NCBI RefSeq assembly: GCF_000423585.1 | Contig: NZ_KE384058.1 | Coordinates: forward strand, 37,013-101,012 | Direction: 5' to 3' | Source: Salinimicrobium xinjiangense DSM 19287 | GTDB taxonomy: Bacteria > Bacteroidota > Bacteroidia > Flavobacteriales > Flavobacteriaceae | DNA: 64,000 nt | In this document: one piece after another, positions 1-64,000 of the stretch | Layout: each line of letters starts with the position of its first letter | Position numbering within the stretch: the stretch's first letter is position 1 | Position numbers and translations under genes: made by a program | The notes under the pieces: generated by a model | Told to the model about the DNA's origin: nothing | Seen by the model: only the letters and a program-made list of their open reading frames with translations | Database searches by the model: none

Positions 1-367
1 AAAAAATGCCCCCTCCAAAAAGAGCCCCGGAGGGGCGACATATTTGCGATTGCATTTACATCATTATTTTTAGTCATATAATAGTGGTCAGTGGTCAGTA
101 TCTCCCCCGCTGAATAGCGGGACTACCGTGCAATAAGATTTTAGGTAACTTTTTTTGATTTAGACTTTCAAAATGTGGGACAGCATATGTAAGCCCCGGC
201 GGGGCGCAATATCAATAGCCCGGGGTTTTCAAAAAGTATGCAGTGTGCAGTTTTTAAGTAGCAGTAATACAATGGTCAGTGATTAATGATTAGGAAATTT
301 AATGAAGATTTTCGGCTAACCATGGAATCCCATTATACCTTATTCCTTATTCATTATACCTTAAAAA
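1..367. repeat. Intergenic repeat region with GC-rich REP-like hairpins
   Basis: No gene is supported here. Two short GC-rich inverted repeats stand out in an AT-rich background: AGCCCCGG-AGGGGC near 21-38 and AGCCCCGG-CGGGGC near 191-206, the second followed by a run of C/G (CCCGGGG). A third dyad, CCCCGCTGAATAGCGGG, lies near 105-121. Between them are degenerate direct repeats such as GTGGTCAGTGGTCAG (about 85-99). Such hairpins are typical dispersed intergenic repeats in Bacteroidota. The ORF that could be read at 286-552 is antisense to the lipoprotein gene. Confidence 0.5.
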
Positions 368-865
368 TTACGGTAGATCAACAACAAAAGATTGACTTAT
401 CATGGTATATCCTGCGAAGGGATCAAAAGTTCCCAGGGGAAAGTCGGCATCACTGCTGCCATCATAGGAAAATATCTGATCTCCATCGTCGTGGTGTAGA
501 TTTACCCAAAGCCTTTCACCTTGTTGAAGATCCAAATTCTCTTCCAGGTTAATGGAATATTCGGTATAATTTCCGGCTAATACATTTTCGGGTATGGAAA
601 TTATTTCAGACATCACCGGTGTGTTATTGCCGCTATCTCTTCTCACTACTATCCAACCATCCATAGGCATTGTGAAGTTTTCAACAAAAACCTCTTCTCC
701 CACTAAAGGTATATCTGAAAGAGTAAAACTACCTATGGCTGCCGATTGTGGATTGTCATTTGGATCATCTATTGGAGCATTATTATCATCATCGCTGCTG
801 CAGGAGATAAAGCCTGTTATTGCGGCAAACAAAACAAACAACATTAATTTTTTTAGGATTTCCAT
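368..865 (-). CDS. DUF7282-like lipoprotein
   Basis: A 165-residue secreted lipoprotein. The N terminus has a basic start, a hydrophobic stretch and a lipobox ending at Cys22, followed by an SSDDDNN acidic linker typical of Bacteroidota lipoproteins. The mature part (about 43-165) is one beta-rich domain with the pattern DGWIVVRRDSG ... LAGNY ... LWVNLHHDDGD, which resembles the DUF7282 family of surface proteins. Function is unknown. It stands alone; the next gene upstream is nearly 1 kb away. Assignment to DUF7282 rests on recalled motif resemblance. Confidence 0.72.
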   Translation of the reverse strand: MEILKKLMLFVLFAAITGFISCSSDDDNNAPIDDPNDNPQSAAIGSFTLSDIPLVGEEVFVENFTMPMDGWIVVRRDSGNNTPVMSEIISIPENVLAGNYTEYSINLEENLDLQQGERLWVNLHHDDGDQIFSYDGSSDADFPLGTFDPFAGYTMISQSFVVDLP

Positions 866-1837
866 GACGCATATTTTTTAAAATTAATAGTCGAAAACAG
901 GTGGTAATTCTTTTTATCTGCTATCTCCGGAAGGGATCATTTCATAATAGTGAGTGGTGGGAGATTTCCGGAGAGCATCACGCTCATGGGGACTTTAAAT
1001 CAAAAATGAAAATAGAGGGACTTGAAAAACAGTTCTTTTAGCTCCACTTATGCCGCAGGCCTGTCTGTAAAGTTAGTCCTTCCTTTCATCGGCCAATGGG
1101 AATAACAGCATCCCTGGAGGCTTAATTTCTTATTTCCGGATCATACATTCCGGCACTTCAAAGCTACAGGGGATCTCAAACCGAAGGGGAAGAAGAATTT
1201 CGGTTTAAATGTTCATTTTTATCTTCAGTATATTAAAGATAATATTTATTCCTGAATTTTAAAAGACTATAAGTCAGTAATTTGAAAGGGGTGTCGGTGC
1301 TGTGAATTTCTGATAATTAAGCTTAGAAAGTAGCTTTTCTAATATTGTTTGGCGGAATCTTAATAAAAAGTCCTGCCTCCAGTCTCCAAAAGTCTCTCGG
1401 CGGCATGCAGACAGATGGGGGTCAGTTTTCTTTTACCGGACTACCCTGGAAAATATTTTACATTTGGCACATCCCGAGATTCTTCACAATTTCACCGCAC
1501 ATTCTGAATGACAGCAGGTATTGCATAATTCGAATTTCGTAATCATTGTTGTCCGGAAAAAGAATCTAGACCGCTCCGCTTCTAGAATCTAGAACCAAGA
1601 CTTTTTCATAAGATACTGAAATTCAATGTTGTGAAAATATGTTTTCATGGTAGAATATTTGAAATTCAAAGAACTAAAAACCACCCCCTCAGACTGATAG
1701 ATAAGATCTCTGATCAGCATTAGCGGGCTTTTTCAGAGGTTCCTTCTGTTTTCATCGGACAACAATTCTTCGTAATTCGTAATTCCTACTTCTAACTTCT
1801 AACTTCGTACTTCGCACTTCGTACTTCGTAATTCGAA
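866..1837. other. Gene-free interval holding a MITE copy and periodic repeats
   Basis: No convincing coding region is visible on either strand. The first 670 bases look like unstructured AT-rich spacer. The rest holds a MITE-like element in reverse orientation (1542-1767) and a degenerate TTCGTAATTCG-type repeat tract (about 1768-1838) that runs up to the end of the GH2 gene. Confidence 0.5.
1542..1767 (-). mobile_element. MITE-like element, copy C (reverse orientation)
   Basis: About 226 bp bounded by terminal inverted repeats ATCATTGTTGTCCGG on the left and CGGACAACAAT on the right. Inside it carries CTAGACCGCTCCGCTTCTAG, the reverse complement of the same block in the copies at 36.6 and 36.9 kb, and AAAACCACCCCCTCA, matching GAGGGGGTGGTTTT there. 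It has no ORF, as expected of a non-autonomous element. It sits inside TTCGTAATTCG-type repeats. Confidence 0.7.
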
Positions 1838-1838
1838 C
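1768..1838. repeat. Degenerate TTCGTAATTCG / CTTCGTACTTCG repeat tract
   Basis: About 70 bp of imperfect repeats of an 8-9 bp unit (TTCGTAAT, CTTCTAACTT, CTTCGTACTT, CTTCGCACTT). The same kind of text-like periodic sequence flanks the MITE copy on its other side (TTCGAATTTCGTAA). It ends at the stop of the GH2 gene. Confidence 0.6.
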
Positions 1839-3682
1839 TACTTCTTCGACTTCAATTCTGTATAATAATCTTTCAGCACATAAAAAGCTTTCTTCCTGTT
1901 CCCTTCATTGTCTATTAGGCCTTTTCTGTTCCAGCCTTCCTGGTAGACAGGGTGATTGCGACGTGGGGATCGAAAATCGGTTAGGATCCAGGGGGAGAGT
2001 CCACTGTAGTTGTCGGGCATGCGTTTCATCATTTCCACCTGTTCCTTGTAATACCACTCCTGGTATTCTTCGCTCCAGCGCGTCTCCTTGTCGCCCGAAA
2101 AACCTGCTTTGGCACCTGCTCCGGTTTCGCTAAAGAAAAGAGGTTTATCATAAGCTACTTCCCATTTTGCCGTTTTTGCATCTCCCGGCAATCCTCCGTA
2201 CCAGCCCAGGTATTCATTGACTGAAACTATATCTGTAAATTCTCCCAAAGGATCGTCGATCATGAAAACCCCGTCATTGTTTCCCACCTCGAGCGCTGCC
2301 GAAATGAGTCGGCTGCTGTCCAGCACACGTGCTTCGGTGATAAGGCTTTTCATAAATTCTGTACGCACGGGAGAAACCGGGGTTTCATTCCCTACCGACC
2401 AGATGATGACTGAAGCCCGGTTTCTGTCCCTTATGATCATTTCCCGAAGCTGGGTTTTCGCTTTTTCAAGCACCTCTTCACTTTCGAAATCTATGGTCCA
2501 GTACACCGGAATTTCCGACCATACCAGGATCCCCAGAGAATCGGCCATTTTGGTCATGTTTGAATTGTGAGGATAATGCGCCAGCCGCACCATATTGGCG
2601 TTGAGGTCCTGTACATAACCAAAAAGTTGCCGCGCATCTTCTTTACTGTGTGCTCTTCTCATTTGCTGCGGAATTTCCTCGTGAATGCTGATGCCGCGTA
2701 AAAAGATCTTCTCTCCGTTAAGCAGAATGTCCTTTCCTGAAGTTGCGATCTTCCTGAAGCCGATCTTATCTCTTATTTGCTCGCCGTTAAAGCTGAAAAT
2801 AACGTCATACAGCTTAGGATTTTCCGGCGACCATAGCTCCAGGTTTCTGGTGTTGAAACTGAAGTCAATACTGTCTCCCGAAGTTTTGATGCGCTGATTA
2901 ATTTTTAGTTCGGGGATTTCCAGTTTTACTTCGGAAGCAGGGGAAAGGCTATTCAGTTTAATGGATCCGGAGAGATTAAATTGTTTTCGTTTTTTGGCCA
3001 GGTTAAAATCCTGCTCTTCATCCAGGTGCAGCGCGTATTGCTGAATGAAAGTTTCGGGAACTTTTACGAGGTTGACATCCCGGGTAATTCCGCCGAAATT
3101 CCACCAGTCTGTATTCACCGTCGGGATCTCCTGCGGATGTCTTTTGTTGTCAACTTTAACTACCAGAAAATTCCCCTGTTCTTTCAGCAGCGATTTAGGG
3201 ATCTCGAAGTTAAAGGGAGTGAATCCGCCTTTATGGCTGCCGATTTTCTTGCCGTTGAGGTAGACGTGAGCATCGTAATTTACTGCGCCAAAATGCAGAA
3301 AAACCCGTTCCTTTTCCCCGGGCTTAGTGAAGTCGAATTCACGCTGGTACCAGACTGTACCTTCATAATACTTAAAAACTTCGGCCTGTGAATTCCAGTC
3401 CCCGGGTACCTGCAGAGTGAAATTTTCACCATAGTCATGCTCCACGCGATCCCACCTGTTTTCTGTAACCGGCCTGTTCCAGTAAGCTTCGGGATCATTT
3501 TCCCTGCGTTCTTTATAGCGGTAATCGTAAAACCCGGTTTCATAAGGATCTATGATATAACTCCAGCTACCGTTGAGAGAAACGCTGTTCCTCGAATCTA
3601 TATTCATAAGGAGATCTTCCTGTGGCAAGGCAGGCAAGCTGAGGAACATAAAAATAATACAGAGGGCGGTGGTTTTAAACAT
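1838..3682 (-). CDS. GH2 beta-glucuronidase, secreted
   Basis: A 614-residue glycoside hydrolase family 2 enzyme with an N-terminal signal peptide (about 1-20, AlaLeuPro-Gln cut region). Domains in order: sugar-binding jelly roll (about 35-207), immunoglobulin-like domain (about 208-310), TIM barrel (about 312-614). The acid/base Glu is in VGNE (E433), the nucleophile is in FFSETGAG (E519), and an Asn-x-Lys pair in WNRKG (N585, K587) matches the motif that in E. coli GusA contacts the glucuronate carboxylate. This favours a beta-glucuronidase over a beta-galactosidase. Length is normal. No polysaccharide-utilisation neighbours are present, so it is a stand-alone enzyme, probably periplasmic. 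Confidence 0.85.
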   Translation of the reverse strand: MFKTTALCIIFMFLSLPALPQEDLLMNIDSRNSVSLNGSWSYIIDPYETGFYDYRYKERRENDPEAYWNRPVTENRWDRVEHDYGENFTLQVPGDWNSQAEVFKYYEGTVWYQREFDFTKPGEKERVFLHFGAVNYDAHVYLNGKKIGSHKGGFTPFNFEIPKSLLKEQGNFLVVKVDNKRHPQEIPTVNTDWWNFGGITRDVNLVKVPETFIQQYALHLDEEQDFNLAKKRKQFNLSGSIKLNSLSPASEVKLEIPELKINQRIKTSGDSIDFSFNTRNLELWSPENPKLYDVIFSFNGEQIRDKIGFRKIATSGKDILLNGEKIFLRGISIHEEIPQQMRRAHSKEDARQLFGYVQDLNANMVRLAHYPHNSNMTKMADSLGILVWSEIPVYWTIDFESEEVLEKAKTQLREMIIRDRNRASVIIWSVGNETPVSPVRTEFMKSLITEARVLDSSRLISAALEVGNNDGVFMIDDPLGEFTDIVSVNEYLGWYGGLPGDAKTAKWEVAYDKPLFFSETGAGAKAGFSGDKETRWSEEYQEWYYKEQVEMMKRMPDNYSGLSPWILTDFRSPRRNHPVYQEGWNRKGLIDNEGNRKKAFYVLKDYYTELKSKK

Positions 3683-4010
3683 AGTGTAAAATTTAAAAAC
3701 TGTAGAAAAAATAAAGGTTTTTACGGGAAATGAGAATCAAAAGAGGTGTCAAAAATGTCATTTTTGGAAGGTCTTCATTCTGTTTAAATTTAACAATTTT
3801 TTTTTCATTGTACCTTATAAATTATAAAAGCGATGTACGGGCAACAGGCAACCGGAACCCTTAACTCATAAACCCGCAATCCATAACCGGCAACCCGCAA
3901 CAGGCAACAGTAGACAGGCTACCCGCTACTCCTTACCCGACAAACGTGTAGTTTAACTATTTTTTTCTACTAATTTAACACATGTTCTTACAATTTGTTA
4001 AATTTGAGAT
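3683..4010. repeat. Intergenic interval with GCAACAGGCAACC-type periodic repeats
   Basis: No gene. Positions about 3838-3945 are a degenerate repeat tract of 7-9 bp units (GCAACAGGCAACC, AACCCGCAATCC, ACCGGCAACCCGC, AACAGGCAACAG). The remainder is AT-rich and ends in the promoter of the TPR kinase gene. Confidence 0.5.
3999..4006 (+). promoter_or_regulatory. TAnnTTTG -7 promoter element before the TPR kinase
   Basis: TAAATTTG lies 4 bases before the ATG at 4011. It matches the Bacteroidota sigma -7 consensus TAnnTTTG. Transcription would start at or next to the start codon, so the mRNA may have almost no leader. Confidence 0.5.
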
Positions 4011-5927
4011 ATGAAGCATCTGGGAATACTATTACTTTGTTTGCTTTGCCTTCCCGGGTGCGGGAAAGAGGAAAATACTCCTGCCAATATAGCTCCAGAA
4101 AAGGGAACTCCAGAATATTATTACGAATTGGGATATGAATCATCAGATCCCGCCGAAAAACTGGAATTCTATAATACCGGTCTGGAACTGGTCGAAGATC
4201 CGCAGGATACAATATTACCTGCCTTGCTCGAAGGAAAAATATACGCAATGAGCAGGCTCGGGGAACTGGAAGCCACCGAAGTCTGGATCGATAGTCTTAT
4301 AAAAGTTGCAGAACTGCAGGGGGATCTTTTCTATCACGCCAAAGGCTACTACAGAAAAGCTGTAATGAACCGCTATCTCTCGAATCCGGAAGCCGTTTTT
4401 GAAAATAATTTTCTTTCAAGGCAGCTCTACCTTAAGATGGGAGACACGGCTATGGCCGCAAGACGATCCCTGGATATGGCAAATGCACAGTATGAGCTGG
4501 GGGACCTTACCGGTGCCCAGGAATCGGCAACAGAAGCTTTGAAATTTCTGGATGCCGAAAAAGATGCTCACTATGTTAGTTCTGCACATAATGTTGTAGG
4601 TCTGTCTTATATGAACCTGGGATTCTATAAGGAAGCAAGGGAAGAATTTCATAATGCACTAAGTTTTGCCACATCCCGTAAAGACAGTATAAGTTACCTT
4701 CACAATATTGCTATTGCACACAAGAATGAAGGTAATTTTGGTGAGGCCCTGAATATTCTTGAAGATATCATTCATAGTTCTGAACCCGATACAGAATCCA
4801 GGAACAGATTTTTAGATAATTATTATTACATGAAATGGTTGCAGGATTCTGCCGTTAAGGTGGAGGATGAACTGCTTGCTGTAGTAGAGGCAAGGCTTCA
4901 ACGTAATGACAGGGAAGGACTTATCACAAGTTACAGTCATTTATCTGATTATTACGGGAGTAAAGATCCCGTGAAATCGAAGGCGTACGCCGAAGCTATG
5001 TTTAAAGCGGCTAAGGAGAACCGTACTACAACCTCTGAAGTGGATGCTCTTTCGAAACTGATCTCTCTTAGCAGTGGAGCCGAAAAGGATATTTATCTGG
5101 ACCGGTATATGAGTTTGAGTGACAGCTTACAGGAAGCAGGCCTGCGTAGTAAAGCTCATTTTGCGAAGGTGAGATTCGACGAAGAGCGAAAACAACAGCA
5201 AATTAACCTGCTTAGAGCAGAAAATGTGAGCCAGGCGCTTCGCACAGAAAAGCTCCGCACCCGCACAGTGATCATCTCACTTATTGCCTTTCTTATATTA
5301 TTCACGGCAATGGCTTTGATATATTACTTCAGGCAGCGGGCAAAAAAGGAAAAACTAAGGGAAATTTATCTTACCGAACGAAGGATCTCCAAGCGCATAC
5401 ATGACGAGCTGGCGAATGACATCTATAATGTAATGAGCACGCTGGAAAATGTGGCTCCGGTTCCTGTGGTAGATAAGTTGGAAAAGATCTATCACCGTAC
5501 CCGGGAATTCTCACGGGAAAATAATGAGATCGATACCGGCGAAAGCTATGTAAATGATTTGTTATCTATGCTCTCTCACGCCACACCCGCGAATGTGAAA
5601 TTAATAGTCAAGGGAGAGCAGGAGATCAACTGGAGTCGCCTGGAGCCCGAGAAAAAGATCGTGCTTTACCGAATCCTTCAGGAAATGATGGTCAATATGA
5701 AGAAGCACAGTAAAGCCTCACTGGTTGCGCTTATTTTCTCTACGGAAAAAAATCTGCTGAAGGTTAGATATTCCGATAACGGGATAGGTACTACAGCCAA
5801 TGAAATCCACTCGGGCAATGGCATAAAGAACATCTGTATGCGGCTGAAAACAGTTAACGGAAAACCTGTTTTTGACACCGAAGGGAAAGGCCTCAAAAGC
5901 GAAATTTCAATTCCGCTTATTTCCTGA
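4011..5927 (+). CDS. TPR-containing sensor histidine kinase, lipoprotein
   Basis: A 638-residue membrane kinase. It begins with a lipoprotein signal (lipobox LPGC, Cys17), then TPR-like helical repeats (about 30-395, e.g. SAHNVVGLSYMNLGFYKEA), a coiled stretch, a single transmembrane helix (about 419-440) and a cytoplasmic kinase core. The phospho-acceptor His is in RIHDELAN (H464); the N box is LYRILQEMMVNMKKHS and the G1 box SDNGIG, so it belongs to the NarL/LuxR-pairing group of kinases. No LuxR-type regulator is adjacent, so it is an orphan here. The start follows closely on a -7 element. Confidence 0.8.
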   Translation: MKHLGILLLCLLCLPGCGKEENTPANIAPEKGTPEYYYELGYESSDPAEKLEFYNTGLELVEDPQDTILPALLEGKIYAMSRLGELEATEVWIDSLIKVAELQGDLFYHAKGYYRKAVMNRYLSNPEAVFENNFLSRQLYLKMGDTAMAARRSLDMANAQYELGDLTGAQESATEALKFLDAEKDAHYVSSAHNVVGLSYMNLGFYKEAREEFHNALSFATSRKDSISYLHNIAIAHKNEGNFGEALNILEDIIHSSEPDTESRNRFLDNYYYMKWLQDSAVKVEDELLAVVEARLQRNDREGLITSYSHLSDYYGSKDPVKSKAYAEAMFKAAKENRTTTSEVDALSKLISLSSGAEKDIYLDRYMSLSDSLQEAGLRSKAHFAKVRFDEERKQQQINLLRAENVSQALRTEKLRTRTVIISLIAFLILFTAMALIYYFRQRAKKEKLREIYLTERRISKRIHDELANDIYNVMSTLENVAPVPVVDKLEKIYHRTREFSRENNEIDTGESYVNDLLSMLSHATPANVKLIVKGEQEINWSRLEPEKKIVLYRILQEMMVNMKKHSKASLVALIFSTEKNLLKVRYSDNGIGTTANEIHSGNGIKNICMRLKTVNGKPVFDTEGKGLKSEISIPLIS

Positions 5928-6112
5928 AATTCTGCTGCAGCGACTGACTGTTTAGGTTGATACAAGGGACGCTTCAGGTCCCAAAAATGCTGTTTTCCCA
6001 AAACTTTTTTTCAGACTCACCTTTATATTTTATCTACAGCAGGATCTTAACAGCTCTTTTTCGGAAAAAAATTATATCTTGAAAAATTCAGAATTAAAGA
6101 AGTTCCCCATTA

Positions 6113-7246
6113 ATGAAATATGCCGCACAAGTTCTAAAGAACGAAAAAGAAATTATAATTAATACCTGGATCGACCAGATCAAAGAGGATGTCTCGGCTA
6201 CCCGAAATACCAGTCGCATTGTATTACGCGACCACGTGCCACAGCTATTAGATGACATTATTCGTGTTATGGACCGCTTTGATAAGTTCGATGTGGTGGA
6301 GGAGGAGATGATCTACCGGGAGATCTTTGAGAGCAGTGTAGAACATGGAAGGCACAGAGCCACATCTGAAGGCTATTCCCTGGGGCAGATCTTAAGAGAA
6401 TATATCCTTTTTGATAAGGTGATCACCGTATCTCTAATTGACAATAAAGCTTTTTCGAAAGAGGCCGGGATGGTAATAAAATATTCAATCGAAAATGCCA
6501 TGCTGTACTCTGCAATTGCGTTCACCGATTCGCTTCAGGAGATGAGACATAAGCTTATTGCCATGGTGGCCCATGATATGCGGAATCCTATTTCGGCTGC
6601 TCTTTTCGCCGTAAAAGCGATGAAGTATGAAGATGGACCCGAACGTTTCGATAAGATAAAAGAAATGGCAATAACCAGTCTTGGAAGAAGTGTAGATCTT
6701 ATTGAAGGTTTACTCGATTCTGTCACTATACAGGCAGGGGAGGGAATGATCTTTAATTTTTCGCAGCAGAACATTGTAGACTATCTTCAGGCAGTATATC
6801 AGGAGGCTAAACAAAGTTATAGCAATCCGTTTATTTTGGAATGTGATGAGAAAGAGATCTCCGGAGTTTTTGACGGCACCATGGTGCGCCGGGTTTTGGA
6901 GAATTTTATAAATAATGCGGTAAAATACGGGCGCAGGAATGGTCCTATCAGCCTTAGTTGTAAGAACAATGGAGATGTAGTGGAATTCAGTGTGCACAAT
7001 GAAGGCAATCCCATCCCGGCAGAAAAACAGGAAGCTATTTTTGAGTTTCTCGACACTTCTGAAGGATTAGGCCCGCTCGGATTAAAAAGCAGGGGGATTG
7101 GCTTATATCTGGTGAAAGCCGTAGCCGAAGCTCATTCGGGAGAATTGCGCCTTAAGAGCAGTGAGGAAGAAGGTACCACCTTTAGTATTTCGCTGCATAA
7201 ATCAAGTCGGGAACCGGGAAAATTCAGGGGAGCCGTTAAGAAGTGA
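6113..7246 (+). CDS. Soluble histidine kinase with RsbRD-type N-terminal domain
   Basis: A 377-residue kinase without membrane segments. Residues about 10-140 form an all-helical domain with YSLGQILREY, resembling the RsbRD N-terminal (RsbT co-antagonist) domain that acts as a globin-like sensor. HisKA follows with AHDMRNPIS (H154), then a HATPase domain with N box ENFINNAVKYG, an altered G1 box (HNEGNPI rather than DxGxG) and G2 SRGIGLYLVK. There is no receiver domain and no partner next to it. The substrate of the phosphate is unknown. Confidence 0.8.
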   Translation: MKYAAQVLKNEKEIIINTWIDQIKEDVSATRNTSRIVLRDHVPQLLDDIIRVMDRFDKFDVVEEEMIYREIFESSVEHGRHRATSEGYSLGQILREYILFDKVITVSLIDNKAFSKEAGMVIKYSIENAMLYSAIAFTDSLQEMRHKLIAMVAHDMRNPISAALFAVKAMKYEDGPERFDKIKEMAITSLGRSVDLIEGLLDSVTIQAGEGMIFNFSQQNIVDYLQAVYQEAKQSYSNPFILECDEKEISGVFDGTMVRRVLENFINNAVKYGRRNGPISLSCKNNGDVVEFSVHNEGNPIPAEKQEAIFEFLDTSEGLGPLGLKSRGIGLYLVKAVAEAHSGELRLKSSEEEGTTFSISLHKSSREPGKFRGAVKK

Positions 7247-7546
7247 TGACATAGCTGTAAAGTTAATTGAATATCTGGAACTCGAGCTGCAACCAAATCA
7301 TAAACAGAAGGATAAAACAGATAAGCAGATAGGTGAAAATATGAGTTGTTTTCTGGAACACAACCGAATAGAAAAAATATTTTAGAAGATTTCTTCTCTG
7401 CTGAAACTCTGTCATAGGTAATTTTATATCCTGGAAAATGGTTAGCTTTGAAAGGGAAGTGAACAGACAAAGGTAAGGGATAAAAAAGGATTCACGGTCT
7501 GTTTCGAAGAATATGAAATTTGTCCAAAGCTCAACTTTTGGAAGGT
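7247..7546. other. Gene-free interval
   Basis: About 300 bases between the two converging genes at 6113-7246 and 7547-8386. I see no credible ORF, RNA gene or strong hairpin. Confidence 0.4.
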
Positions 7547-8386
7547 TTAAATTGGGCGGAGAATGACATTTTTCTTAAGATCTTCACCTTTAAAACCTTC
7601 TGTAAAATCTACGGGCACAGAACGGAATCCATCTGCTGTTGTGTCGGGCACCATTACATTGAAATGTAGATGAGGTGTATCTGAAAATCCGGTATTTCCC
7701 GAAAGTCCTATGGCTTGTCCCTGTGTTACCCAATCCCCCTGTTTCACAAAACTTCCCCGCTGGACCAGGTGGGAATACTGAAAGAACCTTCCGGTTGATG
7801 GGTCATAGACGAGGATCCTGTTGCCGAGATTCAGCCACCGGATGTCGTTCCCGCCATATTTGTACTCTTCCATCATTTGTACCACGAATCCACTGGAGGC
7901 TGAATAAACAGTATCTTTAATATTTAGCTTAAAGTCTATGGCATAACGTGATCTGTCCTGGTTATGGCTGTATTTTCCATTATGTCCCTGCAAAATTTTC
8001 ACTGCTTTATTCCTTGTGACCGGCAGGGCTACCGGACTATGAATTACCGGATGGTTCAAATCCCCGTAGTCAACTTTAAAAACAGGCTGCAGGTTTGTAT
8101 GCTCCTTAAGAGGAATTTTGATTATTGTATCCTTCCCGGGCGGCAGAAGAACCGGTTGCAGGTTTTCCAGCAGTGGATTTAAATTGCTCTGCTGTGCCGA
8201 AACGTAAAAACGTATCGGTGCTTTTAGGAAGTTGGTGAGCTTCAGCTCTAACTCCTCATCCTGAATATCATATGATGCAGCTGCCTGTGCGGTGATGGGA
8301 ATAGGAGTAACGGGCTCCCGTGGGGGAGCTGTCTTACATCCGGAGAGAAAGATAAGAAGGCATAATACCCTGATACTGATTTTCAT
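7547..8386 (-). CDS. M23 family metallopeptidase, lipoprotein
   Basis: About 279 residues from ATG 8386. The start is placed here because a TATATTTG -7 element (8408-8415) overlaps the more distant TTG at 8410, and because a lipoprotein signal (LSGC, Cys17) follows directly. The C-terminal half is a LytM/M23 zinc peptidase domain: HNQDRSRYAID supplies the first His and Asp ligands and PHLHF the HxH motif. Such enzymes cut peptidoglycan peptides; many flavobacterial members lie in the outer membrane. It sits back to back with the tRNA gene. Confidence 0.82.
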   Translation of the reverse strand: MKISIRVLCLLIFLSGCKTAPPREPVTPIPITAQAAASYDIQDEELELKLTNFLKAPIRFYVSAQQSNLNPLLENLQPVLLPPGKDTIIKIPLKEHTNLQPVFKVDYGDLNHPVIHSPVALPVTRNKAVKILQGHNGKYSHNQDRSRYAIDFKLNIKDTVYSASSGFVVQMMEEYKYGGNDIRWLNLGNRILVYDPSTGRFFQYSHLVQRGSFVKQGDWVTQGQAIGLSGNTGFSDTPHLHFNVMVPDTTADGFRSVPVDFTEGFKGEDLKKNVILRPI

Positions 8387-8407
8387 TGGTTTCAAACTGA
8401 GCCATTC

Positions 8408-8415
8408 CAAATATA
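8408..8415 (-). promoter_or_regulatory. -7 element of the M23 lipoprotein gene
   Basis: On the minus strand it reads TATATTTG, a full match to TAnnTTTG, 22 bases before the chosen ATG at 8386. Confidence 0.5.
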
Positions 8416-8484
8416 TATCTCTTTTCGGAAATTAAAGGCCAGCCTTTTTTTGATAAAAATGTTTTCCTGTTTTATAAAATACCC

Positions 8485-8492
8485 TATATTTG
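8485..8492 (+). promoter_or_regulatory. -7 element of the tRNA-Arg gene
   Basis: TATATTTG, a full match to TAnnTTTG, 12 bases before the first base of the mature tRNA. Confidence 0.55.
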
Positions 8493-8504
8493 CACCCGCA
8501 AAAA

Positions 8505-8578
8505 GGCCTCGTGGCGCAACTGAATAGCGCATCTGATTACGGCTCAGAAGGTTACAGGTTTGAATCCTGTCGAGGTCA
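8505..8578 (+). tRNA. tRNA-Arg (anticodon ACG)
   Basis: A full cloverleaf folds by eye: acceptor GGCCTCG with CGAGGTC (one G-U pair), D stem GCGC/GCGC, anticodon stem TCTGA/TCAGA around loop TTACGGC, T stem ACAGG/CCTGT with TTTGAAT loop, discriminator A at 8578; CCA is not encoded. Anticodon ACG reads CGU (with A34 to I editing, also CGC/CGA). Its 3' end doubles as the integration site of the 27.6-kb element; the terminal 15 bases recur at 36146-36160. Confidence 0.95.
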
Positions 8579-8579
8579 C
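8565..8579 (+). other. attL (3' end of tRNA-Arg)
   Basis: TCCTGTCGAGGTCAC, the T-stem 3' strand and acceptor 3' strand of the tRNA, identical to 36146-36160. The first mismatches are at 8564/36145 and 8580/36161. Confidence 0.85.
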
Positions 8580-8585
8580 AGATTT

Positions 8586-8628
8586 AATCCGCAACACACT
8601 GATAACAAAGTGGTTGTGGATTTTTTTA
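8586..8628 (+). terminator. Probable tRNA-Arg terminator (element side)
   Basis: An imperfect stem AATCCGCAACACACT with AGTGGTTGTGGATT followed by TTTTTTT. It replaces the original terminator that now lies at 36171-36201, and shares its AATCCGCA start. Confidence 0.55.
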
Positions 8629-8789
8629 TGCTTTTGTACCGCCCGATGTGTGGCCGGATCTCCTCATCTCCTTTTATCCGGTTTAAAACTATAATAACTC
8701 CACCCAGATTTTTAGAACGTCAAAAATTCAAGATAAAAAAGAGCTAATCAAATAATTTATTATTGATTTGTTAATTATATCCAATCCGT

Positions 8790-9518
8790 ATGAGTGAAAT
8801 TGATAAGATTTTTAAAGGCCTAGAAGAAACTTGTTACACATCCCTGTATTTCAAGGATGGTGATTATACCAAGATTAAACCAGAATATTTATTTACAACT
8901 CTAGTTGCTAAGCAATTTGCAACTCAAGAATCAGAATTTATTATAAAATTAGAAGAGCCAACTCAATCATTTGCAACTAACTGTGTTCCACAAGCTAATT
9001 CCCAATATAGATTTTCTAGTTTTAAAAATGTCTGTAGAAATGGTAAAATAGATATTGCCGTATATACAAATAAGCAACAGGATGGATACTTAAATGAATA
9101 TATGCCATTATTTCCTATTGAAATAAAAGGAGTAAATCCTCAAAAAGTTAAATTTACTCAAGATGTAAAAAGAAACCTAGAATATTTTTCTATTGAAGAT
9201 GAAAATACTGGTTCCTCAATTTTGAAACAAGCTTATAATATAGCAGTAGAAATTCCTCGCAGGTTTCTCTATGAGGAGGAAAAAGAATCTTTTGTAAATT
9301 CTGTCAAAAAGAAATATGAAAACTGGATTAAGGTTTTTGACCAAATCGCTTCAAGTTTAGGTTTAGACATCACTGTAGAAACGAGACCTATTTTAGATAG
9401 GCTGTACAAGGAATCCGATCAAATTAATCGAACTTATAATGAGACGGAATGGGATTTTTTTGATGATTGGCATTTGTACATCGGTGTAGTAGTTTCTATC
9501 AAAAAAGTTCAATTCTAA
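8790..9518 (+). CDS. PD-(D/E)XK nuclease-like protein, first gene of defence operon
   Basis: A 242-residue soluble protein I do not recognise as a named family. It shows the order of conserved residues of a PD-(D/E)XK nuclease: a Glu in an early helix (PEYLFTTLVAKQF, E32), then GKIDIAV (D88) and, on the next strand, FPIEIKG (E111, K113). The rest is a mixed alpha/beta C-terminal region. It lies 14 bases before the OLD-family gene on the same strand, with similar AT-rich base use, so the three genes probably form one operon. Likely a nuclease or nuclease-fold partner of the defence proteins; an inactive fold is possible. Function is inferred from motif and context only. Confidence 0.6.
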   Translation: MSEIDKIFKGLEETCYTSLYFKDGDYTKIKPEYLFTTLVAKQFATQESEFIIKLEEPTQSFATNCVPQANSQYRFSSFKNVCRNGKIDIAVYTNKQQDGYLNEYMPLFPIEIKGVNPQKVKFTQDVKRNLEYFSIEDENTGSSILKQAYNIAVEIPRRFLYEEEKESFVNSVKKKYENWIKVFDQIASSLGLDITVETRPILDRLYKESDQINRTYNETEWDFFDDWHLYIGVVVSIKKVQF

Positions 9519-9532
9519 ACTAGTAATTATAA

Positions 9533-11215
9533 ATGGCAAAAATTCATAATCTTAAAATATCGAATTTTAAAGGCCTTAAAAGGTTTGAACAAGTTTTCGG
9601 AATAACAGACTTCATTTGTTTAATAGGTAGAGGTGATTCGGGTAAAACTACCATACTCGAAGCAATCTCTGCCGTTCTTTCACCTAATTGGAACCTAAGT
9701 TTTTATGACTCTGATTTCCATAATGGAGATATTTCCAATCCTATAGAAATAGAGGTGTCTTTATACGATTTACCTGCCACACTTATTCGGGAATCCAAAT
9801 TTGGTCTCTTTATACGGGGATTAAATGTAAAAACAAATAAAATAAGTGATGAAATTGAAGATGATCATGTATCTATTCTAACCGTAAAACTTATAGTCGA
9901 CAAAAATCTGGAACCTAAGTGGTATGTAATAAATAAAAGGGAAAGCCAACAACCCATTGAAATAAGAACAGGGGATAGAGCCAGTTTAAACGTTTTTCTG
10001 ATTTCTGACTATGTTGATGGACATTTTTCTTGGAGCAGAGGGAATCCATTAAATGCATTACTTAAAGAAGAAGAAACTACTACAGAGAAATCTAATGTTC
10101 TTATTGATGCTTTTAGAGAAGCGAAAGAAAAGATTGATTCAACATCCTTCAGTCATTTAGATAATGTTGTCCAAAAAATAAAGCTTTCGGCAACTGCATT
10201 AGGTGTTGATATAAATGATACTCAGACAACCATTGATTTTAAGAACATTGCCTTAAAAGATGGAAGAATTTCTCTCCATGACCATACTGTACCCTTTAGG
10301 CTAAAAGGGAAAGGTTCAAAAAGGCTCATTTCAATTGCAATACAACTCGAGGTTGCGAAGACGGGGGGAATATTGTTAATAGACGAGATAGAACAGGGTT
10401 TAGAACCGGATAGAGCTCAACATTTAGCAAGAGTTTTAAAGAAAAAGAATAAAGGGCAAGTATTTATCACGACCCATTCAAGGGATGTTTTAGTTGAATT
10501 GACAGCAGGTGATGTCTTCAAAATGAAGAAGGGAAACATAAACCTCCATTCCTTTGACTCGTCTCTTCAAGGTTGCATTAGGAGAAATCCGGAAGCGTTT
10601 TTTTCAGAACGAGTTTTAGTTTGCGAAGGTGCTACAGAAGTTGGTATTTGTAGAGGTATTAACAATTTTAGAATAGAAAAAGGTGATCCTAATGCTGCAC
10701 TTCTTGGGATAAGGTTTGCGGATGGACAGGGAGGTTCAAATCACGTTGAATACGCCAAAGCCTTTAAAAAATCCGGATATGATGTTTCTTTATTCTGCGA
10801 TTCAGATGTTCCAGAAATAAATAAAGTTAAACCCAAATTAGTAGAACTCGGAATAAGAGTAATTGACTGCGAAAACAGCAAATCGATAGAAAATCATTTA
10901 TTTGAAGATTTACCATGGGAAGCCGTGCTGAGTTTAGTTCAATATCGTATTAAGGAAAAAGGAGAGTCAAGCGTGCAGGATTCAATTGAATGGAGATATG
11001 ATGGAGATTTTCCTTACCAGTGGAGGTCCAATGATCATCCTGCAATTCGCGATGCAATTTACCAAGCGTCAGTGACAAAAAAGAAGGAGTGGTTTAAAAG
11101 GACTGATCACGGTGAATTTGTTGGGAGAATTATTTGTGAAAACAGCGATGCTATCAAGGAAAAAAAATTAGGTCAAATTTTTCAGGAATTATCTAACTGG
11201 ATGGAAAATGTTTAA
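9533..11215 (+). CDS. GajA-like OLD-family ATPase/TOPRIM endonuclease
   Basis: A 560-residue protein with an N-terminal ABC-type ATPase and C-terminal TOPRIM nuclease. Walker A is GRGDSGKTT (32-40), the signature region reads KGKGSKRLIS, Walker B is ILLIDEIEQG (D284, E285) and the H loop is FITTHSRD. TOPRIM motifs are LVCEGATE (E365), ADGQGGSNH and LFCDSDVP (D423, D425). Length and layout match GajA of Gabija anti-phage systems and other class 2 OLD nucleases, which nick or cut DNA when nucleotide levels fall. Its last 8 bases overlap the next gene, which encodes a UvrD-like helicase as in Gabija. Confidence 0.85.
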   Translation: MAKIHNLKISNFKGLKRFEQVFGITDFICLIGRGDSGKTTILEAISAVLSPNWNLSFYDSDFHNGDISNPIEIEVSLYDLPATLIRESKFGLFIRGLNVKTNKISDEIEDDHVSILTVKLIVDKNLEPKWYVINKRESQQPIEIRTGDRASLNVFLISDYVDGHFSWSRGNPLNALLKEEETTTEKSNVLIDAFREAKEKIDSTSFSHLDNVVQKIKLSATALGVDINDTQTTIDFKNIALKDGRISLHDHTVPFRLKGKGSKRLISIAIQLEVAKTGGILLIDEIEQGLEPDRAQHLARVLKKKNKGQVFITTHSRDVLVELTAGDVFKMKKGNINLHSFDSSLQGCIRRNPEAFFSERVLVCEGATEVGICRGINNFRIEKGDPNAALLGIRFADGQGGSNHVEYAKAFKKSGYDVSLFCDSDVPEINKVKPKLVELGIRVIDCENSKSIENHLFEDLPWEAVLSLVQYRIKEKGESSVQDSIEWRYDGDFPYQWRSNDHPAIRDAIYQASVTKKKEWFKRTDHGEFVGRIICENSDAIKEKKLGQIFQELSNWMENV

Positions 11216-12653
11216 TCATCTTGAATTTATTTCCAGGCACAAAAGCATGTTAATAGCCCCCGCAGGTTTTGGGAAAACACATACAATTGCAGAATGTCTG
11301 AAGACATTCGAAAAAGGAGATAAACAACTTATATTAACTCATACGCATGCAGGAGTAGCATCTATTAAGGAAAAAATAAAAAATGAGGGAATTTCAAGTT
11401 CTATCTGTGAGGTAGAAACTATAACAAGTTTTGCTCAAAAATACGTCTTAGCTTTTTATTTTAAAAATGATATTCCAGACCAAGATGATAGTAAAAATTA
11501 TTATTCATTTATTATAGAAAAAGCGATAGATCTATTTAAACTCAGTCCAATCCAACAGATAATTTCAACTACCTACAAAGGCTTATTTGTTGATGAATAT
11601 CAAGATTGTACTGTTAAACAGCATAACCTAATTCTTCTACTTTCAGAATTATTTCCTACTCATATTCTTGGGGATTTTCTTCAGGGAATTTTTGATTTTA
11701 ATGGAGAGCAACTTGTAGATCTAACCGATTCTCTAATGATGAGGGGATTTATAGAATCAAAATATGAATTGGACAAACCGCAGCGGTGGTTAAATGGGAA
11801 TAATGCTTTTTTAGGTGCTGACTTGAAGAGCCTAAGAGAGGTGCTTATTGATCAAAAGGAAGTAGATTTTAGGAAATATAATTCGTTTGAATTGAAACTG
11901 ATTTCTGAGAGAGATTTATATAATCCCCGAACAGAATATTGTCGGCAGATAAGGAGTCTAATGAAAGAAAAGAGTATTCTTTTACTGCATCCGGATTCAA
12001 CTAGTGTTTATCCTCGTCTAAATATTATAAAAATGTTTAACAATGAGTTTACTTTAGTGGAATCTATTGATGATAAGGAATTCTATGTCCTATCCAAAGA
12101 GTGCGATTTACTGAGTAGAGAAAATGTGCGAATCAAGTTATTTGTCTTTTGTAAAAAGATATTTAATAAAACAGGAGTTGCCAACTGGTTAAATGAAAAG
12201 GGTTTAAAAAGAAAAATTAAACAAGAGGATAAGGAGTTACTCGAGCCTATAGAAGCTATTATTTCTTTTCTAGAAAAGGAATATTCACACTATAAGTATG
12301 CTCAATTATTAAAGAAATTAAAAACATTACCTGGCATAAAATGTTATAGAAGAGAACTTTTTAATACTCTTTGTATTGCACTTGAAGACGCCGAAAATGA
12401 CGAAATTTCTGTTTTCGACTCAATGAAAAATAAAAGGAATCAAACACGTAGGATCGGAAGAAAAATATATGGTAAATCGATTGGTACCACACTCTTAACA
12501 AAGGGATTGGAATTTGATACAGTAGCAATTATAAATGCACATAAATTTAATTGTCCTAAACATCTATACGTTGCTATGACTAGAGCATCTAAACGATTAG
12601 TTATATTTTCAAATAAAGCAAAGATCCATTTTGACAGTGACAATAACTTTTAA
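11208..12653 (+). CDS. GajB-like UvrD-family helicase
   Basis: A 481-residue superfamily 1A helicase, the size of GajB. Motif I is APAGFGKT (17-24), Ia LTHTHAG, II VDEYQD (129-133), III LGDFLQGIF, V TKGLEFD and VI YVAMTRASKR. All core helicase motifs look intact, while the 1B/2B insertions are short compared with full UvrD (about 720 residues), as in GajB. The ATG lies inside the end of the OLD gene, indicating coupled translation. In Gabija the helicase partner assembles with GajA tetramers and contributes to phage DNA degradation. Confidence 0.82.
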   Translation: MFNHLEFISRHKSMLIAPAGFGKTHTIAECLKTFEKGDKQLILTHTHAGVASIKEKIKNEGISSSICEVETITSFAQKYVLAFYFKNDIPDQDDSKNYYSFIIEKAIDLFKLSPIQQIISTTYKGLFVDEYQDCTVKQHNLILLLSELFPTHILGDFLQGIFDFNGEQLVDLTDSLMMRGFIESKYELDKPQRWLNGNNAFLGADLKSLREVLIDQKEVDFRKYNSFELKLISERDLYNPRTEYCRQIRSLMKEKSILLLHPDSTSVYPRLNIIKMFNNEFTLVESIDDKEFYVLSKECDLLSRENVRIKLFVFCKKIFNKTGVANWLNEKGLKRKIKQEDKELLEPIEAIISFLEKEYSHYKYAQLLKKLKTLPGIKCYRRELFNTLCIALEDAENDEISVFDSMKNKRNQTRRIGRKIYGKSIGTTLLTKGLEFDTVAIINAHKFNCPKHLYVAMTRASKRLVIFSNKAKIHFDSDNNF

Positions 12654-12690
12654 TTTTACTAAAGCGCACCAATTTTAGCAATTGCCAATT

Positions 12691-13644
12691 TCAGGCGTAA
12701 ATCGTTCTCACCCTCCATATCCTCAAAATGTAATCCGCAATATCCCATCCCTCTTGTTTCTGGTCTGCAGTAGCTTTTTTCTCCACAAGATCAGAAATGA
12801 AGTACTTGATATTGGGCGGCAGATCAGCAACTTTCTCGTTCCAGGTACCATGACAGCCGGCATCGGGAAAAAGTATCACTTCCCGGTTCGCTAAAGGTTT
12901 GAGCATTGAGGCTTTGAGATTCATTAAACCTCCGGTAGCCATCCAAATAAATTGAGGGTAGGCAATAGAGGCGATTACAGCTGTTTTCTCACTCTCCACT
13001 ATAGCGATTGCCTTTTGCTTATCAGAATTCAGCAGGTGAAGCCCAAAGAGGCACTGCTTGAGATTAAAATCCTGGAGCTTCAAGACTGAATGAACCCAGT
13101 TCACTTTCTTTTTCTTTCCCGTGAGTCTGTTGTATAACATCATTTTCCCGGTCCGGACTTTATTCTGCTCGTCAGTTTGCCAGAAGACAGTCGCTCCTTT
13201 CCATTTTTTGGAAGTGCCTATCTTGTACTTTCCCATTACTTCTGCTATGGCAGCATTGCCTATAAAAGATTCCAGAAATATTAGAAAGTTATTCGGGTGT
13301 GATCCTTCGAGGCTTTTAAGAAACAATTCTTCATCAATAAAAGAGGCCGGTTGCGTTTTTTGTTTTGCCCGAAAAGCCACCTGCCTTAAAACTGCAGGAT
13401 TTATGGTTGTGTTCTGGTGCGAATGATCAATTGAAAAAGATGTCTGACTCTGGAAGAACTCTTTCGGAGTTAGGTGATAGCCGCATTTTTGCTCCCTATC
13501 GCATTTGCCAACTTCTAATCCAACGTACTCTTTTTTTTCCTCGTCAATATACCGCGTAAATGTATGTTTCTCACCACAGGAGGGGCATTCATACCTGTTC
13601 TTTGAGGAGATGTAAGGTTCTAAGGTAAATCTATATTGGGACAT
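12691..13644 (-). CDS. Zinc-finger/TOPRIM primase-like protein (DUF6371 type)
   Basis: A 317-residue protein. It starts with a zinc ribbon (YECPSCGEKHTF then CDREQKCGYH, about 18-56), like the CHC2 end of DnaG-type primases, and later shows TOPRIM-like motifs AIVESEKTAVIAS and VILFPDAG. This matches the DUF6371/toprim proteins often found in Bacteroidota mobile elements beside P4-type helicases. It probably acts in element replication. It lies downstream of the P4-type primase gene on the same strand, separated by a strong hairpin, and converges on the defence operon with a 37-base gap. Confidence 0.72.
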   Translation of the reverse strand: MSQYRFTLEPYISSKNRYECPSCGEKHTFTRYIDEEKKEYVGLEVGKCDREQKCGYHLTPKEFFQSQTSFSIDHSHQNTTINPAVLRQVAFRAKQKTQPASFIDEELFLKSLEGSHPNNFLIFLESFIGNAAIAEVMGKYKIGTSKKWKGATVFWQTDEQNKVRTGKMMLYNRLTGKKKKVNWVHSVLKLQDFNLKQCLFGLHLLNSDKQKAIAIVESEKTAVIASIAYPQFIWMATGGLMNLKASMLKPLANREVILFPDAGCHGTWNEKVADLPPNIKYFISDLVEKKATADQKQEGWDIADYILRIWRVRTIYA

Positions 13645-13673
13645 AAAAAGGTTTTAAATGACTTGCATTAAGA

Positions 13674-13704
13674 ACACCTTCTACACTGTTAGTGTAGAAG
13701 GTGT
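13674..13704. repeat. Perfect 14-bp inverted repeat with 3-base loop
   Basis: ACACCTTCTACACT, loop GTT, then AGTGTAGAAGGTGT. It lies between the stop of the primase/helicase gene (13713) and the start of the TOPRIM gene (13644). There is no T run on either side, so it is not a typical terminator. It could be a retained mRNA hairpin, a protein-binding site or a replication signal. Confidence 0.7.
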
Positions 13705-13712
13705 ATAAAATG

Positions 13713-15419
13713 TTACTCTTCAGAAACTTTTTTTTCTGCAAAAACTACCCATCCGGTGTTTTTGCGATCTGTTTCAAAACCCCCATTTTCGAGACGTTTT
13801 CTGAAAGTGCGATCGGAACATGGTCGGTTGGTGTTTTCAAGGCAATACTGTCGGTATTCCTGATATAACTCCTTCAACTTAATTTCCTCAGTACAGGATT
13901 TATGGTAATCATTATCATCAATAAAGCTTAACACGGAATCACTTTCCCTTCTAAATTTATTCACTTCCTCTTCCACAATTGTGCTGGAGGTAAACTTCTT
14001 CTTTTCCAGTAATCGAAGCATACCTACCAGAATCCAGTTAAATATACCCGGTAATTCCTGTCTGATTATTTTGGTAGAAAGGTTTTTATCTTGCCTCTCT
14101 TCCGGAATGGTTACTCGAAAAGGAATGATCAGAAATCGTCTAAAGAATGCGTGGTTGTGCTCAATGTCCGTAGGAAGTTCATTGGCATTAAACATCAGTT
14201 TGGCATAGTCACGCATAATAAACGATTGCTTGTAAACCTGACGGACATCTATTGGCTCCCTGGAAACTAATTTCTTAAAGATTTCCGATTGAACTGAAGT
14301 ACTTGTTTCACTGCAGTAGTTAAGAAGCTTATCCGATATCATAGATCGGGAATCCTTGTCTTTAGTAAGACTGTCCAGGCTATAACTCGAAAAGTTTTCT
14401 TCTCCCAGTAGAGCACTTATGATATCGAAAATGACACTTTTTCCATTGGATCCACCACCATATAAGAACAAGGCTTTTTCAAGCTTCAGTACGTTATTCT
14501 TGATAAAAATTGAACCGAGATATTCAGAAAGTATATCCTGCAATTCCTTGTCTGGTATAACTTCATCTAAAAACCTAGAGAAGAGAGTCATATTTGCAGT
14601 TTCCTCATATTCGAAAGGTAATTGGTAGGTGAGAAAATCTTCCTTTCGGAATTCTCTTAGCTGCTGAACATCTTCCGAAATCTCAAAAGTTCCGTTTTGG
14701 AGGTTGATTAAGGTTACCTGTTTATTATCAGCTAAAGACGTCTGAAGTTTACCCTCGCCCGCAAATTGTTTAAACAGGTCGTCTTTGAATCTATAATATT
14801 TCGCTTCAAGCTTCCCAGCTCCCATTTTTAAAGCAGCTTCCCCCAGAAAATACCGAAATTCCTCTTCATCCACTTTTTCCCAGTATCTCTTATTGAATAA
14901 GTAGATTAAGCCATTTCTGAATATAATATCTAATTCAAGCTCCCTTGCTTTTTCTATAATAAACTGGATGCTTAGAACAACGTAATATTTGCGCGGCAAA
15001 GGCTTTTCATTATCCATCCATTCTGCTTCAGTTTCAAAATCCTTCAACTCCAGATTTTGCAGGATGAAATCCAGATTATTGGAGAGGGTAATCTTTTTTT
15101 CTAATTGCTCTGCTTCATTCACTAAATCTTCAATCGTGATGTTGTCCTCTGCAGTTGAATCACCGTTGCAACCGTCTAATTGCTTTTCGGTTGATTCACT
15201 GTTGCAACTGTCGTCATTAATTGCAGTTGAATCCAGCGGTTGTTGAGCGGTTGAGCCGTTGTTTGGCAGTATTTTTTCATCATTTTTATCCGCTTTTTTG
15301 TCTTTGGTACCGTTGGAGAAATGGGTCTTATTTTCCTTTTCATCGGCACCTTTTTTTGGTGTGAATTTACCTTTTAGAGAAGAATTGTTCTCGTGATTTT
15401 TTTTCTGTAAATTTGACAT
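13713..15419 (-). CDS. P4-family primase/helicase (D5_N, DUF5906 type)
   Basis: A 568-residue replication protein. The C-terminal part (about 275-480) is a superfamily 3 helicase: Walker A LYGGGSNGKSVIFD, then DKLLNYCSETS, LMFNANELP and FFRRFLIIPF, the hallmarks of phage/plasmid P4-type primases. Residues about 110-270 fit the D5_N region. The N-terminal 100 residues are low-complexity, rich in K, N, S, D, and contain a 12-residue repeat. It likely unwinds DNA at the element's origin after or during excision. It is followed by the TOPRIM primase-like gene and preceded by an HTH gene. Confidence 0.85.
   Translation of the reverse strand: MSNLQKKNHENNSSLKGKFTPKKGADEKENKTHFSNGTKDKKADKNDEKILPNNGSTAQQPLDSTAINDDSCNSESTEKQLDGCNGDSTAEDNITIEDLVNEAEQLEKKITLSNNLDFILQNLELKDFETEAEWMDNEKPLPRKYYVVLSIQFIIEKARELELDIIFRNGLIYLFNKRYWEKVDEEEFRYFLGEAALKMGAGKLEAKYYRFKDDLFKQFAGEGKLQTSLADNKQVTLINLQNGTFEISEDVQQLREFRKEDFLTYQLPFEYEETANMTLFSRFLDEVIPDKELQDILSEYLGSIFIKNNVLKLEKALFLYGGGSNGKSVIFDIISALLGEENFSSYSLDSLTKDKDSRSMISDKLLNYCSETSTSVQSEIFKKLVSREPIDVRQVYKQSFIMRDYAKLMFNANELPTDIEHNHAFFRRFLIIPFRVTIPEERQDKNLSTKIIRQELPGIFNWILVGMLRLLEKKKFTSSTIVEEEVNKFRRESDSVLSFIDDNDYHKSCTEEIKLKELYQEYRQYCLENTNRPCSDRTFRKRLENGGFETDRKNTGWVVFAEKKVSEE
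15154..15237. repeat. 36-bp direct repeat inside the primase gene
   Basis: Two 23-bp copies at 15154-15176 and 15190-15212 start with GTTGA(A/T)TCAC and share the palindrome GTTGCAAC; a third, shorter copy starts at 15226. Spacing is 36 bp, so the frame is kept and the protein gains a 12-residue imperfect repeat. Confidence 0.6.
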
Positions 15420-15463
15420 AACAAATAATAGAGATTATTTCCGGACTGCGAATCCGGGAGTTA

Positions 15464-15507
15464 AAAAATTGAGCTTCAAGAATAACTGCCAGGTTATTTT
15501 GAAGCTC
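15464..15507 (-). terminator. Terminator of the excisionase-like gene
   Basis: Read on the minus strand: GAGCTTCAAAATAACC pairs with GGTTATTCTTGAAGCTC (one bulge), followed by AATTTTTT. The hairpin overlaps the last codons of the HTH gene. Confidence 0.6.
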
Positions 15508-15790
15508 TTTTGTTTGAATTAAGAAGAATGTTTTCAATTTCAGATCTATTAAATCTGATCCTGGTACCGATTTTATGCGCATGAATAACGCCTTCCTTGG
15601 TCCAGTTGTGAATTGTTACCAGAGAGACTCCTAAAAGTCTAGAAGCTTCCTGTCTTGTGATCCAAACAGTTGGTTCTTTGGGAGAGAAAATTTTTGCAAG
15701 CTCCTGCAGCTCTTTCCTGAAGTCTTCTCTTATCTCCTTCCGTAATTCATCAGGAGAGATACCATGTAATTGAGTGATTTCTTTACTCAT
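15494..15790 (-). CDS. Excisionase-like helix-turn-helix protein
   Basis: A 98-residue protein with a MerR/AlpA-type winged HTH (HTH_17): WITRQEASRLLGVSLVTIHN then RIRFNRSEIENIL in the second half, after a helical N-terminal 40 residues. Proteins of this kind bind att or promoter DNA and act as recombination directionality factors or regulators in Bacteroidota mobile elements. It precedes the primase genes and ends in its own terminator. Confidence 0.75.
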   Translation of the reverse strand: MSKEITQLHGISPDELRKEIREDFRKELQELAKIFSPKEPTVWITRQEASRLLGVSLVTIHNWTKEGVIHAHKIGTRIRFNRSEIENILLNSNKRASK

Positions 15791-15913
15791 TTTTAATTAT
15801 TTTAGATTAATTATTGAGTTGTAAAGATAAAGTGAGCCTAAGCAGACATACGCTGCACTATTGGGAAGTAAATGGGAAGCTATTGCGGAAATTCGAAAGT
15901 AATCAACAACTAA

Positions 15914-16810
15914 TCAATCAATTGAGTTTGGCTTAAATGTAAAACTTTTTTTAAGTTTTTTAAATAGATCAATATCATCACTATCTGCAGCTACTCTTTT
16001 ATCAAGCTTTTTAATATCTATGTTATGTTTGTTTTTTAAAAATTTGAGGTACGGCATTGGCTTTACTTTTTTATAGATGAAATCTTCATCCTTAAAAAAA
16101 TCAAAGAGTTTGGTAAGGAGAGCAGGACCGAGGTTTGCCTCTTTCTTTTTCTGATCCTGAACTATGTGGTTAAATAAATGATATGCATATTCATTTAAAA
16201 AAATCTCTGGATATTCATTTTTTAATAAGGGCTTTTCTTGCCTCATATCACTTAGCTTTCCTTTTTCAATTTGTAAATCTTGAAAGAGGGACTTTAGGTA
16301 TAAAAATTCTACAATAGCAAATTCATATTCATGGAAATCACTCATTAACCTTTCCATTTGTATAATCCAATCCTCCTGATTTTTTGGTGACAATTTTATC
16401 ACCTGGTCTTGAACATCTGTTGGAAGTGAATTAAATACCATGTGAGGAAAACGCGAATAACAACTGTTTTCCGGAAAGGAGGATGGTAAAAGATTCAAAA
16501 ACATACCTTTTGCTGTAAAGAGAGCTTTTAATTGTAAAAGACGCTCTTGTACTAAATCAATTTTCTCTTCAGTACTGATGCAATAGAATAATCTGTCATC
16601 ATATTCCATCCGCTGCTCCTCCAGAATATAATCCAGATTATTATAAAAGTTCTCACTGAGATAATCGATCATCAACCGCATTCCTTCTTTCTGGGCGGGA
16701 GATTTTAGAGACCAAGTCCTGGTCAGCTCTTTGTAACTTTCTTCTTTTATATTTTTATTCCAGTCTTCTGTACATTCCTCAAACTTTTTTCTTAATCCAG
16801 TATATGTCAT
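15914..16810 (-). CDS. Hypothetical protein, mobile-element associated
   Basis: A 298-residue, mostly helical, charged protein that I do not recognise. It has no signal peptide, transmembrane segment or clear catalytic motif. Its C-terminal part (MPYLKFLKNKHNIDIKKLDK) is lysine-rich. It is on the same strand as the replication genes, about 120 bases upstream of the HTH gene. It may serve element maintenance, but that is only context. Confidence 0.6.
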   Translation of the reverse strand: MTYTGLRKKFEECTEDWNKNIKEESYKELTRTWSLKSPAQKEGMRLMIDYLSENFYNNLDYILEEQRMEYDDRLFYCISTEEKIDLVQERLLQLKALFTAKGMFLNLLPSSFPENSCYSRFPHMVFNSLPTDVQDQVIKLSPKNQEDWIIQMERLMSDFHEYEFAIVEFLYLKSLFQDLQIEKGKLSDMRQEKPLLKNEYPEIFLNEYAYHLFNHIVQDQKKKEANLGPALLTKLFDFFKDEDFIYKKVKPMPYLKFLKNKHNIDIKKLDKRVAADSDDIDLFKKLKKSFTFKPNSID

Positions 16811-17013
16811 TTCTTCATTAAAAAATTTGAATAATCTAAAAGGTTAAGCCTCCGTCGGTCTATCCTTGTACTGACCTTCGGCCAGTTCTACATTTTTTTT
16901 ATTAGGTTGTCCACTTCAGAAAAGAGGACTTCGCCGTGTAATTTTTTTTGACTGCCAAACGAATGCGGCGTAGGCGCCTCAATTGAATATCCGCCGACCG
17001 TCATCGCCGGGTT

Positions 17014-20000
17014 CTATATTTTACCTCCAACACCCTTAAACTTCTCGACAAATGAAGCAATTTTCTGAAATACGGTCTGCTTTTTTGTCAAATACTGTGG
17101 GTTTAATGGACTCATTTTCGGTAACACAGCATTAAGTGCTGTTCCATTTTCACTGGCATATTCCCGTTTTAAAGAAGCTGTTATATATCTTTTTGCTTCT
17201 TCTTCGTTTAGATCTTCATCCTTAATGATTTCAGATGCCTCTTTTTTCTGTTTGCTTTGTGCATAAGCGAAAAATGCATCTATAACACTTGCTTTTTCCT
17301 GAATTTCATCAAGGTCTGTTTCGTTAATAAAATCGACTACCAGACCCTCCTTGGCTCTACTGCCAACACTGGCACGAATGACCCGGCGGATCTCTTCAAT
17401 CAAGGAAGCTTTGTCTTTGTTCTTTTTGTTGTGCTCAAAAATAAGCTCAAGAATATAATCCAGGTTGATCTCCTGTGATTTAAGCAGGTCTATTTCAAAG
17501 ACGACATCATTCCAATCAATATCTGACTCTTCGGCTTCCTTCCCTTTGTTCTCACGTCTTAGCCAGTCACGAATATCATTATAGGTAGATCGATAATCCT
17601 GCACCGTTCTCTCCGGCAGCACTTCGATCTTTTGCATTGCCGCTATATCTTCATCTGACACAAAATGAGCCTCTTTAAAAGCTTCAACGGCTTCTGGATC
17701 TTTTAGGTCTATTTCCTGAAGAGTTTTGAGGTTGACAAATTCATCGTAGTTCTGCAAAATGTTTTCGACACGTAGGTATTCTCCAAACAGCTTTGAAAAC
17801 TCCTTTTTATCATTTTCTGTGGCTATCTCGTCAGGATTAGGGAATTTCTCATTGAGCTCTTTCACCACATCTGTATAACCTCTTCGGGCTTCTCCGGTGA
17901 CAATATCAGTAAAGCCTTCCAAATACTCCTGGTAGCTCTTTTCAAGGACAATATTTTTAGTGTTCTTGTCCCCGAAGAGCGTAATCGCATCAATGGTAGG
18001 TTGCTCCAGATCACGAAAAGTTATGATATTCCCAAAAGTTTTTGTAGCGTCATAAATACGGTTGGTACGGGAAAAAGCCTGCATTAACCCATGATAGCGA
18101 AGATTCTTATCTACAAACAAGGTATTGAGGGTGGGAGCATCAAAACCAGTTAAGAACATCCCTACTACTATTAGCAGGTCAACTTCCTTATTCTTTACCC
18201 GCTTCGCCAGGTCACGATAATAGTTCTGGAATTCTTTGCTTTCAACTCCATAACTGGTTTTGAACATGGCGTTATAGTCATTGATAGCTTTGGTTAGAAA
18301 CTCCTTTGCACTGCTGTCCATGGCAGACGGTTCAAAGCTTTCATCTAGTATCTCCCCAATGGCACTCTGCTCTTCATTGGCAGCAAAGGAAAAGATAGTA
18401 GCTATTCTTATTGGCTTCTCATTGTCTTTCTGGAGCTGATTCAGCTCCTCGTAATATAATTTAGCCGCATCTACACTACTGACGGCAAACATGGCATTAA
18501 AACCGCTGTTTCCGCTTCTGGTCCGATGTGTTTTCTGGCGGTAGTTATCTAATATGTACTGAGAAATTTCCCTGATTCTTGTAGGGTGAAGTAGAGCTTT
18601 TTGGTTTTCTGCTGCACTTAACTTTTTTTCATCAATCTCTGTCTCTATACCTTTAAAGTGGGGGCGTACATCATTATAATCCACCTTAAATTTCAGCACC
18701 TTTTCATCCCTGATGGCATCTGTTATCACATAAGAATGAAGCTCCCGACCAAATACACTGGCAGTAGTTTCTGAACCTAAGGCATTTTGAGGAAAAATGG
18801 GCGTTCCCGTAAAGCCAAACTGATAGTATTTTTTGAACTTCTTTTTCAGATTCTTCTGTGCTTCCCCAAATTGTGATCGATGAGCTTCATCAAAAATGAA
18901 AACCACCTGTTTTTGATAAACGGTCAGGTCATTCTCACTTTTCATTAGGTTATTCAGTTTCTGAATCGTTGTGACAATGATCTTGTTATCATCTTTGTCA
19001 ATATTCCTCTTTAGACCTGCAGTACTGTCGGATCCATTCACACTATCAGGCGAAAAACGCTGATACTCTTTCATGGTTTGATAGTCTAAATCCTTGCGGT
19101 CCACCACGAAGAATACTTTATCAATAAAATTAAGTTGTGTGGCCAATCGTGCCGCTTTAAAACTGGTCAGGGTTTTACCGGAACCGGTGGTGTGCCATAT
19201 ATATCCGCCCCCCTCTGAAGAAGTCCATTTTTTAGTTTGATAAGAGCTTTCGATCTTCCACAGGATCCTTTCAGTGGCGGCAATTTGATAAGGTCGCATT
19301 ACGAGAAGCGTGTCACTGGTATCAAATACAGAATAATTGAGCAGGATATGTAAAAGGGTATTTTTCTGAAAGAATGTAGCCGTAAAATCCTTCAGGTCCT
19401 TGATCAGCGTATTGTCAGCCCTGGCCCAGTTCATGGTAAAGTCGAAGCTGTTTTTATTTCGCTCTACGGTGTTGGCAAAATAACGGGTGTCGGTACCATT
19501 GGAGATGACAAAGACCTGTAAGAACTTGAAGAGGGAAGCATTGGTGTTAAAACTCTCCTTTGAGTACCGATGTACCTGATTAAAGGCCTCCCGGATTGCC
19601 ACCCCACGTTTTTTTAGTTCTACCTGCACCAGGGGCAGACCGTTTACCAGGATAGTGACATCATAACGATTGGCATGAATTCCTTTTTGTTCAAATTGGG
19701 AAATTACCTGCACCTTATTGCGGGCAATATTTTTTTTGTCAACAAGGTAGATGTTTTGAATATTGCCATCATCAAAGACGAAATCGTAAATATAGTCATC
19801 GTGCAATTTTCTTGTTTTATCAACCAGGTTATCGCTTGGCTTATCTAAATACTCCTCTACAAAACGAGCCCATTCCCCATCTGCAAACACCATGTTATTC
19901 ATCGTCTGAAGCTGTACTCTTGCATTGGCAAGCATTGCTTTCATAGAAGTAAGGTTCGGACTTTCATAACCCTGGTTGATCAGATCCTGAACGAATTCCC

Positions 20001-20118
20001 GCTCCAGTGCCACCTCCGTTTGGTAAACAGCAGGAGCTTCGTTGGCTTCAGAGAACTTGGTGTATTTATCTAAAACAATAAAATTGTTGGATTCAGCTAT
20101 GGTGTTATAGGTACTCAT
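17014..20118 (-). CDS. hsdR: Type I restriction enzyme R subunit (HsdR)
   Basis: A 1034-residue motor/nuclease subunit of normal length. The N-terminal nuclease domain shows YDVTILVN (D153) and VQVELKKRG (E167, K169). The superfamily 2 translocase follows with Walker A TGSGKT (311-316) and FIFDEAHRS (D410-H413), then [12 protein letters not shown] and [10 protein letters not shown] of the second RecA-like domain. The C-terminal helical region binds HsdM. It translocates on and cuts DNA lacking the host methylation. The ATG overlaps the stop of hsdS by 4 bases. Confidence 0.95.
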
Positions 20119-21353
20119 GCGGGCTCTTGTTGTGGGAATGTTAATAACATATCCCGGTAATATTTATACTGCTTTTTCCTTAGTTCTATCTCCTTTGGAA
20201 GACTCTCGCTGATGGAATGAGTGAGAGTGTCGAATTTGTCGAGGATGGAGACTATTCGTTCTTGTTCTTCTTTTGATGGTACTGGGATGATGACCTTACT
20301 TAATCCTTTTGAGTTAATAGCAGAAATTTTTCCCGATGAAATATGTCTCCTTATTTGGTCATGAAACTGCTTTGTACGGGTAAAATACGCTACGTATTTT
20401 GGGTGCAGAGGGCTTCTGTATGAAAAACACGCATCATGAATCACAACACCTTCATCACCTAACCAAGCTGTTCCTTTTCCAATGTCTTCAATCGTTTCAC
20501 CAGCAGCAACAATAACAATATCTCCTTTTTTAGCTACTCTTAATTTTTTCTTCTCAACGAGTTCTTTACTTACAAAAGATTTCGTTTCATCTGCCCAAGT
20601 GCCATAATGTGTGTACATTTCACCATAATGAATAGTTGGTACCCCTTCAGAGATTAAATCGGTTCTTACAAATCGTTTCCCTCTTTGAAATTCACCAATT
20701 TCATTTAATGATTTCCACTCAACTTCAGACTCTTCAAAACTGAACAATTGCTCTCGATAGTACCAATACTGATTTTTACGTGCGTTAAGCTCTGTTGTTA
20801 GCTCTGCAGTTAGGTCTGTTGTTTGTTTTGTAAACACTTCTAAAATACGGACAATCTCTTTTTGGACTTTGAGAGGTGGGATGGGGATTTGTAAAGACTT
20901 GATAATGTCTGCATTTAAGTTGCTGACTGAACTACTATTTATTTTACTTAGCCAGTAATCTTGAACAATTTCGGATGTGAGATAAAGAAATAAATAATCA
21001 GAATTAAGCTTATCTCCAAAATCACTAATAGAAGCCCAGCCATCATGAATGGCTCCATTAATCTTAAGAATATATGGCCGGCCATAACTCATCGAATTAG
21101 ACATAATTAAATCACCTTTTTTCAATATTCTTGATTTTTTAGCTCCTTCAAATGTGATTTTTTGTTTTGTCTTATTAACATATTTTGAATTAGGTACAGT
21201 GTCTCCGATTTTTATCCAAGGAACACCATTTTTATCATCCGTGATAAATTTCGCTATAGGACGAGGTGACGCACCTCTTTGGATTTTTGCAACCTCACCA
21301 AAATTCTCCCACTGAACTTCAACCCCCTCTAATAATTTCTCTAAATAACTCAT
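20115..21353 (-). CDS. hsdS: Type I restriction-modification specificity subunit (HsdS)
   Basis: A 412-residue subunit with two target-recognition domains (about 14-165 and 215-370), each followed by a conserved helix; the paired spacer ends [12 protein letters not shown] and [12 protein letters not shown] show the internal repeat expected of HsdS. The two domains read the halves of a bipartite target, which cannot be deduced from sequence alone. Overlaps hsdM and hsdR by 4 bases at its two ends, so all three are translationally coupled. Confidence 0.93.
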
Positions 21354-22897
21354 GCTTCAATCTCCTTTATAATAGCGTCAATATTCAAACGAAGTGAATT
21401 TATCTTCTCTACAGTTCTGGAAACCTCTTCATTCAATACAGCTATATCAATCTTCTCACGATTATCCTTTGGGGCAACATAGGAGCTTACAGAGAGATTA
21501 TAATCGTTTGCGGCAATTTTGTTGTTGTCTATAGATTTTACTACATGCTCAATATCCTGTTTGCTATCGAACATTTTAATAATACTTTCAATGTGTTTAT
21601 CTGTAAGCACATTGTTATTCGTGACTTTCTTGAAGAAATCTTCACTATTCACATCAATAAACTGTGTTTTGGTGCCAATTTTATGTTTTGATAGCACTAG
21701 AATATTAACCGCTATTGATGTACCATAAAATAAATTTGGAGCTAAGGAAATAATGGTCTCTACATAGTTATTATCTACCAAATACTTTCTAATTTTCTGT
21801 TCGGCACCGCCACGATAGAAGATACCAGGAAAACATACGATGGCTGCTCTACCTTTACTAGATAGGTAATGCAGTGAATGTAGTACAAAAGCAAAATCGG
21901 CTTTTGATTTAGGAGCAAGCACACCGGCAGGAGCAAAACGGTCATCATTGATCATGGTTGGGTCATCATCACCGATCCACTTTACCGAATAGGGAGGGTT
22001 TGATACTATGGCATCAAAGGGTTTTTCATCCGCTAACTGTGGGTCTTTAAGTGTGTCTCCTAATACTAAATGAAACTTGTCGTAATTGATGTTATGTAAA
22101 AACATATTCATACGAGCCAAGTTATATGTGGTGTGGTTCACCTCCTGTCCAAAGAAACCTTCCTCAATAATATGGTTGTCAAAATGCTTTTTAGCTTGTA
22201 AGAGCAAAGAGCCTGAGCCTGCTGCAGGGTCGTAAATTTTGTTTACGGTTGTCTGCCCGTGCATGGCCAATTGTGCAATAAGTTTAGATACGTGCTGAGG
22301 GGTGAAAAACTCACCTCCCGATTTTCCGGCATTGGCAGCATAATTGGAAATCAGGAATTCATAGGCATCGCCAAAAAGGTCGATCTGGTTTTCTTCAAAT
22401 CTCCCAAAGTTCAACGCTTCCACGCCTTTTAGCACTGCTGCCAGACGACTGTTCTTGTTTTCAACGGTATTCCCCAGTCGGGAACTGGTGGTGTCAAAAT
22501 CGGCAAACAATCCTTTTATATCTGATTCGGACGGATACCCATTCGCAGAGCTTTCAATAGCGTCAAAAATGGATTTTAAATCGGTGTTTAGATTGGAATT
22601 GGTGTTGGCTGTTTTGGCAACGTTCGCGAAAAGCTGACTTGGATATATAAAATACCCCTTAGTTTTAATGGCATCATCCTTTATTTCGGGGGTTATGACA
22701 TCATCTGATAATGTTGCATAATTCACTCTCTCATCGCCGGCTTCTATATAATTTGAAAAGTTTTCACTGATAAAGCGGTAGAAAAGTGTTCCTAAAACAA
22801 ATTGTTTAAAATCCCATCCATCCACCGAGCCACGAACATCGTTGGCTATTCTCCATATTTTTGCTTGTAATTCTGCTCTTTGATTTGTACTTGTCAT
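21350..22897 (-). CDS. hsdM: Type I restriction-modification methyltransferase (HsdM)
   Basis: A 515-residue N6-adenine methyltransferase. The N-terminal helical domain (about 1-160) is followed by GEFFTP, SAM-binding [10 protein letters not shown] (about 222-230) and catalytic [10 protein letters not shown] (NPPY at 300-303). It methylates the target set by HsdS and protects the host genome. First gene of the hsdM-hsdS-hsdR operon; its upstream region holds the phased ACCGTT array about 200 bases away. Confidence 0.95.
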
Positions 22898-23427
22898 TAT
22901 TTTATTATGTCGTTATTTAAACCAGTTTTATAGTATTCGCGGATACCGGGCAGTATAATTCTTCTGCCGCATTCCGGAGTTCAAGTTTTAAAATTGAGAT
23001 CTGCTTTTACCATTTTAGGGGTAGGTGGTATTTTAAGGAGTGTAGTTAAGACTGATTAAGGGCAATAAAGTTAAGATTTATTTAAGAATAATAATTCGAC
23101 CGTTTAACGGTGTTTAACGGTACCGTTGAAAACCATTAGCTCGACCGTTAGCTCGACCGTTGGCTTACCGTTAGATTTACCGTTGGACACCGTTACATGA
23201 CCATTGGCGAAATTAGTAAATAGTTTTAAATCAACTATTTAACCCAATCGGTTTTGATCCAACGGTAAAACAAAAATTTCTAATTAGTTTTCCGGGTTTT
23301 TCAGGTTTGGATTAGATCCTGTAGGGAAGGAATGGGACAAATATAAATTAATAAAGTGGGATGAATATAGTTTTGGGTCCGTTCATGGGGCATACTATGA
23401 AATACATCAGATCAAATTGCAAAAAAT
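22898..23427. other. Gene-free interval upstream of hsdM
   Basis: 530 bases between divergent regions, with no credible ORF. Its main content is the ACCGTT array at 23099-23205. The rest is AT-rich spacer that must hold the hsdM promoter. Confidence 0.5.
23099..23205. repeat. Helically phased ACCGTT hexamer array (iteron-like)
   Basis: Eleven hexamers in 107 bp: ACCGTT at 23099, 23122, 23144, 23156, 23167, 23179 and 23189, ACCATT at 23132 and 23200, and the inverted form AACGGT at 23106 and 23116; one more AACGGT stands at 23261. From 23122 onward the steps are 10, 12, 12, 11, 12, 10 and 11 bases, about one helix turn. This places all sites on one face of the DNA, as in iterons or cooperative operators. 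Candidate users are the P4-type primase/helicase or an unknown regulator of hsdM. Confidence 0.75.
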
Positions 23428-24078
23428 TCATCTAATCATTTCGATGTAGGTTCCATTGTGGTCAGAATACATAAATCCTTCTTTTGAAAAATGATCCCAG
23501 GCTCCAGCCTGAATTTCTATTGAAGCACAAAAATTATTGGAAATAAAGATATGGTCTATATTTCTTCGTTTTTTGCCATTGTGATCCGGCTTTAGAAAAC
23601 CCAAATCATGAAAGTCGTTTTCTGTTACACAAGACAAGCTATTATCAGCTAATTTTTGAGTTAATAGCTTTCGTCCCTGGTTCGTGCCGTAACCGTATTT
23701 AAGGCCATCTCTCGTCTGATTAAAAAGGCCAGCCACAAAAAATGGAACATCTGGGTAATTATCCATGATGTTTTGCCAGTTTGAGGACTGGTCAATTATA
23801 TCTTCTAAATGCAGTTGCCACACCTTTTTTCCTTTGTCAGGATAGCGGTTGCCGCTTACACCAGCCATGTGGTAAGGGATGATAGTTCCGTAGATGATCA
23901 CAGTGCCAAAAGGAGCTTCAACTAAACAACACGCCGTCCGGAAGGAATTAAAAGTCACTATTTCTTCTAAAATTTTCCACCGGGACCAGATGGTGATCCA
24001 CGGTTGATCTTTGTATTGCTCAAATTCTCTTGATCTGACAGCATCATAGTCCGGGTGAAGATTTATTTTAGTCTTCAC
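23428..24078 (-). pseudogene. Truncated EEP-family nuclease, probably inactive
   Basis: A 216-residue reading frame (GTG start) matching the C-terminal three quarters of an endonuclease/exonuclease/phosphatase fold: IIYGTIIPYH, RNIDHIFIS and YSDHNG are present. The first strands with the metal-binding Asn and Glu are missing, and the usual GDFN motif reads GLFN (VAGLFNQTRD), so the catalytic Asp is gone. The start coincides with an inverted repeat GTGAAGA/TCTTCAC (24054-24078), which may mark the break point. It is either a decayed remnant or an unusual non-catalytic relative. Confidence 0.6.
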
Positions 24079-24094
24079 CTATAGTTTAATTTTC

Positions 24095-24469
24095 ATGGCA
24101 CATTTAAACCAATATAGTCACAGGGTTAGTATTTTATTTAATGATTACCTTCAGAACATTTTAGATCTGGATGAATTTATCCAAAAACTTCGCGTGGTAG
24201 AAAAACAATATGAGCAAACTCTTGATAACAAAATACCCGAGGATTCTATATGGTTCAAATTCTCTGACGACGATACTCTTATAACCACAATAGATGACCT
24301 TGAGAGGGATTTATCCAATTCAAATAAAGATTTTACATTGGAGCCGCATGAATTGAGAGATTTACGGTTCTGTGAGAGGTTTAGGGGTGAAATTCCCCTT
24401 TACCTACGCGACTTCCCTCGCTTTCCCTCGTTTGTTTTTTCTAAACCTGGTTCATGCTTAACCACATAA
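24095..24469 (+). CDS. Hypothetical protein
   Basis: A 124-residue acidic, helical protein (DNKIPEDSIWFKFSDDDTL, DDLERDLSNS) that I do not recognise. It has no signal or membrane segment. Divergent from the EEP remnant, with only 16 bases between the starts. The ATG and length are plausible but the gene has no supporting neighbour. Confidence 0.45.
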   Translation: MAHLNQYSHRVSILFNDYLQNILDLDEFIQKLRVVEKQYEQTLDNKIPEDSIWFKFSDDDTLITTIDDLERDLSNSNKDFTLEPHELRDLRFCERFRGEIPLYLRDFPRFPSFVFSKPGSCLTT

Positions 24470-24739
24470 ATATTAGATAAAAACATGTGATACCGAAGCT
24501 CATTCCTTTTCACTATTATATTTTGATTTAAACCTATCAGCACAATAGGCATAGAATAAAAAACATCACTCAGATTAAATTTTTAAATACAATGAATGGT
24601 TACAAAATATCTACAATTATATAGTGCAATTCAACCTTTTAGATTGGTAATTTATTACTCTTCACCTAATTCTTATTAACGTTTCCTTCTTAAACTTCTG
24701 CTGTATTAGCTGTACCTTTCAAATATTTAAAATTAGCCT

Positions 24740-27700
24740 ATGCCTAAAAACTCCCCCCATAATAATCCGATCCTGGAACTCTCCGAAAACAAGTTCCCGG
24801 TGGTAGGGGTTGGGGCTTCAGCCGGCGGCCTTTCTGCTTTTAAAGAATTTGTGGGTGGAATTCCAGAAAATTCCGGAATGGCCTATGTGTTGGTGCAACA
24901 TTTAGATCCCAGTCATGAAAGTATGCTTTCTGAAATTTTACAGAAATCTACCCCCTTACCCGTGCTTGAGATCACAGATGACATAAAAGTAAGGCCAGAT
25001 CATATTTATATTATCCCCAGCAACAAGATGCTTCTAGCAAGTGACGGGGTATTAATGTTGAGCCAACGACCGGCACCTGAAAAAAATAAAAAAAATCTTC
25101 CCATAGATCTTTTTTTTAATTCTCTTGCTGTTATTCATGGGTCACACAGTCTGGGCGTTGTCCTTTCGGGCACCGCCAGTGACGGCACCCAGGGTCTCAA
25201 GGATATTAAGAGTAAGGGCGGGATTACATTTGCCCAGGATGAAAGTTCTGCAGAATGGCCGCAAATGCCAAACAGTGCAATTAATGCGGGAGCTGTAGAT
25301 TTTATTCTACCCCCCTCCGAAATCCCAAAAAAAATATTAGATCTAATTAAGAATAAAAATCCTAAAATTCAGGGACAACAGGGTTTTAGTGATGAAAAAG
25401 ATGGAACTTTTCAGCAGATCCTTTCCTTAATTCGGTTGCGTCGCAATACTGATTTCACCTATTATAAAGAAAATACCATTAAGCGAAGAATTCTGCGGAG
25501 AATGGTCATTAAAAAGTATAAAAGCCCCGAGGCCTATCATAAATTTTTACTGGAAAACTCCAAGGAAATTGATTTGTTGTATCAGGATTTACTAATTCCC
25601 GTCACCAGCTTTTTTAGAGATACCCATGTTTTTGAAAATTTGTGCCAGTCCATTTTGCCGCTTTTAATTGAGAAAAAAAAGGAGAGTGAACCTATCAGGG
25701 TATGGATTGCAGGCTGCAGCACCGGGCAAGAAGCCTATTCTTTAGCAATTTGTATTCATGAACAGTTGAGGAAGCACAGGTCCCACAATCCTAAAAAGAT
25801 CAACAATTTAAATGGATTTACCAGTGATGTGCAAGTTTTTGCTTCAGATATTAGCGAACCAGCAATTTCATTTGCCCGAAAGGGAATTTATAAAGAGAAA
25901 GATGTTGAAAATATTAGTCCCGAACGTTTACAGGAATACTTCATTAAATATGACGAGGGCTATCAAATAAAAAAAGAGATACGGGAAAGTTGCGTCTTTG
26001 CAATACAAAATTTCCTGAAAGATCCTCCTTTTGGAAATATGGACTTGATTAGCTGTCGCAACGTTCTTATTTATTTACAACCTTACCTTCAGAAAAAAGC
26101 TCTAACCACTTTTCATTATTCTCTTAAGCAGGATGGCTACCTCTTATTAGGGAAATCTGAAAATGTGGGAAGTGTACCAGGATATTTTACAGACATCGAT
26201 AAAAAAGTGAAACTTTTCAAAAAAAATAATATTCCTGAATCCTTTAATATTCCCACCGGAATCAGAAATAACGCAAAAAAACAGGAGTTCAAAGTAAATA
26301 AACCTACTCCTGTTAAACGAACTGATTTTCAAGGGACTGCAGATGAGATTCTTTTAAAAAAATATACTCCAGCCAGCGTAGTTATAAATGAAGCAATGGA
26401 TATTGTGCTTTTTAGAGGCGGCACTTCTAATTATCTGGAGCAGCAAAGTGGTTCACCCAGTCATAATCTGATGAAAATGGCAAAGCCCGGGTTAGCTTTT
26501 GAATTGCGAAATATAATTCACAAAGTAAAAAAAGATGGAAAGCCTTTAAAGAAGAATCATATTTTCACTCATCAAAATGGAGACCGGCAACCAATCACGG
26601 TAGAAGCCATGGTTTTGCCCAAACTGGTCGACCCCCATTACTTAATAGTTCTTCAGCCTTCAGTTGACACCCTAAAAAAACCGGATAAAGTGCAAGGTTC
26701 TTCCAAAATAGATGAAAAGGATTTGCGTATAAAGGAGCTGGAAAATGAGCTGGCACAAAGCCGGGAAGATATGCTCGGCATTACACAGGAGCAGGAAGCT
26801 GTTAATGAGGAATTGCAAAGCGCGAATGAAGAATTTATGAGTGGGAGCGAGGAATTGCAAAGCCTTAATGAAGAGCTCGAAACCAGTAAAGAAGAATTGC
26901 AGAGCACCAATGAAGAATTAACGGTAACCAATCAGGAACTAGGCACACTCAATTTTCAGCTTACCGAAGAAAGGAATTTTGCACGTGCGATTATAAATAC
27001 TACCCGTCAACCTTTAATTGTTTTAAATGGGGAACTGGAAGTGATTACTTCCAATAAAGCTTTTCATGAAGCCTATTGTGATAAATCTGGATATACAGAA
27101 GGTAAAAGGTTGTATGAGCTTAACAACAATCTGTGGGATATTCCCAAGGTGCGGGAATTGTTGGAATCGATCTTACCCAAAGACAAGGTTGTCGAAAATT
27201 TTGAGGTCGTTCATAATTTTAAAAGAATCGGGGAGCGTTCAATGATCTTGAACGCTATGGAGATAGGGGATAATAACTTAAAGAATAATTTAATCCTTCT
27301 ATCAATAGAAGATATCACTGAACGTAAGGTGATGGCAAGGAAATTAGAAGACACTCAGCATCAATATAAAGAAATGATATATTCCTCACCATCATTAATT
27401 GCTATTCTAAACGGACCTGAATTCAGAATATCCATTGCCAATGAGCCTTTCCTTAATCAATTTGGGAAAGGTGAGGATATAATAGGAGCCTCTTACTTAG
27501 AAGCGGTTCCGGAACTGGTAGACCAAGGCCTTGGAAAGATCTTAAGGGAAGTGTATAAAACCGGGGAACCCCAATATGTCCATGAAACGCCTGTAAAGAT
27601 TATACGCAATGGAAAACAGGAGCTGCTTTATTACAACTTTGGATATCAGGCTCAGCGTAATTCCAAAGGGGGTATTGAAGGTGTGGCTATTCTCGCAAAC

Positions 27701-28804
27701 GAGGTTACTGCCCAGGCAGAGTTAAATAAAACCATCAAGGAAAGTGAAAGTCGCTTTCATCAAATGGCAGATCTTACTCCCGAAAAAATCATCTGTACAG
27801 ATACCTCGGGGGAAATATATTATTTCAATAAAAGCTGGTTGGATTTTACAGGATTGAACCAGGAGTTATTAATAGCAAAAGGCTGGGAACAATTCATGCA
27901 CCCGGAGGAAATAACTACTACGCGCAGGAAATGGAAACAATGTATCGCATCTGGAAATGCTTTTGAAAAGGAAATTCGTTTGCGGGACAAAAATGATATT
28001 TATAAATGGCATTTAAGTCGGGCTGTACCGGTTAAAGACGAGGATGGAAAAATTAAAATGTGGATTGGTGCGCTTACTCAAATTCATAAGATAAAGGAGG
28101 AAGAAGAACGTAAGGAAAGTTTCCTTAAACTGGCAAGTCATGAACTTAAAACTCCTATAACCTCTATCAAGGGTTATACACAATTCCTGCTGGAAAGGCT
28201 CAGGGAATCCAAAGAGGTCCTGCCGGGATCTATTCCTATTATTCCTTCTCTGGAACGCATCGACAGTCAGGTCACAAGATTAACCAGGTTGATATCTGAG
28301 ATGCTGGACCTCTCGAGGGTTCAGGAAAGTAAACTTTCATTACAGAAGGAAAGCTTCAGCTTAAACCAAATGGTGGAAGAAAGTGTACAGGATGTTCAAT
28401 ATTCCAGTTCCTCAGCAAAAATCAAAATAGATCACAAAGACCAACTCATGGTTAATGGGGATAGGGATAGAATCAGCCAGGTCCTAATCAATTTGATCAC
28501 TAACGCAATTAAATATTCCCCAAATAATAAAAATATTGAAGTTAAAGTATTTCAGGAAGGAAAAGATAAAGCCTGTGTTAGTGTAAAAGATCAAGGGATA
28601 GGAATCGATCGGGTAGATCAGAAAAACATTTTTAAAAGATTTTTTAGAGTTACAGGGAAAGATGAACAAACCTATTCCGGTTTAGGTATTGGTTTATATT
28701 TAGCTAAGGAAATTATGATTCGCCACAATGGAAATCTCAAGGTTAAAAGTGAGAAGGGAGAAGGTTCAGTATTTACTTTTTCACTTCCTCTGGATAAAAT
28801 ATAA
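24740..28804 (+). CDS. CheB-CheR-PAS-histidine kinase fusion
   Basis: A 1354-residue cytoplasmic signalling protein. Residues about 20-205 are a CheB methylesterase domain with the triad GASAGG (S27), QHLDP (H54) and ASDGT (D148). About 225-500 is a CheR methyltransferase (FTYYKENTIKRRI, IAGCSTGQEAYS). A long coiled coil (about 670-760; EELQSxNEEL repeats) leads to three PAS domains (about 765-870, 880-1000, 1010-1120), HisKA (ASHELKTPIT, H1134) and a complete HATPase (N box NLITNAIKYS, KDQGIGID, GLGIGLYLA). There is no receiver; a receiver gene follows 140 bases downstream. Its role outside flagellar chemotaxis is usually stress or light signalling. Confidence 0.9.
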   Translation: MPKNSPHNNPILELSENKFPVVGVGASAGGLSAFKEFVGGIPENSGMAYVLVQHLDPSHESMLSEILQKSTPLPVLEITDDIKVRPDHIYIIPSNKMLLASDGVLMLSQRPAPEKNKKNLPIDLFFNSLAVIHGSHSLGVVLSGTASDGTQGLKDIKSKGGITFAQDESSAEWPQMPNSAINAGAVDFILPPSEIPKKILDLIKNKNPKIQGQQGFSDEKDGTFQQILSLIRLRRNTDFTYYKENTIKRRILRRMVIKKYKSPEAYHKFLLENSKEIDLLYQDLLIPVTSFFRDTHVFENLCQSILPLLIEKKKESEPIRVWIAGCSTGQEAYSLAICIHEQLRKHRSHNPKKINNLNGFTSDVQVFASDISEPAISFARKGIYKEKDVENISPERLQEYFIKYDEGYQIKKEIRESCVFAIQNFLKDPPFGNMDLISCRNVLIYLQPYLQKKALTTFHYSLKQDGYLLLGKSENVGSVPGYFTDIDKKVKLFKKNNIPESFNIPTGIRNNAKKQEFKVNKPTPVKRTDFQGTADEILLKKYTPASVVINEAMDIVLFRGGTSNYLEQQSGSPSHNLMKMAKPGLAFELRNIIHKVKKDGKPLKKNHIFTHQNGDRQPITVEAMVLPKLVDPHYLIVLQPSVDTLKKPDKVQGSSKIDEKDLRIKELENELAQSREDMLGITQEQEAVNEELQSANEEFMSGSEELQSLNEELETSKEELQSTNEELTVTNQELGTLNFQLTEERNFARAIINTTRQPLIVLNGELEVITSNKAFHEAYCDKSGYTEGKRLYELNNNLWDIPKVRELLESILPKDKVVENFEVVHNFKRIGERSMILNAMEIGDNNLKNNLILLSIEDITERKVMARKLEDTQHQYKEMIYSSPSLIAILNGPEFRISIANEPFLNQFGKGEDIIGASYLEAVPELVDQGLGKILREVYKTGEPQYVHETPVKIIRNGKQELLYYNFGYQAQRNSKGGIEGVAILANEVTAQAELNKTIKESESRFHQMADLTPEKIICTDTSGEIYYFNKSWLDFTGLNQELLIAKGWEQFMHPEEITTTRRKWKQCIASGNAFEKEIRLRDKNDIYKWHLSRAVPVKDEDGKIKMWIGALTQIHKIKEEEERKESFLKLASHELKTPITSIKGYTQFLLERLRESKEVLPGSIPIIPSLERIDSQVTRLTRLISEMLDLSRVQESKLSLQKESFSLNQMVEESVQDVQYSSSSAKIKIDHKDQLMVNGDRDRISQVLINLITNAIKYSPNNKNIEVKVFQEGKDKACVSVKDQGIGIDRVDQKNIFKRFFRVTGKDEQTYSGLGIGLYLAKEIMIRHNGNLKVKSEKGEGSVFTFSLPLDKI

Positions 28805-28849
28805 GAAATCCCGATCTACAAAGTAGTTACCATAATTTTATTTATTTAC

Positions 28850-28885
28850 ACAGCATTCACAGCATTCACAGCATTCACAGCATTT
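28850..28885. repeat. Four tandem copies of a 9-bp unit
   Basis: ACAGCATTC repeated three times exactly and once with a final T, in the gap between the CheB-CheR kinase and its receiver gene. Could vary by slippage and alter spacing of the receiver gene's promoter. Confidence 0.7.
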
Positions 28886-28944
28886 GGACACCCCAACATC
28901 ACCAATGAATTTTCGATAAGACGTTTAAGCACCAAACAGAAATT

Positions 28945-29316
28945 ATGATGGCAAAAATTTTAATAGTTGAAGATGATCATAACTTAGGACTTATGATACA
29001 GGACATTTTGGAATTCAAAGGATATGATATCATCCTGTCCAGAAGGCCTGAGAATACAATACAGGATATCATTGAGAATGATGTAGATCTCGTTCTTTTA
29101 GATAAACTCATCTATGGTGTCGACGGCACAGATGTTTGTAAAAAGATTCGCAATACAAAAGCTACTGCGAACATACCTGTCCTTATGATGTCGGCTCTCC
29201 ACGATGCAAGGAAAATTTGTTTAAAAGCGGGAGCAACAGATTTTATTTACAAACCTTTTGAAATGAAAATCTTTCAGGACAAGGTGCAGGAGCTTTTGGA
29301 AGAAATAAAAGTTTAA
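28945..29316 (+). CDS. Single-domain response regulator
   Basis: A 123-residue stand-alone receiver domain. The acidic pair is in VEDDHN (E9, D10, D11), the phospho-acceptor is in LLDKLIYG (D53), the switch Ser in MMSAL (S83) and the Lys in YKPFE. With no output domain it must act by protein contact or as a phosphate shuttle, likely for the kinase encoded just upstream. It ends 8 bases from the converging cheB-like gene. Confidence 0.88.
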   Translation: MMAKILIVEDDHNLGLMIQDILEFKGYDIILSRRPENTIQDIIENDVDLVLLDKLIYGVDGTDVCKKIRNTKATANIPVLMMSALHDARKICLKAGATDFIYKPFEMKIFQDKVQELLEEIKV

Positions 29317-29324
29317 GTATTAGT

Positions 29325-30356
29325 TCAGGTAGGCGTATCATCCCCGCCTTCCTTCCCTGTTGTTTTCAAAATTGCTCTTATTCTGTCAATATGGACCTGT
29401 GACATTTTGGCCCTTTCAAGAGCTGCTTGAGAACCAACGCCTTTTTCTCCTTGTGCCATTGTTGTTAGCAGGTTTTTACGCTCCTCAAACATCCGCAGGG
29501 CAGTCCACATCGTTTCTTCGATCTTGTTTGTTTGGTCAGCCAAAAGGTAAGCTGCTGTATATGAATGTCCCACGTGGCACCGAAACCGTAGATCTGTATC
29601 TTTCCCTACCTGCCATAATACACCACCACAACCCGGACAGTTAAATGGAACCTGATCACCCAGTTCATTTACTGAAGACAGATCGCTCAGCACCCGTTCA
29701 GCTATCTTAGCTTCTGTTAATACATCGTCGGGAACAGCTTTACTTTTTTTTAATTTTTGCTGAGCAATCTTGAGGAGGAGGGCACCCATTTCTGAAACAG
29801 GCAGGCAATGATCCACTTTCACGTTATTCAAGGCATTTCGTGGCATATCGGGATATTCAGCCTCATCAGGATCCTGAACAATACAAATTCCTCCACAACT
29901 TTTAATAGCCTTCATTCCTGCTGTTCCATCATCAAGATAACCAGTGAGCAAAATACCGATAACCCCAGATCCAAAGGCTACGGCAGCTGATCGAAATAAC
30001 GGATCAATAGCAGGACGCGACCGGTTTTCGTGGGCTCCTTTCGTAACCAACATTTTGAGCCCTTCACCAATCAACAAGTGCTGATCTGATGGTGCCAGGT
30101 ATAAATATCCGGGCTTTAAATTGTTTCCGTCCTTTGCATGTTGACATTTTAAGGTATTTAGCTTATTAAGTTCGTCTAATATTACATTGCCCGTGGCATC
30201 AGGAGAAACATGCCTAACCACTAATACCGGAATGGGAAAGTCTTTGGGCATTTGGCTAACTAGTTCTTTTAATGCCTTGAGTCCCCCTGCAGATGTCCCT
30301 ATTACAACTACCCGGGAATTTTTTTTGATGTTTTCGGTTTTACTGCTTTGTTTCAT
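29325..30356 (-). CDS. CheB-type methylesterase without receiver, zinc-ribbon tail
   Basis: A 343-residue protein. Residues about 14-205 are the CheB catalytic domain with GTSAGG (S22), VRHVSPD (H49) and LDDGTAG (D143). The regulatory receiver of classical CheB is missing. The C-terminal part (about 238-343) carries a CPGCGG ... CHVGH zinc-ribbon-like motif and a helical tail, a known architecture for non-chemotaxis CheB proteins. No MCP, CheA or flagellar genes are nearby, so the target protein is unknown. Confidence 0.85.
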   Translation of the reverse strand: MKQSSKTENIKKNSRVVVIGTSAGGLKALKELVSQMPKDFPIPVLVVRHVSPDATGNVILDELNKLNTLKCQHAKDGNNLKPGYLYLAPSDQHLLIGEGLKMLVTKGAHENRSRPAIDPLFRSAAVAFGSGVIGILLTGYLDDGTAGMKAIKSCGGICIVQDPDEAEYPDMPRNALNNVKVDHCLPVSEMGALLLKIAQQKLKKSKAVPDDVLTEAKIAERVLSDLSSVNELGDQVPFNCPGCGGVLWQVGKDTDLRFRCHVGHSYTAAYLLADQTNKIEETMWTALRMFEERKNLLTTMAQGEKGVGSQAALERAKMSQVHIDRIRAILKTTGKEGGDDTPT

Positions 30357-30459
30357 TTCTTTTAATCAATTTATAATTAAGTGCTAAATCCGAAACGTTT
30401 TTCTTGCCTTTCTGGTGCCCCATAGGGTGCCCCAAAATAGTTAAAGGTATCTTAAAATT

Positions 30460-30870
30460 TTATACTCTTGTAGCTATGAAATTCCTCAACATTCCTTTTA
30501 TTACCCCTTGAACATCTGGGCTAATTCCCTTTAATGGTTCCAAATATTCTGGAGGTAATCCTGGATTGTATTTTTGTCCCTCAGGGATTACTGTTGCTCT
30601 GTAATGATCATATGAGCCTTTTTGTATGTCTCGATCTATTACTGTAATAATGCCATAATGACGCGGATCATTCTGAATTTTGTTCCATAGACTAATTATT
30701 TTTTCTTTTTCTCCTTCTATTACTTGAAAAAAATTTCCTTCAGAATATAGCAGGATTCCTTTTATATCCTTCTGGTTGTTATTCTCTTCGGAAAACTTTA
30801 AAAGCTCATTTATTTCTGAAGTAGTCAACTGCTTATCAGCATTGCTTACATAGCAAACGGCATGTCTCAT
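30460..30870 (-). CDS. BLUF-domain blue-light sensor
   Basis: A 136-residue protein, one BLUF domain (about 1-95) plus a short helical tail. The flavin-site Tyr (CYVS, Y7), Asn (NNNQKDIKG, N31/N32) and Gln (FFQVIEGE, Q49) are in place, so FAD binding and the light-driven hydrogen-bond switch are plausible. On the last strand the usual Trp and Met are not seen (DHYRATVIPEG instead of the WSMGF pattern), so output coupling may be unusual. It has no effector domain and must signal through a partner, perhaps the neighbouring PAS kinases or CheB. Confidence 0.88.
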   Translation of the reverse strand: MRHAVCYVSNADKQLTTSEINELLKFSEENNNQKDIKGILLYSEGNFFQVIEGEKEKIISLWNKIQNDPRHYGIITVIDRDIQKGSYDHYRATVIPEGQKYNPGLPPEYLEPLKGISPDVQGVIKGMLRNFIATRV

Positions 30871-30997
30871 ATTCCTGACTTTTAATCTGATGCTATTTAA
30901 GTTACCAAAGAATAACCGAACTAATCCAACTATTAATTTAATATTAACTAACTATGACAGTTTTTATTTTTAAAAATCAATCTTACTCACCATATTA

Positions 30998-31165
30998 AAA
31001 ACCTTTGCCACCATTGTACTCCTTCTAAATGATGTACCAATGCAGGTTGTAAGCAAGTTGTTCGGGCATTCCCGTATTGGTATTACTTAACCTCATTATG
31101 GTCAGATTCTTCAAGAAAAAGTAAATCTAGAAATGGAAAAATTAACTTCGAAATTGAAGATTTGA
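30998..31165 (+). pseudogene. Tyrosine recombinase C-terminal remnant
   Basis: About 55 codons in one frame read KTFATIVLLLNDVPMQVVSK then LFGHSRIGIT, a stop (31088-31090), then PHYGQILQEKVNLEME. This is the C-terminal end of a Bacteroidota phage-integrase family protein: the HTFAT box (His lost), the LGH box and the HYG tyrosine region. The upstream catalytic part is absent. It is a relic of an earlier integration event inside the present island, on the opposite strand to the intact integrase. Confidence 0.7.
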
Positions 31166-31178
31166 AATAAGTAAAAGA

Positions 31179-31199
31179 AAGCACTCTTAAAGGGTGCTT
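31179..31199 (+). terminator. Hairpin, possible terminator
   Basis: AAGCACTC, loop TTAAA, then GGGTGCTT, a nearly perfect stem followed by CTTATT. Lies 13 bases after the end of the integrase remnant and may be its former terminator. Confidence 0.4.
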
Positions 31200-31245
31200 C
31201 TTATTCTAAGGAGGTGAAGTTTGTGTATTTATCAAGCAGTTCCTC

Positions 31246-31353
31246 CTATCGAGACGTAACTGTTTGATCTGCTGTTGAGTTCTGAATATCCTTCTCCTCT
31301 GAAGAGCCAAATTTTTCCATGTGATCATTATCAGGATTGCTTGTATTTTTCAT
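31246..31353 (-). CDS. Possible 35-residue peptide
   Basis: ATG to stop in an otherwise empty interval; the product is polar (MKNTSNPDNDHMEKFGSSEE and onward), without hydrophobic segment. No ribosome binding site or homology is evident, so it may be chance. Confidence 0.2.
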   Translation of the reverse strand: MKNTSNPDNDHMEKFGSSEEKDIQNSTADQTVTSR

Positions 31354-31763
31354 CCTTACTGCTTATTTTTAACGTGCAGGTACAGAACCATGAGTGAGTT
31401 CATTGAGTGAGTTTATTTTCAGAAAGTTGTGGTAGCTGATATAAGGTTTAACGTTCTGGCATTAGAAGAGTTAAAATCCCGCCATGAAGAAGAAATGGGA
31501 TAAAATCTCTGCTCGTAATACTTACAGTAGAGTAAAATTTTTAGAAATCTGTAGAAGGGTTTTTATCATACTATTCCTAGTAGGTGTAATTTCTTTCATA
31601 TTGTATATTTTGTATTTGTACTAAACCAGCAACAGAAAATCCCGCCCTATTGGCTATATAAGATTCTATACTCATATTCCTTTAGGAGAAGTCCAAAACT
31701 GAAGCTTTTCCCATTGAGAGAAAGGCTTTTTTACTGGAAGATCTTCTTGAAAAAGCAAATACA

Positions 31764-33229
31764 TTGTCAAGGATAGGGAGTTTTGAAATGGATGTCACTA
31801 ATAGAGAGCTCTACTGGTCGCCCATGACAAGAGAAATTCATGGAGTTGAAAAAGATTTTATACCCGAATTGAATACTGCAATTTATTTTTATAAACGGGA
31901 GAGTAGGGAGAGAATAAAAAAAGTTTTACGGAAATCTATTGAGAAGAAAGTTCCTTTTGACGAAGAGCTTGAAATAGTTACAGCTAGTGGAAAGGAAATA
32001 TGGGTACGAGCTATGGGACAACCCGAAGTAGAGCAAGGCAAATGTGTTAAAGTAAGCGGAAGTTTTCAAGATATTGATAAAATAAAGCGAGCAGAATTTG
32101 AAGTACTAAATGCAGTTCGGGAAAAAGAAACTTTACTGGAGAGTATTGGTGATGCTTTCTTCGCAGTCGATGAAAATTGGATAGTAACCTACTGGAATGA
32201 ACATGCAGCAGATCTTCTTAATTGTCCGAAGACGGCTATCATAAAAAAGAACTTATGGGAGGTTTTTCCAGATGCCATAGGTACTCCTTTTCAACGAAAT
32301 TATGAGGATACCATGCAAGATAAGAGGAAAAGGCATTTTGAAGCTTTTTTTGAAAGAACATCTGCCTGGTATGAAGAAACTGTCTATCCTTCCAATAAAG
32401 GTCTTTCAGTCTTTTTTAAGGATGTTACCGAACGGAAAAATGCAGATGTGAAATTAAGGGAATTAAACAAGTCTCTAGAGCTCACACCAGGGAATTGGTG
32501 ACGGCTAATAAAGGTTTGGAACAATTCTCTTACATTGTTTCTCATAACCTGAGATCTCCTGTTGCTAACATACTTGGACTTGCTGATCTGTTACAAAATT
32601 CTGAATACCCTCATGAGGTAAAGGAACAGTTCTTTTCCGAAATGTTTTCGAATGTTGAAAGATTGGACGCTGTGATAACAGACCTTAACAGTATCCTGCA
32701 GGCGAAAGTAGATGTAAAAGCTAAGAAGGAGAAAATAAATCTAGGAGCATTAGTAGAAGAGATAAAATTGAGTATTCAACCCTTAATAAATGAGGAAAAA
32801 GCACAAATTAGTTACAGATTCGAAAATATTAAAGAAGTGGCTTCAGTTAAGAGTTACCTCTATAGTATTTTTTATAATCTAATCGTCAATAGCATTAAAT
32901 ACAGAAGGCCAGGAATCCCTCCTGAATTAGAAATAAGGATGGAAAGAAAAGGAGAGTTCATTTTGATTTTCTTTAAAGATAACGGTCTTGGAATGGACCT
33001 GACAAATAAACGGGATCAAATATTTAACCTTTATAAGAGATTTCACCATCATATAGAAGGAAAGGGTATGGGATTGTTTATGGTTAAAACTCAGGTGGAA
33101 ATGTTGGGTGGAAAAATAACCGTAGACAGCAATGTTAACGAAGGTACATTATTCACAATTTTATTAAAGGAAACTGTCATACCAATACATGAAAAAAATG
33201 GAGCAACTGTATCACTATTTGGTGGTTGA
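31764..33229 (+). pseudogene. PAS-PAS histidine kinase broken by a frameshift
   Basis: Two reading frames together make one kinase. 31764-32501 encodes two PAS domains (SRIGSFEMD ... SGSFQDID; LESIGDAFFAVD ... FFKDVTERK). 32495-33229 encodes HisKA (YIVSHNLRSPVANI) and HATPase (NLIVNSIKY, KDNGLGMD, GKGMGLFMVK). The junction reads LNKSLEL then TPGNW-stop in frame 1, whereas the other frame gives HTRELVTANK, as expected for an intact protein; one base is missing near 32481-32484. Neither part has a clear ATG: the first can start at TTG 31764 or further upstream, the second at TTG 32495. Loss of function, or a sequencing error, is possible. Confidence 0.75.
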
Positions 33230-33602
33230 TGATGACAAAACCAGCAATCTTATCTGTGATTTTACCATTCAGCGTTTTAATAGTGGAGCGCAGAGGAATC
33301 TTTTTACGAGACCTGAAGAAGCGTTAGAATATATCCTTGGAAAAGGACTTAGAGCAGGAATCACTGTTTTATTCCTGGATGTTAATATGCCGACAATGTC
33401 GGGTTTTGAATTTTTGGGAGAATTCGAGAAGTTACCCAGGGAAGTTCAGGAGCAGTATAAGATTTACATGCTAACCTCATCAATTGAAGATTTTTCTTCT
33501 CAGGCAGAAAAATTTACCTGCGTTCAAAGATTTCTTTCAAAACCTATGAAGCTTTCTTATTTACAAGAGATTGCGTTAGAAATAGAATTAATTAAACTCT
33601 AA
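33189..33602 (+). CDS. Single-domain response regulator
   Basis: A 137-residue stand-alone receiver. VVDDDKT gives the acidic pocket, LFLDVNMP the phospho-acceptor (D64), MLTSS the switch Thr/Ser and LSKPM the Lys. It overlaps the end of the PAS kinase by 41 bases, so it is the kinase's partner. Such receivers in Flavobacteria often relay phosphate to other proteins. An internal Met4 is an alternative start. Confidence 0.85.
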   Translation: MKKMEQLYHYLVVDDDKTSNLICDFTIQRFNSGAQRNLFTRPEEALEYILGKGLRAGITVLFLDVNMPTMSGFEFLGEFEKLPREVQEQYKIYMLTSSIEDFSSQAEKFTCVQRFLSKPMKLSYLQEIALEIELIKL

Positions 33603-34056
33603 GAAGTTGTGAGATGTTTAGATTTAAGGTTGTAACATGTCATAAATGGTTTCTCATAAATGCTTTTGAGAGGTTCTTCTAATTTAAATTGTAAAATGAG
33701 TGTGCTGAAATACTAAGAAATTAGGTCAATTAGCTTAATCCATACCTTTTTCAAAATTATCCTTTTGCCTCTAAAGTAATATAAAAAACCCCTGCCGTAG
33801 CAAGGGTTGGATCCCTGAAAAGTTGTAGGGGAATTTAATCAGAGAAGTGTGATTTAATCAAATCAGAAAAATTATTGGTAATACCAGCAATAGCAGATAG
33901 CACCAACGATCTTTAGTGGATAAAGGATCTTTTAATTTTATCATCACATAAAAAAATTAAATTCAATTGGAAAGATTTGGTGAAAAAAGAAAAATAGTCT
34001 AAAGCATTTATGTAGTGGTTTTATTTCTTATTTCGTAACTGCCATAGAGTATTATC

Positions 34057-34164
34057 TTATTCATTGATTTTCAGTTCATTTATAACCTGATTCAATCCAA
34101 GGTTTTGAGCTTTCTTGCCCTCAGGTGTAATCACTACCCTTCGTCGTTTATGTCTACAAGCCAT
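34057..34164 (-). CDS. Possible 35-residue basic peptide
   Basis: ATG to TAA, product begins MACRHKRRRVVITPEGKKAQ and is strongly basic. Its ATG overlaps the end of the micro-ORF upstream by 11 bases in a different frame, a layout typical of coupled small genes. No known family. Confidence 0.3.
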   Translation of the reverse strand: MACRHKRRRVVITPEGKKAQNLGLNQVINELKINE

Positions 34165-34267
34165 ATTTGAAAAGCAGATTCAGGGCTTCATTAAACGAGT
34201 TCTCCGCTAAAATAGAAATAGAATCCTCCTCCTCAATAAGCCTAAGAATTTTTTCCATTGAAGTCAT
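34154..34267 (-). CDS. Possible 37-residue acidic peptide
   Basis: ATG to TAG, product MTSMEKILRLIEEEDSISIL and onward, amphipathic helical and acidic. It overlaps the start of the basic micro-ORF. The two could form a small paired unit, but no family or promoter supports this. Confidence 0.3.
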   Translation of the reverse strand: MTSMEKILRLIEEEDSISILAENSFNEALNLLFKYGL

Positions 34268-34451
34268 TTTATTTCATAAAAACCTAGAAATCAATATTCA
34301 AAAAATGCAAAAGATGTTTTGTAAGGAACATGATCTTGATCAGGTTTTAAATAGAAAAATTCATTTTGGTGAAGTATTATTAAAAGCACCAACCAAAACC
34401 TTTAACAAACTCTCAGGAAAGAATGGGGCTAATCTGAGAGTCTCTATGTAG

Positions 34452-34705
34452 ACTGAAACTACCAACAAAAGAAGTGTTATTGACGGCCTCTATAAATCCT
34501 TTGCTGCAGGAGATATCCCGTCAGTTTTGGGAGCAATGGATGAACAAGTTCTCTAGAATGAAGCAAAAGGTAACGTCTATGCAGACGGCAATCCATACAT
34601 AGATTTAGAGGAATGGGGTATTTGCGCGCGTGAGTGCAGACCACGAATATTTGATCCTGGAAGATATTCAGCTTCATGAAATGAGCGATAAGAGGTCTGG
34701 TGAAT
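34452..34705 (+). pseudogene. SnoaL/NTF2-like protein, degraded
   Basis: Reading in one frame gives VIDGLYKSFAAGDIPSVLGA then MDEQVL, a TAG stop (34554-34556) where family members have Trp, then NEAKGNVYADGNPYIDLEE; a frameshift near 34613 continues as GVFARVSADHEYLILEDIQL then HEMSD. This is the first two thirds of a SnoaL-like ketosteroid-isomerase fold protein. The 3' end is lost against the integrase gene. It is non-functional. Confidence 0.75.
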
Positions 34706-34710
34706 TCTGA

Positions 34711-35976
34711 TTAATTAAAAAAGACATGTCCAGATATTTTCTCTAGTCTTTCCATGGGTGAAGCTTTAATGTAGTTATAAAAGACCTTTTCAGAAGAATG
34801 CCCGCTAATAGCCATGATGTCGATGATAGGCATATCAGCTTTATAGGCATTGGTACAAAAGCTTCGTCTGGCGGTGTGATTGGTTAAGAGTTGATGTTTT
34901 TTAAATGCAGTTTTGGTGCGGATTCCACCTTCAGTACGTTCAATAATAATTTCCTCATTGAGTTTGGCTTTTTTCCCAATGCTCTTTAGGGCCTCATTGA
35001 TCTTTTGCTCCGGAATCATTTCAGGGAACTGCCCGTCCCTCTTTTTCAGAATGTCTTTTATAAATGGATGAAGTGGGATGTGCACTATTTTACCTGTCTT
35101 CTGTGTTTTAATTTCCAAATAGCTGATGCCTCTAAAGGCTTTAATGTTTGAAGTTGATAGGCTTTTGTAATCAGATACTCTTAAACCAGTTACTGCAGCT
35201 ATGACAAAAAGATCTCGGGCAATATCTAAATGTGGGCGCTTTGAGTAATTAATTTCCTTGATGCTTTTTATTTCATCCATTGTGAGGTAAATGTGGTTCA
35301 CCTCCTCTTTGGGTTTGGTAAAGGCTGATTTTTGATAGTCCAGGCTTTTGTGAAGCCCTCTTTCAAAAGCATCATGCATGACCGTCTTAATGTTCTTTAT
35401 TTGGGTTCCAATGTAATTGTCGGTAAATCCTTTGTCCTGTAGCCATTGGATGAATTCGGAATGAAAAGAGAGGGTGATGTGCTGAAAAGCCAATTTACCA
35501 CCTATATGTTCCTCATAATCTTCAAGAATTCGTAGGGTATTATTGTAGGGCTTTAGAGTACTTTTTGCAAGAGGTTTCCCAGTGCTTGGTCGCGGTTTGC
35601 TCTTGTAGTATTCATTAAACCACTTATAATGGTCTGACAAGTAAACTGCCTCTCTGTTATCTCCGCTTTTGTTCTGCCATTGATTGATCCGCTGCTTAAG
35701 GATCCTGTTATCAATAGGGGAATCTTCTTTCTCTAAATCCCTAAGCAGCTGACGGGAAAAAGTCAGAAGCTCAGCCAGGTCTGCATTAATATTACTGCTA
35801 TCGGGTTCCGCTAATACGTTCTTTACTGCATTATTTTGTTCATCCCAATGTGCAGCCTTCTTGATACTCAATCCAGTTGCATATCGGTACTGTTTTTTGC
35901 GGCCATAATTGAAATGAATGTAGATATTCTGAACAGTTCCTTTCCCCTCGCGAAGTTTTACTTTTACAGATCCCAT
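34711..35976 (-). CDS. Tyrosine recombinase (island integrase)
   Basis: A 421-residue site-specific integrase of the Bacteroidota type. N-terminal arm-binding domain (about 1-105), SAM-like core-binding domain (about 110-215), catalytic domain (about 225-421). Catalytic residues: R266 (TGLRVSD), a Lys in KTQKTGK, H367-x-x-R370 (NHTARRSF), H393 (SGHSS) and Tyr402 (or Tyr400) in FYNYIK. It lies 170 bases inside the right att repeat and is transcribed inward. It should integrate the element into the 3' end of tRNA-Arg(ACG). Confidence 0.93.
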   Translation of the reverse strand: MGSVKVKLREGKGTVQNIYIHFNYGRKKQYRYATGLSIKKAAHWDEQNNAVKNVLAEPDSSNINADLAELLTFSRQLLRDLEKEDSPIDNRILKQRINQWQNKSGDNREAVYLSDHYKWFNEYYKSKPRPSTGKPLAKSTLKPYNNTLRILEDYEEHIGGKLAFQHITLSFHSEFIQWLQDKGFTDNYIGTQIKNIKTVMHDAFERGLHKSLDYQKSAFTKPKEEVNHIYLTMDEIKSIKEINYSKRPHLDIARDLFVIAAVTGLRVSDYKSLSTSNIKAFRGISYLEIKTQKTGKIVHIPLHPFIKDILKKRDGQFPEMIPEQKINEALKSIGKKAKLNEEIIIERTEGGIRTKTAFKKHQLLTNHTARRSFCTNAYKADMPIIDIMAISGHSSEKVFYNYIKASPMERLEKISGHVFFN

Positions 35977-36145
35977 TATAAGTTATTTGTACCGCCCAAT
36001 GTACCGCCCTTTTTTGAATTTAACTTAAACCTGCTTAAACTTTTATTAACAGAATCTCCATTGACACCCCTTAAATCCCTTTATATATTGAGGTTTAATT
36101 GAATAAAATATTAAGAGAGCTAAAGTGCGTATAATTAAAAAGTAG

Positions 36146-36160
36146 TCCTGTCGAGGTCAC
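36146..36160 (+). other. attR (15-bp direct repeat of tRNA-Arg 3' end)
   Basis: TCCTGTCGAGGTCAC, identical to 8565-8579. It is not preceded by a tRNA body, showing that the tRNA was restored at the left end. Confidence 0.85.
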
Positions 36161-36170
36161 TTAAAGCACA

Positions 36171-36201
36171 AAATCCGCAGCGAAAGCTGCGGATTTTTTT
36201 G
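36171..36201 (+). terminator. Original terminator of tRNA-Arg, displaced
   Basis: AAATCCGCAGC, loop GAAA, GCTGCGGATTT then TTTT. A perfect stem 10 bases after attR. Before integration it would have followed the tRNA directly. Confidence 0.75.
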
Positions 36202-36204
36202 TTT

Positions 36205-36494
36205 TACGGAAAAGCTGAGCTTGCTCAAAGCTTTGGAGGAAAACAAAAAAACACAGCGCCGCCAGGCGGTGTGGATTTTGTATTTTCAGGCGGGGCCTCA
36301 AAGGAACTTTAATCCTGGTTCCGGCTGAGCTAACCCGAAGCTTTGGAGTAAAACAAAAAAACACAACGCCGACAGGCGGTGTGGACTTTGTATTTTCAGG
36401 CGGGGCCCCAAAGGAACTTTAATCCTGGTTCCGGCTGAGCTTACCCAAAGCTTCGGAGTAAAACAAAAAAACACAACGCCGACAGGCGGTGTGG
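36205..36494. repeat. 110-bp tandem repeat, about 2.7 copies
   Basis: Blocks beginning ACACA(G/A)CGCCG recur at 36251, 36361 and 36471, exactly 110 bases apart. Each unit holds CAGGCGGTGTGG, CAGGCGGGGCC, AAGGAACTTTAATCCTGGTT and a segment CAAAGCTTTGGAG. Units differ at only a few sites. The minus strand is open through the array (frames with PRLKIQ..PHRL), but the ORFs lack family or start signals, so I regard the array as non-coding. Confidence 0.75.
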
Positions 36495-36596
36495 AAGGAA
36501 ATTCCAAATTACAAGCACCAAATTCCAATTCCACATCCTCATTCCCATCCTTATGGGGCATTTTGTGCTAATCTGAATATTCCTGAATCTTGAATC
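36495..36596. repeat. AT-rich spacer with TTACAAGCACCAAATTCC repeat
   Basis: The phrase TTACAAGCACCAAATTCCAA near 36508 recurs just after MITE copy A (about 36823), and is followed by degenerate CCTGAATCTTGAATCC repeats. No gene. Confidence 0.45.
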
Positions 36597-36823
36597 CTTG
36601 TTTTCCGATTAAAAAGAATGATTTTATGAAAACCCTTACCAATGCTTGTCAAAGACCTTCTCCAACAATTGGAAGGGGTGGTTTCCCTTTTTATAAAATT
36701 CTATATTAATTTATCAAAGAATATGATTTTTTACAGTATTGTCATTCAGGGTTTTCCATAAAAATCCTGGCTCTAGACTCTAGAAGCGGAGCGGTCCAGA
36801 CTCTTTTACCGGACAACAATGAT
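36597..36823 (+). mobile_element. MITE-like element, copy A
   Basis: About 227 bp. Left end CTTGTTTTCCGATTAAAAA, right end TTTTACCGGACAACAATGAT, imperfect inverted repeats of each other. It shares with copy B the segments GAAAACCCTT, CTTCTCC, GGGGTGGTTT, TTACAGTATTGTC and CTCTAGACTCTAGAAGCGGA. No ORF. Confidence 0.75.
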
Positions 36824-36867
36824 TACAAGCACCAAATTCCAACCTGTATTAATTTCCCGGTATTCTT

Positions 36868-36900
36868 GAACAATATTGAATCCTGAATCCTGAATCTTAA
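36868..36900. repeat. AATCCTGAATCCTGAATC periodic repeat
   Basis: Degenerate 8-bp repeats (TTGAATCC, TGAATCCT, TGAATCTTA) directly abutting the left end of MITE copy B; the same repeats resume at its right end (about 37133-37165). Confidence 0.6.
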
Positions 36901-37133
36901 ATCATTGTTGTCCGATTAAAAAAAAAAAATTAATTAATGAAAACCCTTGCTAATGCTGGTCATAGATCTTCTCCATCGGTTTGAGGGGGTGGTTTTCCTT
37001 TTTATTAAATTTCATTAATTCTACCATAGAAAATAGTTTTTCACAGTATTGTCTTTCTGAGTTTTATATAGAAGTCTTGGCTCTAGACTCTAGAAGCGGA
37101 GCGGTCCAGATTCTTTTACCCGACAACAATGAT
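36901..37133 (+). mobile_element. MITE-like element, copy B
   Basis: About 233 bp with the clearest terminal inverted repeats: ATCATTGTTGTCCG at the left and CGACAACAATGAT at the right. The interior is similar to copy A over its whole length. It appears to be inserted in TGAATCCTGAATCTTAAATC-type repeats. No transposase is encoded, so mobility would need an enzyme from elsewhere. Confidence 0.8.
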
Positions 37134-37232
37134 CTTGAATCTTAAATCCTGAATCCTGAATCCTTTCATCCTCAATTTTCTTTATCATTCCCATAAGTTT
37201 TTACAGTTATCTCTATTATCTCTGTTCACTTA

Positions 37233-37240
37233 ATTTTGCG
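37233..37240 (+). promoter_or_regulatory. -7 element before the carbonic anhydrase region
   Basis: TAATTTTG, a match to TAnnTTTG, about 60 bases upstream of the lipoprotein gene at 37300. Confidence 0.4.
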
Positions 37241-37299
37241 GAGTCATAATCCATAGGGCTATTCCTAATTAACCGGTAGACGGAAGAAAATTGTTGAAA

Positions 37300-37779
37300 A
37301 TGATGAAAAAATTAATATTCCTGTTTGCTTTCGCGCTCATTACGGCCTGTGATGAGAGAGTTGAAAAAAAAACAGCGGAAGGCCCTGAGACAGCAATTGC
37401 TAATGTAACAACAGAGCAGCAAAGCCTTAAAATATTTGAGTCAGCCACTACCGGGGAAAATTATGAAGTATGGGAACAAGTGCCGAATGATGAGGTTTGC
37501 ATGGTGAATAATGCCTACATGGGGAGGTTGCAGCTGGAGGTTCCTTTCCAGGGGAAAATGTATTACGGTTGCTGTGAAATGTGTGTAGAGCGCATTCCAA
37601 AAGACGAAGATATACGCGTTGCCATTGATCCCCTCACATCTCAGGAAGTGGATAAGGCTACTGCCTTTATTGTTCTCGCAGGTGAAAGGGGAGAAGTAGC
37701 ATATTTCAGTAATGAAGAAAATTACAGGAGTTTTTTAAAATCAAAAGAAGAAGCCCTGGATCAAAAGATAAAAAACTAA
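37300..37779 (+). CDS. Lipoprotein with putative metal site (CCxxC)
   Basis: About 159 residues from ATG 37300 (the TTG at 37291 is less likely). A lipoprotein signal ends at ITAC (Cys17). The mature domain has VCMVNNAYMG and YYGCCEMCVERIP, suggesting a Cys-based metal or redox site as in TRASH/YHS-like domains. The family is not certain. It lies 24 bases before the carbonic anhydrase gene and probably shares its mRNA, so it could handle zinc or copper for the extracytoplasmic enzyme; this is inference. Confidence 0.7.
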   Translation: MMKKLIFLFAFALITACDERVEKKTAEGPETAIANVTTEQQSLKIFESATTGENYEVWEQVPNDEVCMVNNAYMGRLQLEVPFQGKMYYGCCEMCVERIPKDEDIRVAIDPLTSQEVDKATAFIVLAGERGEVAYFSNEENYRSFLKSKEEALDQKIKN

Positions 37780-37803
37780 CATACTATCTATTAAAATTTA
37801 AAA

Positions 37804-38580
37804 ATGAGCAAAATGAAAAATTTCAATTTTTTAAGCATGATTTTAGGTGTTTCCTTACTCATGATGTCATGTGGGGAAGATAAAGACAGGAATGCAACCG
37901 GTGATACTACAGGAGACACTGAAATGACAAATCAAGGGGCAGATAGGAATGCTGATGTCACTTTGACCCAACAGGAGCGTGATGCATTGATGCCTGCAGA
38001 TGTTGTCGCCGAATTTAAAGGAGGTAATGAAAGATTTATCAAAGACAGCCTTACTCCGAGAAATCGCCAGGCGAGGATAGGGGCCACTGCCGGCGCACAG
38101 TATCCAAAAGCCATGATACTGTCTTGTATTGACAGTAGAGTACCTGTTGAAGAGATTTTTGACCAGGGACTGGGAGATCTTTTTGTGGGTCGTATCGCAG
38201 GGAACTTTGCAGATGAAGAAATGTTGGGAAGTATGGAATTTGCCACCAAGGTTGCAGGATCAAAGGTCATTGTGGTAATGGGCCATGAAAGTTGTGGCGC
38301 CGTAAAATCGGCTATTGATAACGTGGAACTGGGCAATATTACTGCAATGCTTGCACATATTGATCCCGCTATCGAAATGACAAATAACTTTGCTGAAGAT
38401 CAAAGAACAGTTAAGAACGAAGAATATGTTAATGCAGTTATTAAAAATAACGTAAAACATACAATCGGCAAGATCAAGACTGATAGTCCAATAATTGCTG
38501 AAATGGCAGAAAATGGTGAAATCAATATAATAGGAGCCTATTATAATGTTGATACCGGGGCTGTAGAGTGGCTGGAATAG
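37804..38580 (+). CDS. Beta-class carbonic anhydrase, lipoprotein
   Basis: A 258-residue enzyme catalysing CO2 + H2O to bicarbonate + H+. The lipobox MMSC (Cys23) predicts export and lipid anchoring, unusual for beta-class enzymes, which are mostly cytoplasmic. The zinc site is complete: SCIDSR (C108, D110, R112) and GHESCG (H161, C164). The acidic linker of about 30 residues follows the Cys. Ends in a strong terminator. With the nearby SbtA-type permease it fits a bicarbonate supply role. Confidence 0.92.
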   Translation: MSKMKNFNFLSMILGVSLLMMSCGEDKDRNATGDTTGDTEMTNQGADRNADVTLTQQERDALMPADVVAEFKGGNERFIKDSLTPRNRQARIGATAGAQYPKAMILSCIDSRVPVEEIFDQGLGDLFVGRIAGNFADEEMLGSMEFATKVAGSKVIVVMGHESCGAVKSAIDNVELGNITAMLAHIDPAIEMTNNFAEDQRTVKNEEYVNAVIKNNVKHTIGKIKTDSPIIAEMAENGEINIIGAYYNVDTGAVEWLE

Positions 38581-38603
38581 TAAAATTATAACTCAGAGAT
38601 TAC

Positions 38604-38639
38604 AACCGGCTCAGGACTTCTTTGAGCCGGTTCTTTTTT
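38604..38639 (+). terminator. Terminator of the carbonic anhydrase operon
   Basis: AACCGGCTCA, loop GGACTTCTT, TGAGCCGGTT then CTTTTTT. Confidence 0.85.
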
Positions 38640-38929
38640 GGATTGATTCCGGGTATTTATTTTAAGTCTGAATTATTGAGGATGCCGGAACCTTTCACGC
38701 CTTACAAAATCAATTCTGCAGCCGTTGCCCTGAAGAACCAGGTTCGGAACCCGCACCCGAAACATTGCAGGACTGTTGTTGCTTCCTGGTTACAGGCTCC
38801 TCACTTTACAGGTATCTATTTGCTTGAATTTTTCTACATGCAGAGGGATGAAGTAAATTCAAAATTATAAGGATAACTTATATTTGCTATTAATTATTTT
38901 TTTACCAATCTCATTAAAAAGCTTGATTA
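38640..38929. other. Gene-free interval
   Basis: About 290 bases between the converging carbonic anhydrase and LysR genes. An 82-codon plus-strand frame overlaps the terminator and has no support. Confidence 0.4.
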
Positions 38930-39853
38930 TTAATATTGGTCATACCAGTCGAACTTGTCTTTAATTATTTTTAAGCGTTCTTTTTTTAAGTATTCCAAAT
39001 AGGAGGCAGCCGCAGGTGAAAACTTTTTTCCTTTCATCCATATTATTTGCCAGTTTGATCTTATAGGAAAGCCTCCTACGGGAATAATTTCCAGATCACC
39101 GTTTTTCAGTTCATTCTTGATCCCTATTATCGGCATAATTGAATAACCTAAGCCTGCTATTACAGCCTGTTTAACTGCCTCATTTGAGGTCAACTCCATT
39201 TTCTTTAATACAGGAAGGTTGTACTGCTTCATAAAACTTTCCATGACATGCCTCGTACCAGATCCTGCTTCCCGATATATCAATGGAATCTCCTTTAAAA
39301 TATCTCTACTGTGATGTCTGTTTTCTAAAGTCTGTTCCCTTCCACCTACAAGAAATAACTTGTTCTCCATAAGTTGAATGCTTTCGATCTTTAAATGTTC
39401 AGGAAGAACAGAAACCAGAGCAAAGTCAATCTCATTCTTTTCCAGATTTTCTATAACCGCAGCCTTATTTGTGACATCTAAAGATAAAGTTACGGAGGGA
39501 TGATCCCGCATAAATCCGGAGAGAAAATGAGGCATTACATATTTACCGGTAGAGACAACGGCAACAGTTAACCTTCCGATAAGTTCTCCCTTATAAGCAG
39601 CATTCTTTGCACTTATTGTTTCGGTTTCTTTAAGGATGTTTTCAGCCGCTATAGCTATCTCCTTTCCAAAGTCAGTAATATAAATTTTCCGGCCTATAAC
39701 TTCGGTGAGTGGGAAATCGAATTGTTCCTGAAAGTTCTTAAGCTGCATGGAGACGGCCGGTTGCGAGAGGTGTAGTTCTGCAGAAGCCTTAGTTATACTT
39801 CGGGTCCTGGTAATCTCCAGAAAGATCTTCAGCTGATGTAAGGTGTAGTTCAT
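38930..39853 (-). CDS. LysR-family regulator, CbbR/CysB-like
   Basis: A 307-residue LTTR: winged HTH (about 4-62, RSITKASAELHLSQPAVSMQ) and periplasmic-binding-like effector domain (about 90-295). The divergent operon encodes TsaC and an SbtA-type bicarbonate permease, and a carbonic anhydrase lies on the other side, so control of inorganic carbon uptake is likely. A perfect palindrome covers its start codon, and a second dyad lies in the intergenic region, both candidate operators. Confidence 0.85.
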   Translation of the reverse strand: MNYTLHQLKIFLEITRTRSITKASAELHLSQPAVSMQLKNFQEQFDFPLTEVIGRKIYITDFGKEIAIAAENILKETETISAKNAAYKGELIGRLTVAVVSTGKYVMPHFLSGFMRDHPSVTLSLDVTNKAAVIENLEKNEIDFALVSVLPEHLKIESIQLMENKLFLVGGREQTLENRHHSRDILKEIPLIYREAGSGTRHVMESFMKQYNLPVLKKMELTSNEAVKQAVIAGLGYSIMPIIGIKNELKNGDLEIIPVGGFPIRSNWQIIWMKGKKFSPAAASYLEYLKKERLKIIKDKFDWYDQY

Positions 39854-39867
39854 AAGAAGTTCTTATG
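39851..39867. promoter_or_regulatory. Palindrome overlapping the LysR start codon
   Basis: CATAAGAA-G-TTCTTATG, a perfect 8-1-8 dyad whose first three bases are the complement of the lysR ATG. Placement suits autorepression. Confidence 0.5.
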
Positions 39868-39891
39868 TTTTTTATCAAAAATATAAATTTC

Positions 39892-39909
39892 ACATTATAT
39901 ATACAATGT
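39892..39909. promoter_or_regulatory. Dyad in the lysR/tsaC intergenic region
   Basis: ACATT, 8-base spacer ATATATAC, AATGT, within TTTCACA ... TTTCACA direct repeats. It has the T-N11-A style of LysR boxes and lies between the divergent genes. Confidence 0.4.
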
Positions 39910-39985
39910 TTCACATTTGCACCAGAAAAAAATCGACTGTGTTAATTCTAAAATCAAATCAGAAAACCCAAAAATTTTCTACACC

Positions 39986-40264
39986 ATGAAAAATTTAAAG
40001 TTGATCGACGGAACCTTTAGTCCTGCAGATGCAAGAGATATTTTGCTCAACATGATTGGCAGCAAGATTCAGTTTCATAACAATAGAGACTTCAGTTCAG
40101 AAATTCGCATTGGTAGCTCTGATAAGAGCTCACGGGTGAGGCTGGCCGAACTACGGGAGACAAGGGAACAAATTATTTCCTTCCTGGAGAATGCTGAAAG
40201 GGAAGGTTCCACGGTAATTATTAATTCATCTGTAAGCCTTTCCTGTTCAACGGGAGATCTTTAA
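39986..40264 (+). CDS. Small conserved hypothetical protein
   Basis: About 92 residues from ATG 39986 (MKNLKLIDGTFSPADARDIL); the frame opens earlier at 39917 but that part overlaps the regulatory region. It resembles small uncharacterised flavobacterial proteins with a KLIDGTF start and a helical R/E-rich middle. No catalytic motif. It is 6 bases before tsaC, and so probably cotranscribed. Confidence 0.65.
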   Translation: MKNLKLIDGTFSPADARDILLNMIGSKIQFHNNRDFSSEIRIGSSDKSSRVRLAELRETREQIISFLENAEREGSTVIINSSVSLSCSTGDL

Positions 40265-40270
40265 AGTTCG

Positions 40271-41224
40271 ATGAGTAAAATTTTTGACAGGGCTATTTCC
40301 GAATTGAAAAATGGAGGAATTATAGCCATCCCCACGGAAACAGTATATGGATTAGGGGGGAATGCATTAAGTGAAGCTGCAGTAAAAAAGATTTTCGATT
40401 TAAAGAAAAGACCTCTTTACAATCCTCTGATTGTCCATATTGCCTCGGTCAACGAACTGGAAAAATTAGCAAAGAGTATTCCTGATGTAGCTTACAAGTT
40501 AGCGAATACTTTTTGGCCAGGTCCATTGACCCTGATTTTGAAGAAAAAGAAAATCATTCCTTCTATAGTTACTGCAGGACTAGATACTGTAGCTGTAAGA
40601 ATTCCTGACCACAAGTTGACTTTAGAGCTTCTGAAAAAACTACCTTTTCCTTTAGCTGCGCCCAGTGCAAATCCATTTGGATCCATTAGTCCCACAAAAC
40701 CTTATCATGTTTTAAAATACTTCGGGAATCAGCTTAACCTGATTTTAGATGGAGGGGAATGTCAAAGGGGAATCGAATCGACCATAGTGGGATTTGACAA
40801 AGCTGAAAACCCGGTTATATTCAGGCAGGGTGCTATAACGGCAGAGGAAATTGAGAAAGTCACCGGCAAACTTCGTTTTAGTATTCATGATAATCAAAGG
40901 CCTAAAGCACCGGGAATGTTATCCAGACATTATTCTCCTAATACTAAAAGTTGTTTTACAAATAATATAAAAACCACATTGGAATCCTTAAAAGGTAAGA
41001 AAGTGGGCACTCTCCTTTTTCAGTACCCTTTAGAAGATTTACCATTAGACCACCAGGAAATATTGTCAAAGTCGGGTGATCTGAAAGTGGCTGCAAAGAA
41101 TGTCTATGCCGCAATGCACCGGCTGGATCAAAAGAATTTGGACATAATTGTTTTTGAACAGCTACCTGAGAAAGGATTGGGAATAACCATCAACGACAAA
41201 CTGCGAAGAGCTGCTAAAGATTAA
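40271..41224 (+). CDS. tsaC: L-threonylcarbamoyladenylate synthase (Sua5/YrdC type)
   Basis: A 317-residue enzyme joining threonine, bicarbonate and ATP to threonylcarbamoyl-AMP, the first step of t6A37 formation in tRNAs. The YrdC domain (about 1-195) has IPTETVYGLGG, KKRPLYNPLIVH and FWPGPLT; a C-terminal Sua5 domain (about 210-317; PGMLSRHYSP) completes the long form. It is placed between a small protein gene and the bicarbonate permease gene, which fits its need for bicarbonate. Confidence 0.92.
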   Translation: MSKIFDRAISELKNGGIIAIPTETVYGLGGNALSEAAVKKIFDLKKRPLYNPLIVHIASVNELEKLAKSIPDVAYKLANTFWPGPLTLILKKKKIIPSIVTAGLDTVAVRIPDHKLTLELLKKLPFPLAAPSANPFGSISPTKPYHVLKYFGNQLNLILDGGECQRGIESTIVGFDKAENPVIFRQGAITAEEIEKVTGKLRFSIHDNQRPKAPGMLSRHYSPNTKSCFTNNIKTTLESLKGKKVGTLLFQYPLEDLPLDHQEILSKSGDLKVAAKNVYAAMHRLDQKNLDIIVFEQLPEKGLGITINDKLRRAAKD

Positions 41225-41267
41225 AGTAACCAGAACAGCACCTTAAACCCCTATAACACCAAATTTT

Positions 41268-42227
41268 ATGAATTTAAATCTTTTAATAGAAAATTTGACA
41301 AGCCCGGCCTTACTTTTCTTTGTAATGGGTATTCTGGTAGTCCACCTAAAAAGTGATCTTGAGATTCCTAAAAGTTCATCGAAGTTTATATCTCTCTACC
41401 TTTTATTTTCAATAGGATTTAATGGAGGCAGGGAATTGGCGCATAGTCATTTCTCTATGGAAATCATTTGGACCGTTTTATTCGGGGTTATTACTGCCCT
41501 TATTATACCAATTTATACTTTCTATCTTCTTAGAAGAAAATTGAGCATTGAAAACTCTGGAGCTATCGCCGCCGCATATGGCTCTATTAGTGCTGTAACC
41601 TTTGTCACTGCCGTTTCCTTTCTGGAAATTCAGCAAATTTCTTACAGTGGACATATGGTTGCATTAATGGCTTTAATGGAAGCTCCTGCAATCATTGTTG
41701 GCGTGGCACTTATTTCATTATACGGGAAGAAAGACAATACCTCACCGAAAATGTCCAGTTTAATAGGCCATTCATTCTCTAACGGAAGTGTGCTGATGAT
41801 CCTGGGAAGTTTAATTATAGGTTTTGTAGCAAGTGAAAGTCAGGCTCAGGGAATTGCCCCTTTTACTAATGACATCTTTAAGGGTTTTCTGGCTATTTTT
41901 CTCCTGGATATGGGAATTATTAGCGGAAGAAAACTGGCAGACTTTATTAAAAGCGGCTGGTTCACTACCCTTTTTGCTATAATCATACCGGTAATAAATG
42001 GATGTATTGTAGCCTGGGCCAGCGGTCTCGTAACAGGAAATGTTGGAGACAGGTTCATGCTGGCTATCCTGGCCGCCAGTGCTTCCTATATCGCTGTACC
42101 GGCTGCAATGAAGATGGCAGTGCCAAAAGCAAATCCCGGTCTTTACCTGCCCATGGCCCTGGCAGTTACTTTTCCTTTCAATATTACTTTTGGAATGCCG
42201 CTCTACATGGCTTTGATTGTGATATGA
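41268..42227 (+). CDS. sbtA: SbtA-type sodium-dependent bicarbonate permease
   Basis: A 319-residue inner-membrane protein with about ten hydrophobic helices in two inverted halves. Signature stretches SISAVTFVTAVSFL and YIAVPAAMKMAVPKANPGLY are those of SbtA/DUF897. In cyanobacteria SbtA imports bicarbonate with sodium; here the host is heterotrophic, so it may feed carboxylases and TsaC. It follows tsaC by 43 bases. No SbtB PII-like gene is adjacent. Confidence 0.88.
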   Translation: MNLNLLIENLTSPALLFFVMGILVVHLKSDLEIPKSSSKFISLYLLFSIGFNGGRELAHSHFSMEIIWTVLFGVITALIIPIYTFYLLRRKLSIENSGAIAAAYGSISAVTFVTAVSFLEIQQISYSGHMVALMALMEAPAIIVGVALISLYGKKDNTSPKMSSLIGHSFSNGSVLMILGSLIIGFVASESQAQGIAPFTNDIFKGFLAIFLLDMGIISGRKLADFIKSGWFTTLFAIIIPVINGCIVAWASGLVTGNVGDRFMLAILAASASYIAVPAAMKMAVPKANPGLYLPMALAVTFPFNITFGMPLYMALIVI

Positions 42228-42445
42228 ACAAGAGGACAGAAACGAATTATTTCACTTTTTAATAAATAGAGATGAGAACTTTGCTTTTGGAGAGGAGATC
42301 CTGTGCAACAGAATTCGGAGCTTACGGGCATTACTTCTTTAAATTTCTTTGAGATCGTTGTTTATCAGCAAGTTAAGCTTGTGCTAATTCTGAAGATTTA
42401 TCTTCGAATAGTGATAACTTCAATTGGATATCTAAGAAAAGACAA

Positions 42446-42937
42446 ATGTTCCGGTGGGTCATAGCTTTATTCTTTTGCAGCATAAACTGCTATAGCCAAT
42501 TCTACACAGGAATTGCCATAGATCCTAATAAAGCTTTTGGTATTATCGACAATCCACGGACTGAAGAAGATCACCGGGGACTCCATTTTGACGTTGAAGT
42601 GGGATTAATTGAAAATGAACTGGCCTTCTATTTACTCTTCGGGAAATTTAAAGAGGCCAATTACCAGAAACTGGCTTTGGGAGCCGACTTATTTTTTCTG
42701 AAAAATAATAGAATAGAAACAGCGATTGGAGGCAGTGTGTCCAATATCTGGAAAAAACAAAGATAGTCCTTGGAAACCACCACTTATTTTGGATGGCTGG
42801 GACGTCTAACCGGCATCTTCTGGATCTATCCAAAATTCGGTCTGGTTGGTCATTTTCAGTACCAAAGCCGTCCGGACCTTGAAGTAACGGGTATCCTGGA
42901 AGGGAAAATCGGCCTCAGATATTTTTTCAGAAATTAA
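42446..42937 (+). pseudogene. Secreted beta-barrel-like protein with in-frame amber stop
   Basis: A signal peptide (about 1-17) and beta-rich sequence run to SNIWKKQR, then TAG (42764-42766). The same frame stays open to 42937 and reads SLETTTYFGWLGRLTGIFWI and, further on, GKIGLRYFFRN, ending like an outer-membrane barrel. So one nonsense mutation divides a gene of about 163 codons. Function unknown. Confidence 0.6.
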
Positions 42938-43321
42938 CATGAACCCGTTTCCCGTTTCCCGAATTAACGAATTAACGATTCCCGACTCCCGTTTCCCGTT
43001 TCCCGAATTAACTAATCCCGATTCTCAAATCTTGAATTTTAAATTTTGAATCTTGAATCAAATGGTTGGCGCGGATTTACAATCCGTGACGACTCTATCT
43101 CCGCTTCCCGTCTCCCGTCTCCTGTCTCCCGTCTCCTGTCTCCCGTCTCCCGAATCCCGTTTCCCGTTTCCCATTCTTGTAGGATTTACCTTTAAAGAAA
43201 TCTTTTTAATTACCTAAAACGCCGTTAAAAGTCTCTTAAAAGCAGATCTCAGTCGAAATATGCATTTTTAATTTGCGTTTTCTAAACCATAACCGCGGGT
43301 GAACCGCTAAAAACAATTTTT
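42938..43321. repeat. CCCGTTTCCCG / CCCGTCTCC periodic repeat tract
   Basis: No gene. 42945-43020 and 43092-43170 are degenerate 6-8 bp repeats (CCCGTTTCCCG, ATTAACGAATTAACG, CCCGTCTCCTGTCTC). Between them are TCTTGAATTTTAAATTTTGA-type repeats and the dyad GCGGATTTACAATCCGT (about 43069-43085). The last 150 bases are spacer to the DUF4382 gene. Confidence 0.6.
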
Positions 43322-44272
43322 ATGAAACTGAATTCATTATTAAAATTATTTTTATTAGTTCTTTTTGCCGGAACAATAGCTTCGTGTTCTACTGACGACG
43401 ATGATGCTACCAATGGATCTGAGCAGACTTATGCTACTAAAGTTTATATCACAGATGCTCCTGTTGACAATCCCGAAGTAACGGGGACATTCATTACAGT
43501 ATCTGAGGTGCGGGTCAATGGAAAAGCTATTGAGAATTTTCAGAAGACCACCATCGAGATCAGCAGTTTTACTAACGGGAAGACTGAACTCCTGGGAGAA
43601 TTGAACCTGGAAGCAGGCACAACTTCAGATATTGTACTTGTTCTTTCTGAAACTGATGCTTCAGGAAATGGATCGGGGAATTATGTTCTAACTGCAGACG
43701 GACAGAAACATGCTCTTACGCAGACTGCGACAGAAATTTCTGTAGCCGATTCAGCAGAGATCCTTGCTTCCGCAGAAAATCAGTTGGTACTGGATTTTGA
43801 CCTGAGAAAATCTATTACTTCAGGGGCTGAGAATGCCTACACTTTTAGCAGTGCAGCACAGTTAAGAAACAGTGTAAGAGCCGTGAATACCTTAAAAGCC
43901 GGGACTATCACAGGAAATGTTTCTAACATGGGCAATTATGACTCAGAGCAAATGCTGGTCTTTGCCTATAAAAAAGGAGATTATAATGATTCAGAAAAGA
44001 ATCCGAATTCCGGCGGAGTACGCTTTGCGAATGCTGTAAGCAGCTCTGTTGTAAACAATAGCGACGGTAAGTTTTCCCTCCATTTTATGGAAGCAGGAGA
44101 ATATGAGCTCTATTTTCATTCTTATGCAGACGATAATAATGACGGAAAACTCGAATTTGAAGGACAGCTGGAAATGGCCGGTTCCGGAAATCTGAATCTG
44201 AACTCTGTTAATGTAGATGCAAATTCTACAGTCTCTGTAGAAGTCCTTTTTAATGGATTCCTAAACCTTTAG
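43322..44272 (+). CDS. DUF4382 lipoprotein
   Basis: A 316-residue exported lipoprotein (lipobox ending at Cys22, then STDDDDATN). Residues about 38-190 are a DUF4382 domain (VYITDAPVDNPEVTGTFITV). The C-terminal part (about 197-316) is a carboxypeptidase-regulatory-like beta domain (AGTITGNV ... AGEYELYFHSYADDNNDG). Likely surface exposed; no enzymatic role known. Ends before a bidirectional terminator shared with the tricorn-like gene. Confidence 0.85.
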   Translation: MKLNSLLKLFLLVLFAGTIASCSTDDDDATNGSEQTYATKVYITDAPVDNPEVTGTFITVSEVRVNGKAIENFQKTTIEISSFTNGKTELLGELNLEAGTTSDIVLVLSETDASGNGSGNYVLTADGQKHALTQTATEISVADSAEILASAENQLVLDFDLRKSITSGAENAYTFSSAAQLRNSVRAVNTLKAGTITGNVSNMGNYDSEQMLVFAYKKGDYNDSEKNPNSGGVRFANAVSSSVVNNSDGKFSLHFMEAGEYELYFHSYADDNNDGKLEFEGQLEMAGSGNLNLNSVNVDANSTVSVEVLFNGFLNL

Positions 44273-44298
44273 AGTTTAGCTATAAATGCTGAATTAAA

Positions 44299-44337
44299 AA
44301 AAAAGCCATGGATTCAGAAATGAATTCATGGCTTTTT
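44299..44337. terminator. Bidirectional terminator
   Basis: AAAAAGCCATGGATTCA, loop GAAA, TGAATTCATGGCTTTTT: a 17-bp stem with one mismatch, A run before and T run after, between converging genes. Confidence 0.85.
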
Positions 44338-44365
44338 CAATTAACAATTAACAATTAACAAATAA

Positions 44366-47300
44366 CTATTTGATAATTTTCTTATCGCGAATCACAGGAT
44401 AAGGCGGAGTTTCCATCTCTTTTGGAGGATTCTCTTCCAGCTTTTGTAGTGCGATTTCTATGGCTTTTTCCAGCTGGGGATCTTTACCATTTATCACCTC
44501 TGCCGGAGTTTGTTCCACTTCAATATCGGGAGCTACACCTTCGTTTTCTACCCTAAATCCATCTTCGGTGTAAAAAGCAACGTTAGGTGCAGTTACAGAG
44601 CCGCCGTCAATGAATTCGGGATAGCCTAGAACTCCTACCAATCCGCCCCAGGTTCTTTTACCCACAATTGTTCCCAAATCAAACTTTCTAAACATCCATG
44701 GCAGATAATCCCCGCCCGATCCTGCTGTTTCATCAATGATCATCACTTTTGGCCCCTGTATGGAAGCACTTGGAGATTTGAGATCCTTACCATACCTGAA
44801 GTTCCAGTAAGCCTGTTCGGGTTTACGAAGGATATCAATGTAATAATCGGCCAGCTGTCCGCCGCCGTTAAAACGCTCATCTATGATGATCGCGTCCTTG
44901 TTTGCCTGTGGATAGAAATAGCGCTTGAAATATTCATGGCCTGCCGCGGCGGTATTGGGAACATACACGTAAGCCACTCGACCGTTAGTAGCTTCATGTA
45001 CCTTTCGCATGTTACCTTCAACCCAATCCCTGTTCCTTAACGCCCATTCGTGTTCAACAGGAGTTACCTTTACCGTACGGGAATTTTTTATGCTGTTATC
45101 TGGACTAACCGTAAGCATCACGATCTTTCCTGCCGTGTTTTCAAAAAACTCATAGAGGTTGTCACTTCCCTTGACTTCCTTCCCGTTTACCTGTATGATA
45201 TAATCTCCGGTATTCACATTCACCCCGGGTTCAGTGAGTGGGGAACGCATCTCAGGGTTCCAGTTGAGTCCGCCGTAGATCTTTTTTATCCTGTAGCGAT
45301 TGTTTTCAATAGCATAATCGGCTCCTAAAAGTCCACCCTTTACTCTTCCGGGTTCATGAAGACGATCTCCGGTACCCGAAAATCTGTGATGACCCACTCC
45401 CAATTCGCTAAACATCCATTCCATTACTGTATAAAGATCGCTTCTGGTGGCAACATCGGCGAGGAAAGGTTCATATTTCGCTTTCATAGCCTGCCAGTCT
45501 ACACCATGCATATTAGGATCGTAGAAATAATCACGGTTAACTCTCCAGGCTTCATTAAAAATGTTCTGCCATTCGGCAACGGGATCTATTTTCACCTGGA
45601 TATCGCCGGTGTTAAGATTGCGTTTCTCGCCAATCTTCTCCAGTTCGGCTATACCCCATTTTCCGTCGGCAAGAAAAAGAACTTTTTCTCCATTTGCAGA
45701 GATCTGATATTGATTGGCCGGCATCACCTCCTTATCCTCTCTTTCTTTAAGATCGTATTTTCTCAAAGCAGCTTTGCCCTGCTCTCCGGGTGCATAGGCC
45801 AGGTAGTACAACATTCCTTCTTTAGGAGCGCTTAAGGCAGCATAATTACCGGCCTTCACCGGGATGTCGACAATTCGGGTATTTATGTTTTCAAATTCTA
45901 TTTTAAGATCGGGAACTTTAGTTTCCTTTTTCTCCTTCTCGTTTTTCTTTTTCTTGTCCTGCTCTTCCTCTTCCTTCTGAATTTTTTCTACATCATTTTC
46001 TCTTGCAAAGGGAGACTCTACATCCTTCTGAAGCGTAACCAGGTAGATGTTACTGCTCATTTGCATGTCCTGGTTGGACTGGTCGAACCAGTTCACTACC
46101 GGGCCGGCATCTGTGGAAGCCAGCATATAAAGATACTTTCCGCTGGGATCAAAAGTGGGACTGGATACATTCGAAAGCCCGTCGGTGATGGGGAAAGATT
46201 TGTTCTGAGAAAGAGAGTAAACAAAAGCCTGCTCAAAACTTGTATCTGTCACAATGGTGTAAGTGATCCAGTTGGAGTCATGGGACCAGTCACCAAATAG
46301 ATTCCTGAAAACCCCGGGAATATAACGTGCATCTGTAGCTATTTTGTTCACCCTTCCCGTAGAAACATTGATTACATAAAGATTCCTGCCGTTGTCTACA
46401 TAGCTGATCTTCTTACTATCTGGTGACCATTGCGGGTGGGCATAAAACCCGGTTCCGTTGAGATCGAATCTTTTGGGTTCTTCTAACCCGGTCTGGTCCT
46501 GTACAAAAAGCTGGTATTCGCCACTTGCATCAGAAAAATAGGCTATAGATTTTCCGTCAGGTGACCAGACGGGGAACTTCTCATGAGCTCCCGGAGTAGA
46601 GGATAGGTTCATGACGTCCCCTTTTTCTCCCGGCACACTTACTACTTCTCCTCTAAAATCCATAACTACCCTGGCTCCGGTAGGTGAAATAGAGGCGCTG
46701 CGAATGTAATTGTCTCCTTTTACATATCGGGGCCGTACCTCCAGCAGATCGGTTCCAATTCCAATTTTTAATTTGCTGGCCTTTTTAGAGTTTGGATCAA
46801 AGGTGTGGAGATAACCTTCCTGTTCAAAAATGATCTCATTATTTCCCGTTGCAAGATCTATAACCGGAAATTCATTATAATGTGTAAGTTGCTCCACTTG
46901 CTTTGTGGCAATGTCATAGCTAAAGAGATTGAATTCTCCTGCCCGGTCACTTCTAAAGTAGACCTTATTCCCCAACCACTGTGGTCGCGTATCGTTGCTG
47001 CCTTCTGCAGGTTTGGGAATTTCGGTTACAGAATGATCTTCTGTATTAAAGATCCAGATGCGGGTAGCCGTTCCTCCACGATAATGTTTCCATTGGTTGA
47101 ATCTTTCAGACAGGGGTGTGTAAGCAATGTATTTTCCGTCCGGTGAATAAGAAGCCCAATAGGCATTTGGAATCTCCAGCTCAGTAATTTGTCCTCCTGT
47201 CACCGGCACTTCAAATAATTCTGAATACCGGTTAGTAAAGATATTACGCTGAGAAGAAAATAATACAGCCGAACCTTCAGGAGTAAAACCCCTCACATAA

Positions 47301-47644
47301 TCGGCATAGGGATGCCAGGTAAGCCGCTGTGGAATTCCGCCGTTTACCGGGACCACATATACATCTGTATTGCCGTCATATTCGGCATTAAAAGCAATCA
47401 TCTTTCCATCGGGAGAAAAAACAGGATTGCTTTCTACACCTTCATCAATTGTAAGACGGGTAGGATTTGATCCGTTTTTATTGGCAACCCAAAGATCTTC
47501 GGCGTATATAAAGGCGATATGGGTATCACTAATTGCAGGTTTGCTCAGCAACCTTGTATCTTCCTTATTGATATTTTGGCTCTGTAAAATTGAGGAGCCA
47601 AGAAAGAACAGGAGGAGCAGAAAACAGGAGGATTTTAATTTCAT
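44366..47644 (-). CDS. Tricorn-like S41 protease, secreted
   Basis: About 1092 residues from ATG 47644, chosen because a signal peptide (MKLKSSCFLLLLFFLGSS) follows; the open frame extends 36 codons further upstream without reason. Order: two PD40/TolB-like propeller regions (about 40-540; many SPDGKxI motifs), a charged E/K linker (KEEEEQDKKKKNEKEKK), the C1 core, a PDZ domain (VNTGDYIIQVNGKEV) and the S41 catalytic domain with the nucleophile Ser in DETAGSGGDYLP. Degrades peptides, probably in the periplasm. Full length for bacterial tricorn homologues. Confidence 0.9.
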   Translation of the reverse strand: MKLKSSCFLLLLFFLGSSILQSQNINKEDTRLLSKPAISDTHIAFIYAEDLWVANKNGSNPTRLTIDEGVESNPVFSPDGKMIAFNAEYDGNTDVYVVPVNGGIPQRLTWHPYADYVRGFTPEGSAVLFSSQRNIFTNRYSELFEVPVTGGQITELEIPNAYWASYSPDGKYIAYTPLSERFNQWKHYRGGTATRIWIFNTEDHSVTEIPKPAEGSNDTRPQWLGNKVYFRSDRAGEFNLFSYDIATKQVEQLTHYNEFPVIDLATGNNEIIFEQEGYLHTFDPNSKKASKLKIGIGTDLLEVRPRYVKGDNYIRSASISPTGARVVMDFRGEVVSVPGEKGDVMNLSSTPGAHEKFPVWSPDGKSIAYFSDASGEYQLFVQDQTGLEEPKRFDLNGTGFYAHPQWSPDSKKISYVDNGRNLYVINVSTGRVNKIATDARYIPGVFRNLFGDWSHDSNWITYTIVTDTSFEQAFVYSLSQNKSFPITDGLSNVSSPTFDPSGKYLYMLASTDAGPVVNWFDQSNQDMQMSSNIYLVTLQKDVESPFARENDVEKIQKEEEEQDKKKKNEKEKKETKVPDLKIEFENINTRIVDIPVKAGNYAALSAPKEGMLYYLAYAPGEQGKAALRKYDLKEREDKEVMPANQYQISANGEKVLFLADGKWGIAELEKIGEKRNLNTGDIQVKIDPVAEWQNIFNEAWRVNRDYFYDPNMHGVDWQAMKAKYEPFLADVATRSDLYTVMEWMFSELGVGHHRFSGTGDRLHEPGRVKGGLLGADYAIENNRYRIKKIYGGLNWNPEMRSPLTEPGVNVNTGDYIIQVNGKEVKGSDNLYEFFENTAGKIVMLTVSPDNSIKNSRTVKVTPVEHEWALRNRDWVEGNMRKVHEATNGRVAYVYVPNTAAAGHEYFKRYFYPQANKDAIIIDERFNGGGQLADYYIDILRKPEQAYWNFRYGKDLKSPSASIQGPKVMIIDETAGSGGDYLPWMFRKFDLGTIVGKRTWGGLVGVLGYPEFIDGGSVTAPNVAFYTEDGFRVENEGVAPDIEVEQTPAEVINGKDPQLEKAIEIALQKLEENPPKEMETPPYPVIRDKKIIK

Positions 47645-47952
47645 ATAAGAAGATTTATGTTTAACACTTATTCTACAGCTAAAGGTAAAGTTAAAATTTT
47701 TATTCTGCAGAAGGCGTTTTGAAGACCAATTGGACCGGTGACGATGTCTCATTCCTTGCCATCAGCTTGTACGGTAAATACCAACTATTGTTGCCAATCT
47801 TCATAATTATACCTGATTCAAAAAAATGTTTTGGAATATTAAGAAACTTTTAAGATTTTGGTCAGAGTTTTGCTTCGGGCAGATGCGCAGCTGTTGAAGA
47901 AGGAAAGGGGTCTATTTCCGAAGCCTAATTAATTAATCCTTGCAGGCTGCGA
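47645..47952. other. Divergent promoter interval
   Basis: 308 bases between the divergent tricorn and VanY-like genes; no ORF or hairpin of note. Confidence 0.35.
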
Positions 47953-48705
47953 ATGAACAGATCTTTTTTCGTGTTTTTACTATTGTTGCCGCTCTTCACT
48001 TCAAGTGCGCAGCAGACTGTCTCCGACCTTGATTTCCTCCTGGGAAAATATGATTACCGCACAGCTTCCAATTTTGTAAAAGTGGACAAAAACTATGCTG
48101 CTAAAAGCATCTATCTGAATGAAGTAGTCTATGCTGCCTTTAAGGAAATGCATCTACAGGCAAAACAGGAGGGAGTAGAGCTTAAGATCGTTTCCGGAAC
48201 CCGAAATTTTAATGAGCAAAAGGCAATATGGGAAAGGAAATGGCGAGCTCTCGACAATATGGTCTCATTAGCAAAAGTCAATTTGATCCTTGAGTACAGT
48301 TCCATGCCTGCTACTTCGCGTCACCATTGGGGAACAGACATAGATATAAACAATCTCGAAAATTCCTATTTTGAAGAGGGCAGGGGCAGGGCCGAATATG
48401 AATGGCTGGTAAAAAATGCTCCGAAATTCGGATTTTACCAGGTATATACCGCTCAGGACTCCGGAAGAACGGGATACAGGGAAGAAAAATGGCATTGGTC
48501 ATATATGCCTTTGGCTGCAAAATACCTGCAGAACTTCAATGAGCTGGTGGATTATTGTGAGATTACCGGTTTTGAAGGTAGTGAACTTGCCGAAGAAGCC
48601 GGGATGATTCCAAATTATGTAAATGGTATTCACCGGGAGCTGCACAGTCCGCTACCGCTAAGTATCCTGCCAAAGGGTATCGTTTACCTGCAGGATGAAG
48701 AATAA
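47953..48705 (+). CDS. M15 (VanY-type) D-alanyl-D-alanine carboxypeptidase
   Basis: A 250-residue secreted enzyme (signal peptide ending SSAQ, about residue 20). The zinc motifs of family M15B are present: SRHHWGTDIDIN (His and Asp ligands) and EEKWHWSY (Glu base, His ligand), with SGTRNFNEQ before them. It trims the terminal D-Ala of peptidoglycan stems in the periplasm. No resistance genes are near, so it is probably a housekeeping wall enzyme. Confidence 0.9.
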   Translation: MNRSFFVFLLLLPLFTSSAQQTVSDLDFLLGKYDYRTASNFVKVDKNYAAKSIYLNEVVYAAFKEMHLQAKQEGVELKIVSGTRNFNEQKAIWERKWRALDNMVSLAKVNLILEYSSMPATSRHHWGTDIDINNLENSYFEEGRGRAEYEWLVKNAPKFGFYQVYTAQDSGRTGYREEKWHWSYMPLAAKYLQNFNELVDYCEITGFEGSELAEEAGMIPNYVNGIHRELHSPLPLSILPKGIVYLQDEE

Positions 48706-48768
48706 TCTCTCCTGTAGTCGGGGTAGATCCCAATATTGTCTTCTATTTGTACAATACCCTGCAATAGT

Positions 48769-48776
48769 TATATTTG
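48769..48776 (+). promoter_or_regulatory. -7 element of the AgcS symporter gene
   Basis: TATATTTG, full match to TAnnTTTG, 4 bases before ATG 48781; a TTG 19 bases further upstream (48747-48749) could be the -33 element. The transcript would be leaderless or nearly so. This argues for ATG 48781 over the TTG at 48736. Confidence 0.55.
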
Positions 48777-48780
48777 CTTC

Positions 48781-50175
48781 ATGGCTAAACTAGATGAGTT
48801 TATAGCTGAATTCGCCTCTTTTGTTTGGGGCCTTCCGCTTTTATTGTTACTTACCGGAGGTGGATTATATCTACTCATTCTTTCTAAATTTCTTCCCTTC
48901 AGATACCTGAGACATGCCGTGGAAGTTTTACGCGGAAAATATGATGACCCCAATGATCCGGGAGAAATCAATCATTTTAAGGCACTTTCCACAGCCCTTT
49001 CCTCTACCATCGGAATGGGTAACATAGCGGGGGTCGCTGTTGCTATAGCCATTGGAGGTCCCGGGGCCATGTTCTGGTTATGGGTGAGTGCAGTGATCGG
49101 AATGGCTACCAAATTCTTTACCAACACCCTTGCAGTCATGTACCGCGGGAAAGATTCCGAAGGAAAACTACAGGGAGGGCCTATGTATTTTATTACTGAA
49201 GGTCTTGGCAGGAAATGGTGGATCATGGCAGCCTTTTTCAGTGTTGCCGGACTGGTGGGTGCCCTACCGGTGTTTAATGTAAACCAGCTTACCCAGGCAA
49301 TAAATTATATTCTACTTACTCCAAACGGAGTAGAGGTGGATTTTATCTCGAATCTTACTATTGGGATTCTGCTTGCCATTATTACTTCAGTTGTGATCTA
49401 CGGCGGACTGGAACGGATTAGTAATACGGTTTCCAGAATGGTGCCGGTCATGGTTGCCCTTTACTTTGTTTCGGTTTTGATCATCCTGCTGGTGAATTAT
49501 GACCAGGTGCCTTATTATTTTGGTCTCATTTTCACAGATGCCTTTGCTGCTGAAAATTATGTGGGAGAGCCATTTTTGGGAGGTGTGCTTGGAGGTCTAA
49601 TTATTCTTGGTATTCGTCGGGGTGCATTCTCCAATGAGGCGGGGATAGGTACTGCTCCTATGGCTCACGGGGCGGCGAAAACTGCCGAGCCTGTGAGGGA
49701 AGGTCTTGTGGCCATGTTGGGCCCTGCAATTGATACCCTTATTGTTTGTTCCCTAACCGGGATGGCCATTCTTGTTACGGGTGTGTGGCATACTCATGAC
49801 GTGAACGGGGTGAGCCTTACTGCAGCAGCATTTAATGCCTCCATTCCTGTCTACGGAAATTATTTGCTGCTCGTATGTATTGCGATTTTTAGTATTTCCT
49901 CCCTATTCTCCTATTCTTACTACGGAAGCAAATGTCTCTCTTTTCTTATCGGGGCGCACCGGAAGCATTACTATAACTACTTCTATATTCTGAGTATCCT
50001 GCTTGGAGCGACAACTTCTCTCAGCATGATGATCAATTTGATCGACGGATTCTTTGCACTTATGGCTATCCCGACAATGACAGCCACACTTATCATGGCT
50101 CCGCGTGTGCTGAAGGAAGCCAAAAGATATTTTTCAAAGCTGAAGGAGAGCCGCCGGGTTCCTATCGAAAAGTAA
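48781..50175 (+). CDS. Alanine/glycine:cation symporter (AgcS family)
   Basis: About 464 residues from ATG 48781. Roughly ten transmembrane helices with family signatures ALSSTIGMGNIAGVAVAIAI, GGPMYFITEGLG and GAFSNEAGIGTAPMAHGAAK. Takes up alanine or glycine with sodium. Its last 14 bases overlap the end of the converging oxidoreductase gene. Confidence 0.92.
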   Translation: MAKLDEFIAEFASFVWGLPLLLLLTGGGLYLLILSKFLPFRYLRHAVEVLRGKYDDPNDPGEINHFKALSTALSSTIGMGNIAGVAVAIAIGGPGAMFWLWVSAVIGMATKFFTNTLAVMYRGKDSEGKLQGGPMYFITEGLGRKWWIMAAFFSVAGLVGALPVFNVNQLTQAINYILLTPNGVEVDFISNLTIGILLAIITSVVIYGGLERISNTVSRMVPVMVALYFVSVLIILLVNYDQVPYYFGLIFTDAFAAENYVGEPFLGGVLGGLIILGIRRGAFSNEAGIGTAPMAHGAAKTAEPVREGLVAMLGPAIDTLIVCSLTGMAILVTGVWHTHDVNGVSLTAAAFNASIPVYGNYLLLVCIAIFSISSLFSYSYYGSKCLSFLIGAHRKHYYNYFYILSILLGATTSLSMMINLIDGFFALMAIPTMTATLIMAPRVLKEAKRYFSKLKESRRVPIEK

Positions 50176-51208
50176 TTACCCGCCGCTCATCCATACTTCT
50201 TTGGGCGGCTTCAATGATCCTTATGACATCCCGTGCCTGCTCTGCTGTCACTGCGGGATCATTCCCAAGACTGATGGCTTCATACAGGCCTTCATAAACC
50301 CGCCGGTAATTGCCGTGCTCGCTTTCAACCTTTTTTTCTTCTTCTACAGTATTTAATTTTCCCCAGATCTCCTGTGGTTCTTTACCCCACTCCGATTCAT
50401 CTTCGGGTTTTTTTCCCTGCTTTAGATCTTCTTCCTGTACATCTGCTCCATACTTTATAAAGCTGCCTTTCGTTCCGAAGACGCTATAGGTAGAGCCTTT
50501 TTCCTTCACCAGCATTCCGGCTTTCAAAGTTACTTTGAGACCCGGGTAAAATAGGAGGAGCTCGAAATTATCGGGCACCTCTGCACCTTCACGCTGAATG
50601 CGAATATCTGCAAATATTTCCCGCGGTAAGCCAAAGAGCGTAACAGCCTGGTCGATGAGATGACTTCCCAGGTCGTAAAGGATTCCGCCGCCCGGCAGAT
50701 CTTTATTTTCTTTCCAACCGCTTTTCACCTCGTTTCTAAAGCGGTCAAAATGGGCTTCATATTCCACTACCTTTCCTAAAAGGCCATTTTCAAGGACTTT
50801 TTTTACTGTAAGGAAGTCGCTGTCCCATCTCCGGTTATGATTAACACTCAGTACCAGGTTATTGTCATAAGCGAGCTTTATAAGTTCGTTCGCCTCCCAC
50901 ACATGGGTGGTAAACGGCTTTTCAACAAGTACGTGTTTTCCGGCTTCAAGAGCCTGTTTGGCATATTCGTAATGCAGGTGATTGGGCAGGACCAGGACAA
51001 CCAGATCTATGTCCTTATTGTTCAAAATCTTGTTGTAATCCCCCACAATTTCAGCTTTTGGAAAATCGTTCCGTGCAGCTTTAACGTTTTTGGAGCTGGA
51101 GGTAAGGATCATGTCTATCCTGAAGCCTGGAACACTTGAAAGAATGGGTGCATTGTAAATTCTTCCGCCGGGACCATAACCAACAAATGCAGTGTGCAGT
51201 TGCTTCAT
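50162..51208 (-). CDS. Gfo/Idh/MocA family oxidoreductase
   Basis: About 348 residues from ATG 51208 (the frame extends to 51253 without a good start). N-terminal Rossmann fold with FVGYGPGGRIY and the EKPF motif (HVLVEKPFTTH), C-terminal alpha/beta domain with GGGILYDLGSHLIDQ, whose His is typical of the substrate site. Uses NAD(P) to oxidise a sugar, inositol or related compound; the substrate cannot be told. YvaA/YdgJ-like proteins are the closest type by motif. Confidence 0.88.
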   Translation of the reverse strand: MKQLHTAFVGYGPGGRIYNAPILSSVPGFRIDMILTSSSKNVKAARNDFPKAEIVGDYNKILNNKDIDLVVLVLPNHLHYEYAKQALEAGKHVLVEKPFTTHVWEANELIKLAYDNNLVLSVNHNRRWDSDFLTVKKVLENGLLGKVVEYEAHFDRFRNEVKSGWKENKDLPGGGILYDLGSHLIDQAVTLFGLPREIFADIRIQREGAEVPDNFELLLFYPGLKVTLKAGMLVKEKGSTYSVFGTKGSFIKYGADVQEEDLKQGKKPEDESEWGKEPQEIWGKLNTVEEEKKVESEHGNYRRVYEGLYEAISLGNDPAVTAEQARDVIRIIEAAQRSMDERRVITFR

Positions 51209-51307
51209 ATTTTTCTTATGAAGATATGACTTTAAGAACAACCCGGAAAACAAAGAGCTCCAAAAATGCCATTTTTGGCACCTATTCTCCCTGCTCTTTG
51301 GCTTCGT

Positions 51308-51733
51308 TTAATCTTCCCTGAAAAATTGCCGCACTTGTTCCAGATTTTTTATTGTAGTTACACAGGACGAACTTAAAGGTTTTGGACAAAAATGAATTAC
51401 AGAGGAATATTTCTGTGCCTTTTCCTGATCTTTCTGATTAATAGAGGAAGTCACGATGACGACGAATATCTGCGCCAGAGGCGGATCTTTTTTAAGTTCT
51501 TTCAGAAATTTCCAGCCATTGACCACGGGCATGTTGAGATCCAGAAGAACCAGAAAGGTATTTTCGGCGCTGTCCTTCCTTAGCAGATAATTAAGAGCTT
51601 CCCCGCCATTGCTGCAAATCACAGGTGCCGGTTCTATTTTTGAGCAACGAAGCTGATTTTTGTGTAACAGGGCAACAACCCTGTCGTCGTCCACTACCAG
51701 GATCTCCAATGGTGTGGAACTACTTGATCTCAA
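51308..51733 (-). CDS. Single-domain response regulator
   Basis: A 141-residue receiver with VVDDDR, phospho-acceptor LLDLNMP (D65), VTSS and CPKPL. No output domain. Its start overlaps the 3' end of the PAS/GAF gene by 14 bases, so the two are coupled and form one pathway. Confidence 0.85.
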   Translation of the reverse strand: MRSSSSTPLEILVVDDDRVVALLHKNQLRCSKIEPAPVICSNGGEALNYLLRKDSAENTFLVLLDLNMPVVNGWKFLKELKKDPPLAQIFVVIVTSSINQKDQEKAQKYSSVIHFCPKPLSSSCVTTIKNLEQVRQFFRED

Positions 51734-54473
51734 TATCTATTTTTTCAGTTTTACCTACAATATTGCGAATGATGCTGTCGAGTTCATTGGCTGAATCCTG
51801 TATGTGAAAAAAGATTTCTTCTCTGGACATTTCCTGGCAATTTTCCTGCTCCAGGAGGTGTAACAAACCTTTTATCCGCGCCAGGGGAGCTCTTACAACG
51901 TGAGACTGCTCCCAGGCTATTTCTTTTAAAAGTTTGTTCTGCCGCTGTACCCTTCGAAGCAATTTTCTTGAATTTGTAACGTCCAGAACGGCACCTACCA
52001 TACGGGTAGCCTTTCCTTTTTTATTCCTGATGATATATCCCCTGTCCTGGATATATGCAATTTTACCATCGGCCTTTAAAAAGCGATATTCCAGTTTCCA
52101 TTTCTTAACCTCGGGATCGTGCACTGCACAGGCAAGGGATTTTCGCACCTTCTCCTTATCTTCTTCCACAACCTTGTTCAGCCAGAAAGAATGTACAGAG
52201 GTGGCTTCATTGGTATGATAGCCAAATATGTTTTTATAGCCTTTACTTCTTGTAACCGAATCTGTAGCTATGTCCCAGTCCCAGATCATCTCGTTGGTAG
52301 CCTTCATCGCCATTTTAAAGCGCTTGTTTGCTACTTTTAAGGCCTCTTTTTTTGCGGTGATCTCTGATATGTCACTGGTAGCCCCTATAAGCCTGACGGC
52401 TTTCCCGGTATGGTTTCTAATAATATATCCTTTATCCACAACCTGGGCATAAGTGCCGTCTGCTTTACGAAACCTGTATTCGGTTTTAATATAATTCTCA
52501 TTTGGATTGCGAAGAACTTCCGATAATCTTTTTCTTTCCTGAATAAGGTCTTCGGGATGGATGTTATTCTTCCAGAATTCCCTTTTGTTTACCACATCTG
52601 AAGGGTATCCAAAAAGTTCTTTTCTGCTACGATGAAAGCGGGTAACATTATTACTGGTAAGATCCCAGTCATATATAAGATCTTCGGTGGCTGTTGCCGC
52701 TAACTGATATCTTTCATTGATGTGCTCGATCTCCCGCGCCTGTTCAATGATAGTGGTGACGTCCCTGGAGTTGGCAACAATTCCCTGTACCGCGGGATCA
52801 TTCAATAAGTTGGTCGCAGTGGTTTGAGCCCAGCGATATTCTCCTGCTTTATTCATAAACCTGAAAGGAGAGATCTTTACCTGTTTTTGCTCCTTGAGCT
52901 GGTAGAATTGGTGTTTGACTCTTTCCCAATCTTCAGGATGAATGAAGTGAAAGGCGTTTTTTCCTATAAGGTCCTCCGGATCAAATCCCAGAATGTTCTT
53001 ATAGTTCTCGCTAACAAAAGAATAATAGCCTTCAATGTTCAATATTCCTATAAGATCTGAACCTTCCTGAACGAGGGCGCGGAATTTTTGCTCACTACGT
53101 TTTACTTCCTCCTCACTTTTCCTAACCCTGTCAATCGCTGCTTTTTTTTCAAAAGCATTGGTAAGATTTTGAGTAAGGCTTTTTAGAAATGTGATCTCTT
53201 CTTCCTTCCAGGTTCGATCATTGGTACAGTCGTCAAAACCTACAAAACCAAACAGTTGTTCCTCCACAAATATGGGAAGTAAAAGCATGGATTTTATATG
53301 CTGCTCCTCGAATATCTCCTTTAGTGCCCCCGGCTTAAGTTCATGTCTTGTAGCGGTAAAAGGCAGGTTTTTGGTAAGGGGAGCAGTGATCTCTTCTACC
53401 TTGCTAATAGGCATGTTTTGCAAATCGGGATTATCTAACTGCGATTCTGCATTTTCACTACACCATTCCACCTTCTGACTAATTAGGATCTCACCCGTCT
53501 TTGGATCCTTATCGGCTCCAAAGTAATACATGCGATCTGCTTCTACGGTTTGGGCTATGATGCCGAAAGTATCGAGGAGGGCTTCATCATTAATTTCTTT
53601 TTCCAGCAGGGAGCTTATAAAGGCAGCATTTACTTCCAGAAATCTGCTTTTTTCTACCACTACCTTTTCGCTGTTGCGCAATTCAGAAATATCTTTAGCT
53701 ATACCGTGAACTTCAGTTACCTTTTCATCTGAAAACATTGGCATCAGGAGTACCCTCAGGATCACTGTCTTCCCTAAAGCTGAAATGAAATCGGCTTCAA
53801 AAGAGGTGATCTTACCGGAAATGGCTTTGTCAAAGTGCTCCAGGATGAGGTCCTTGTGGTGGGGTGAGCAAAAAGGTAAAAAATTGCTGCCTACAATTTC
53901 TTCTATAGAAAGTTCTGCAAGTTTGGCGAAACCTTGATTGGCATGTAAAAAATTCCCTTCCAGGTCCAGCCGGTACAGTCCGTCGGGATTCTCACGAATA
54001 AAATTTTTGAATTGTTGCCGGTTAATATTTAATTCGGCTTCAATTTCTTTTTCTTTTTGGGCGTATAAATTTTCCCGCGTTACCTCCTTAGAGGTATGAA
54101 GTATTACCTCGATCTGTCCATCAGGATTTTTTAAAGGGATATTCTGAAAAGTAAAATAACGTTCCTGGTATTCCCCTGTGCTGCTATTTAACAGATCATA
54201 CCTGCAGTTTTTGACAGCATCTTTTTCTCCTGTTCTTAAAACTTTTGTGAGGGAAATAAAAACTTCACTTTCATTAAAAGCTTCAAGCTCAGGATTCGGA
54301 GGAAAGACCTTTTCAAGATCTTTTTGAAGTATGTCAGCTCTGCTTATACCCGTCAGGTCAAGATATGCCTTGTTTACATCTGCCGTGATAAAACTATTAT
54401 CAGGTTGAGGTTTTAAAACCAGGCATGCCTGAGGCAATGCTTCAAAAATTTCTTTCCAGCAATTCTCGGTCAT
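51720..54473 (-). CDS. Multi-PAS/GAF signalling protein with HisKA-like end, no ATPase domain
   Basis: A 917-residue soluble sensor: PAS (about 5-130), PAS (about 150-275), GAF (about 285-445, RMYYFGADKD ... LLLPIFVEEQLFGFVGFDDC), then three PAS/PAC domains (about 460-590, 590-715, 718-845). The last 70 residues look like a dimerisation/phosphoacceptor domain (EIAWEQSHVVRAPLARIKGL, H858) and the protein stops there. No HATPase follows, so it cannot phosphorylate by itself. It may be phosphorylated by another kinase or act as a scaffold for the coupled receiver. Confidence 0.85.
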   Translation of the reverse strand: MTENCWKEIFEALPQACLVLKPQPDNSFITADVNKAYLDLTGISRADILQKDLEKVFPPNPELEAFNESEVFISLTKVLRTGEKDAVKNCRYDLLNSSTGEYQERYFTFQNIPLKNPDGQIEVILHTSKEVTRENLYAQKEKEIEAELNINRQQFKNFIRENPDGLYRLDLEGNFLHANQGFAKLAELSIEEIVGSNFLPFCSPHHKDLILEHFDKAISGKITSFEADFISALGKTVILRVLLMPMFSDEKVTEVHGIAKDISELRNSEKVVVEKSRFLEVNAAFISSLLEKEINDEALLDTFGIIAQTVEADRMYYFGADKDPKTGEILISQKVEWCSENAESQLDNPDLQNMPISKVEEITAPLTKNLPFTATRHELKPGALKEIFEEQHIKSMLLLPIFVEEQLFGFVGFDDCTNDRTWKEEEITFLKSLTQNLTNAFEKKAAIDRVRKSEEEVKRSEQKFRALVQEGSDLIGILNIEGYYSFVSENYKNILGFDPEDLIGKNAFHFIHPEDWERVKHQFYQLKEQKQVKISPFRFMNKAGEYRWAQTTATNLLNDPAVQGIVANSRDVTTIIEQAREIEHINERYQLAATATEDLIYDWDLTSNNVTRFHRSRKELFGYPSDVVNKREFWKNNIHPEDLIQERKRLSEVLRNPNENYIKTEYRFRKADGTYAQVVDKGYIIRNHTGKAVRLIGATSDISEITAKKEALKVANKRFKMAMKATNEMIWDWDIATDSVTRSKGYKNIFGYHTNEATSVHSFWLNKVVEEDKEKVRKSLACAVHDPEVKKWKLEYRFLKADGKIAYIQDRGYIIRNKKGKATRMVGAVLDVTNSRKLLRRVQRQNKLLKEIAWEQSHVVRAPLARIKGLLHLLEQENCQEMSREEIFFHIQDSANELDSIIRNIVGKTEKIDIEIK

Positions 54474-54824
54474 GGTAGGGGTATAAAAAAACGCCTTTTA
54501 CTATCTTAATATTTTGTTAAGGCACGTGAGCAAATATAATTAAAATATTTTCTTATTACCTACTGAAAATTATGAAGTTATGATATTTGAGCTTTAAAAA
54601 TAGGTATTTAGACTTCCTTTTAAAAAATAAATTGCTGGAAAAATCCTACAAATCATTTGTACCTGATTTAGGTCTGCTTGTCTTAAATTTTTCTAATAAA
54701 AAAGATCAGAAAATAATCCGTGGAAAAAACGATCTGAATTCCGGAAAACAAATAGAGTTATTACCGGGACTCCATCTTCTTAATTGAATGGCAGGTAAAA
54801 TTTATAAACCCGGAAATGAAAGAA
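54474..54824. other. Gene-free interval
   Basis: 350 AT-rich bases between the divergently placed ends; a 66-codon plus-strand frame at 54587 has no start signal or family and is probably chance. Confidence 0.35.
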
Positions 54825-55265
54825 TTAATATTTTACAGGCACCAGCATTACCGGAATATTTAAATCCTCCATTAGGTCCTGTTCAATGCTGCCCACAAAC
54901 ATCTGATAAAAGAAATTACGCCTGTGATGACCTGCAATAATAAGATCTGCATCTAGATCACGGACTGCAGCCTTAATCATTTTAACCGTAGATCCCTCCA
55001 GTTGTACCCCCTCGGCTTTGATATCCTTTTGCTGAAGCCCGGCGGCAAGTCTTTGTACAAGGTCTTTTTCCTTCTTCCGGTTTTCCACTCTTTTATCCTG
55101 GGCAAATTGAGGTCCCGCTTCAAGACCAAGAAAATCATCCGGATCGGCTTCGCTAACGTGCAGTATCCAGACTTTTGAACCAAAAGCCCTTGCTATTTCT
55201 TCGGCTTTTCCTAAAAGGCGATCAGCGTTCTTCTCAACATTGATAGCAACCAATATTTTTTTCAT
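54825..55265 (-). CDS. Universal stress protein (UspA family)
   Basis: A 146-residue single Usp domain: MKKILVAINVEKNADRLLGK at the start and LIIAGHHRRN ... VGSIEQDLM ... PVMLVP at the end. The ATP loop G-2x-G-9x-G(S/T) lacks its second Gly (GHHR), so nucleotide binding is uncertain. Cytoplasmic stress role. Confidence 0.88.
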   Translation of the reverse strand: MKKILVAINVEKNADRLLGKAEEIARAFGSKVWILHVSEADPDDFLGLEAGPQFAQDKRVENRKKEKDLVQRLAAGLQQKDIKAEGVQLEGSTVKMIKAAVRDLDADLIIAGHHRRNFFYQMFVGSIEQDLMEDLNIPVMLVPVKY

Positions 55266-55335
55266 GGTGGGATGATTAGTTCATTAAAGGTAGGAAATTT
55301 AGTTCTTTTGTGAAAGAAGGAGCAGCCGAAAATAA

Positions 55336-55366
55336 AAAGTCCGGAGCTTTTATGGCACCGGACTTT
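55336..55366 (-). terminator. Terminator of the S9 peptidase gene
   Basis: On the minus strand AAAGTCCGG, loop of 13, CCGGACTTT then TT; 6 bases beyond the stop codon at 55372. Confidence 0.75.
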
Positions 55367-55371
55367 AATTA

Positions 55372-57735
55372 TTAGTCTACCAGAGTTTCATTAAAAAGTT
55401 GCAGTATTCTTCTGTACTCATCTGTCCAGCTGCTGGGTTCCTGGAACCCATGATCTTCAACAGGATACACAGCCATTTCCCAGTTTTCCTTTTCTAATTC
55501 GATAAGTCTCTGCGCCAATCTTACTACATCCTGGAAATGAACATTCACATCAATCATTCCATGGGCGATCAAGAGGTGTCCTTCAAGACCTTCAGCAAAA
55601 TAGATAGGGGAGGAACGCCTGTAGGCGATAGGGTCATCAACGGGTTCATTCAGGATATTTGAGGTATAGCCATGATTGTAATGGGCCCAGTCTGTTACCG
55701 ATCTTAAGGCCGCACCTGCTTTAAATGTATCAGCTTCAGTGAAAAGGGCCATTAGAGTGATAAATCCGCCGTAGCTTCCGCCATAGATCCCCACTTTTTC
55801 GGGATCTACGTTATGTTCTGCAATGAGATATTTCACCCCGTCCACCTGGTCAGACAGGTCTTTGCCTCCCATATGTCGGTAGATTCCTGTTCTCCAGTCT
55901 CTTCCGTAGCCGGCACTTCCGCGGTAATCAATATCCAGCACAGTATATCCCAGATCTGTCAATAGATTGTGGAACATATATTCCCTGAAATAACTTGACC
56001 ACCATTTGTGTACGTTCTGCAGGTATCCGGCCCCATGAACAAAAATAACCGCAGCACCATTACTGGCTTCGGCCGTTGGTTTATATAACCTGGCAGGTAC
56101 CATTGCTCCATCCTGAGCCTCGAATTGGACCAGCTCGGGATCACGCCAGTCATAAGCTTTAAATTCATCGGACTGGCCGGAGGTAAGCTGCCTGGCTTCA
56201 GCCCCGGGAGAGGTCTTTTTCAGGTACAACTCCCATGGCTGGTTGGAGTAGGAGTACCTTATGGCCATATACTTTTCATCGGGAGAAAGCTCCACCTCAT
56301 TATTTCCTGTAAGAGAAGTGAGTTTTTCCATTTTTCCTCCCTTGACGGGCATCTTGTAGAAATGTCTCTCCCCCGAGTGTACTTCTGAAGTAGTCAGATA
56401 CCAGTGCTTTCCGTTTCGCGACAGGAAGGGATCAAACACCTCATATTCTCCCTTCGTAAGGGCTGTTTTTTGGCCGGAATCCACATTCAACAGGTAAAGG
56501 TGAGAATAACCTGTCTCCTCGCTTTGAAAATAAATAGTTTGATTGTCATCAAGCCAGCCTATGGTTCCACCACTCCAGGAATGTCCTATTCCGGGCCCTG
56601 CAATCCATGCTTCGTCTCTCTGGCGGTCCAGGCTTTTCAATTTTCCTGTTTCCAGATCCACGAGTGTGATCCATCGATCCTTGTTGTCTTCAGATCTTAC
56701 GATCAAAATTGCATTTTTTCCATCTTCAGAAAAATAAGGACCATTTGTGTACACCTCCCTTACTTCCTCTTTCCATTCCTTGTCGGGGTAATCACTTACA
56801 TAATCAGGAAGATCTTTGATCCCCGGCAGGTCATCTGTCTGCACTTTATATACTGTATCCTTTTCAAGATGGTAAATGGCGGTCTCAAGTTTTGCCTGCT
56901 CACTGCCAACCTTGCTTCGGGCAGGGAGATTTACGGTATATCCCGAAAGATCTGTATAATCGGGTACATCTGTATCTTTTGCGTCACTCCTGCTATATAG
57001 CTGAAAAGTAACATGGTCTCCTGCAGGAGAAACCTGCATATTCATAACTCTTTTGTCACCGGTATAATAGGTATAATCCGGGGCAGTGGCTGTCATTTCC
57101 CGATAAGCGTCTCTTGACTTTCGGTTCTCCTCCCGTTTTTTTACTTCTTCCAGCAATTGCAGATTTTCATCCTGAAGCCATTGATCCTGCTCAGAAAGTT
57201 TTTTCTCTTTTTCCTCTTTTTCTTTTCCTGAACGTATATTGGTCAGTTTCTTAATTGCCCCAGAGTTGAGGTTGTAAGTGTAGGCATTGTTCTCATAAAT
57301 GAAACTGATCCCTGATTCGTCGGCCAAAAACTGCGGATTGGATATTCCATTACTTAGCTCAACCAGTTTTTTTTCTTCCCGTTTTTTTAGATCATAAAGA
57401 AATAAAATTCCGTTACGGGTAAAAACTTTTTTATTATTCGCCTTATTAAAATCTCCCTGTCGTGGAAGCAGTTTGTCTTCTTCCTGCCAGCTTACTTTTT
57501 CTATTTTTTCAGGATTTTTAATGTTTAACCTGTAAAGGGAATCTGCAGGATTATTTTCAGGATTATATCTAAAGTAGATATTTTCACTGTGTGCTCCCCA
57601 GGAAATATTGGATGGGAAGTTGCCTATCCACGAAGGATCCTGCATTATCTTTTGCACTGTTAGATCTGATGTCTGGCCGTAAATGTGCTGTAGGCTAACA
57701 AAGGCCAAAATGTAGAGGAAATACTTATTACTCAT
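55372..57735 (-). CDS. S9 family (DPP IV/acylaminoacyl type) peptidase, secreted
   Basis: About 787 residues from ATG 57735, where a signal peptide (MSNKYFLYILAFVSLQHIYG) begins; the longer frame to 57843 runs through the upstream terminator and is rejected. N-terminal beta-propeller (about 40-520), C-terminal alpha/beta hydrolase with catalytic GGSYGGF, Asp in MIDVNVHF and His in EDHGF. Cleaves short peptides in the periplasm or outside. Confidence 0.9.
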   Translation of the reverse strand: MSNKYFLYILAFVSLQHIYGQTSDLTVQKIMQDPSWIGNFPSNISWGAHSENIYFRYNPENNPADSLYRLNIKNPEKIEKVSWQEEDKLLPRQGDFNKANNKKVFTRNGILFLYDLKKREEKKLVELSNGISNPQFLADESGISFIYENNAYTYNLNSGAIKKLTNIRSGKEKEEKEKKLSEQDQWLQDENLQLLEEVKKREENRKSRDAYREMTATAPDYTYYTGDKRVMNMQVSPAGDHVTFQLYSRSDAKDTDVPDYTDLSGYTVNLPARSKVGSEQAKLETAIYHLEKDTVYKVQTDDLPGIKDLPDYVSDYPDKEWKEEVREVYTNGPYFSEDGKNAILIVRSEDNKDRWITLVDLETGKLKSLDRQRDEAWIAGPGIGHSWSGGTIGWLDDNQTIYFQSEETGYSHLYLLNVDSGQKTALTKGEYEVFDPFLSRNGKHWYLTTSEVHSGERHFYKMPVKGGKMEKLTSLTGNNEVELSPDEKYMAIRYSYSNQPWELYLKKTSPGAEARQLTSGQSDEFKAYDWRDPELVQFEAQDGAMVPARLYKPTAEASNGAAVIFVHGAGYLQNVHKWWSSYFREYMFHNLLTDLGYTVLDIDYRGSAGYGRDWRTGIYRHMGGKDLSDQVDGVKYLIAEHNVDPEKVGIYGGSYGGFITLMALFTEADTFKAGAALRSVTDWAHYNHGYTSNILNEPVDDPIAYRRSSPIYFAEGLEGHLLIAHGMIDVNVHFQDVVRLAQRLIELEKENWEMAVYPVEDHGFQEPSSWTDEYRRILQLFNETLVD

Positions 57736-57792
57736 TTTGAAATTTAAATTGGAACGGCAATATAGAAAATCCCCCGGGAATCTATAAAATGT

Positions 57793-57822
57793 AAAAGCAC
57801 CGAAAAATTCTTCGGTGCTTTT
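57793..57822 (-). terminator. Terminator of the DUF2383 gene
   Basis: AAAAGCACCGAA, loop AAATTC, TTCGGTGCTTTT, a perfect 12-bp stem between the DUF2383 stop and the S9 peptidase start. Confidence 0.8.
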
Positions 57823-57843
57823 AAAAGAATAATTTTTATGCAA

Positions 57844-58323
57844 TCAGCCGTGACTGCGTTCCTGTTTGAATTCCCCGTTCTGCTGATATTGATATTTGAG
57901 TAGCTTTTTAATCGATTTCAATTCAAAAATACTGTTCTCAATAAAGGCTTTATGACGGATAAGGATTTCCCTAAAAGATCCCAGGTGAATACGGCAAAGC
58001 GCCTCGTGGTATGACTGAAGATCTTTTTTATTTAGCTTTAAAGTTTTGCTGATAATCTTTCGCTGTGCTTCAGGTTCAAATTCTTCTCTGTCTCTTTTAT
58101 ACAATTTGGAAGGGATGTAGGGTTTTTTACCATTGTAAAAAGCAATTTCATCGGCTAATTCTACAGCGAACCTTGAACGGCGGGAGGCTAAATTTTGATA
58201 ATAATGTTTTAGAGATGTGTCTGTGAGCTTCTCTGCAGACTTACGGCAGTGTTTGGACATCTCAAAGTTGTCTTCAATTAACTTCATTAGGATTAACTCC
58301 TTGATATCCTGGCTATTCATCAC
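57844..58323 (-). CDS. DUF2383 (PA2169-type) ferritin-like protein
   Basis: A 159-residue helical protein with LASRRSRFAVELADEIAFYN typical of the PA2169/DUF2383 family. Predicted four-helix bundle, function unknown, possibly envelope or oxidative stress. It is near another stress-type ferritin-like gene on the same strand, but each has its own terminator. Confidence 0.72.
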   Translation of the reverse strand: MMNSQDIKELILMKLIEDNFEMSKHCRKSAEKLTDTSLKHYYQNLASRRSRFAVELADEIAFYNGKKPYIPSKLYKRDREEFEPEAQRKIISKTLKLNKKDLQSYHEALCRIHLGSFREILIRHKAFIENSIFELKSIKKLLKYQYQQNGEFKQERSHG

Positions 58324-58483
58324 CTGAATTTTTTCTGTTTTTATAGATTATAAGTTATGAAAAAGACATGATTTTTCTACTGAATTTTCCTTACTTAACT
58401 ATTATTTGGCACTTGAAGAAGAAGACGACAAAAATCCTCTTAAAATATTTTTTCCTGAGATAGATTTTTTATTTAAAACATAA

Positions 58484-58516
58484 AAGAACCGTCTACACGA
58501 GGCAGACGGTTCTTTG
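58484..58516 (-). terminator. Terminator of the YciE/YciF-like gene
   Basis: AAAGAACCGTCT, loop ACACGAGGC, AGACGGTTCTTT, a perfect 12-bp stem about 17 bases beyond the stop. Confidence 0.85.
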
Positions 58517-58533
58517 AAATATATAGGGGCTGT

Positions 58534-59019
58534 TTAAGATTTTGCCTGACGGTTCAACCGGTCTTCGGCCATATCTGTAAGGAGATTGTCAGTTTTATAC
58601 TCTTCATCCAGAGTTTTCTGCAGTTTAGCGGCAATGTCATCATGACCTAATTCCTTAGCGTAACGTACTGCTGTACCATACCCGGAGATTTCATAGTGCT
58701 CTACACGTTGAGCTTCGGCTATTAGTCCGGCATCGCGTACATCCTTTTCAGTGTCTTCTTTCAGGAAAGATTCAGCCTCCTTAACGAGACCTTCCATTGC
58801 TTTACATTTTTCACCTGTAGGTTTGATACCGAGTTCGTCACAAACTTCTTCAATACGTTTAACATGACCTTCTGTTTCCTTAAGGTGTTTTTCGAAAGCC
58901 TTTTTCAATTTGTCATCATTGGCGTTTTTCTGCATTTTAGGAAGTGCTTCTACAAGTTGAGTTTCGGCACTGTACAAGTCCTTCAACTGGTGCTCAAACA
59001 GATCTTTTAAATTTTTCAT
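58534..59019 (-). CDS. YciE/YciF-like ferritin fold protein (DUF892)
   Basis: A 161-residue four-helix protein: LFEHQLKDLYSAETQLVEAL at the start and EAQRVEHYEISGYGTAVRYA in the third helix carry the conserved Glu/His of DUF892. Linked in other bacteria to general stress and possibly di-metal chemistry. Good length for the family. Confidence 0.9.
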   Translation of the reverse strand: MKNLKDLFEHQLKDLYSAETQLVEALPKMQKNANDDKLKKAFEKHLKETEGHVKRIEEVCDELGIKPTGEKCKAMEGLVKEAESFLKEDTEKDVRDAGLIAEAQRVEHYEISGYGTAVRYAKELGHDDIAAKLQKTLDEEYKTDNLLTDMAEDRLNRQAKS

Positions 59020-59174
59020 TTTTCTAGCTTTTTAAGTTTACTCTAATTTAATCAACGCTAGTAGAGAAGGCCGTTAAATGAGTAATAAATCTTTGTTGAA
59101 CTTTTACTAATAACACAGTAAAAACGGCAGTTCCTACAGGAATTAATTTTTATCTTGCGGTTTAAATTCAGCTT

Positions 59175-59690
59175 ATGTTTAAAATTCAGGATTACATCAG
59201 AGATATTAAGGATTTTCCCAGGGAAGGAATTGTGTATAAGGATATCACGCCCCTGCTACAGGATCCCGCAGCTACCCGAAAATCTCTCGAGGCGTTTTTG
59301 TCATTTTTGGAAGGTGAAAAAATTGATAAGGTAGTCGGAATCGAATCCCGCGGCTTCTTTTTTGCCACCCTTTTAGCGCAGGAATTAAACGCCGGTTTCG
59401 TCCCGGTTCGAAAACCCGGTAAGTTACCTTATAAAACACATCAGGAAAGTTATTCGCTTGAATACGGTAAGGATATTTTAGAAGTTCATTGTGATGCTAT
59501 AGAGAAAGGGGAAAGAATCCTTATCCATGATGACGTCCTGGCAACCGGTGGTACCGCCGCCGCTGCCTGTAAGCTGGTGGAGAAATTAGGAGGAGAGATT
59601 GTGCAGTGTAATTTCCTGATGGAACTGGATTTCTTGAAAGGAAAAGAAAAGATCAGTGCATATAAGGTGGTGTCGCTGATTAGTTATTAG
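59175..59690 (+). CDS. apt: Adenine phosphoribosyltransferase
   Basis: A 171-residue purine salvage enzyme converting adenine and PRPP to AMP. It has ESRGFFFATLLA, VRKPGKLPYKT and the PRPP-binding loop LIHDDVLATGGTAAAA. Length is normal. A TATCTTGC near 59151, a weak -7 match, precedes it. Confidence 0.95.
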   Translation: MFKIQDYIRDIKDFPREGIVYKDITPLLQDPAATRKSLEAFLSFLEGEKIDKVVGIESRGFFFATLLAQELNAGFVPVRKPGKLPYKTHQESYSLEYGKDILEVHCDAIEKGERILIHDDVLATGGTAAAACKLVEKLGGEIVQCNFLMELDFLKGKEKISAYKVVSLISY

Positions 59691-59837
59691 TTAATTGGGG
59701 ATTGGTTAATTGGGGAATCGTTAATTCGGGAATCGTTGAATCGGGAATCGTTAATTCGGGAATCGTTGAATCGGGAATCGTTGAATCGGGAATCGTTGAA
59801 TCGGGAATCGTTGAATCGGGAATCGTTGAATCGGGAA
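59691..59837. repeat. 15-bp minisatellite GGGAATCGTTGAATC
   Basis: About nine copies of GGGAATCGTTGAATC or GGGAATCGTTAATTC in tandem directly after apt, preceded by two looser copies with TTAATTGGGG. There are no unique spacers, so it is not CRISPR. Confidence 0.85.
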
Positions 59838-59920
59838 ATTAATAAAGCTCCACAGAATGCAAACCTGCAACCTGGAACTTGACACTTTCAATCTTGAATC
59901 TTAAATTTTGAATTTTGAAT
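59838..59920. repeat. TTGAATCTTAAATTTTGAAT-type repeat
   Basis: Degenerate repeats (GCAAACCTGCAACCTGG, TCTTGAATCTTAAATTTTGA) next to the minisatellite, resembling those at 43.03 and 37.14 kb. Confidence 0.5.
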
Positions 59921-59922
59921 TG

Positions 59923-60072
59923 TTAGAGTGAATTCTTCGTCACCCAGGTTTTCCATCCAATAAGAGCTTTTTGAAATTTGGTGGCTTTTGCAAGATCGAG
60001 CTGCCTTTTCGAGTAGCTGGGCAAAACTTTCTTGTTGATCTTTGAGAGCGTTCTGAAAATAGTTTTCTTCAT
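59923..60072 (-). CDS. Small basic conserved protein, 49 residues
   Basis: ATG 60072 to TAA 59923. The product starts MKKTIFRTLSKINKKVLPSY and ends TWVTKNSL; it is strongly basic. I recall similar 45-50 residue proteins in many Flavobacteria (pattern LPS(F/Y)xKRQLDLAKA...WRxYVTxNxL) without known function. This frame is preferred over an overlapping 67-codon frame at 59888-60091 because of that pattern and because it stops before the repeat. Confidence 0.6.
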   Translation of the reverse strand: MKKTIFRTLSKINKKVLPSYSKRQLDLAKATKFQKALIGWKTWVTKNSL

Positions 60073-60129
60073 GCCGGTTGGTTTCTACCAAAGATAATGA
60101 AAAAGTCTTCAGTGGTAGTGGGCAGTATT

Positions 60130-60278
60130 CAGGAAGTTAAAAGTGCAAATTGAGAACTTGAACACAGAATTTTAGAACCGAATTGAAGTTGACCAGGGGT
60201 TTTAACCCTGTCAGGATTCCAAACCCCCTGACAGAGGTTGTGCATTCTGTAACCTGCAACCTGCTACCTGTGTCGATC
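60130..60278. repeat. Dispersed hairpin repeats
   Basis: CAGGGGTTTTAACCCTG (about 60193-60209) and CTGTCAGGATTCCAAACCCC with CTGACAG (about 60207-60233) form dyads; CTGTAACCTGCAACCTGCTA follows. These are typical intergenic repeats; no gene. Confidence 0.5.
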
Positions 60279-62399
60279 TTACTCTTTTGTAATTATCTCA
60301 ATAACCCCTTTTGAGGCTTTCTCTCCATATTTTTCAACTGCTTTGGCATCTTTAAGTACAGTGATAAATTCAATATCATCTACGGAAATAGTTTTCACAT
60401 CAAAATCCTTTGGCATTTCTTTTCCGTTGACTACGTATAGAACATCAAGTGGGAGGGAGGCACTACCCACGTCCCTTACAGACAACCTGGTGCTTTTTCC
60501 ATCTTTAGAATCCTCAAATCGAATGGAATGAGCTGAAAAGTGAACATTTCCTTTTTCTTTCTTTGACTGCCGAGATTCGGCAGAAGCGTTTTTCATTTCT
60601 CCGGCAGTTTTTAATTCGATCTCTATTACTCCGTTTTTACCTGGTTCTCCATATTTCTCTACAGCATTGTGGTCTTTAAGAACATTGATAGTTTTAATTT
60701 TTGAAGGATCGATATCTGAAGAATTGAAATCCTTTTTCTGAATTTCCCCATCGATAATGATAAGTGGACCATTTTCCTGGGTGATGAATATTTGATTTTT
60801 TTCGTTTTCGGTTTGAACCGCGATGATATCTTCAGGCTCCTGGTGAAACTTTACATCGGTAAGTTCAAACTTTGAAGGTGTTGATGATGTAGATCTTTGG
60901 GTGATTTCAGATTTTACGCCAACCAGGACCGGCGGCGCATTTTCCTTTACATGAATAAAGTTCTGACTGGAACTCATTTGTTTCAAATCCATGGCTTTTA
61001 AAGCCGCTTTAAAGTCTTCAATTATCACGCTTTGTGCAAGAATAATGGCTCCGTCTTTTGCTTTACTGCCGTACTTTACTTTTGCTTCTGCCGGACTCAG
61101 TGCACTCCAGCCTTCCTTGATCAACAAGTATTTCCCTGTCAGGCGGGAAGTGCTGTATTCCTTGCCCTCAATGAGATACAAAGGTGAATTTCCCATCCCC
61201 GAAAGAGCTCCTTCTGTGTTTACCGGCGCAGAAGCATCAGGGGTCATCGTTACCTGTTCACCATCGGTATAGATCAATAGAGGACTAATTCCATTCTCGT
61301 TTTTGAGAGAGAGGCTTCCTGTGGTTCCTGTTGACTTCTTTCTAAAAGATACAGCAACATTAGTTAGCAAACCTTCAGAAAATTTAAGATCCTCAAATTT
61401 AAGCTCTACTCCCAGTTTGTTGAAAAGACGTTCAAAAGAACGCAGTGCCTGTTCATCAGATTCTTTTGTAACATGAGCAGCAACTTCTGTCCTGGTAATC
61501 TGCGGCTTGTCTTGTACAGGAACTGCCATCGCTTCGGTCTTTACATTAAAGCTGAAGATGAAGAAAAACAGAAAAGGCAGCAGAAAACTTACCTTCCAAA
61601 AATTCGATTTTTGAGAAACATTTTTATTGAGCATCATAATACGTTTTTTAATGAAGGATTGATAGAATTGATTGGTTAGAGCCGGCTTAAAACGGGCGAC
61701 TGATATTTTTAAAAGAGTCTTTTGATATTCCATTTTTGACACCTCTGTGGCTAACACTTCTTTGTCGGCCAGGTACTCGAGGTTTTGGACAAGGCTTTTT
61801 CTATAAAGCCAGGAAAATGGATTGAACCATAGCAGAAAAACGCTTAGGCTGCTAATTATCTGGTCAACAGAATGCCACTGGCGTACGTGTGAGCGCTCGT
61901 GCTTAAGGATCATTTCCAATTCGGCTGAGGTGTGCTGGTCCGGATCTATTACTATGTACTTAAAAAATGAAAACGGCTGAGTATTTCCATATTTCTGAAT
62001 AAGGTAGTGATCGCCTTGTGGAATGGTTTTGTGAGAATAGATCAACTTCAGAAGGGAAAAGACTTCAACCAGAAACTTAAAAAGGAAAAAACTGAGTCCA
62101 ACAAGATAAATTATTCCCGCCATTTGCCACCAGTCAAAGGATTCCGACCGGGTGGCTGTACTGGCTAATACTTCAGCTGAAAGATTTTCAGGAAAAAATG
62201 AAGCAGCAGAGCTCTCCACTTCGATGGTTCTCGTGATCTCCAGTGAGGGCAGGAGCAGGGAAGTGACAATTCCTGCCAATAAAAAGATGCGATTGGCTTT
62301 GAAGCTCGTGTCATTCTTCAGCAGGAAAAAATAGCCGGCGTAAAAAAGACTCATTAAACCTGCACTTTTAAGTAAATAAATAATAGCTTCTTCCATCAC
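60279..62399 (-). CDS. M56/BlaR1-type membrane peptidase with TonB-plug-like repeats
   Basis: A 706-residue membrane protein. Four transmembrane helices (about 8-28, 38-54, 92-118, 272-290) surround a cytoplasmic zinc peptidase loop with HERSH (H167, E168, H171). The long periplasmic part carries three repeats of a pattern KYGxxxKxGxIxI (YGSKAKDGAII, YGEPGKNGVIEI, YGEKASKGVIEI) with IIDG/VNGKE segments, like the plug of TonB-dependent receptors. It likely senses an envelope signal and cleaves the BlaI-type repressor encoded just upstream; the ATG overlaps that gene's stop by 4 bases. Confidence 0.85.
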   Translation of the reverse strand: MMEEAIIYLLKSAGLMSLFYAGYFFLLKNDTSFKANRIFLLAGIVTSLLLPSLEITRTIEVESSAASFFPENLSAEVLASTATRSESFDWWQMAGIIYLVGLSFFLFKFLVEVFSLLKLIYSHKTIPQGDHYLIQKYGNTQPFSFFKYIVIDPDQHTSAELEMILKHERSHVRQWHSVDQIISSLSVFLLWFNPFSWLYRKSLVQNLEYLADKEVLATEVSKMEYQKTLLKISVARFKPALTNQFYQSFIKKRIMMLNKNVSQKSNFWKVSFLLPFLFFFIFSFNVKTEAMAVPVQDKPQITRTEVAAHVTKESDEQALRSFERLFNKLGVELKFEDLKFSEGLLTNVAVSFRKKSTGTTGSLSLKNENGISPLLIYTDGEQVTMTPDASAPVNTEGALSGMGNSPLYLIEGKEYSTSRLTGKYLLIKEGWSALSPAEAKVKYGSKAKDGAIILAQSVIIEDFKAALKAMDLKQMSSSQNFIHVKENAPPVLVGVKSEITQRSTSSTPSKFELTDVKFHQEPEDIIAVQTENEKNQIFITQENGPLIIIDGEIQKKDFNSSDIDPSKIKTINVLKDHNAVEKYGEPGKNGVIEIELKTAGEMKNASAESRQSKKEKGNVHFSAHSIRFEDSKDGKSTRLSVRDVGSASLPLDVLYVVNGKEMPKDFDVKTISVDDIEFITVLKDAKAVEKYGEKASKGVIEIITKE

Positions 62400-62761
62400 T
62401 TCTTCCTTTCAATGATATCCAGGATCTCCCTAAGTTCCTGCGCACTTATTTTTTCTTCCTTCGCAAAAAAAGAAACTACATTTTTATAAGAGCTGTCAAA
62501 AAATTTTTTTGTAGCCATATTCATAAATTGCTTTCTGTATTCTTCTTTGGTGATCAAGGGATAGTACTGATGCGTTTTTCCAAAGGCATTGTGGGAAACA
62601 TAATTTTTCTCTTCCAGGTTCCGCACAATGGTAGATACCGTGTTGTAGTGCAGACCCTCATTAGGAAGATCGGCCAGGATGTCTTTTACAAAAGCTTTGT
62701 TCAACTTCCACAAAACCCTCATGATCTCCTCCTCCTTATTGGTTAATTTTTCCATATTCAT
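62396..62761 (-). CDS. BlaI/MecI-family repressor
   Basis: About 121 residues from ATG 62761 (MNMEKLTNKEEEIMRVLWKL; Met at 62755 also possible). Winged helix with NTVSTIVRNLEEKNYVSHN, then a helical dimer/cleavage tail. Represses its own operon until cut by the M56 partner. A palindrome 38 bases upstream is a good operator candidate. Confidence 0.92.
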   Translation of the reverse strand: MNMEKLTNKEEEIMRVLWKLNKAFVKDILADLPNEGLHYNTVSTIVRNLEEKNYVSHNAFGKTHQYYPLITKEEYRKQFMNMATKKFFDSSYKNVVSFFAKEEKISAQELREILDIIERKK

Positions 62762-62798
62762 ATCTCTGTAGAACAAACATAACTAAAAATATCGTTTC

Positions 62799-62818
62799 AT
62801 AACTATTTTTATAGTTAT
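62799..62818. promoter_or_regulatory. Operator candidate of the BlaI-M56 operon
   Basis: ATAACTAT-TTTT-ATAGTTAT, a perfect 8-4-8 dyad upstream of the repressor start. Confidence 0.6.
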
Positions 62819-62915
62819 TATTTTTATTCTTGTCTTTAGGGTTTAATTAACCTCTTCAAAATTGCCAAGATTCATGCATTCGGCGGGAAACTTATATCTT
62901 CGCAAAAAAAACTGA

Positions 62916-63863
62916 ATGAGCATCGTATACATTATCCTCGGATTTATTTTACTTGTAGTGGGAGGGGAGTTCCTCGTTAGATCATCTGTAGCAATCTCTC
63001 TAAAGCTGAAATTATCCCGGATGGTAATAGGCCTCACCGTGGTTTCTTTTGCTACTTCGGCTCCCGAACTTCTTGTGAGTCTTCAGGCTGCCCTCAACGG
63101 TTTTTCTGATATTTCACTGGGTAATGTGATAGGATCCAATATTGCCAATATCGGTTTGGTTATGGGAATTACGGCAATGATCTCTCCCTTACTTATTGAC
63201 CGGGAGTTTTACAGGTTCAACTGGCCTGTCATGATGCTTTTTTCCCTGGCCCTGTATTATTTCCTGTTTACTGAAGATGTTCTTTCCCGTCCCGAAGGGA
63301 TTGTACTTGTGATAGCCATAGTGGTTTACCTCATTCTTCTCATCCGTCGGGCACGAATAAAACCCGAATTACAACCCGACGAGGTGGACCCAGATCTTCA
63401 GGTGGCATCCAATTTTAAAACTGTATTATGGCTTATTATTGGAGGAGCGGCTCTGTATTTTGGTTCGGAGTTCCTGGTGTCTGGTGCTGTAGACCTGGCT
63501 TCAGCTTTAGGAGTGAGTGAAAGAGTGATCTCGGTGACCATGATCGCCATTGGAACCAGTGTCCCGGAGCTTGCTGCATCAATTATCGCAGCTGTTAAAC
63601 AGGAGAAGGCGATTTCCCTGGGGAACCTTATTGGCTCCAACATCTTTAATATTGCTTCTGTACTTGGTATTACCGCAATTATTCAGCCCATTGCTGTAAA
63701 ATCTGAAGCTATCCTTAACAGTGATATCTGGTGGATGCTGGGAATAGCCTTTATTTTGATTCCGTTGGCTTTCCTTCCGAAGCGTTTTTCTTTAAACCGG
63801 TGGAAAGGCTTTTTACTTTTTGCAGGATATGCCTTATTCGTTGCTTTGGCATTTATGGGATAG
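62916..63863 (+). CDS. Calcium/sodium antiporter (CaCA, YrbG type)
   Basis: A 315-residue inner-membrane exchanger of about ten helices. The two inverted alpha repeats are clear: ATSAPELLVSL ... LGNVIGSNIANIGLV and GTSVPELAASI ... LGNLIGSNIFNIASV. Exchanges Na+ for Ca2+. Followed by a strong hairpin. TATCTTCG near 62895 may be a variant -7 element. Confidence 0.93.
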   Translation: MSIVYIILGFILLVVGGEFLVRSSVAISLKLKLSRMVIGLTVVSFATSAPELLVSLQAALNGFSDISLGNVIGSNIANIGLVMGITAMISPLLIDREFYRFNWPVMMLFSLALYYFLFTEDVLSRPEGIVLVIAIVVYLILLIRRARIKPELQPDEVDPDLQVASNFKTVLWLIIGGAALYFGSEFLVSGAVDLASALGVSERVISVTMIAIGTSVPELAASIIAAVKQEKAISLGNLIGSNIFNIASVLGITAIIQPIAVKSEAILNSDIWWMLGIAFILIPLAFLPKRFSLNRWKGFLLFAGYALFVALAFMG

Positions 63864-63898
63864 GGGTCAATCACAATAAAACATAAAATTTTTGTAAA

Positions 63899-63922
63899 TA
63901 CCCCCTAATATTTTAGGGGGTG
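63899..63922 (+). terminator. Terminator after the antiporter gene
   Basis: CCCCCTAATATTTTAGGGGG, a perfect GC-rich stem 37 bases after the stop. Confidence 0.7.
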
Positions 63923-63937
63923 TGATTAAAAAATAAA

Positions 63938-63945
63938 TATCTTTG
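63938..63945 (+). promoter_or_regulatory. -7 element of the gene at the window end
   Basis: TATCTTTG, full match to TAnnTTTG, 27 bases before ATG 63973. Confidence 0.5.
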
Positions 63946-63972
63946 TTGCCGTTAACCCATAAAAATAATTAA

Positions 63973-64000
63973 ATGGCAACTTTAAGATTCCAGGCACTCA
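63973..64000 (+). CDS. Start of probable glutamine synthetase III (partial)
   Basis: Only nine codons are inside the window: MATLRFQAL. I recall this as the N terminus of glutamine synthetase type III (GlnN) in Flavobacteria. The identity rests on nine residues plus a good promoter, so it is tentative. Confidence 0.5.

Follow-up and report, generated by a model that had tools for sequence, protein, structure and literature searches.

We find that a likely operon on a mobile element, within the 64,000-nucleotide stretch of DNA analyzed here (the window), places a homologue of the phage P2 protein Tin directly before a complete Gabija pair. In the most likely reading, which we hold with modest confidence, a Tin effector directed at single-stranded DNA–binding protein (SSB) is stacked on an intact Gabija system. 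The features of the locus and its element are as follows.

8505-8579, + strand: tRNA-Arg (ACG), the integration target (ARAGORN; Rfam gives 8505-8578)
8565-8579, + strand: element end 1, the final 15 bases of tRNA-Arg (repeat search)
8790-9518, + strand: tin homologue, 242 amino acids, predicted PD-(D/E)XK-type site (PADLOC, P2 Tin, PHROG 9821, invariant residues)
9533-11215, + strand: gajA, 560 amino acids, OLD-family ABC ATPase and TOPRIM nuclease (PADLOC, Pfam, motifs)
11208-12653, + strand: gajB, 481 amino acids, UvrD-like helicase (PADLOC, phmmer to solved GajB chains)
34711-35976, − strand: tyrosine integrase of the element (Pfam Phage_int_SAM_5 and Phage_integrase)
36146-36160, + strand: element end 2, copy two of the 15-bp tRNA-Arg 3' end (repeat search)

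The three genes share one strand, with a 14-nt gap between tin and gajA and an 8-nt overlap between gajA and gajB. Open reading frames, strands, and spacing agree with the layout and sizes given in an earlier, sequence-only reading of this DNA. The spacing suggests that the three genes are co-transcribed, which is supported but not proven; a simple pattern search upstream of tin found no Bacteroidota-type promoter. Copies of the 15-bp repeat delimit the element, and the operon lies next to its tRNA-Arg border; 5e-5 copies of this repeat per 64 kb are expected by chance. Together, the tRNA-Arg, the repeat, and the tyrosine integrase bear out the earlier proposal of an integrated element at a tRNA att site. 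GC content is lowest in tin (0.302), followed by gajB (0.310), gajA (0.355), the element (0.370), and the flanks (0.421 and 0.411). The element also encodes a type I restriction-modification (R-M) system (Pfam).

Gene 1 matches the PADLOC Tin model PDLC02359 over nearly its full length (residues 4-239; E 1.2e-43), phage P2 Tin at 25.6% identity over 89% (tblastn, E 1e-6), and PHROG 9821 (E 7.5e-11). By these matches, it is a homologue of P2 Tin, from a rare family. The PADLOC and P2 Tin matches exclude an orphan PD-(D/E)XK gene; the sequence-only reading had recognized the nuclease-type motif and missed the known family. No Pfam family exceeded its cutoff for the window Tin, five aligned Tins gave nothing better than E 0.05 in Pfam, and NCBIfam returned no match to the window Tin. 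A Tin sequence profile found a sole PDB row, a transcription factor at E 0.7, and no PD-(D/E)XK family at the sequence level. Assayed as its own system, Tin was active against Tevenvirinae and inactive against all other phages tested, according to PMC8594841. P2 Tin is also reported to poison the T-even ssDNA-binding protein, T4 gp32 (Mosig 1997, a title cited in PMC8987985).

Residues E32, D88, E111, and K113 of the window Tin are invariant in all eight aligned Tin-family proteins, the two most distant of which are aligned less surely. Pairwise identities among the eight are 19 to 46%, except within the P2-type group (71 to 83%). Ten residues are invariant in total and six of these are D, E, or K; the site in the window Tin reads E32, (E55), D88, E111-x-K113. 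The nuclease-type pattern singled out earlier thus supplies four of the ten, and the E...D...ExK active-site pattern of the PD-(D/E)XK superfamily is present and conserved across the Tin family (8/8). The probability that four random picks from the 60 D/E/K residues all belong to this invariant six is 3e-5, a post hoc value from an alignment that contains the window protein itself. We know of no mapped gp32-binding residue with which the window Tin could be compared.

The predicted model of P2 Tin is of moderate confidence (pLDDT 67.6, pTM 0.70). The top 15 of 50 VIA-align rows for this model are titled restriction endonucleases, restriction-endonuclease-like proteins, or NucC, at 8 to 14% identity. 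The best of these is 3ijm (Z 7.2, 120 residues, rmsd 4.1), where Z below 8 can reflect a common arrangement; other rows include Rep15 (Z 5.7) and methyltransferases (Z 4.3 to 5.1). In the model, E35 lies in helix 34-47, D103 in strand 101-108, and E121/K123 in strand 115-123. A Foldseek search with it gave no match at E <= 0.001; row one was an RNase P/MRP protein, and methyltransferases were frequent in the top twenty. Since restriction-endonuclease folds give the P2 Tin model its best alignments, a PD-(D/E)XK fold is probable for Tin, supported but not proven. On the nuclease-fold check proposed for gene 1, the alpha-beta-beta-beta-alpha-beta core of the superfamily finds support in the P2 Tin model (Z up to 7.2), with weak Foldseek results; the window Tin itself has a poor model (pLDDT 48.5) and meaningless Foldseek rows. 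A literature search, with most subscription journals outside it, found no report of Tin as a nuclease.

Gabija forms a 4:4 GajA-GajB complex with anti-phage activity. The window GajA matches PADLOC GajA PDLC04168 at 5.8e-183 and has the Pfam domains AAA_15, AAA_21, and OLD-like_TOPRIM. Its motifs are Walker A GRGDSGKTT (from residue 32), TTHS (313), CEGATE (364), DSD (423), and WFK (520). The TOPRIM E, DxD, and K residues are present by our own mapping from Bacillus cereus GajA, for which residue roles are given in PMC8136825. GajB matches PADLOC GajB PDLC04173 at 1e-130, with a UvrD N-terminal domain above the Pfam cutoff and UvrD C-terminal matches below it. By phmmer it also matches four solved GajB chains, 8sm3 among them (E 2e-5 to 4e-5), while solved B. 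cereus GajA is reached from the window GajA only by profile, i.e., the sequences are distant. A UvrD-like helicase gene directly 3' of gajA is what Gabija requires, and gajB supplies it. Among 12 plasmid relatives, two of which have a broken gajB (L048 and L068), gajA overlaps the next gene by 4 to 14 nt in every case and by exactly 8 nt in eight; the overlap is a family trait. Judged by matches and motifs, genes 2 and 3 are a complete Gabija pair with motifs intact, as the sequence-only reading held.

The tin-gajAB arrangement was found at the window locus only. Among 72,556 plasmid records, tblastn with the window Tin found one, from Microbulbifer, with gajAB absent within 8 kb on either side. 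GajA relatives occur in 294 plasmid records, and none of 12 Gabija loci from these has Tin by profile. The other Tin loci searched lack a clear GajA or GajB match; the sole GajA match is weak (E 0.025) and to a PtuA gene, and GajB gave none. Genome contigs yielded no match to a single Tin and at least one, from Methylophilus, to the Tin alignment. Viral contigs yielded no relatives of any of the three proteins singly and, with the GajA alignment, one locus without Tin (L056); no GajA was found in phages at E 1e-10. In the phylum sample, the contig with the closest GajA relative (G531) ends inside gajA, and the upstream gene is outside the contig. One Tin relative (L061) is embedded in a type I R-M operon, another (L062) has a type I-A retron with PtuA and PtuB nearby, and L063 lies close to RmrA. 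The tin of G1159 has a retron about 3.3 kb away. The earlier suggestion of an expanded Gabija type with conserved tin-gajA-gajB order is not supported on present data, although Tin is so rare, and the samples so limited, that the co-occurrence test is weak. No report of a three-gene Gabija was found in the literature searched, most subscription journals being outside the search.

Tin might instead be an integral third part of this Gabija, binding phage SSB and recruiting or activating GajAB, so that SSB is the trigger of the OLD nuclease. The spacing of just 14 nt would fit, as would the fact that tin adjoins an OLD-family gene in both lineages, P2 (old-tin) and the window; Retron-Eco8, triggered by phage SSB (PMC12887533, PMC10568477), is a precedent for SSB input to OLD nucleases. 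We consider this unlikely, given that the arrangement was found once, that plasmid Gabija loci are without Tin (0/12), that the P2 gene order is the opposite, and that Tin was active as its own system in PMC8594841. Furthermore, in six of eight Tin contexts no OLD-family neighbor was found within the stretches searched; these contexts exclude G043, whose match to the Tin profile is weak and contains stops.

The neighborhood could also be accidental. Islands and the ends of elements accumulate defense genes, and chance alone may have placed tin upstream of gajA, as the R-M system on the same element and the quite different defense genes near L061, L062, and L063 would suggest. The close spacing and similarly low GC of the three genes speak against such an accident, which we regard as rather doubtful. 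A somewhat doubtful possibility, compatible with the other readings rather than exclusive, is that Tin has the nuclease fold but is a non-cutting SSB-binding poison, its conserved residues holding metal or DNA without cleavage. The 1997 description, by its title, is of poisoning rather than cutting; against this, the full E/D/E-x-K set is kept in all eight members, to about 20% identity.

Under the favored reading of stacked effectors, Tin would engage the SSB of an invading phage, as reported for P2 Tin and gp32, and would cut or block DNA at the replication fork of that phage. GajA-GajB would act separately, on phage DNA ends unhandled by a host RecBCD-like enzyme (PMC12407980 addresses the Gabija-RecBCD relation). 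The two arms would be expressed together and may cover different phages, as do P2 Old (lambda) and Tin (T-even). A broader and quite improbable proposal makes Tin a PD-(D/E)XK nuclease that reads phage SSB and triggers, or partners with, nucleases of the OLD family: class 1 in P2 and class 2 here, in parallel with Retron-Eco8, where phage SSB triggers one of class 3.

Phage P2 and a distant host retain the same small Tin active site, and in two settings tin has a gene for an OLD-family nuclease as its neighbor. These two observations are concrete, testable grounds to re-examine Tin. If Tin cuts at SSB-coated forks or passes SSB recognition to Gabija, this would bear on how an OLD-family system discriminates between self and phage, and on the reason for the association of old with tin. 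Under the broader proposal, the gp32 "poison" of 1997 would turn out to be an enzyme, and SSB sensing would be an input that OLD nucleases use repeatedly.

Tin resembles the PD-(D/E)XK enzymes BamHI, Bse634I, and NucC in the fold alignment of the P2 Tin model and in its E/D/ExK residues; it differs in its 8 to 14% identity and in having no sequence-level family match. Retron-Eco8, a class 3 OLD system, shares an OLD-family nuclease with the window, and phage SSB, its trigger (PMC12887533, PMC10568477), is the reported target of Tin. Unlike Retron-Eco8, the element has no reverse transcriptase among the 15 distinct open reading frames scanned with Pfam, and an Rfam scan of 8000-37000 returned the tRNA alone. 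Known Gabija matches the window in both genes, their order, overlap, and motifs, whereas the window has an additional upstream tin, and its Gabija proteins are far in sequence from those solved in B. cereus. The P2 record lists an mRNA shared by old and tin. There, old precedes tin by 174 nt and belongs to OLD class 1, with no adjoining helicase gene; in the window, tin comes first, followed by a class 2 OLD gene (gajA) and gajB, and the two Tins are about 26% identical. The P2 order, with old directly upstream, recurs in all 17 E. coli genomes with tin (among 5426) and on three viral contigs with a P2-type tin. As in the window, P2 old-tin pairs a Tin homologue with an adjacent gene, in the same orientation, for an OLD-family ATPase-TOPRIM protein.

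We find that the ORFs bear out the sequence-only reading of three co-directional genes in position, orientation, open frames, and spacing (a 14-nt gap between genes 1 and 2, and an 8-nt overlap between genes 2 and 3). The set sits just inside an integrated element, at its tRNA-Arg border. Integration at a tRNA, also proposed earlier, is upheld by a second copy of the 15-base tRNA-Arg end and a tyrosine integrase; 5e-5 copies of this 15-mer are expected by chance in 64 kb. The cargo also includes a type I restriction-modification (R-M) system, a D5_N/DUF5906 gene, and a DUF6371 gene (the last two by Pfam). The kinds of genes present suggest that the genome belongs to the Bacteroidota.

Features of the three-gene set and its element
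8565-8579, last 15 bases of the tRNA-Arg 3' end, one element border
8790-9518, gene 1 (tin homologue), 242 aa, open, co-directional with genes 2 and 3
9533-11215, gene 2 (gajA by profile), 560 aa, open, co-directional with genes 1 and 3
11208-12653, gene 3 (gajB by profile), 481 aa, open, co-directional with genes 1 and 2
17014-22897, minus strand, complete type I R-M system (hsdR, hsdS, hsdM)
34711-35976, tyrosine integrase
36146-36160, second copy of the 15-bp tRNA-Arg end, adjoining the integrase

Also within the element borders, 24740-28804 encodes a CheB-CheR-PAS histidine kinase and 30460-30870 a BLUF blue-light sensor, with more regulator-like ORFs, recognized by eye, beside them across 24740-33602; this is unusual element cargo.

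Judged by sequence, gene 1 is a homologue of Tin, the anti-phage protein of phage P2. It matches the PADLOC Tin model across residues 4-239 (E 1.2e-43) and PHROG 9821 (7.5e-11), which P2 Tin itself matches at 3.8e-177. By tblastn, it matches P2 tin (25.6% identity, 89% coverage, E 1e-6; two phage records, both P2) and one plasmid, from Microbulbifer (29.2% identity, 5e-16). P2 Tin was reportedly described by Mosig in 1997 (as cited in PMC8987985) as a poison of T4 gp32. PMC8594841 restates this poisoning and finds Tin, assayed as its own system, active on all Tevenvirinae and no other tested phage.

Tin is rare. In the window's order, 2 genomes out of 296 hold it, one of them by a weak match that contains stops. 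In the window's phylum, with at most six first-look candidates scored per listed genome, 2 out of 395 do: G564 and the genome of the window itself. The Methylophilus class holds 1 in 369 (Methylophilus itself) and the phylum 3 in 398, counting Methylophilus and the weak G1355. By DNA similarity, tin is present in 17 of 5426 E. coli genomes.

Genes 2 and 3 encode Gabija, as identified by profile matches. Gene 2 matches PADLOC GajA model PDLC04168 over residues 1-558 (E 5.8e-183), the Old model being far weaker (E 3.4e-22), and gene 3 matches GajB model PDLC04173 (E 1e-130). AAA_15, AAA_21, OLD-like_TOPRIM, and the UvrD N-terminal domain exceed Pfam cut-offs, and GajA carries ATP-binding and TOPRIM-site motifs; the Gabija pair recognized earlier holds. 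B. cereus GajA requires E379, D511, and K541 (PMC8136825), which by our own mapping correspond to E365, D423/D425, and K522 here. The pair is distant from solved proteins. Single-sequence searches retrieved four GajB chains for GajB (E 2e-5 to 4e-5) and no GajA chain for GajA at E <= 0.001; a three-row GajA profile reached GajA (E 5e-13) and an OLD protein (E 1e-13).

A nuclease pattern (E32/D88/E111-x-K113) had been noticed in gene 1, and all four residues are among the only ten invariant columns (E32, Y33, T36, E55, D88, I89, E111, K113, D125, and R128) of an eight-member Tin alignment (window, P2, an E. coli prophage, Microbulbifer, Methylophilus, G1159, G564, and G1355). This alignment is less sure at G564 and G1355 because both are distant members (PADLOC 72.8 and 24.5 bits, respectively). 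The proposed nuclease fold is favored on the P2 Tin model and not on the window protein's own, which is too poor (pLDDT 48.5, pTM 0.47) and returned a meaningless Foldseek list. The P2 model is moderate (pLDDT 67.6, pTM 0.70). Foldseek gave it no PDB match at E <= 0.001; its first twenty rows are headed by an RNase P/MRP protein, frequently show methyltransferases, and include BsaWI, BstEII, NucC, and EcoRI. With VIA-align, run on 999 Foldseek chains, the first 15 of the 50 rows given are by title restriction endonucleases, restriction-endonuclease-like proteins, and NucC. Z is 7.2 for 3ijm, 6.5 for 9y1l and NucC, 6.4 for Bse634I and BamHI, and 6.2 for AgeI, values below 8 possibly marking a common arrangement; Rep15 (5.7) and methyltransferases (4.3-5.1) rank lower. 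These model comparisons suggest that Tin quite probably adopts a PD-(D/E)XK (restriction-endonuclease-like) fold. DNA cutting by Tin is less likely than the fold.

The suggested expanded Gabija type, as defined by Tin, is not established. Among 294 plasmid records with GajA relatives, we read 12 loci, each chosen out of the 30 best rows. Every one of these loci has gajA overlapping the gene that follows (by 8 nt in eight), gajB is broken in two, and profile searches of 2.5 or 4 kb flanks found Tin at none. The one plasmid with Tin by tblastn, that of Microbulbifer, has it without gajAB alongside, and gajAB accompanies Tin in one of eight contexts. Two of the 12 loci have a gene ahead of gajA, by 55 nt (L070 580-2445, 621 aa) and 39 nt (L071 1076-2461, 461 aa), with no PADLOC match; each is possibly another Gabija add-on.

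Two of these eight Tin contexts have an OLD-family neighbour, and five have, at up to about 7 kb, some defence gene that PADLOC lists. In the P2-type context, old is directly ahead of tin in 17/17 E. coli genomes (in 14 of them identity to P2 reaches 99% or more, so these are not independent; tin is annotated as two pieces in two of the 17) and on three viral contigs (L043-L045). On another viral contig (L042/L046/L054), tin is flanked by integrase and tail genes and split over two frames, with no Old or Gaj match across the 6.9 kb searched; the Microbulbifer plasmid has none within 8 kb, its TOPRIM gene 2.8 kb upstream being primase-like, not OLD. Methylophilus tin (L050 7878-8642) is interrupted by a stop, and its locus has no Old or Gaj match; this tin begins immediately after a gene that appears, by eye, to be RsmE-like. 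In G1159, a P2-type tin is accompanied, at a distance of about 3.3 kb and on the opposite strand, by a type I-A retron (RT, PtuA ATPase, PtuB; L062 12285-15446, minus strand), and PtuA gives weak matches only (Old ATPase part E 0.001, GajA E 0.025). The distant relative in G564 (L061 8448-9218) is set into a type I R-M operon, where it overlaps hsdM on one side and hsdS on the other; after hsdS comes a 1271-aa gene whose only PADLOC match, to Upx, is weak. In G1355, an RmrA-like gene precedes Tin by about 1 kb, and in the window Tin is with gajAB.

The observation is real and is explained better than originally proposed, the best reading being that Tin and Gabija are stacked defence. Tin would act against SSB-dependent replication and GajAB on DNA ends, as complementary arms. 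PMC12407980 proposes that Gabija acts on linear DNA that RecBCD has not engaged and notes an OLD link to recB/recC; in PMC9122126, old-tin cloned as a pair gave broad protection. A bolder reading would make Tin the SSB input to an OLD-family nuclease. It draws on two Tin-OLD pairings (P2 old-tin, and tin-gajAB here) and, by analogy, on the precedent of Retron-Eco8 (PMC12887533 and PMC10568477); however, tin-gajAB is known from a single case, and the neighbours of Tin at other loci are mixed. The purified Retron-Eco8 complex also cut DNA without SSB (PMC12887533).

Overall, tin-gajAB is a new combination of known parts, and Tin as a PD-(D/E)XK protein is a testable point that is probably new. 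The OLD review calls class 1 OLD genes single and does not mention tin in its main text (PMC10568477), although old-tin is a named mRNA in the record of P2. In Retron-Eco8, phage SSB triggers the OLD nuclease, and the reported target of P2 Tin is also a phage SSB, gp32.
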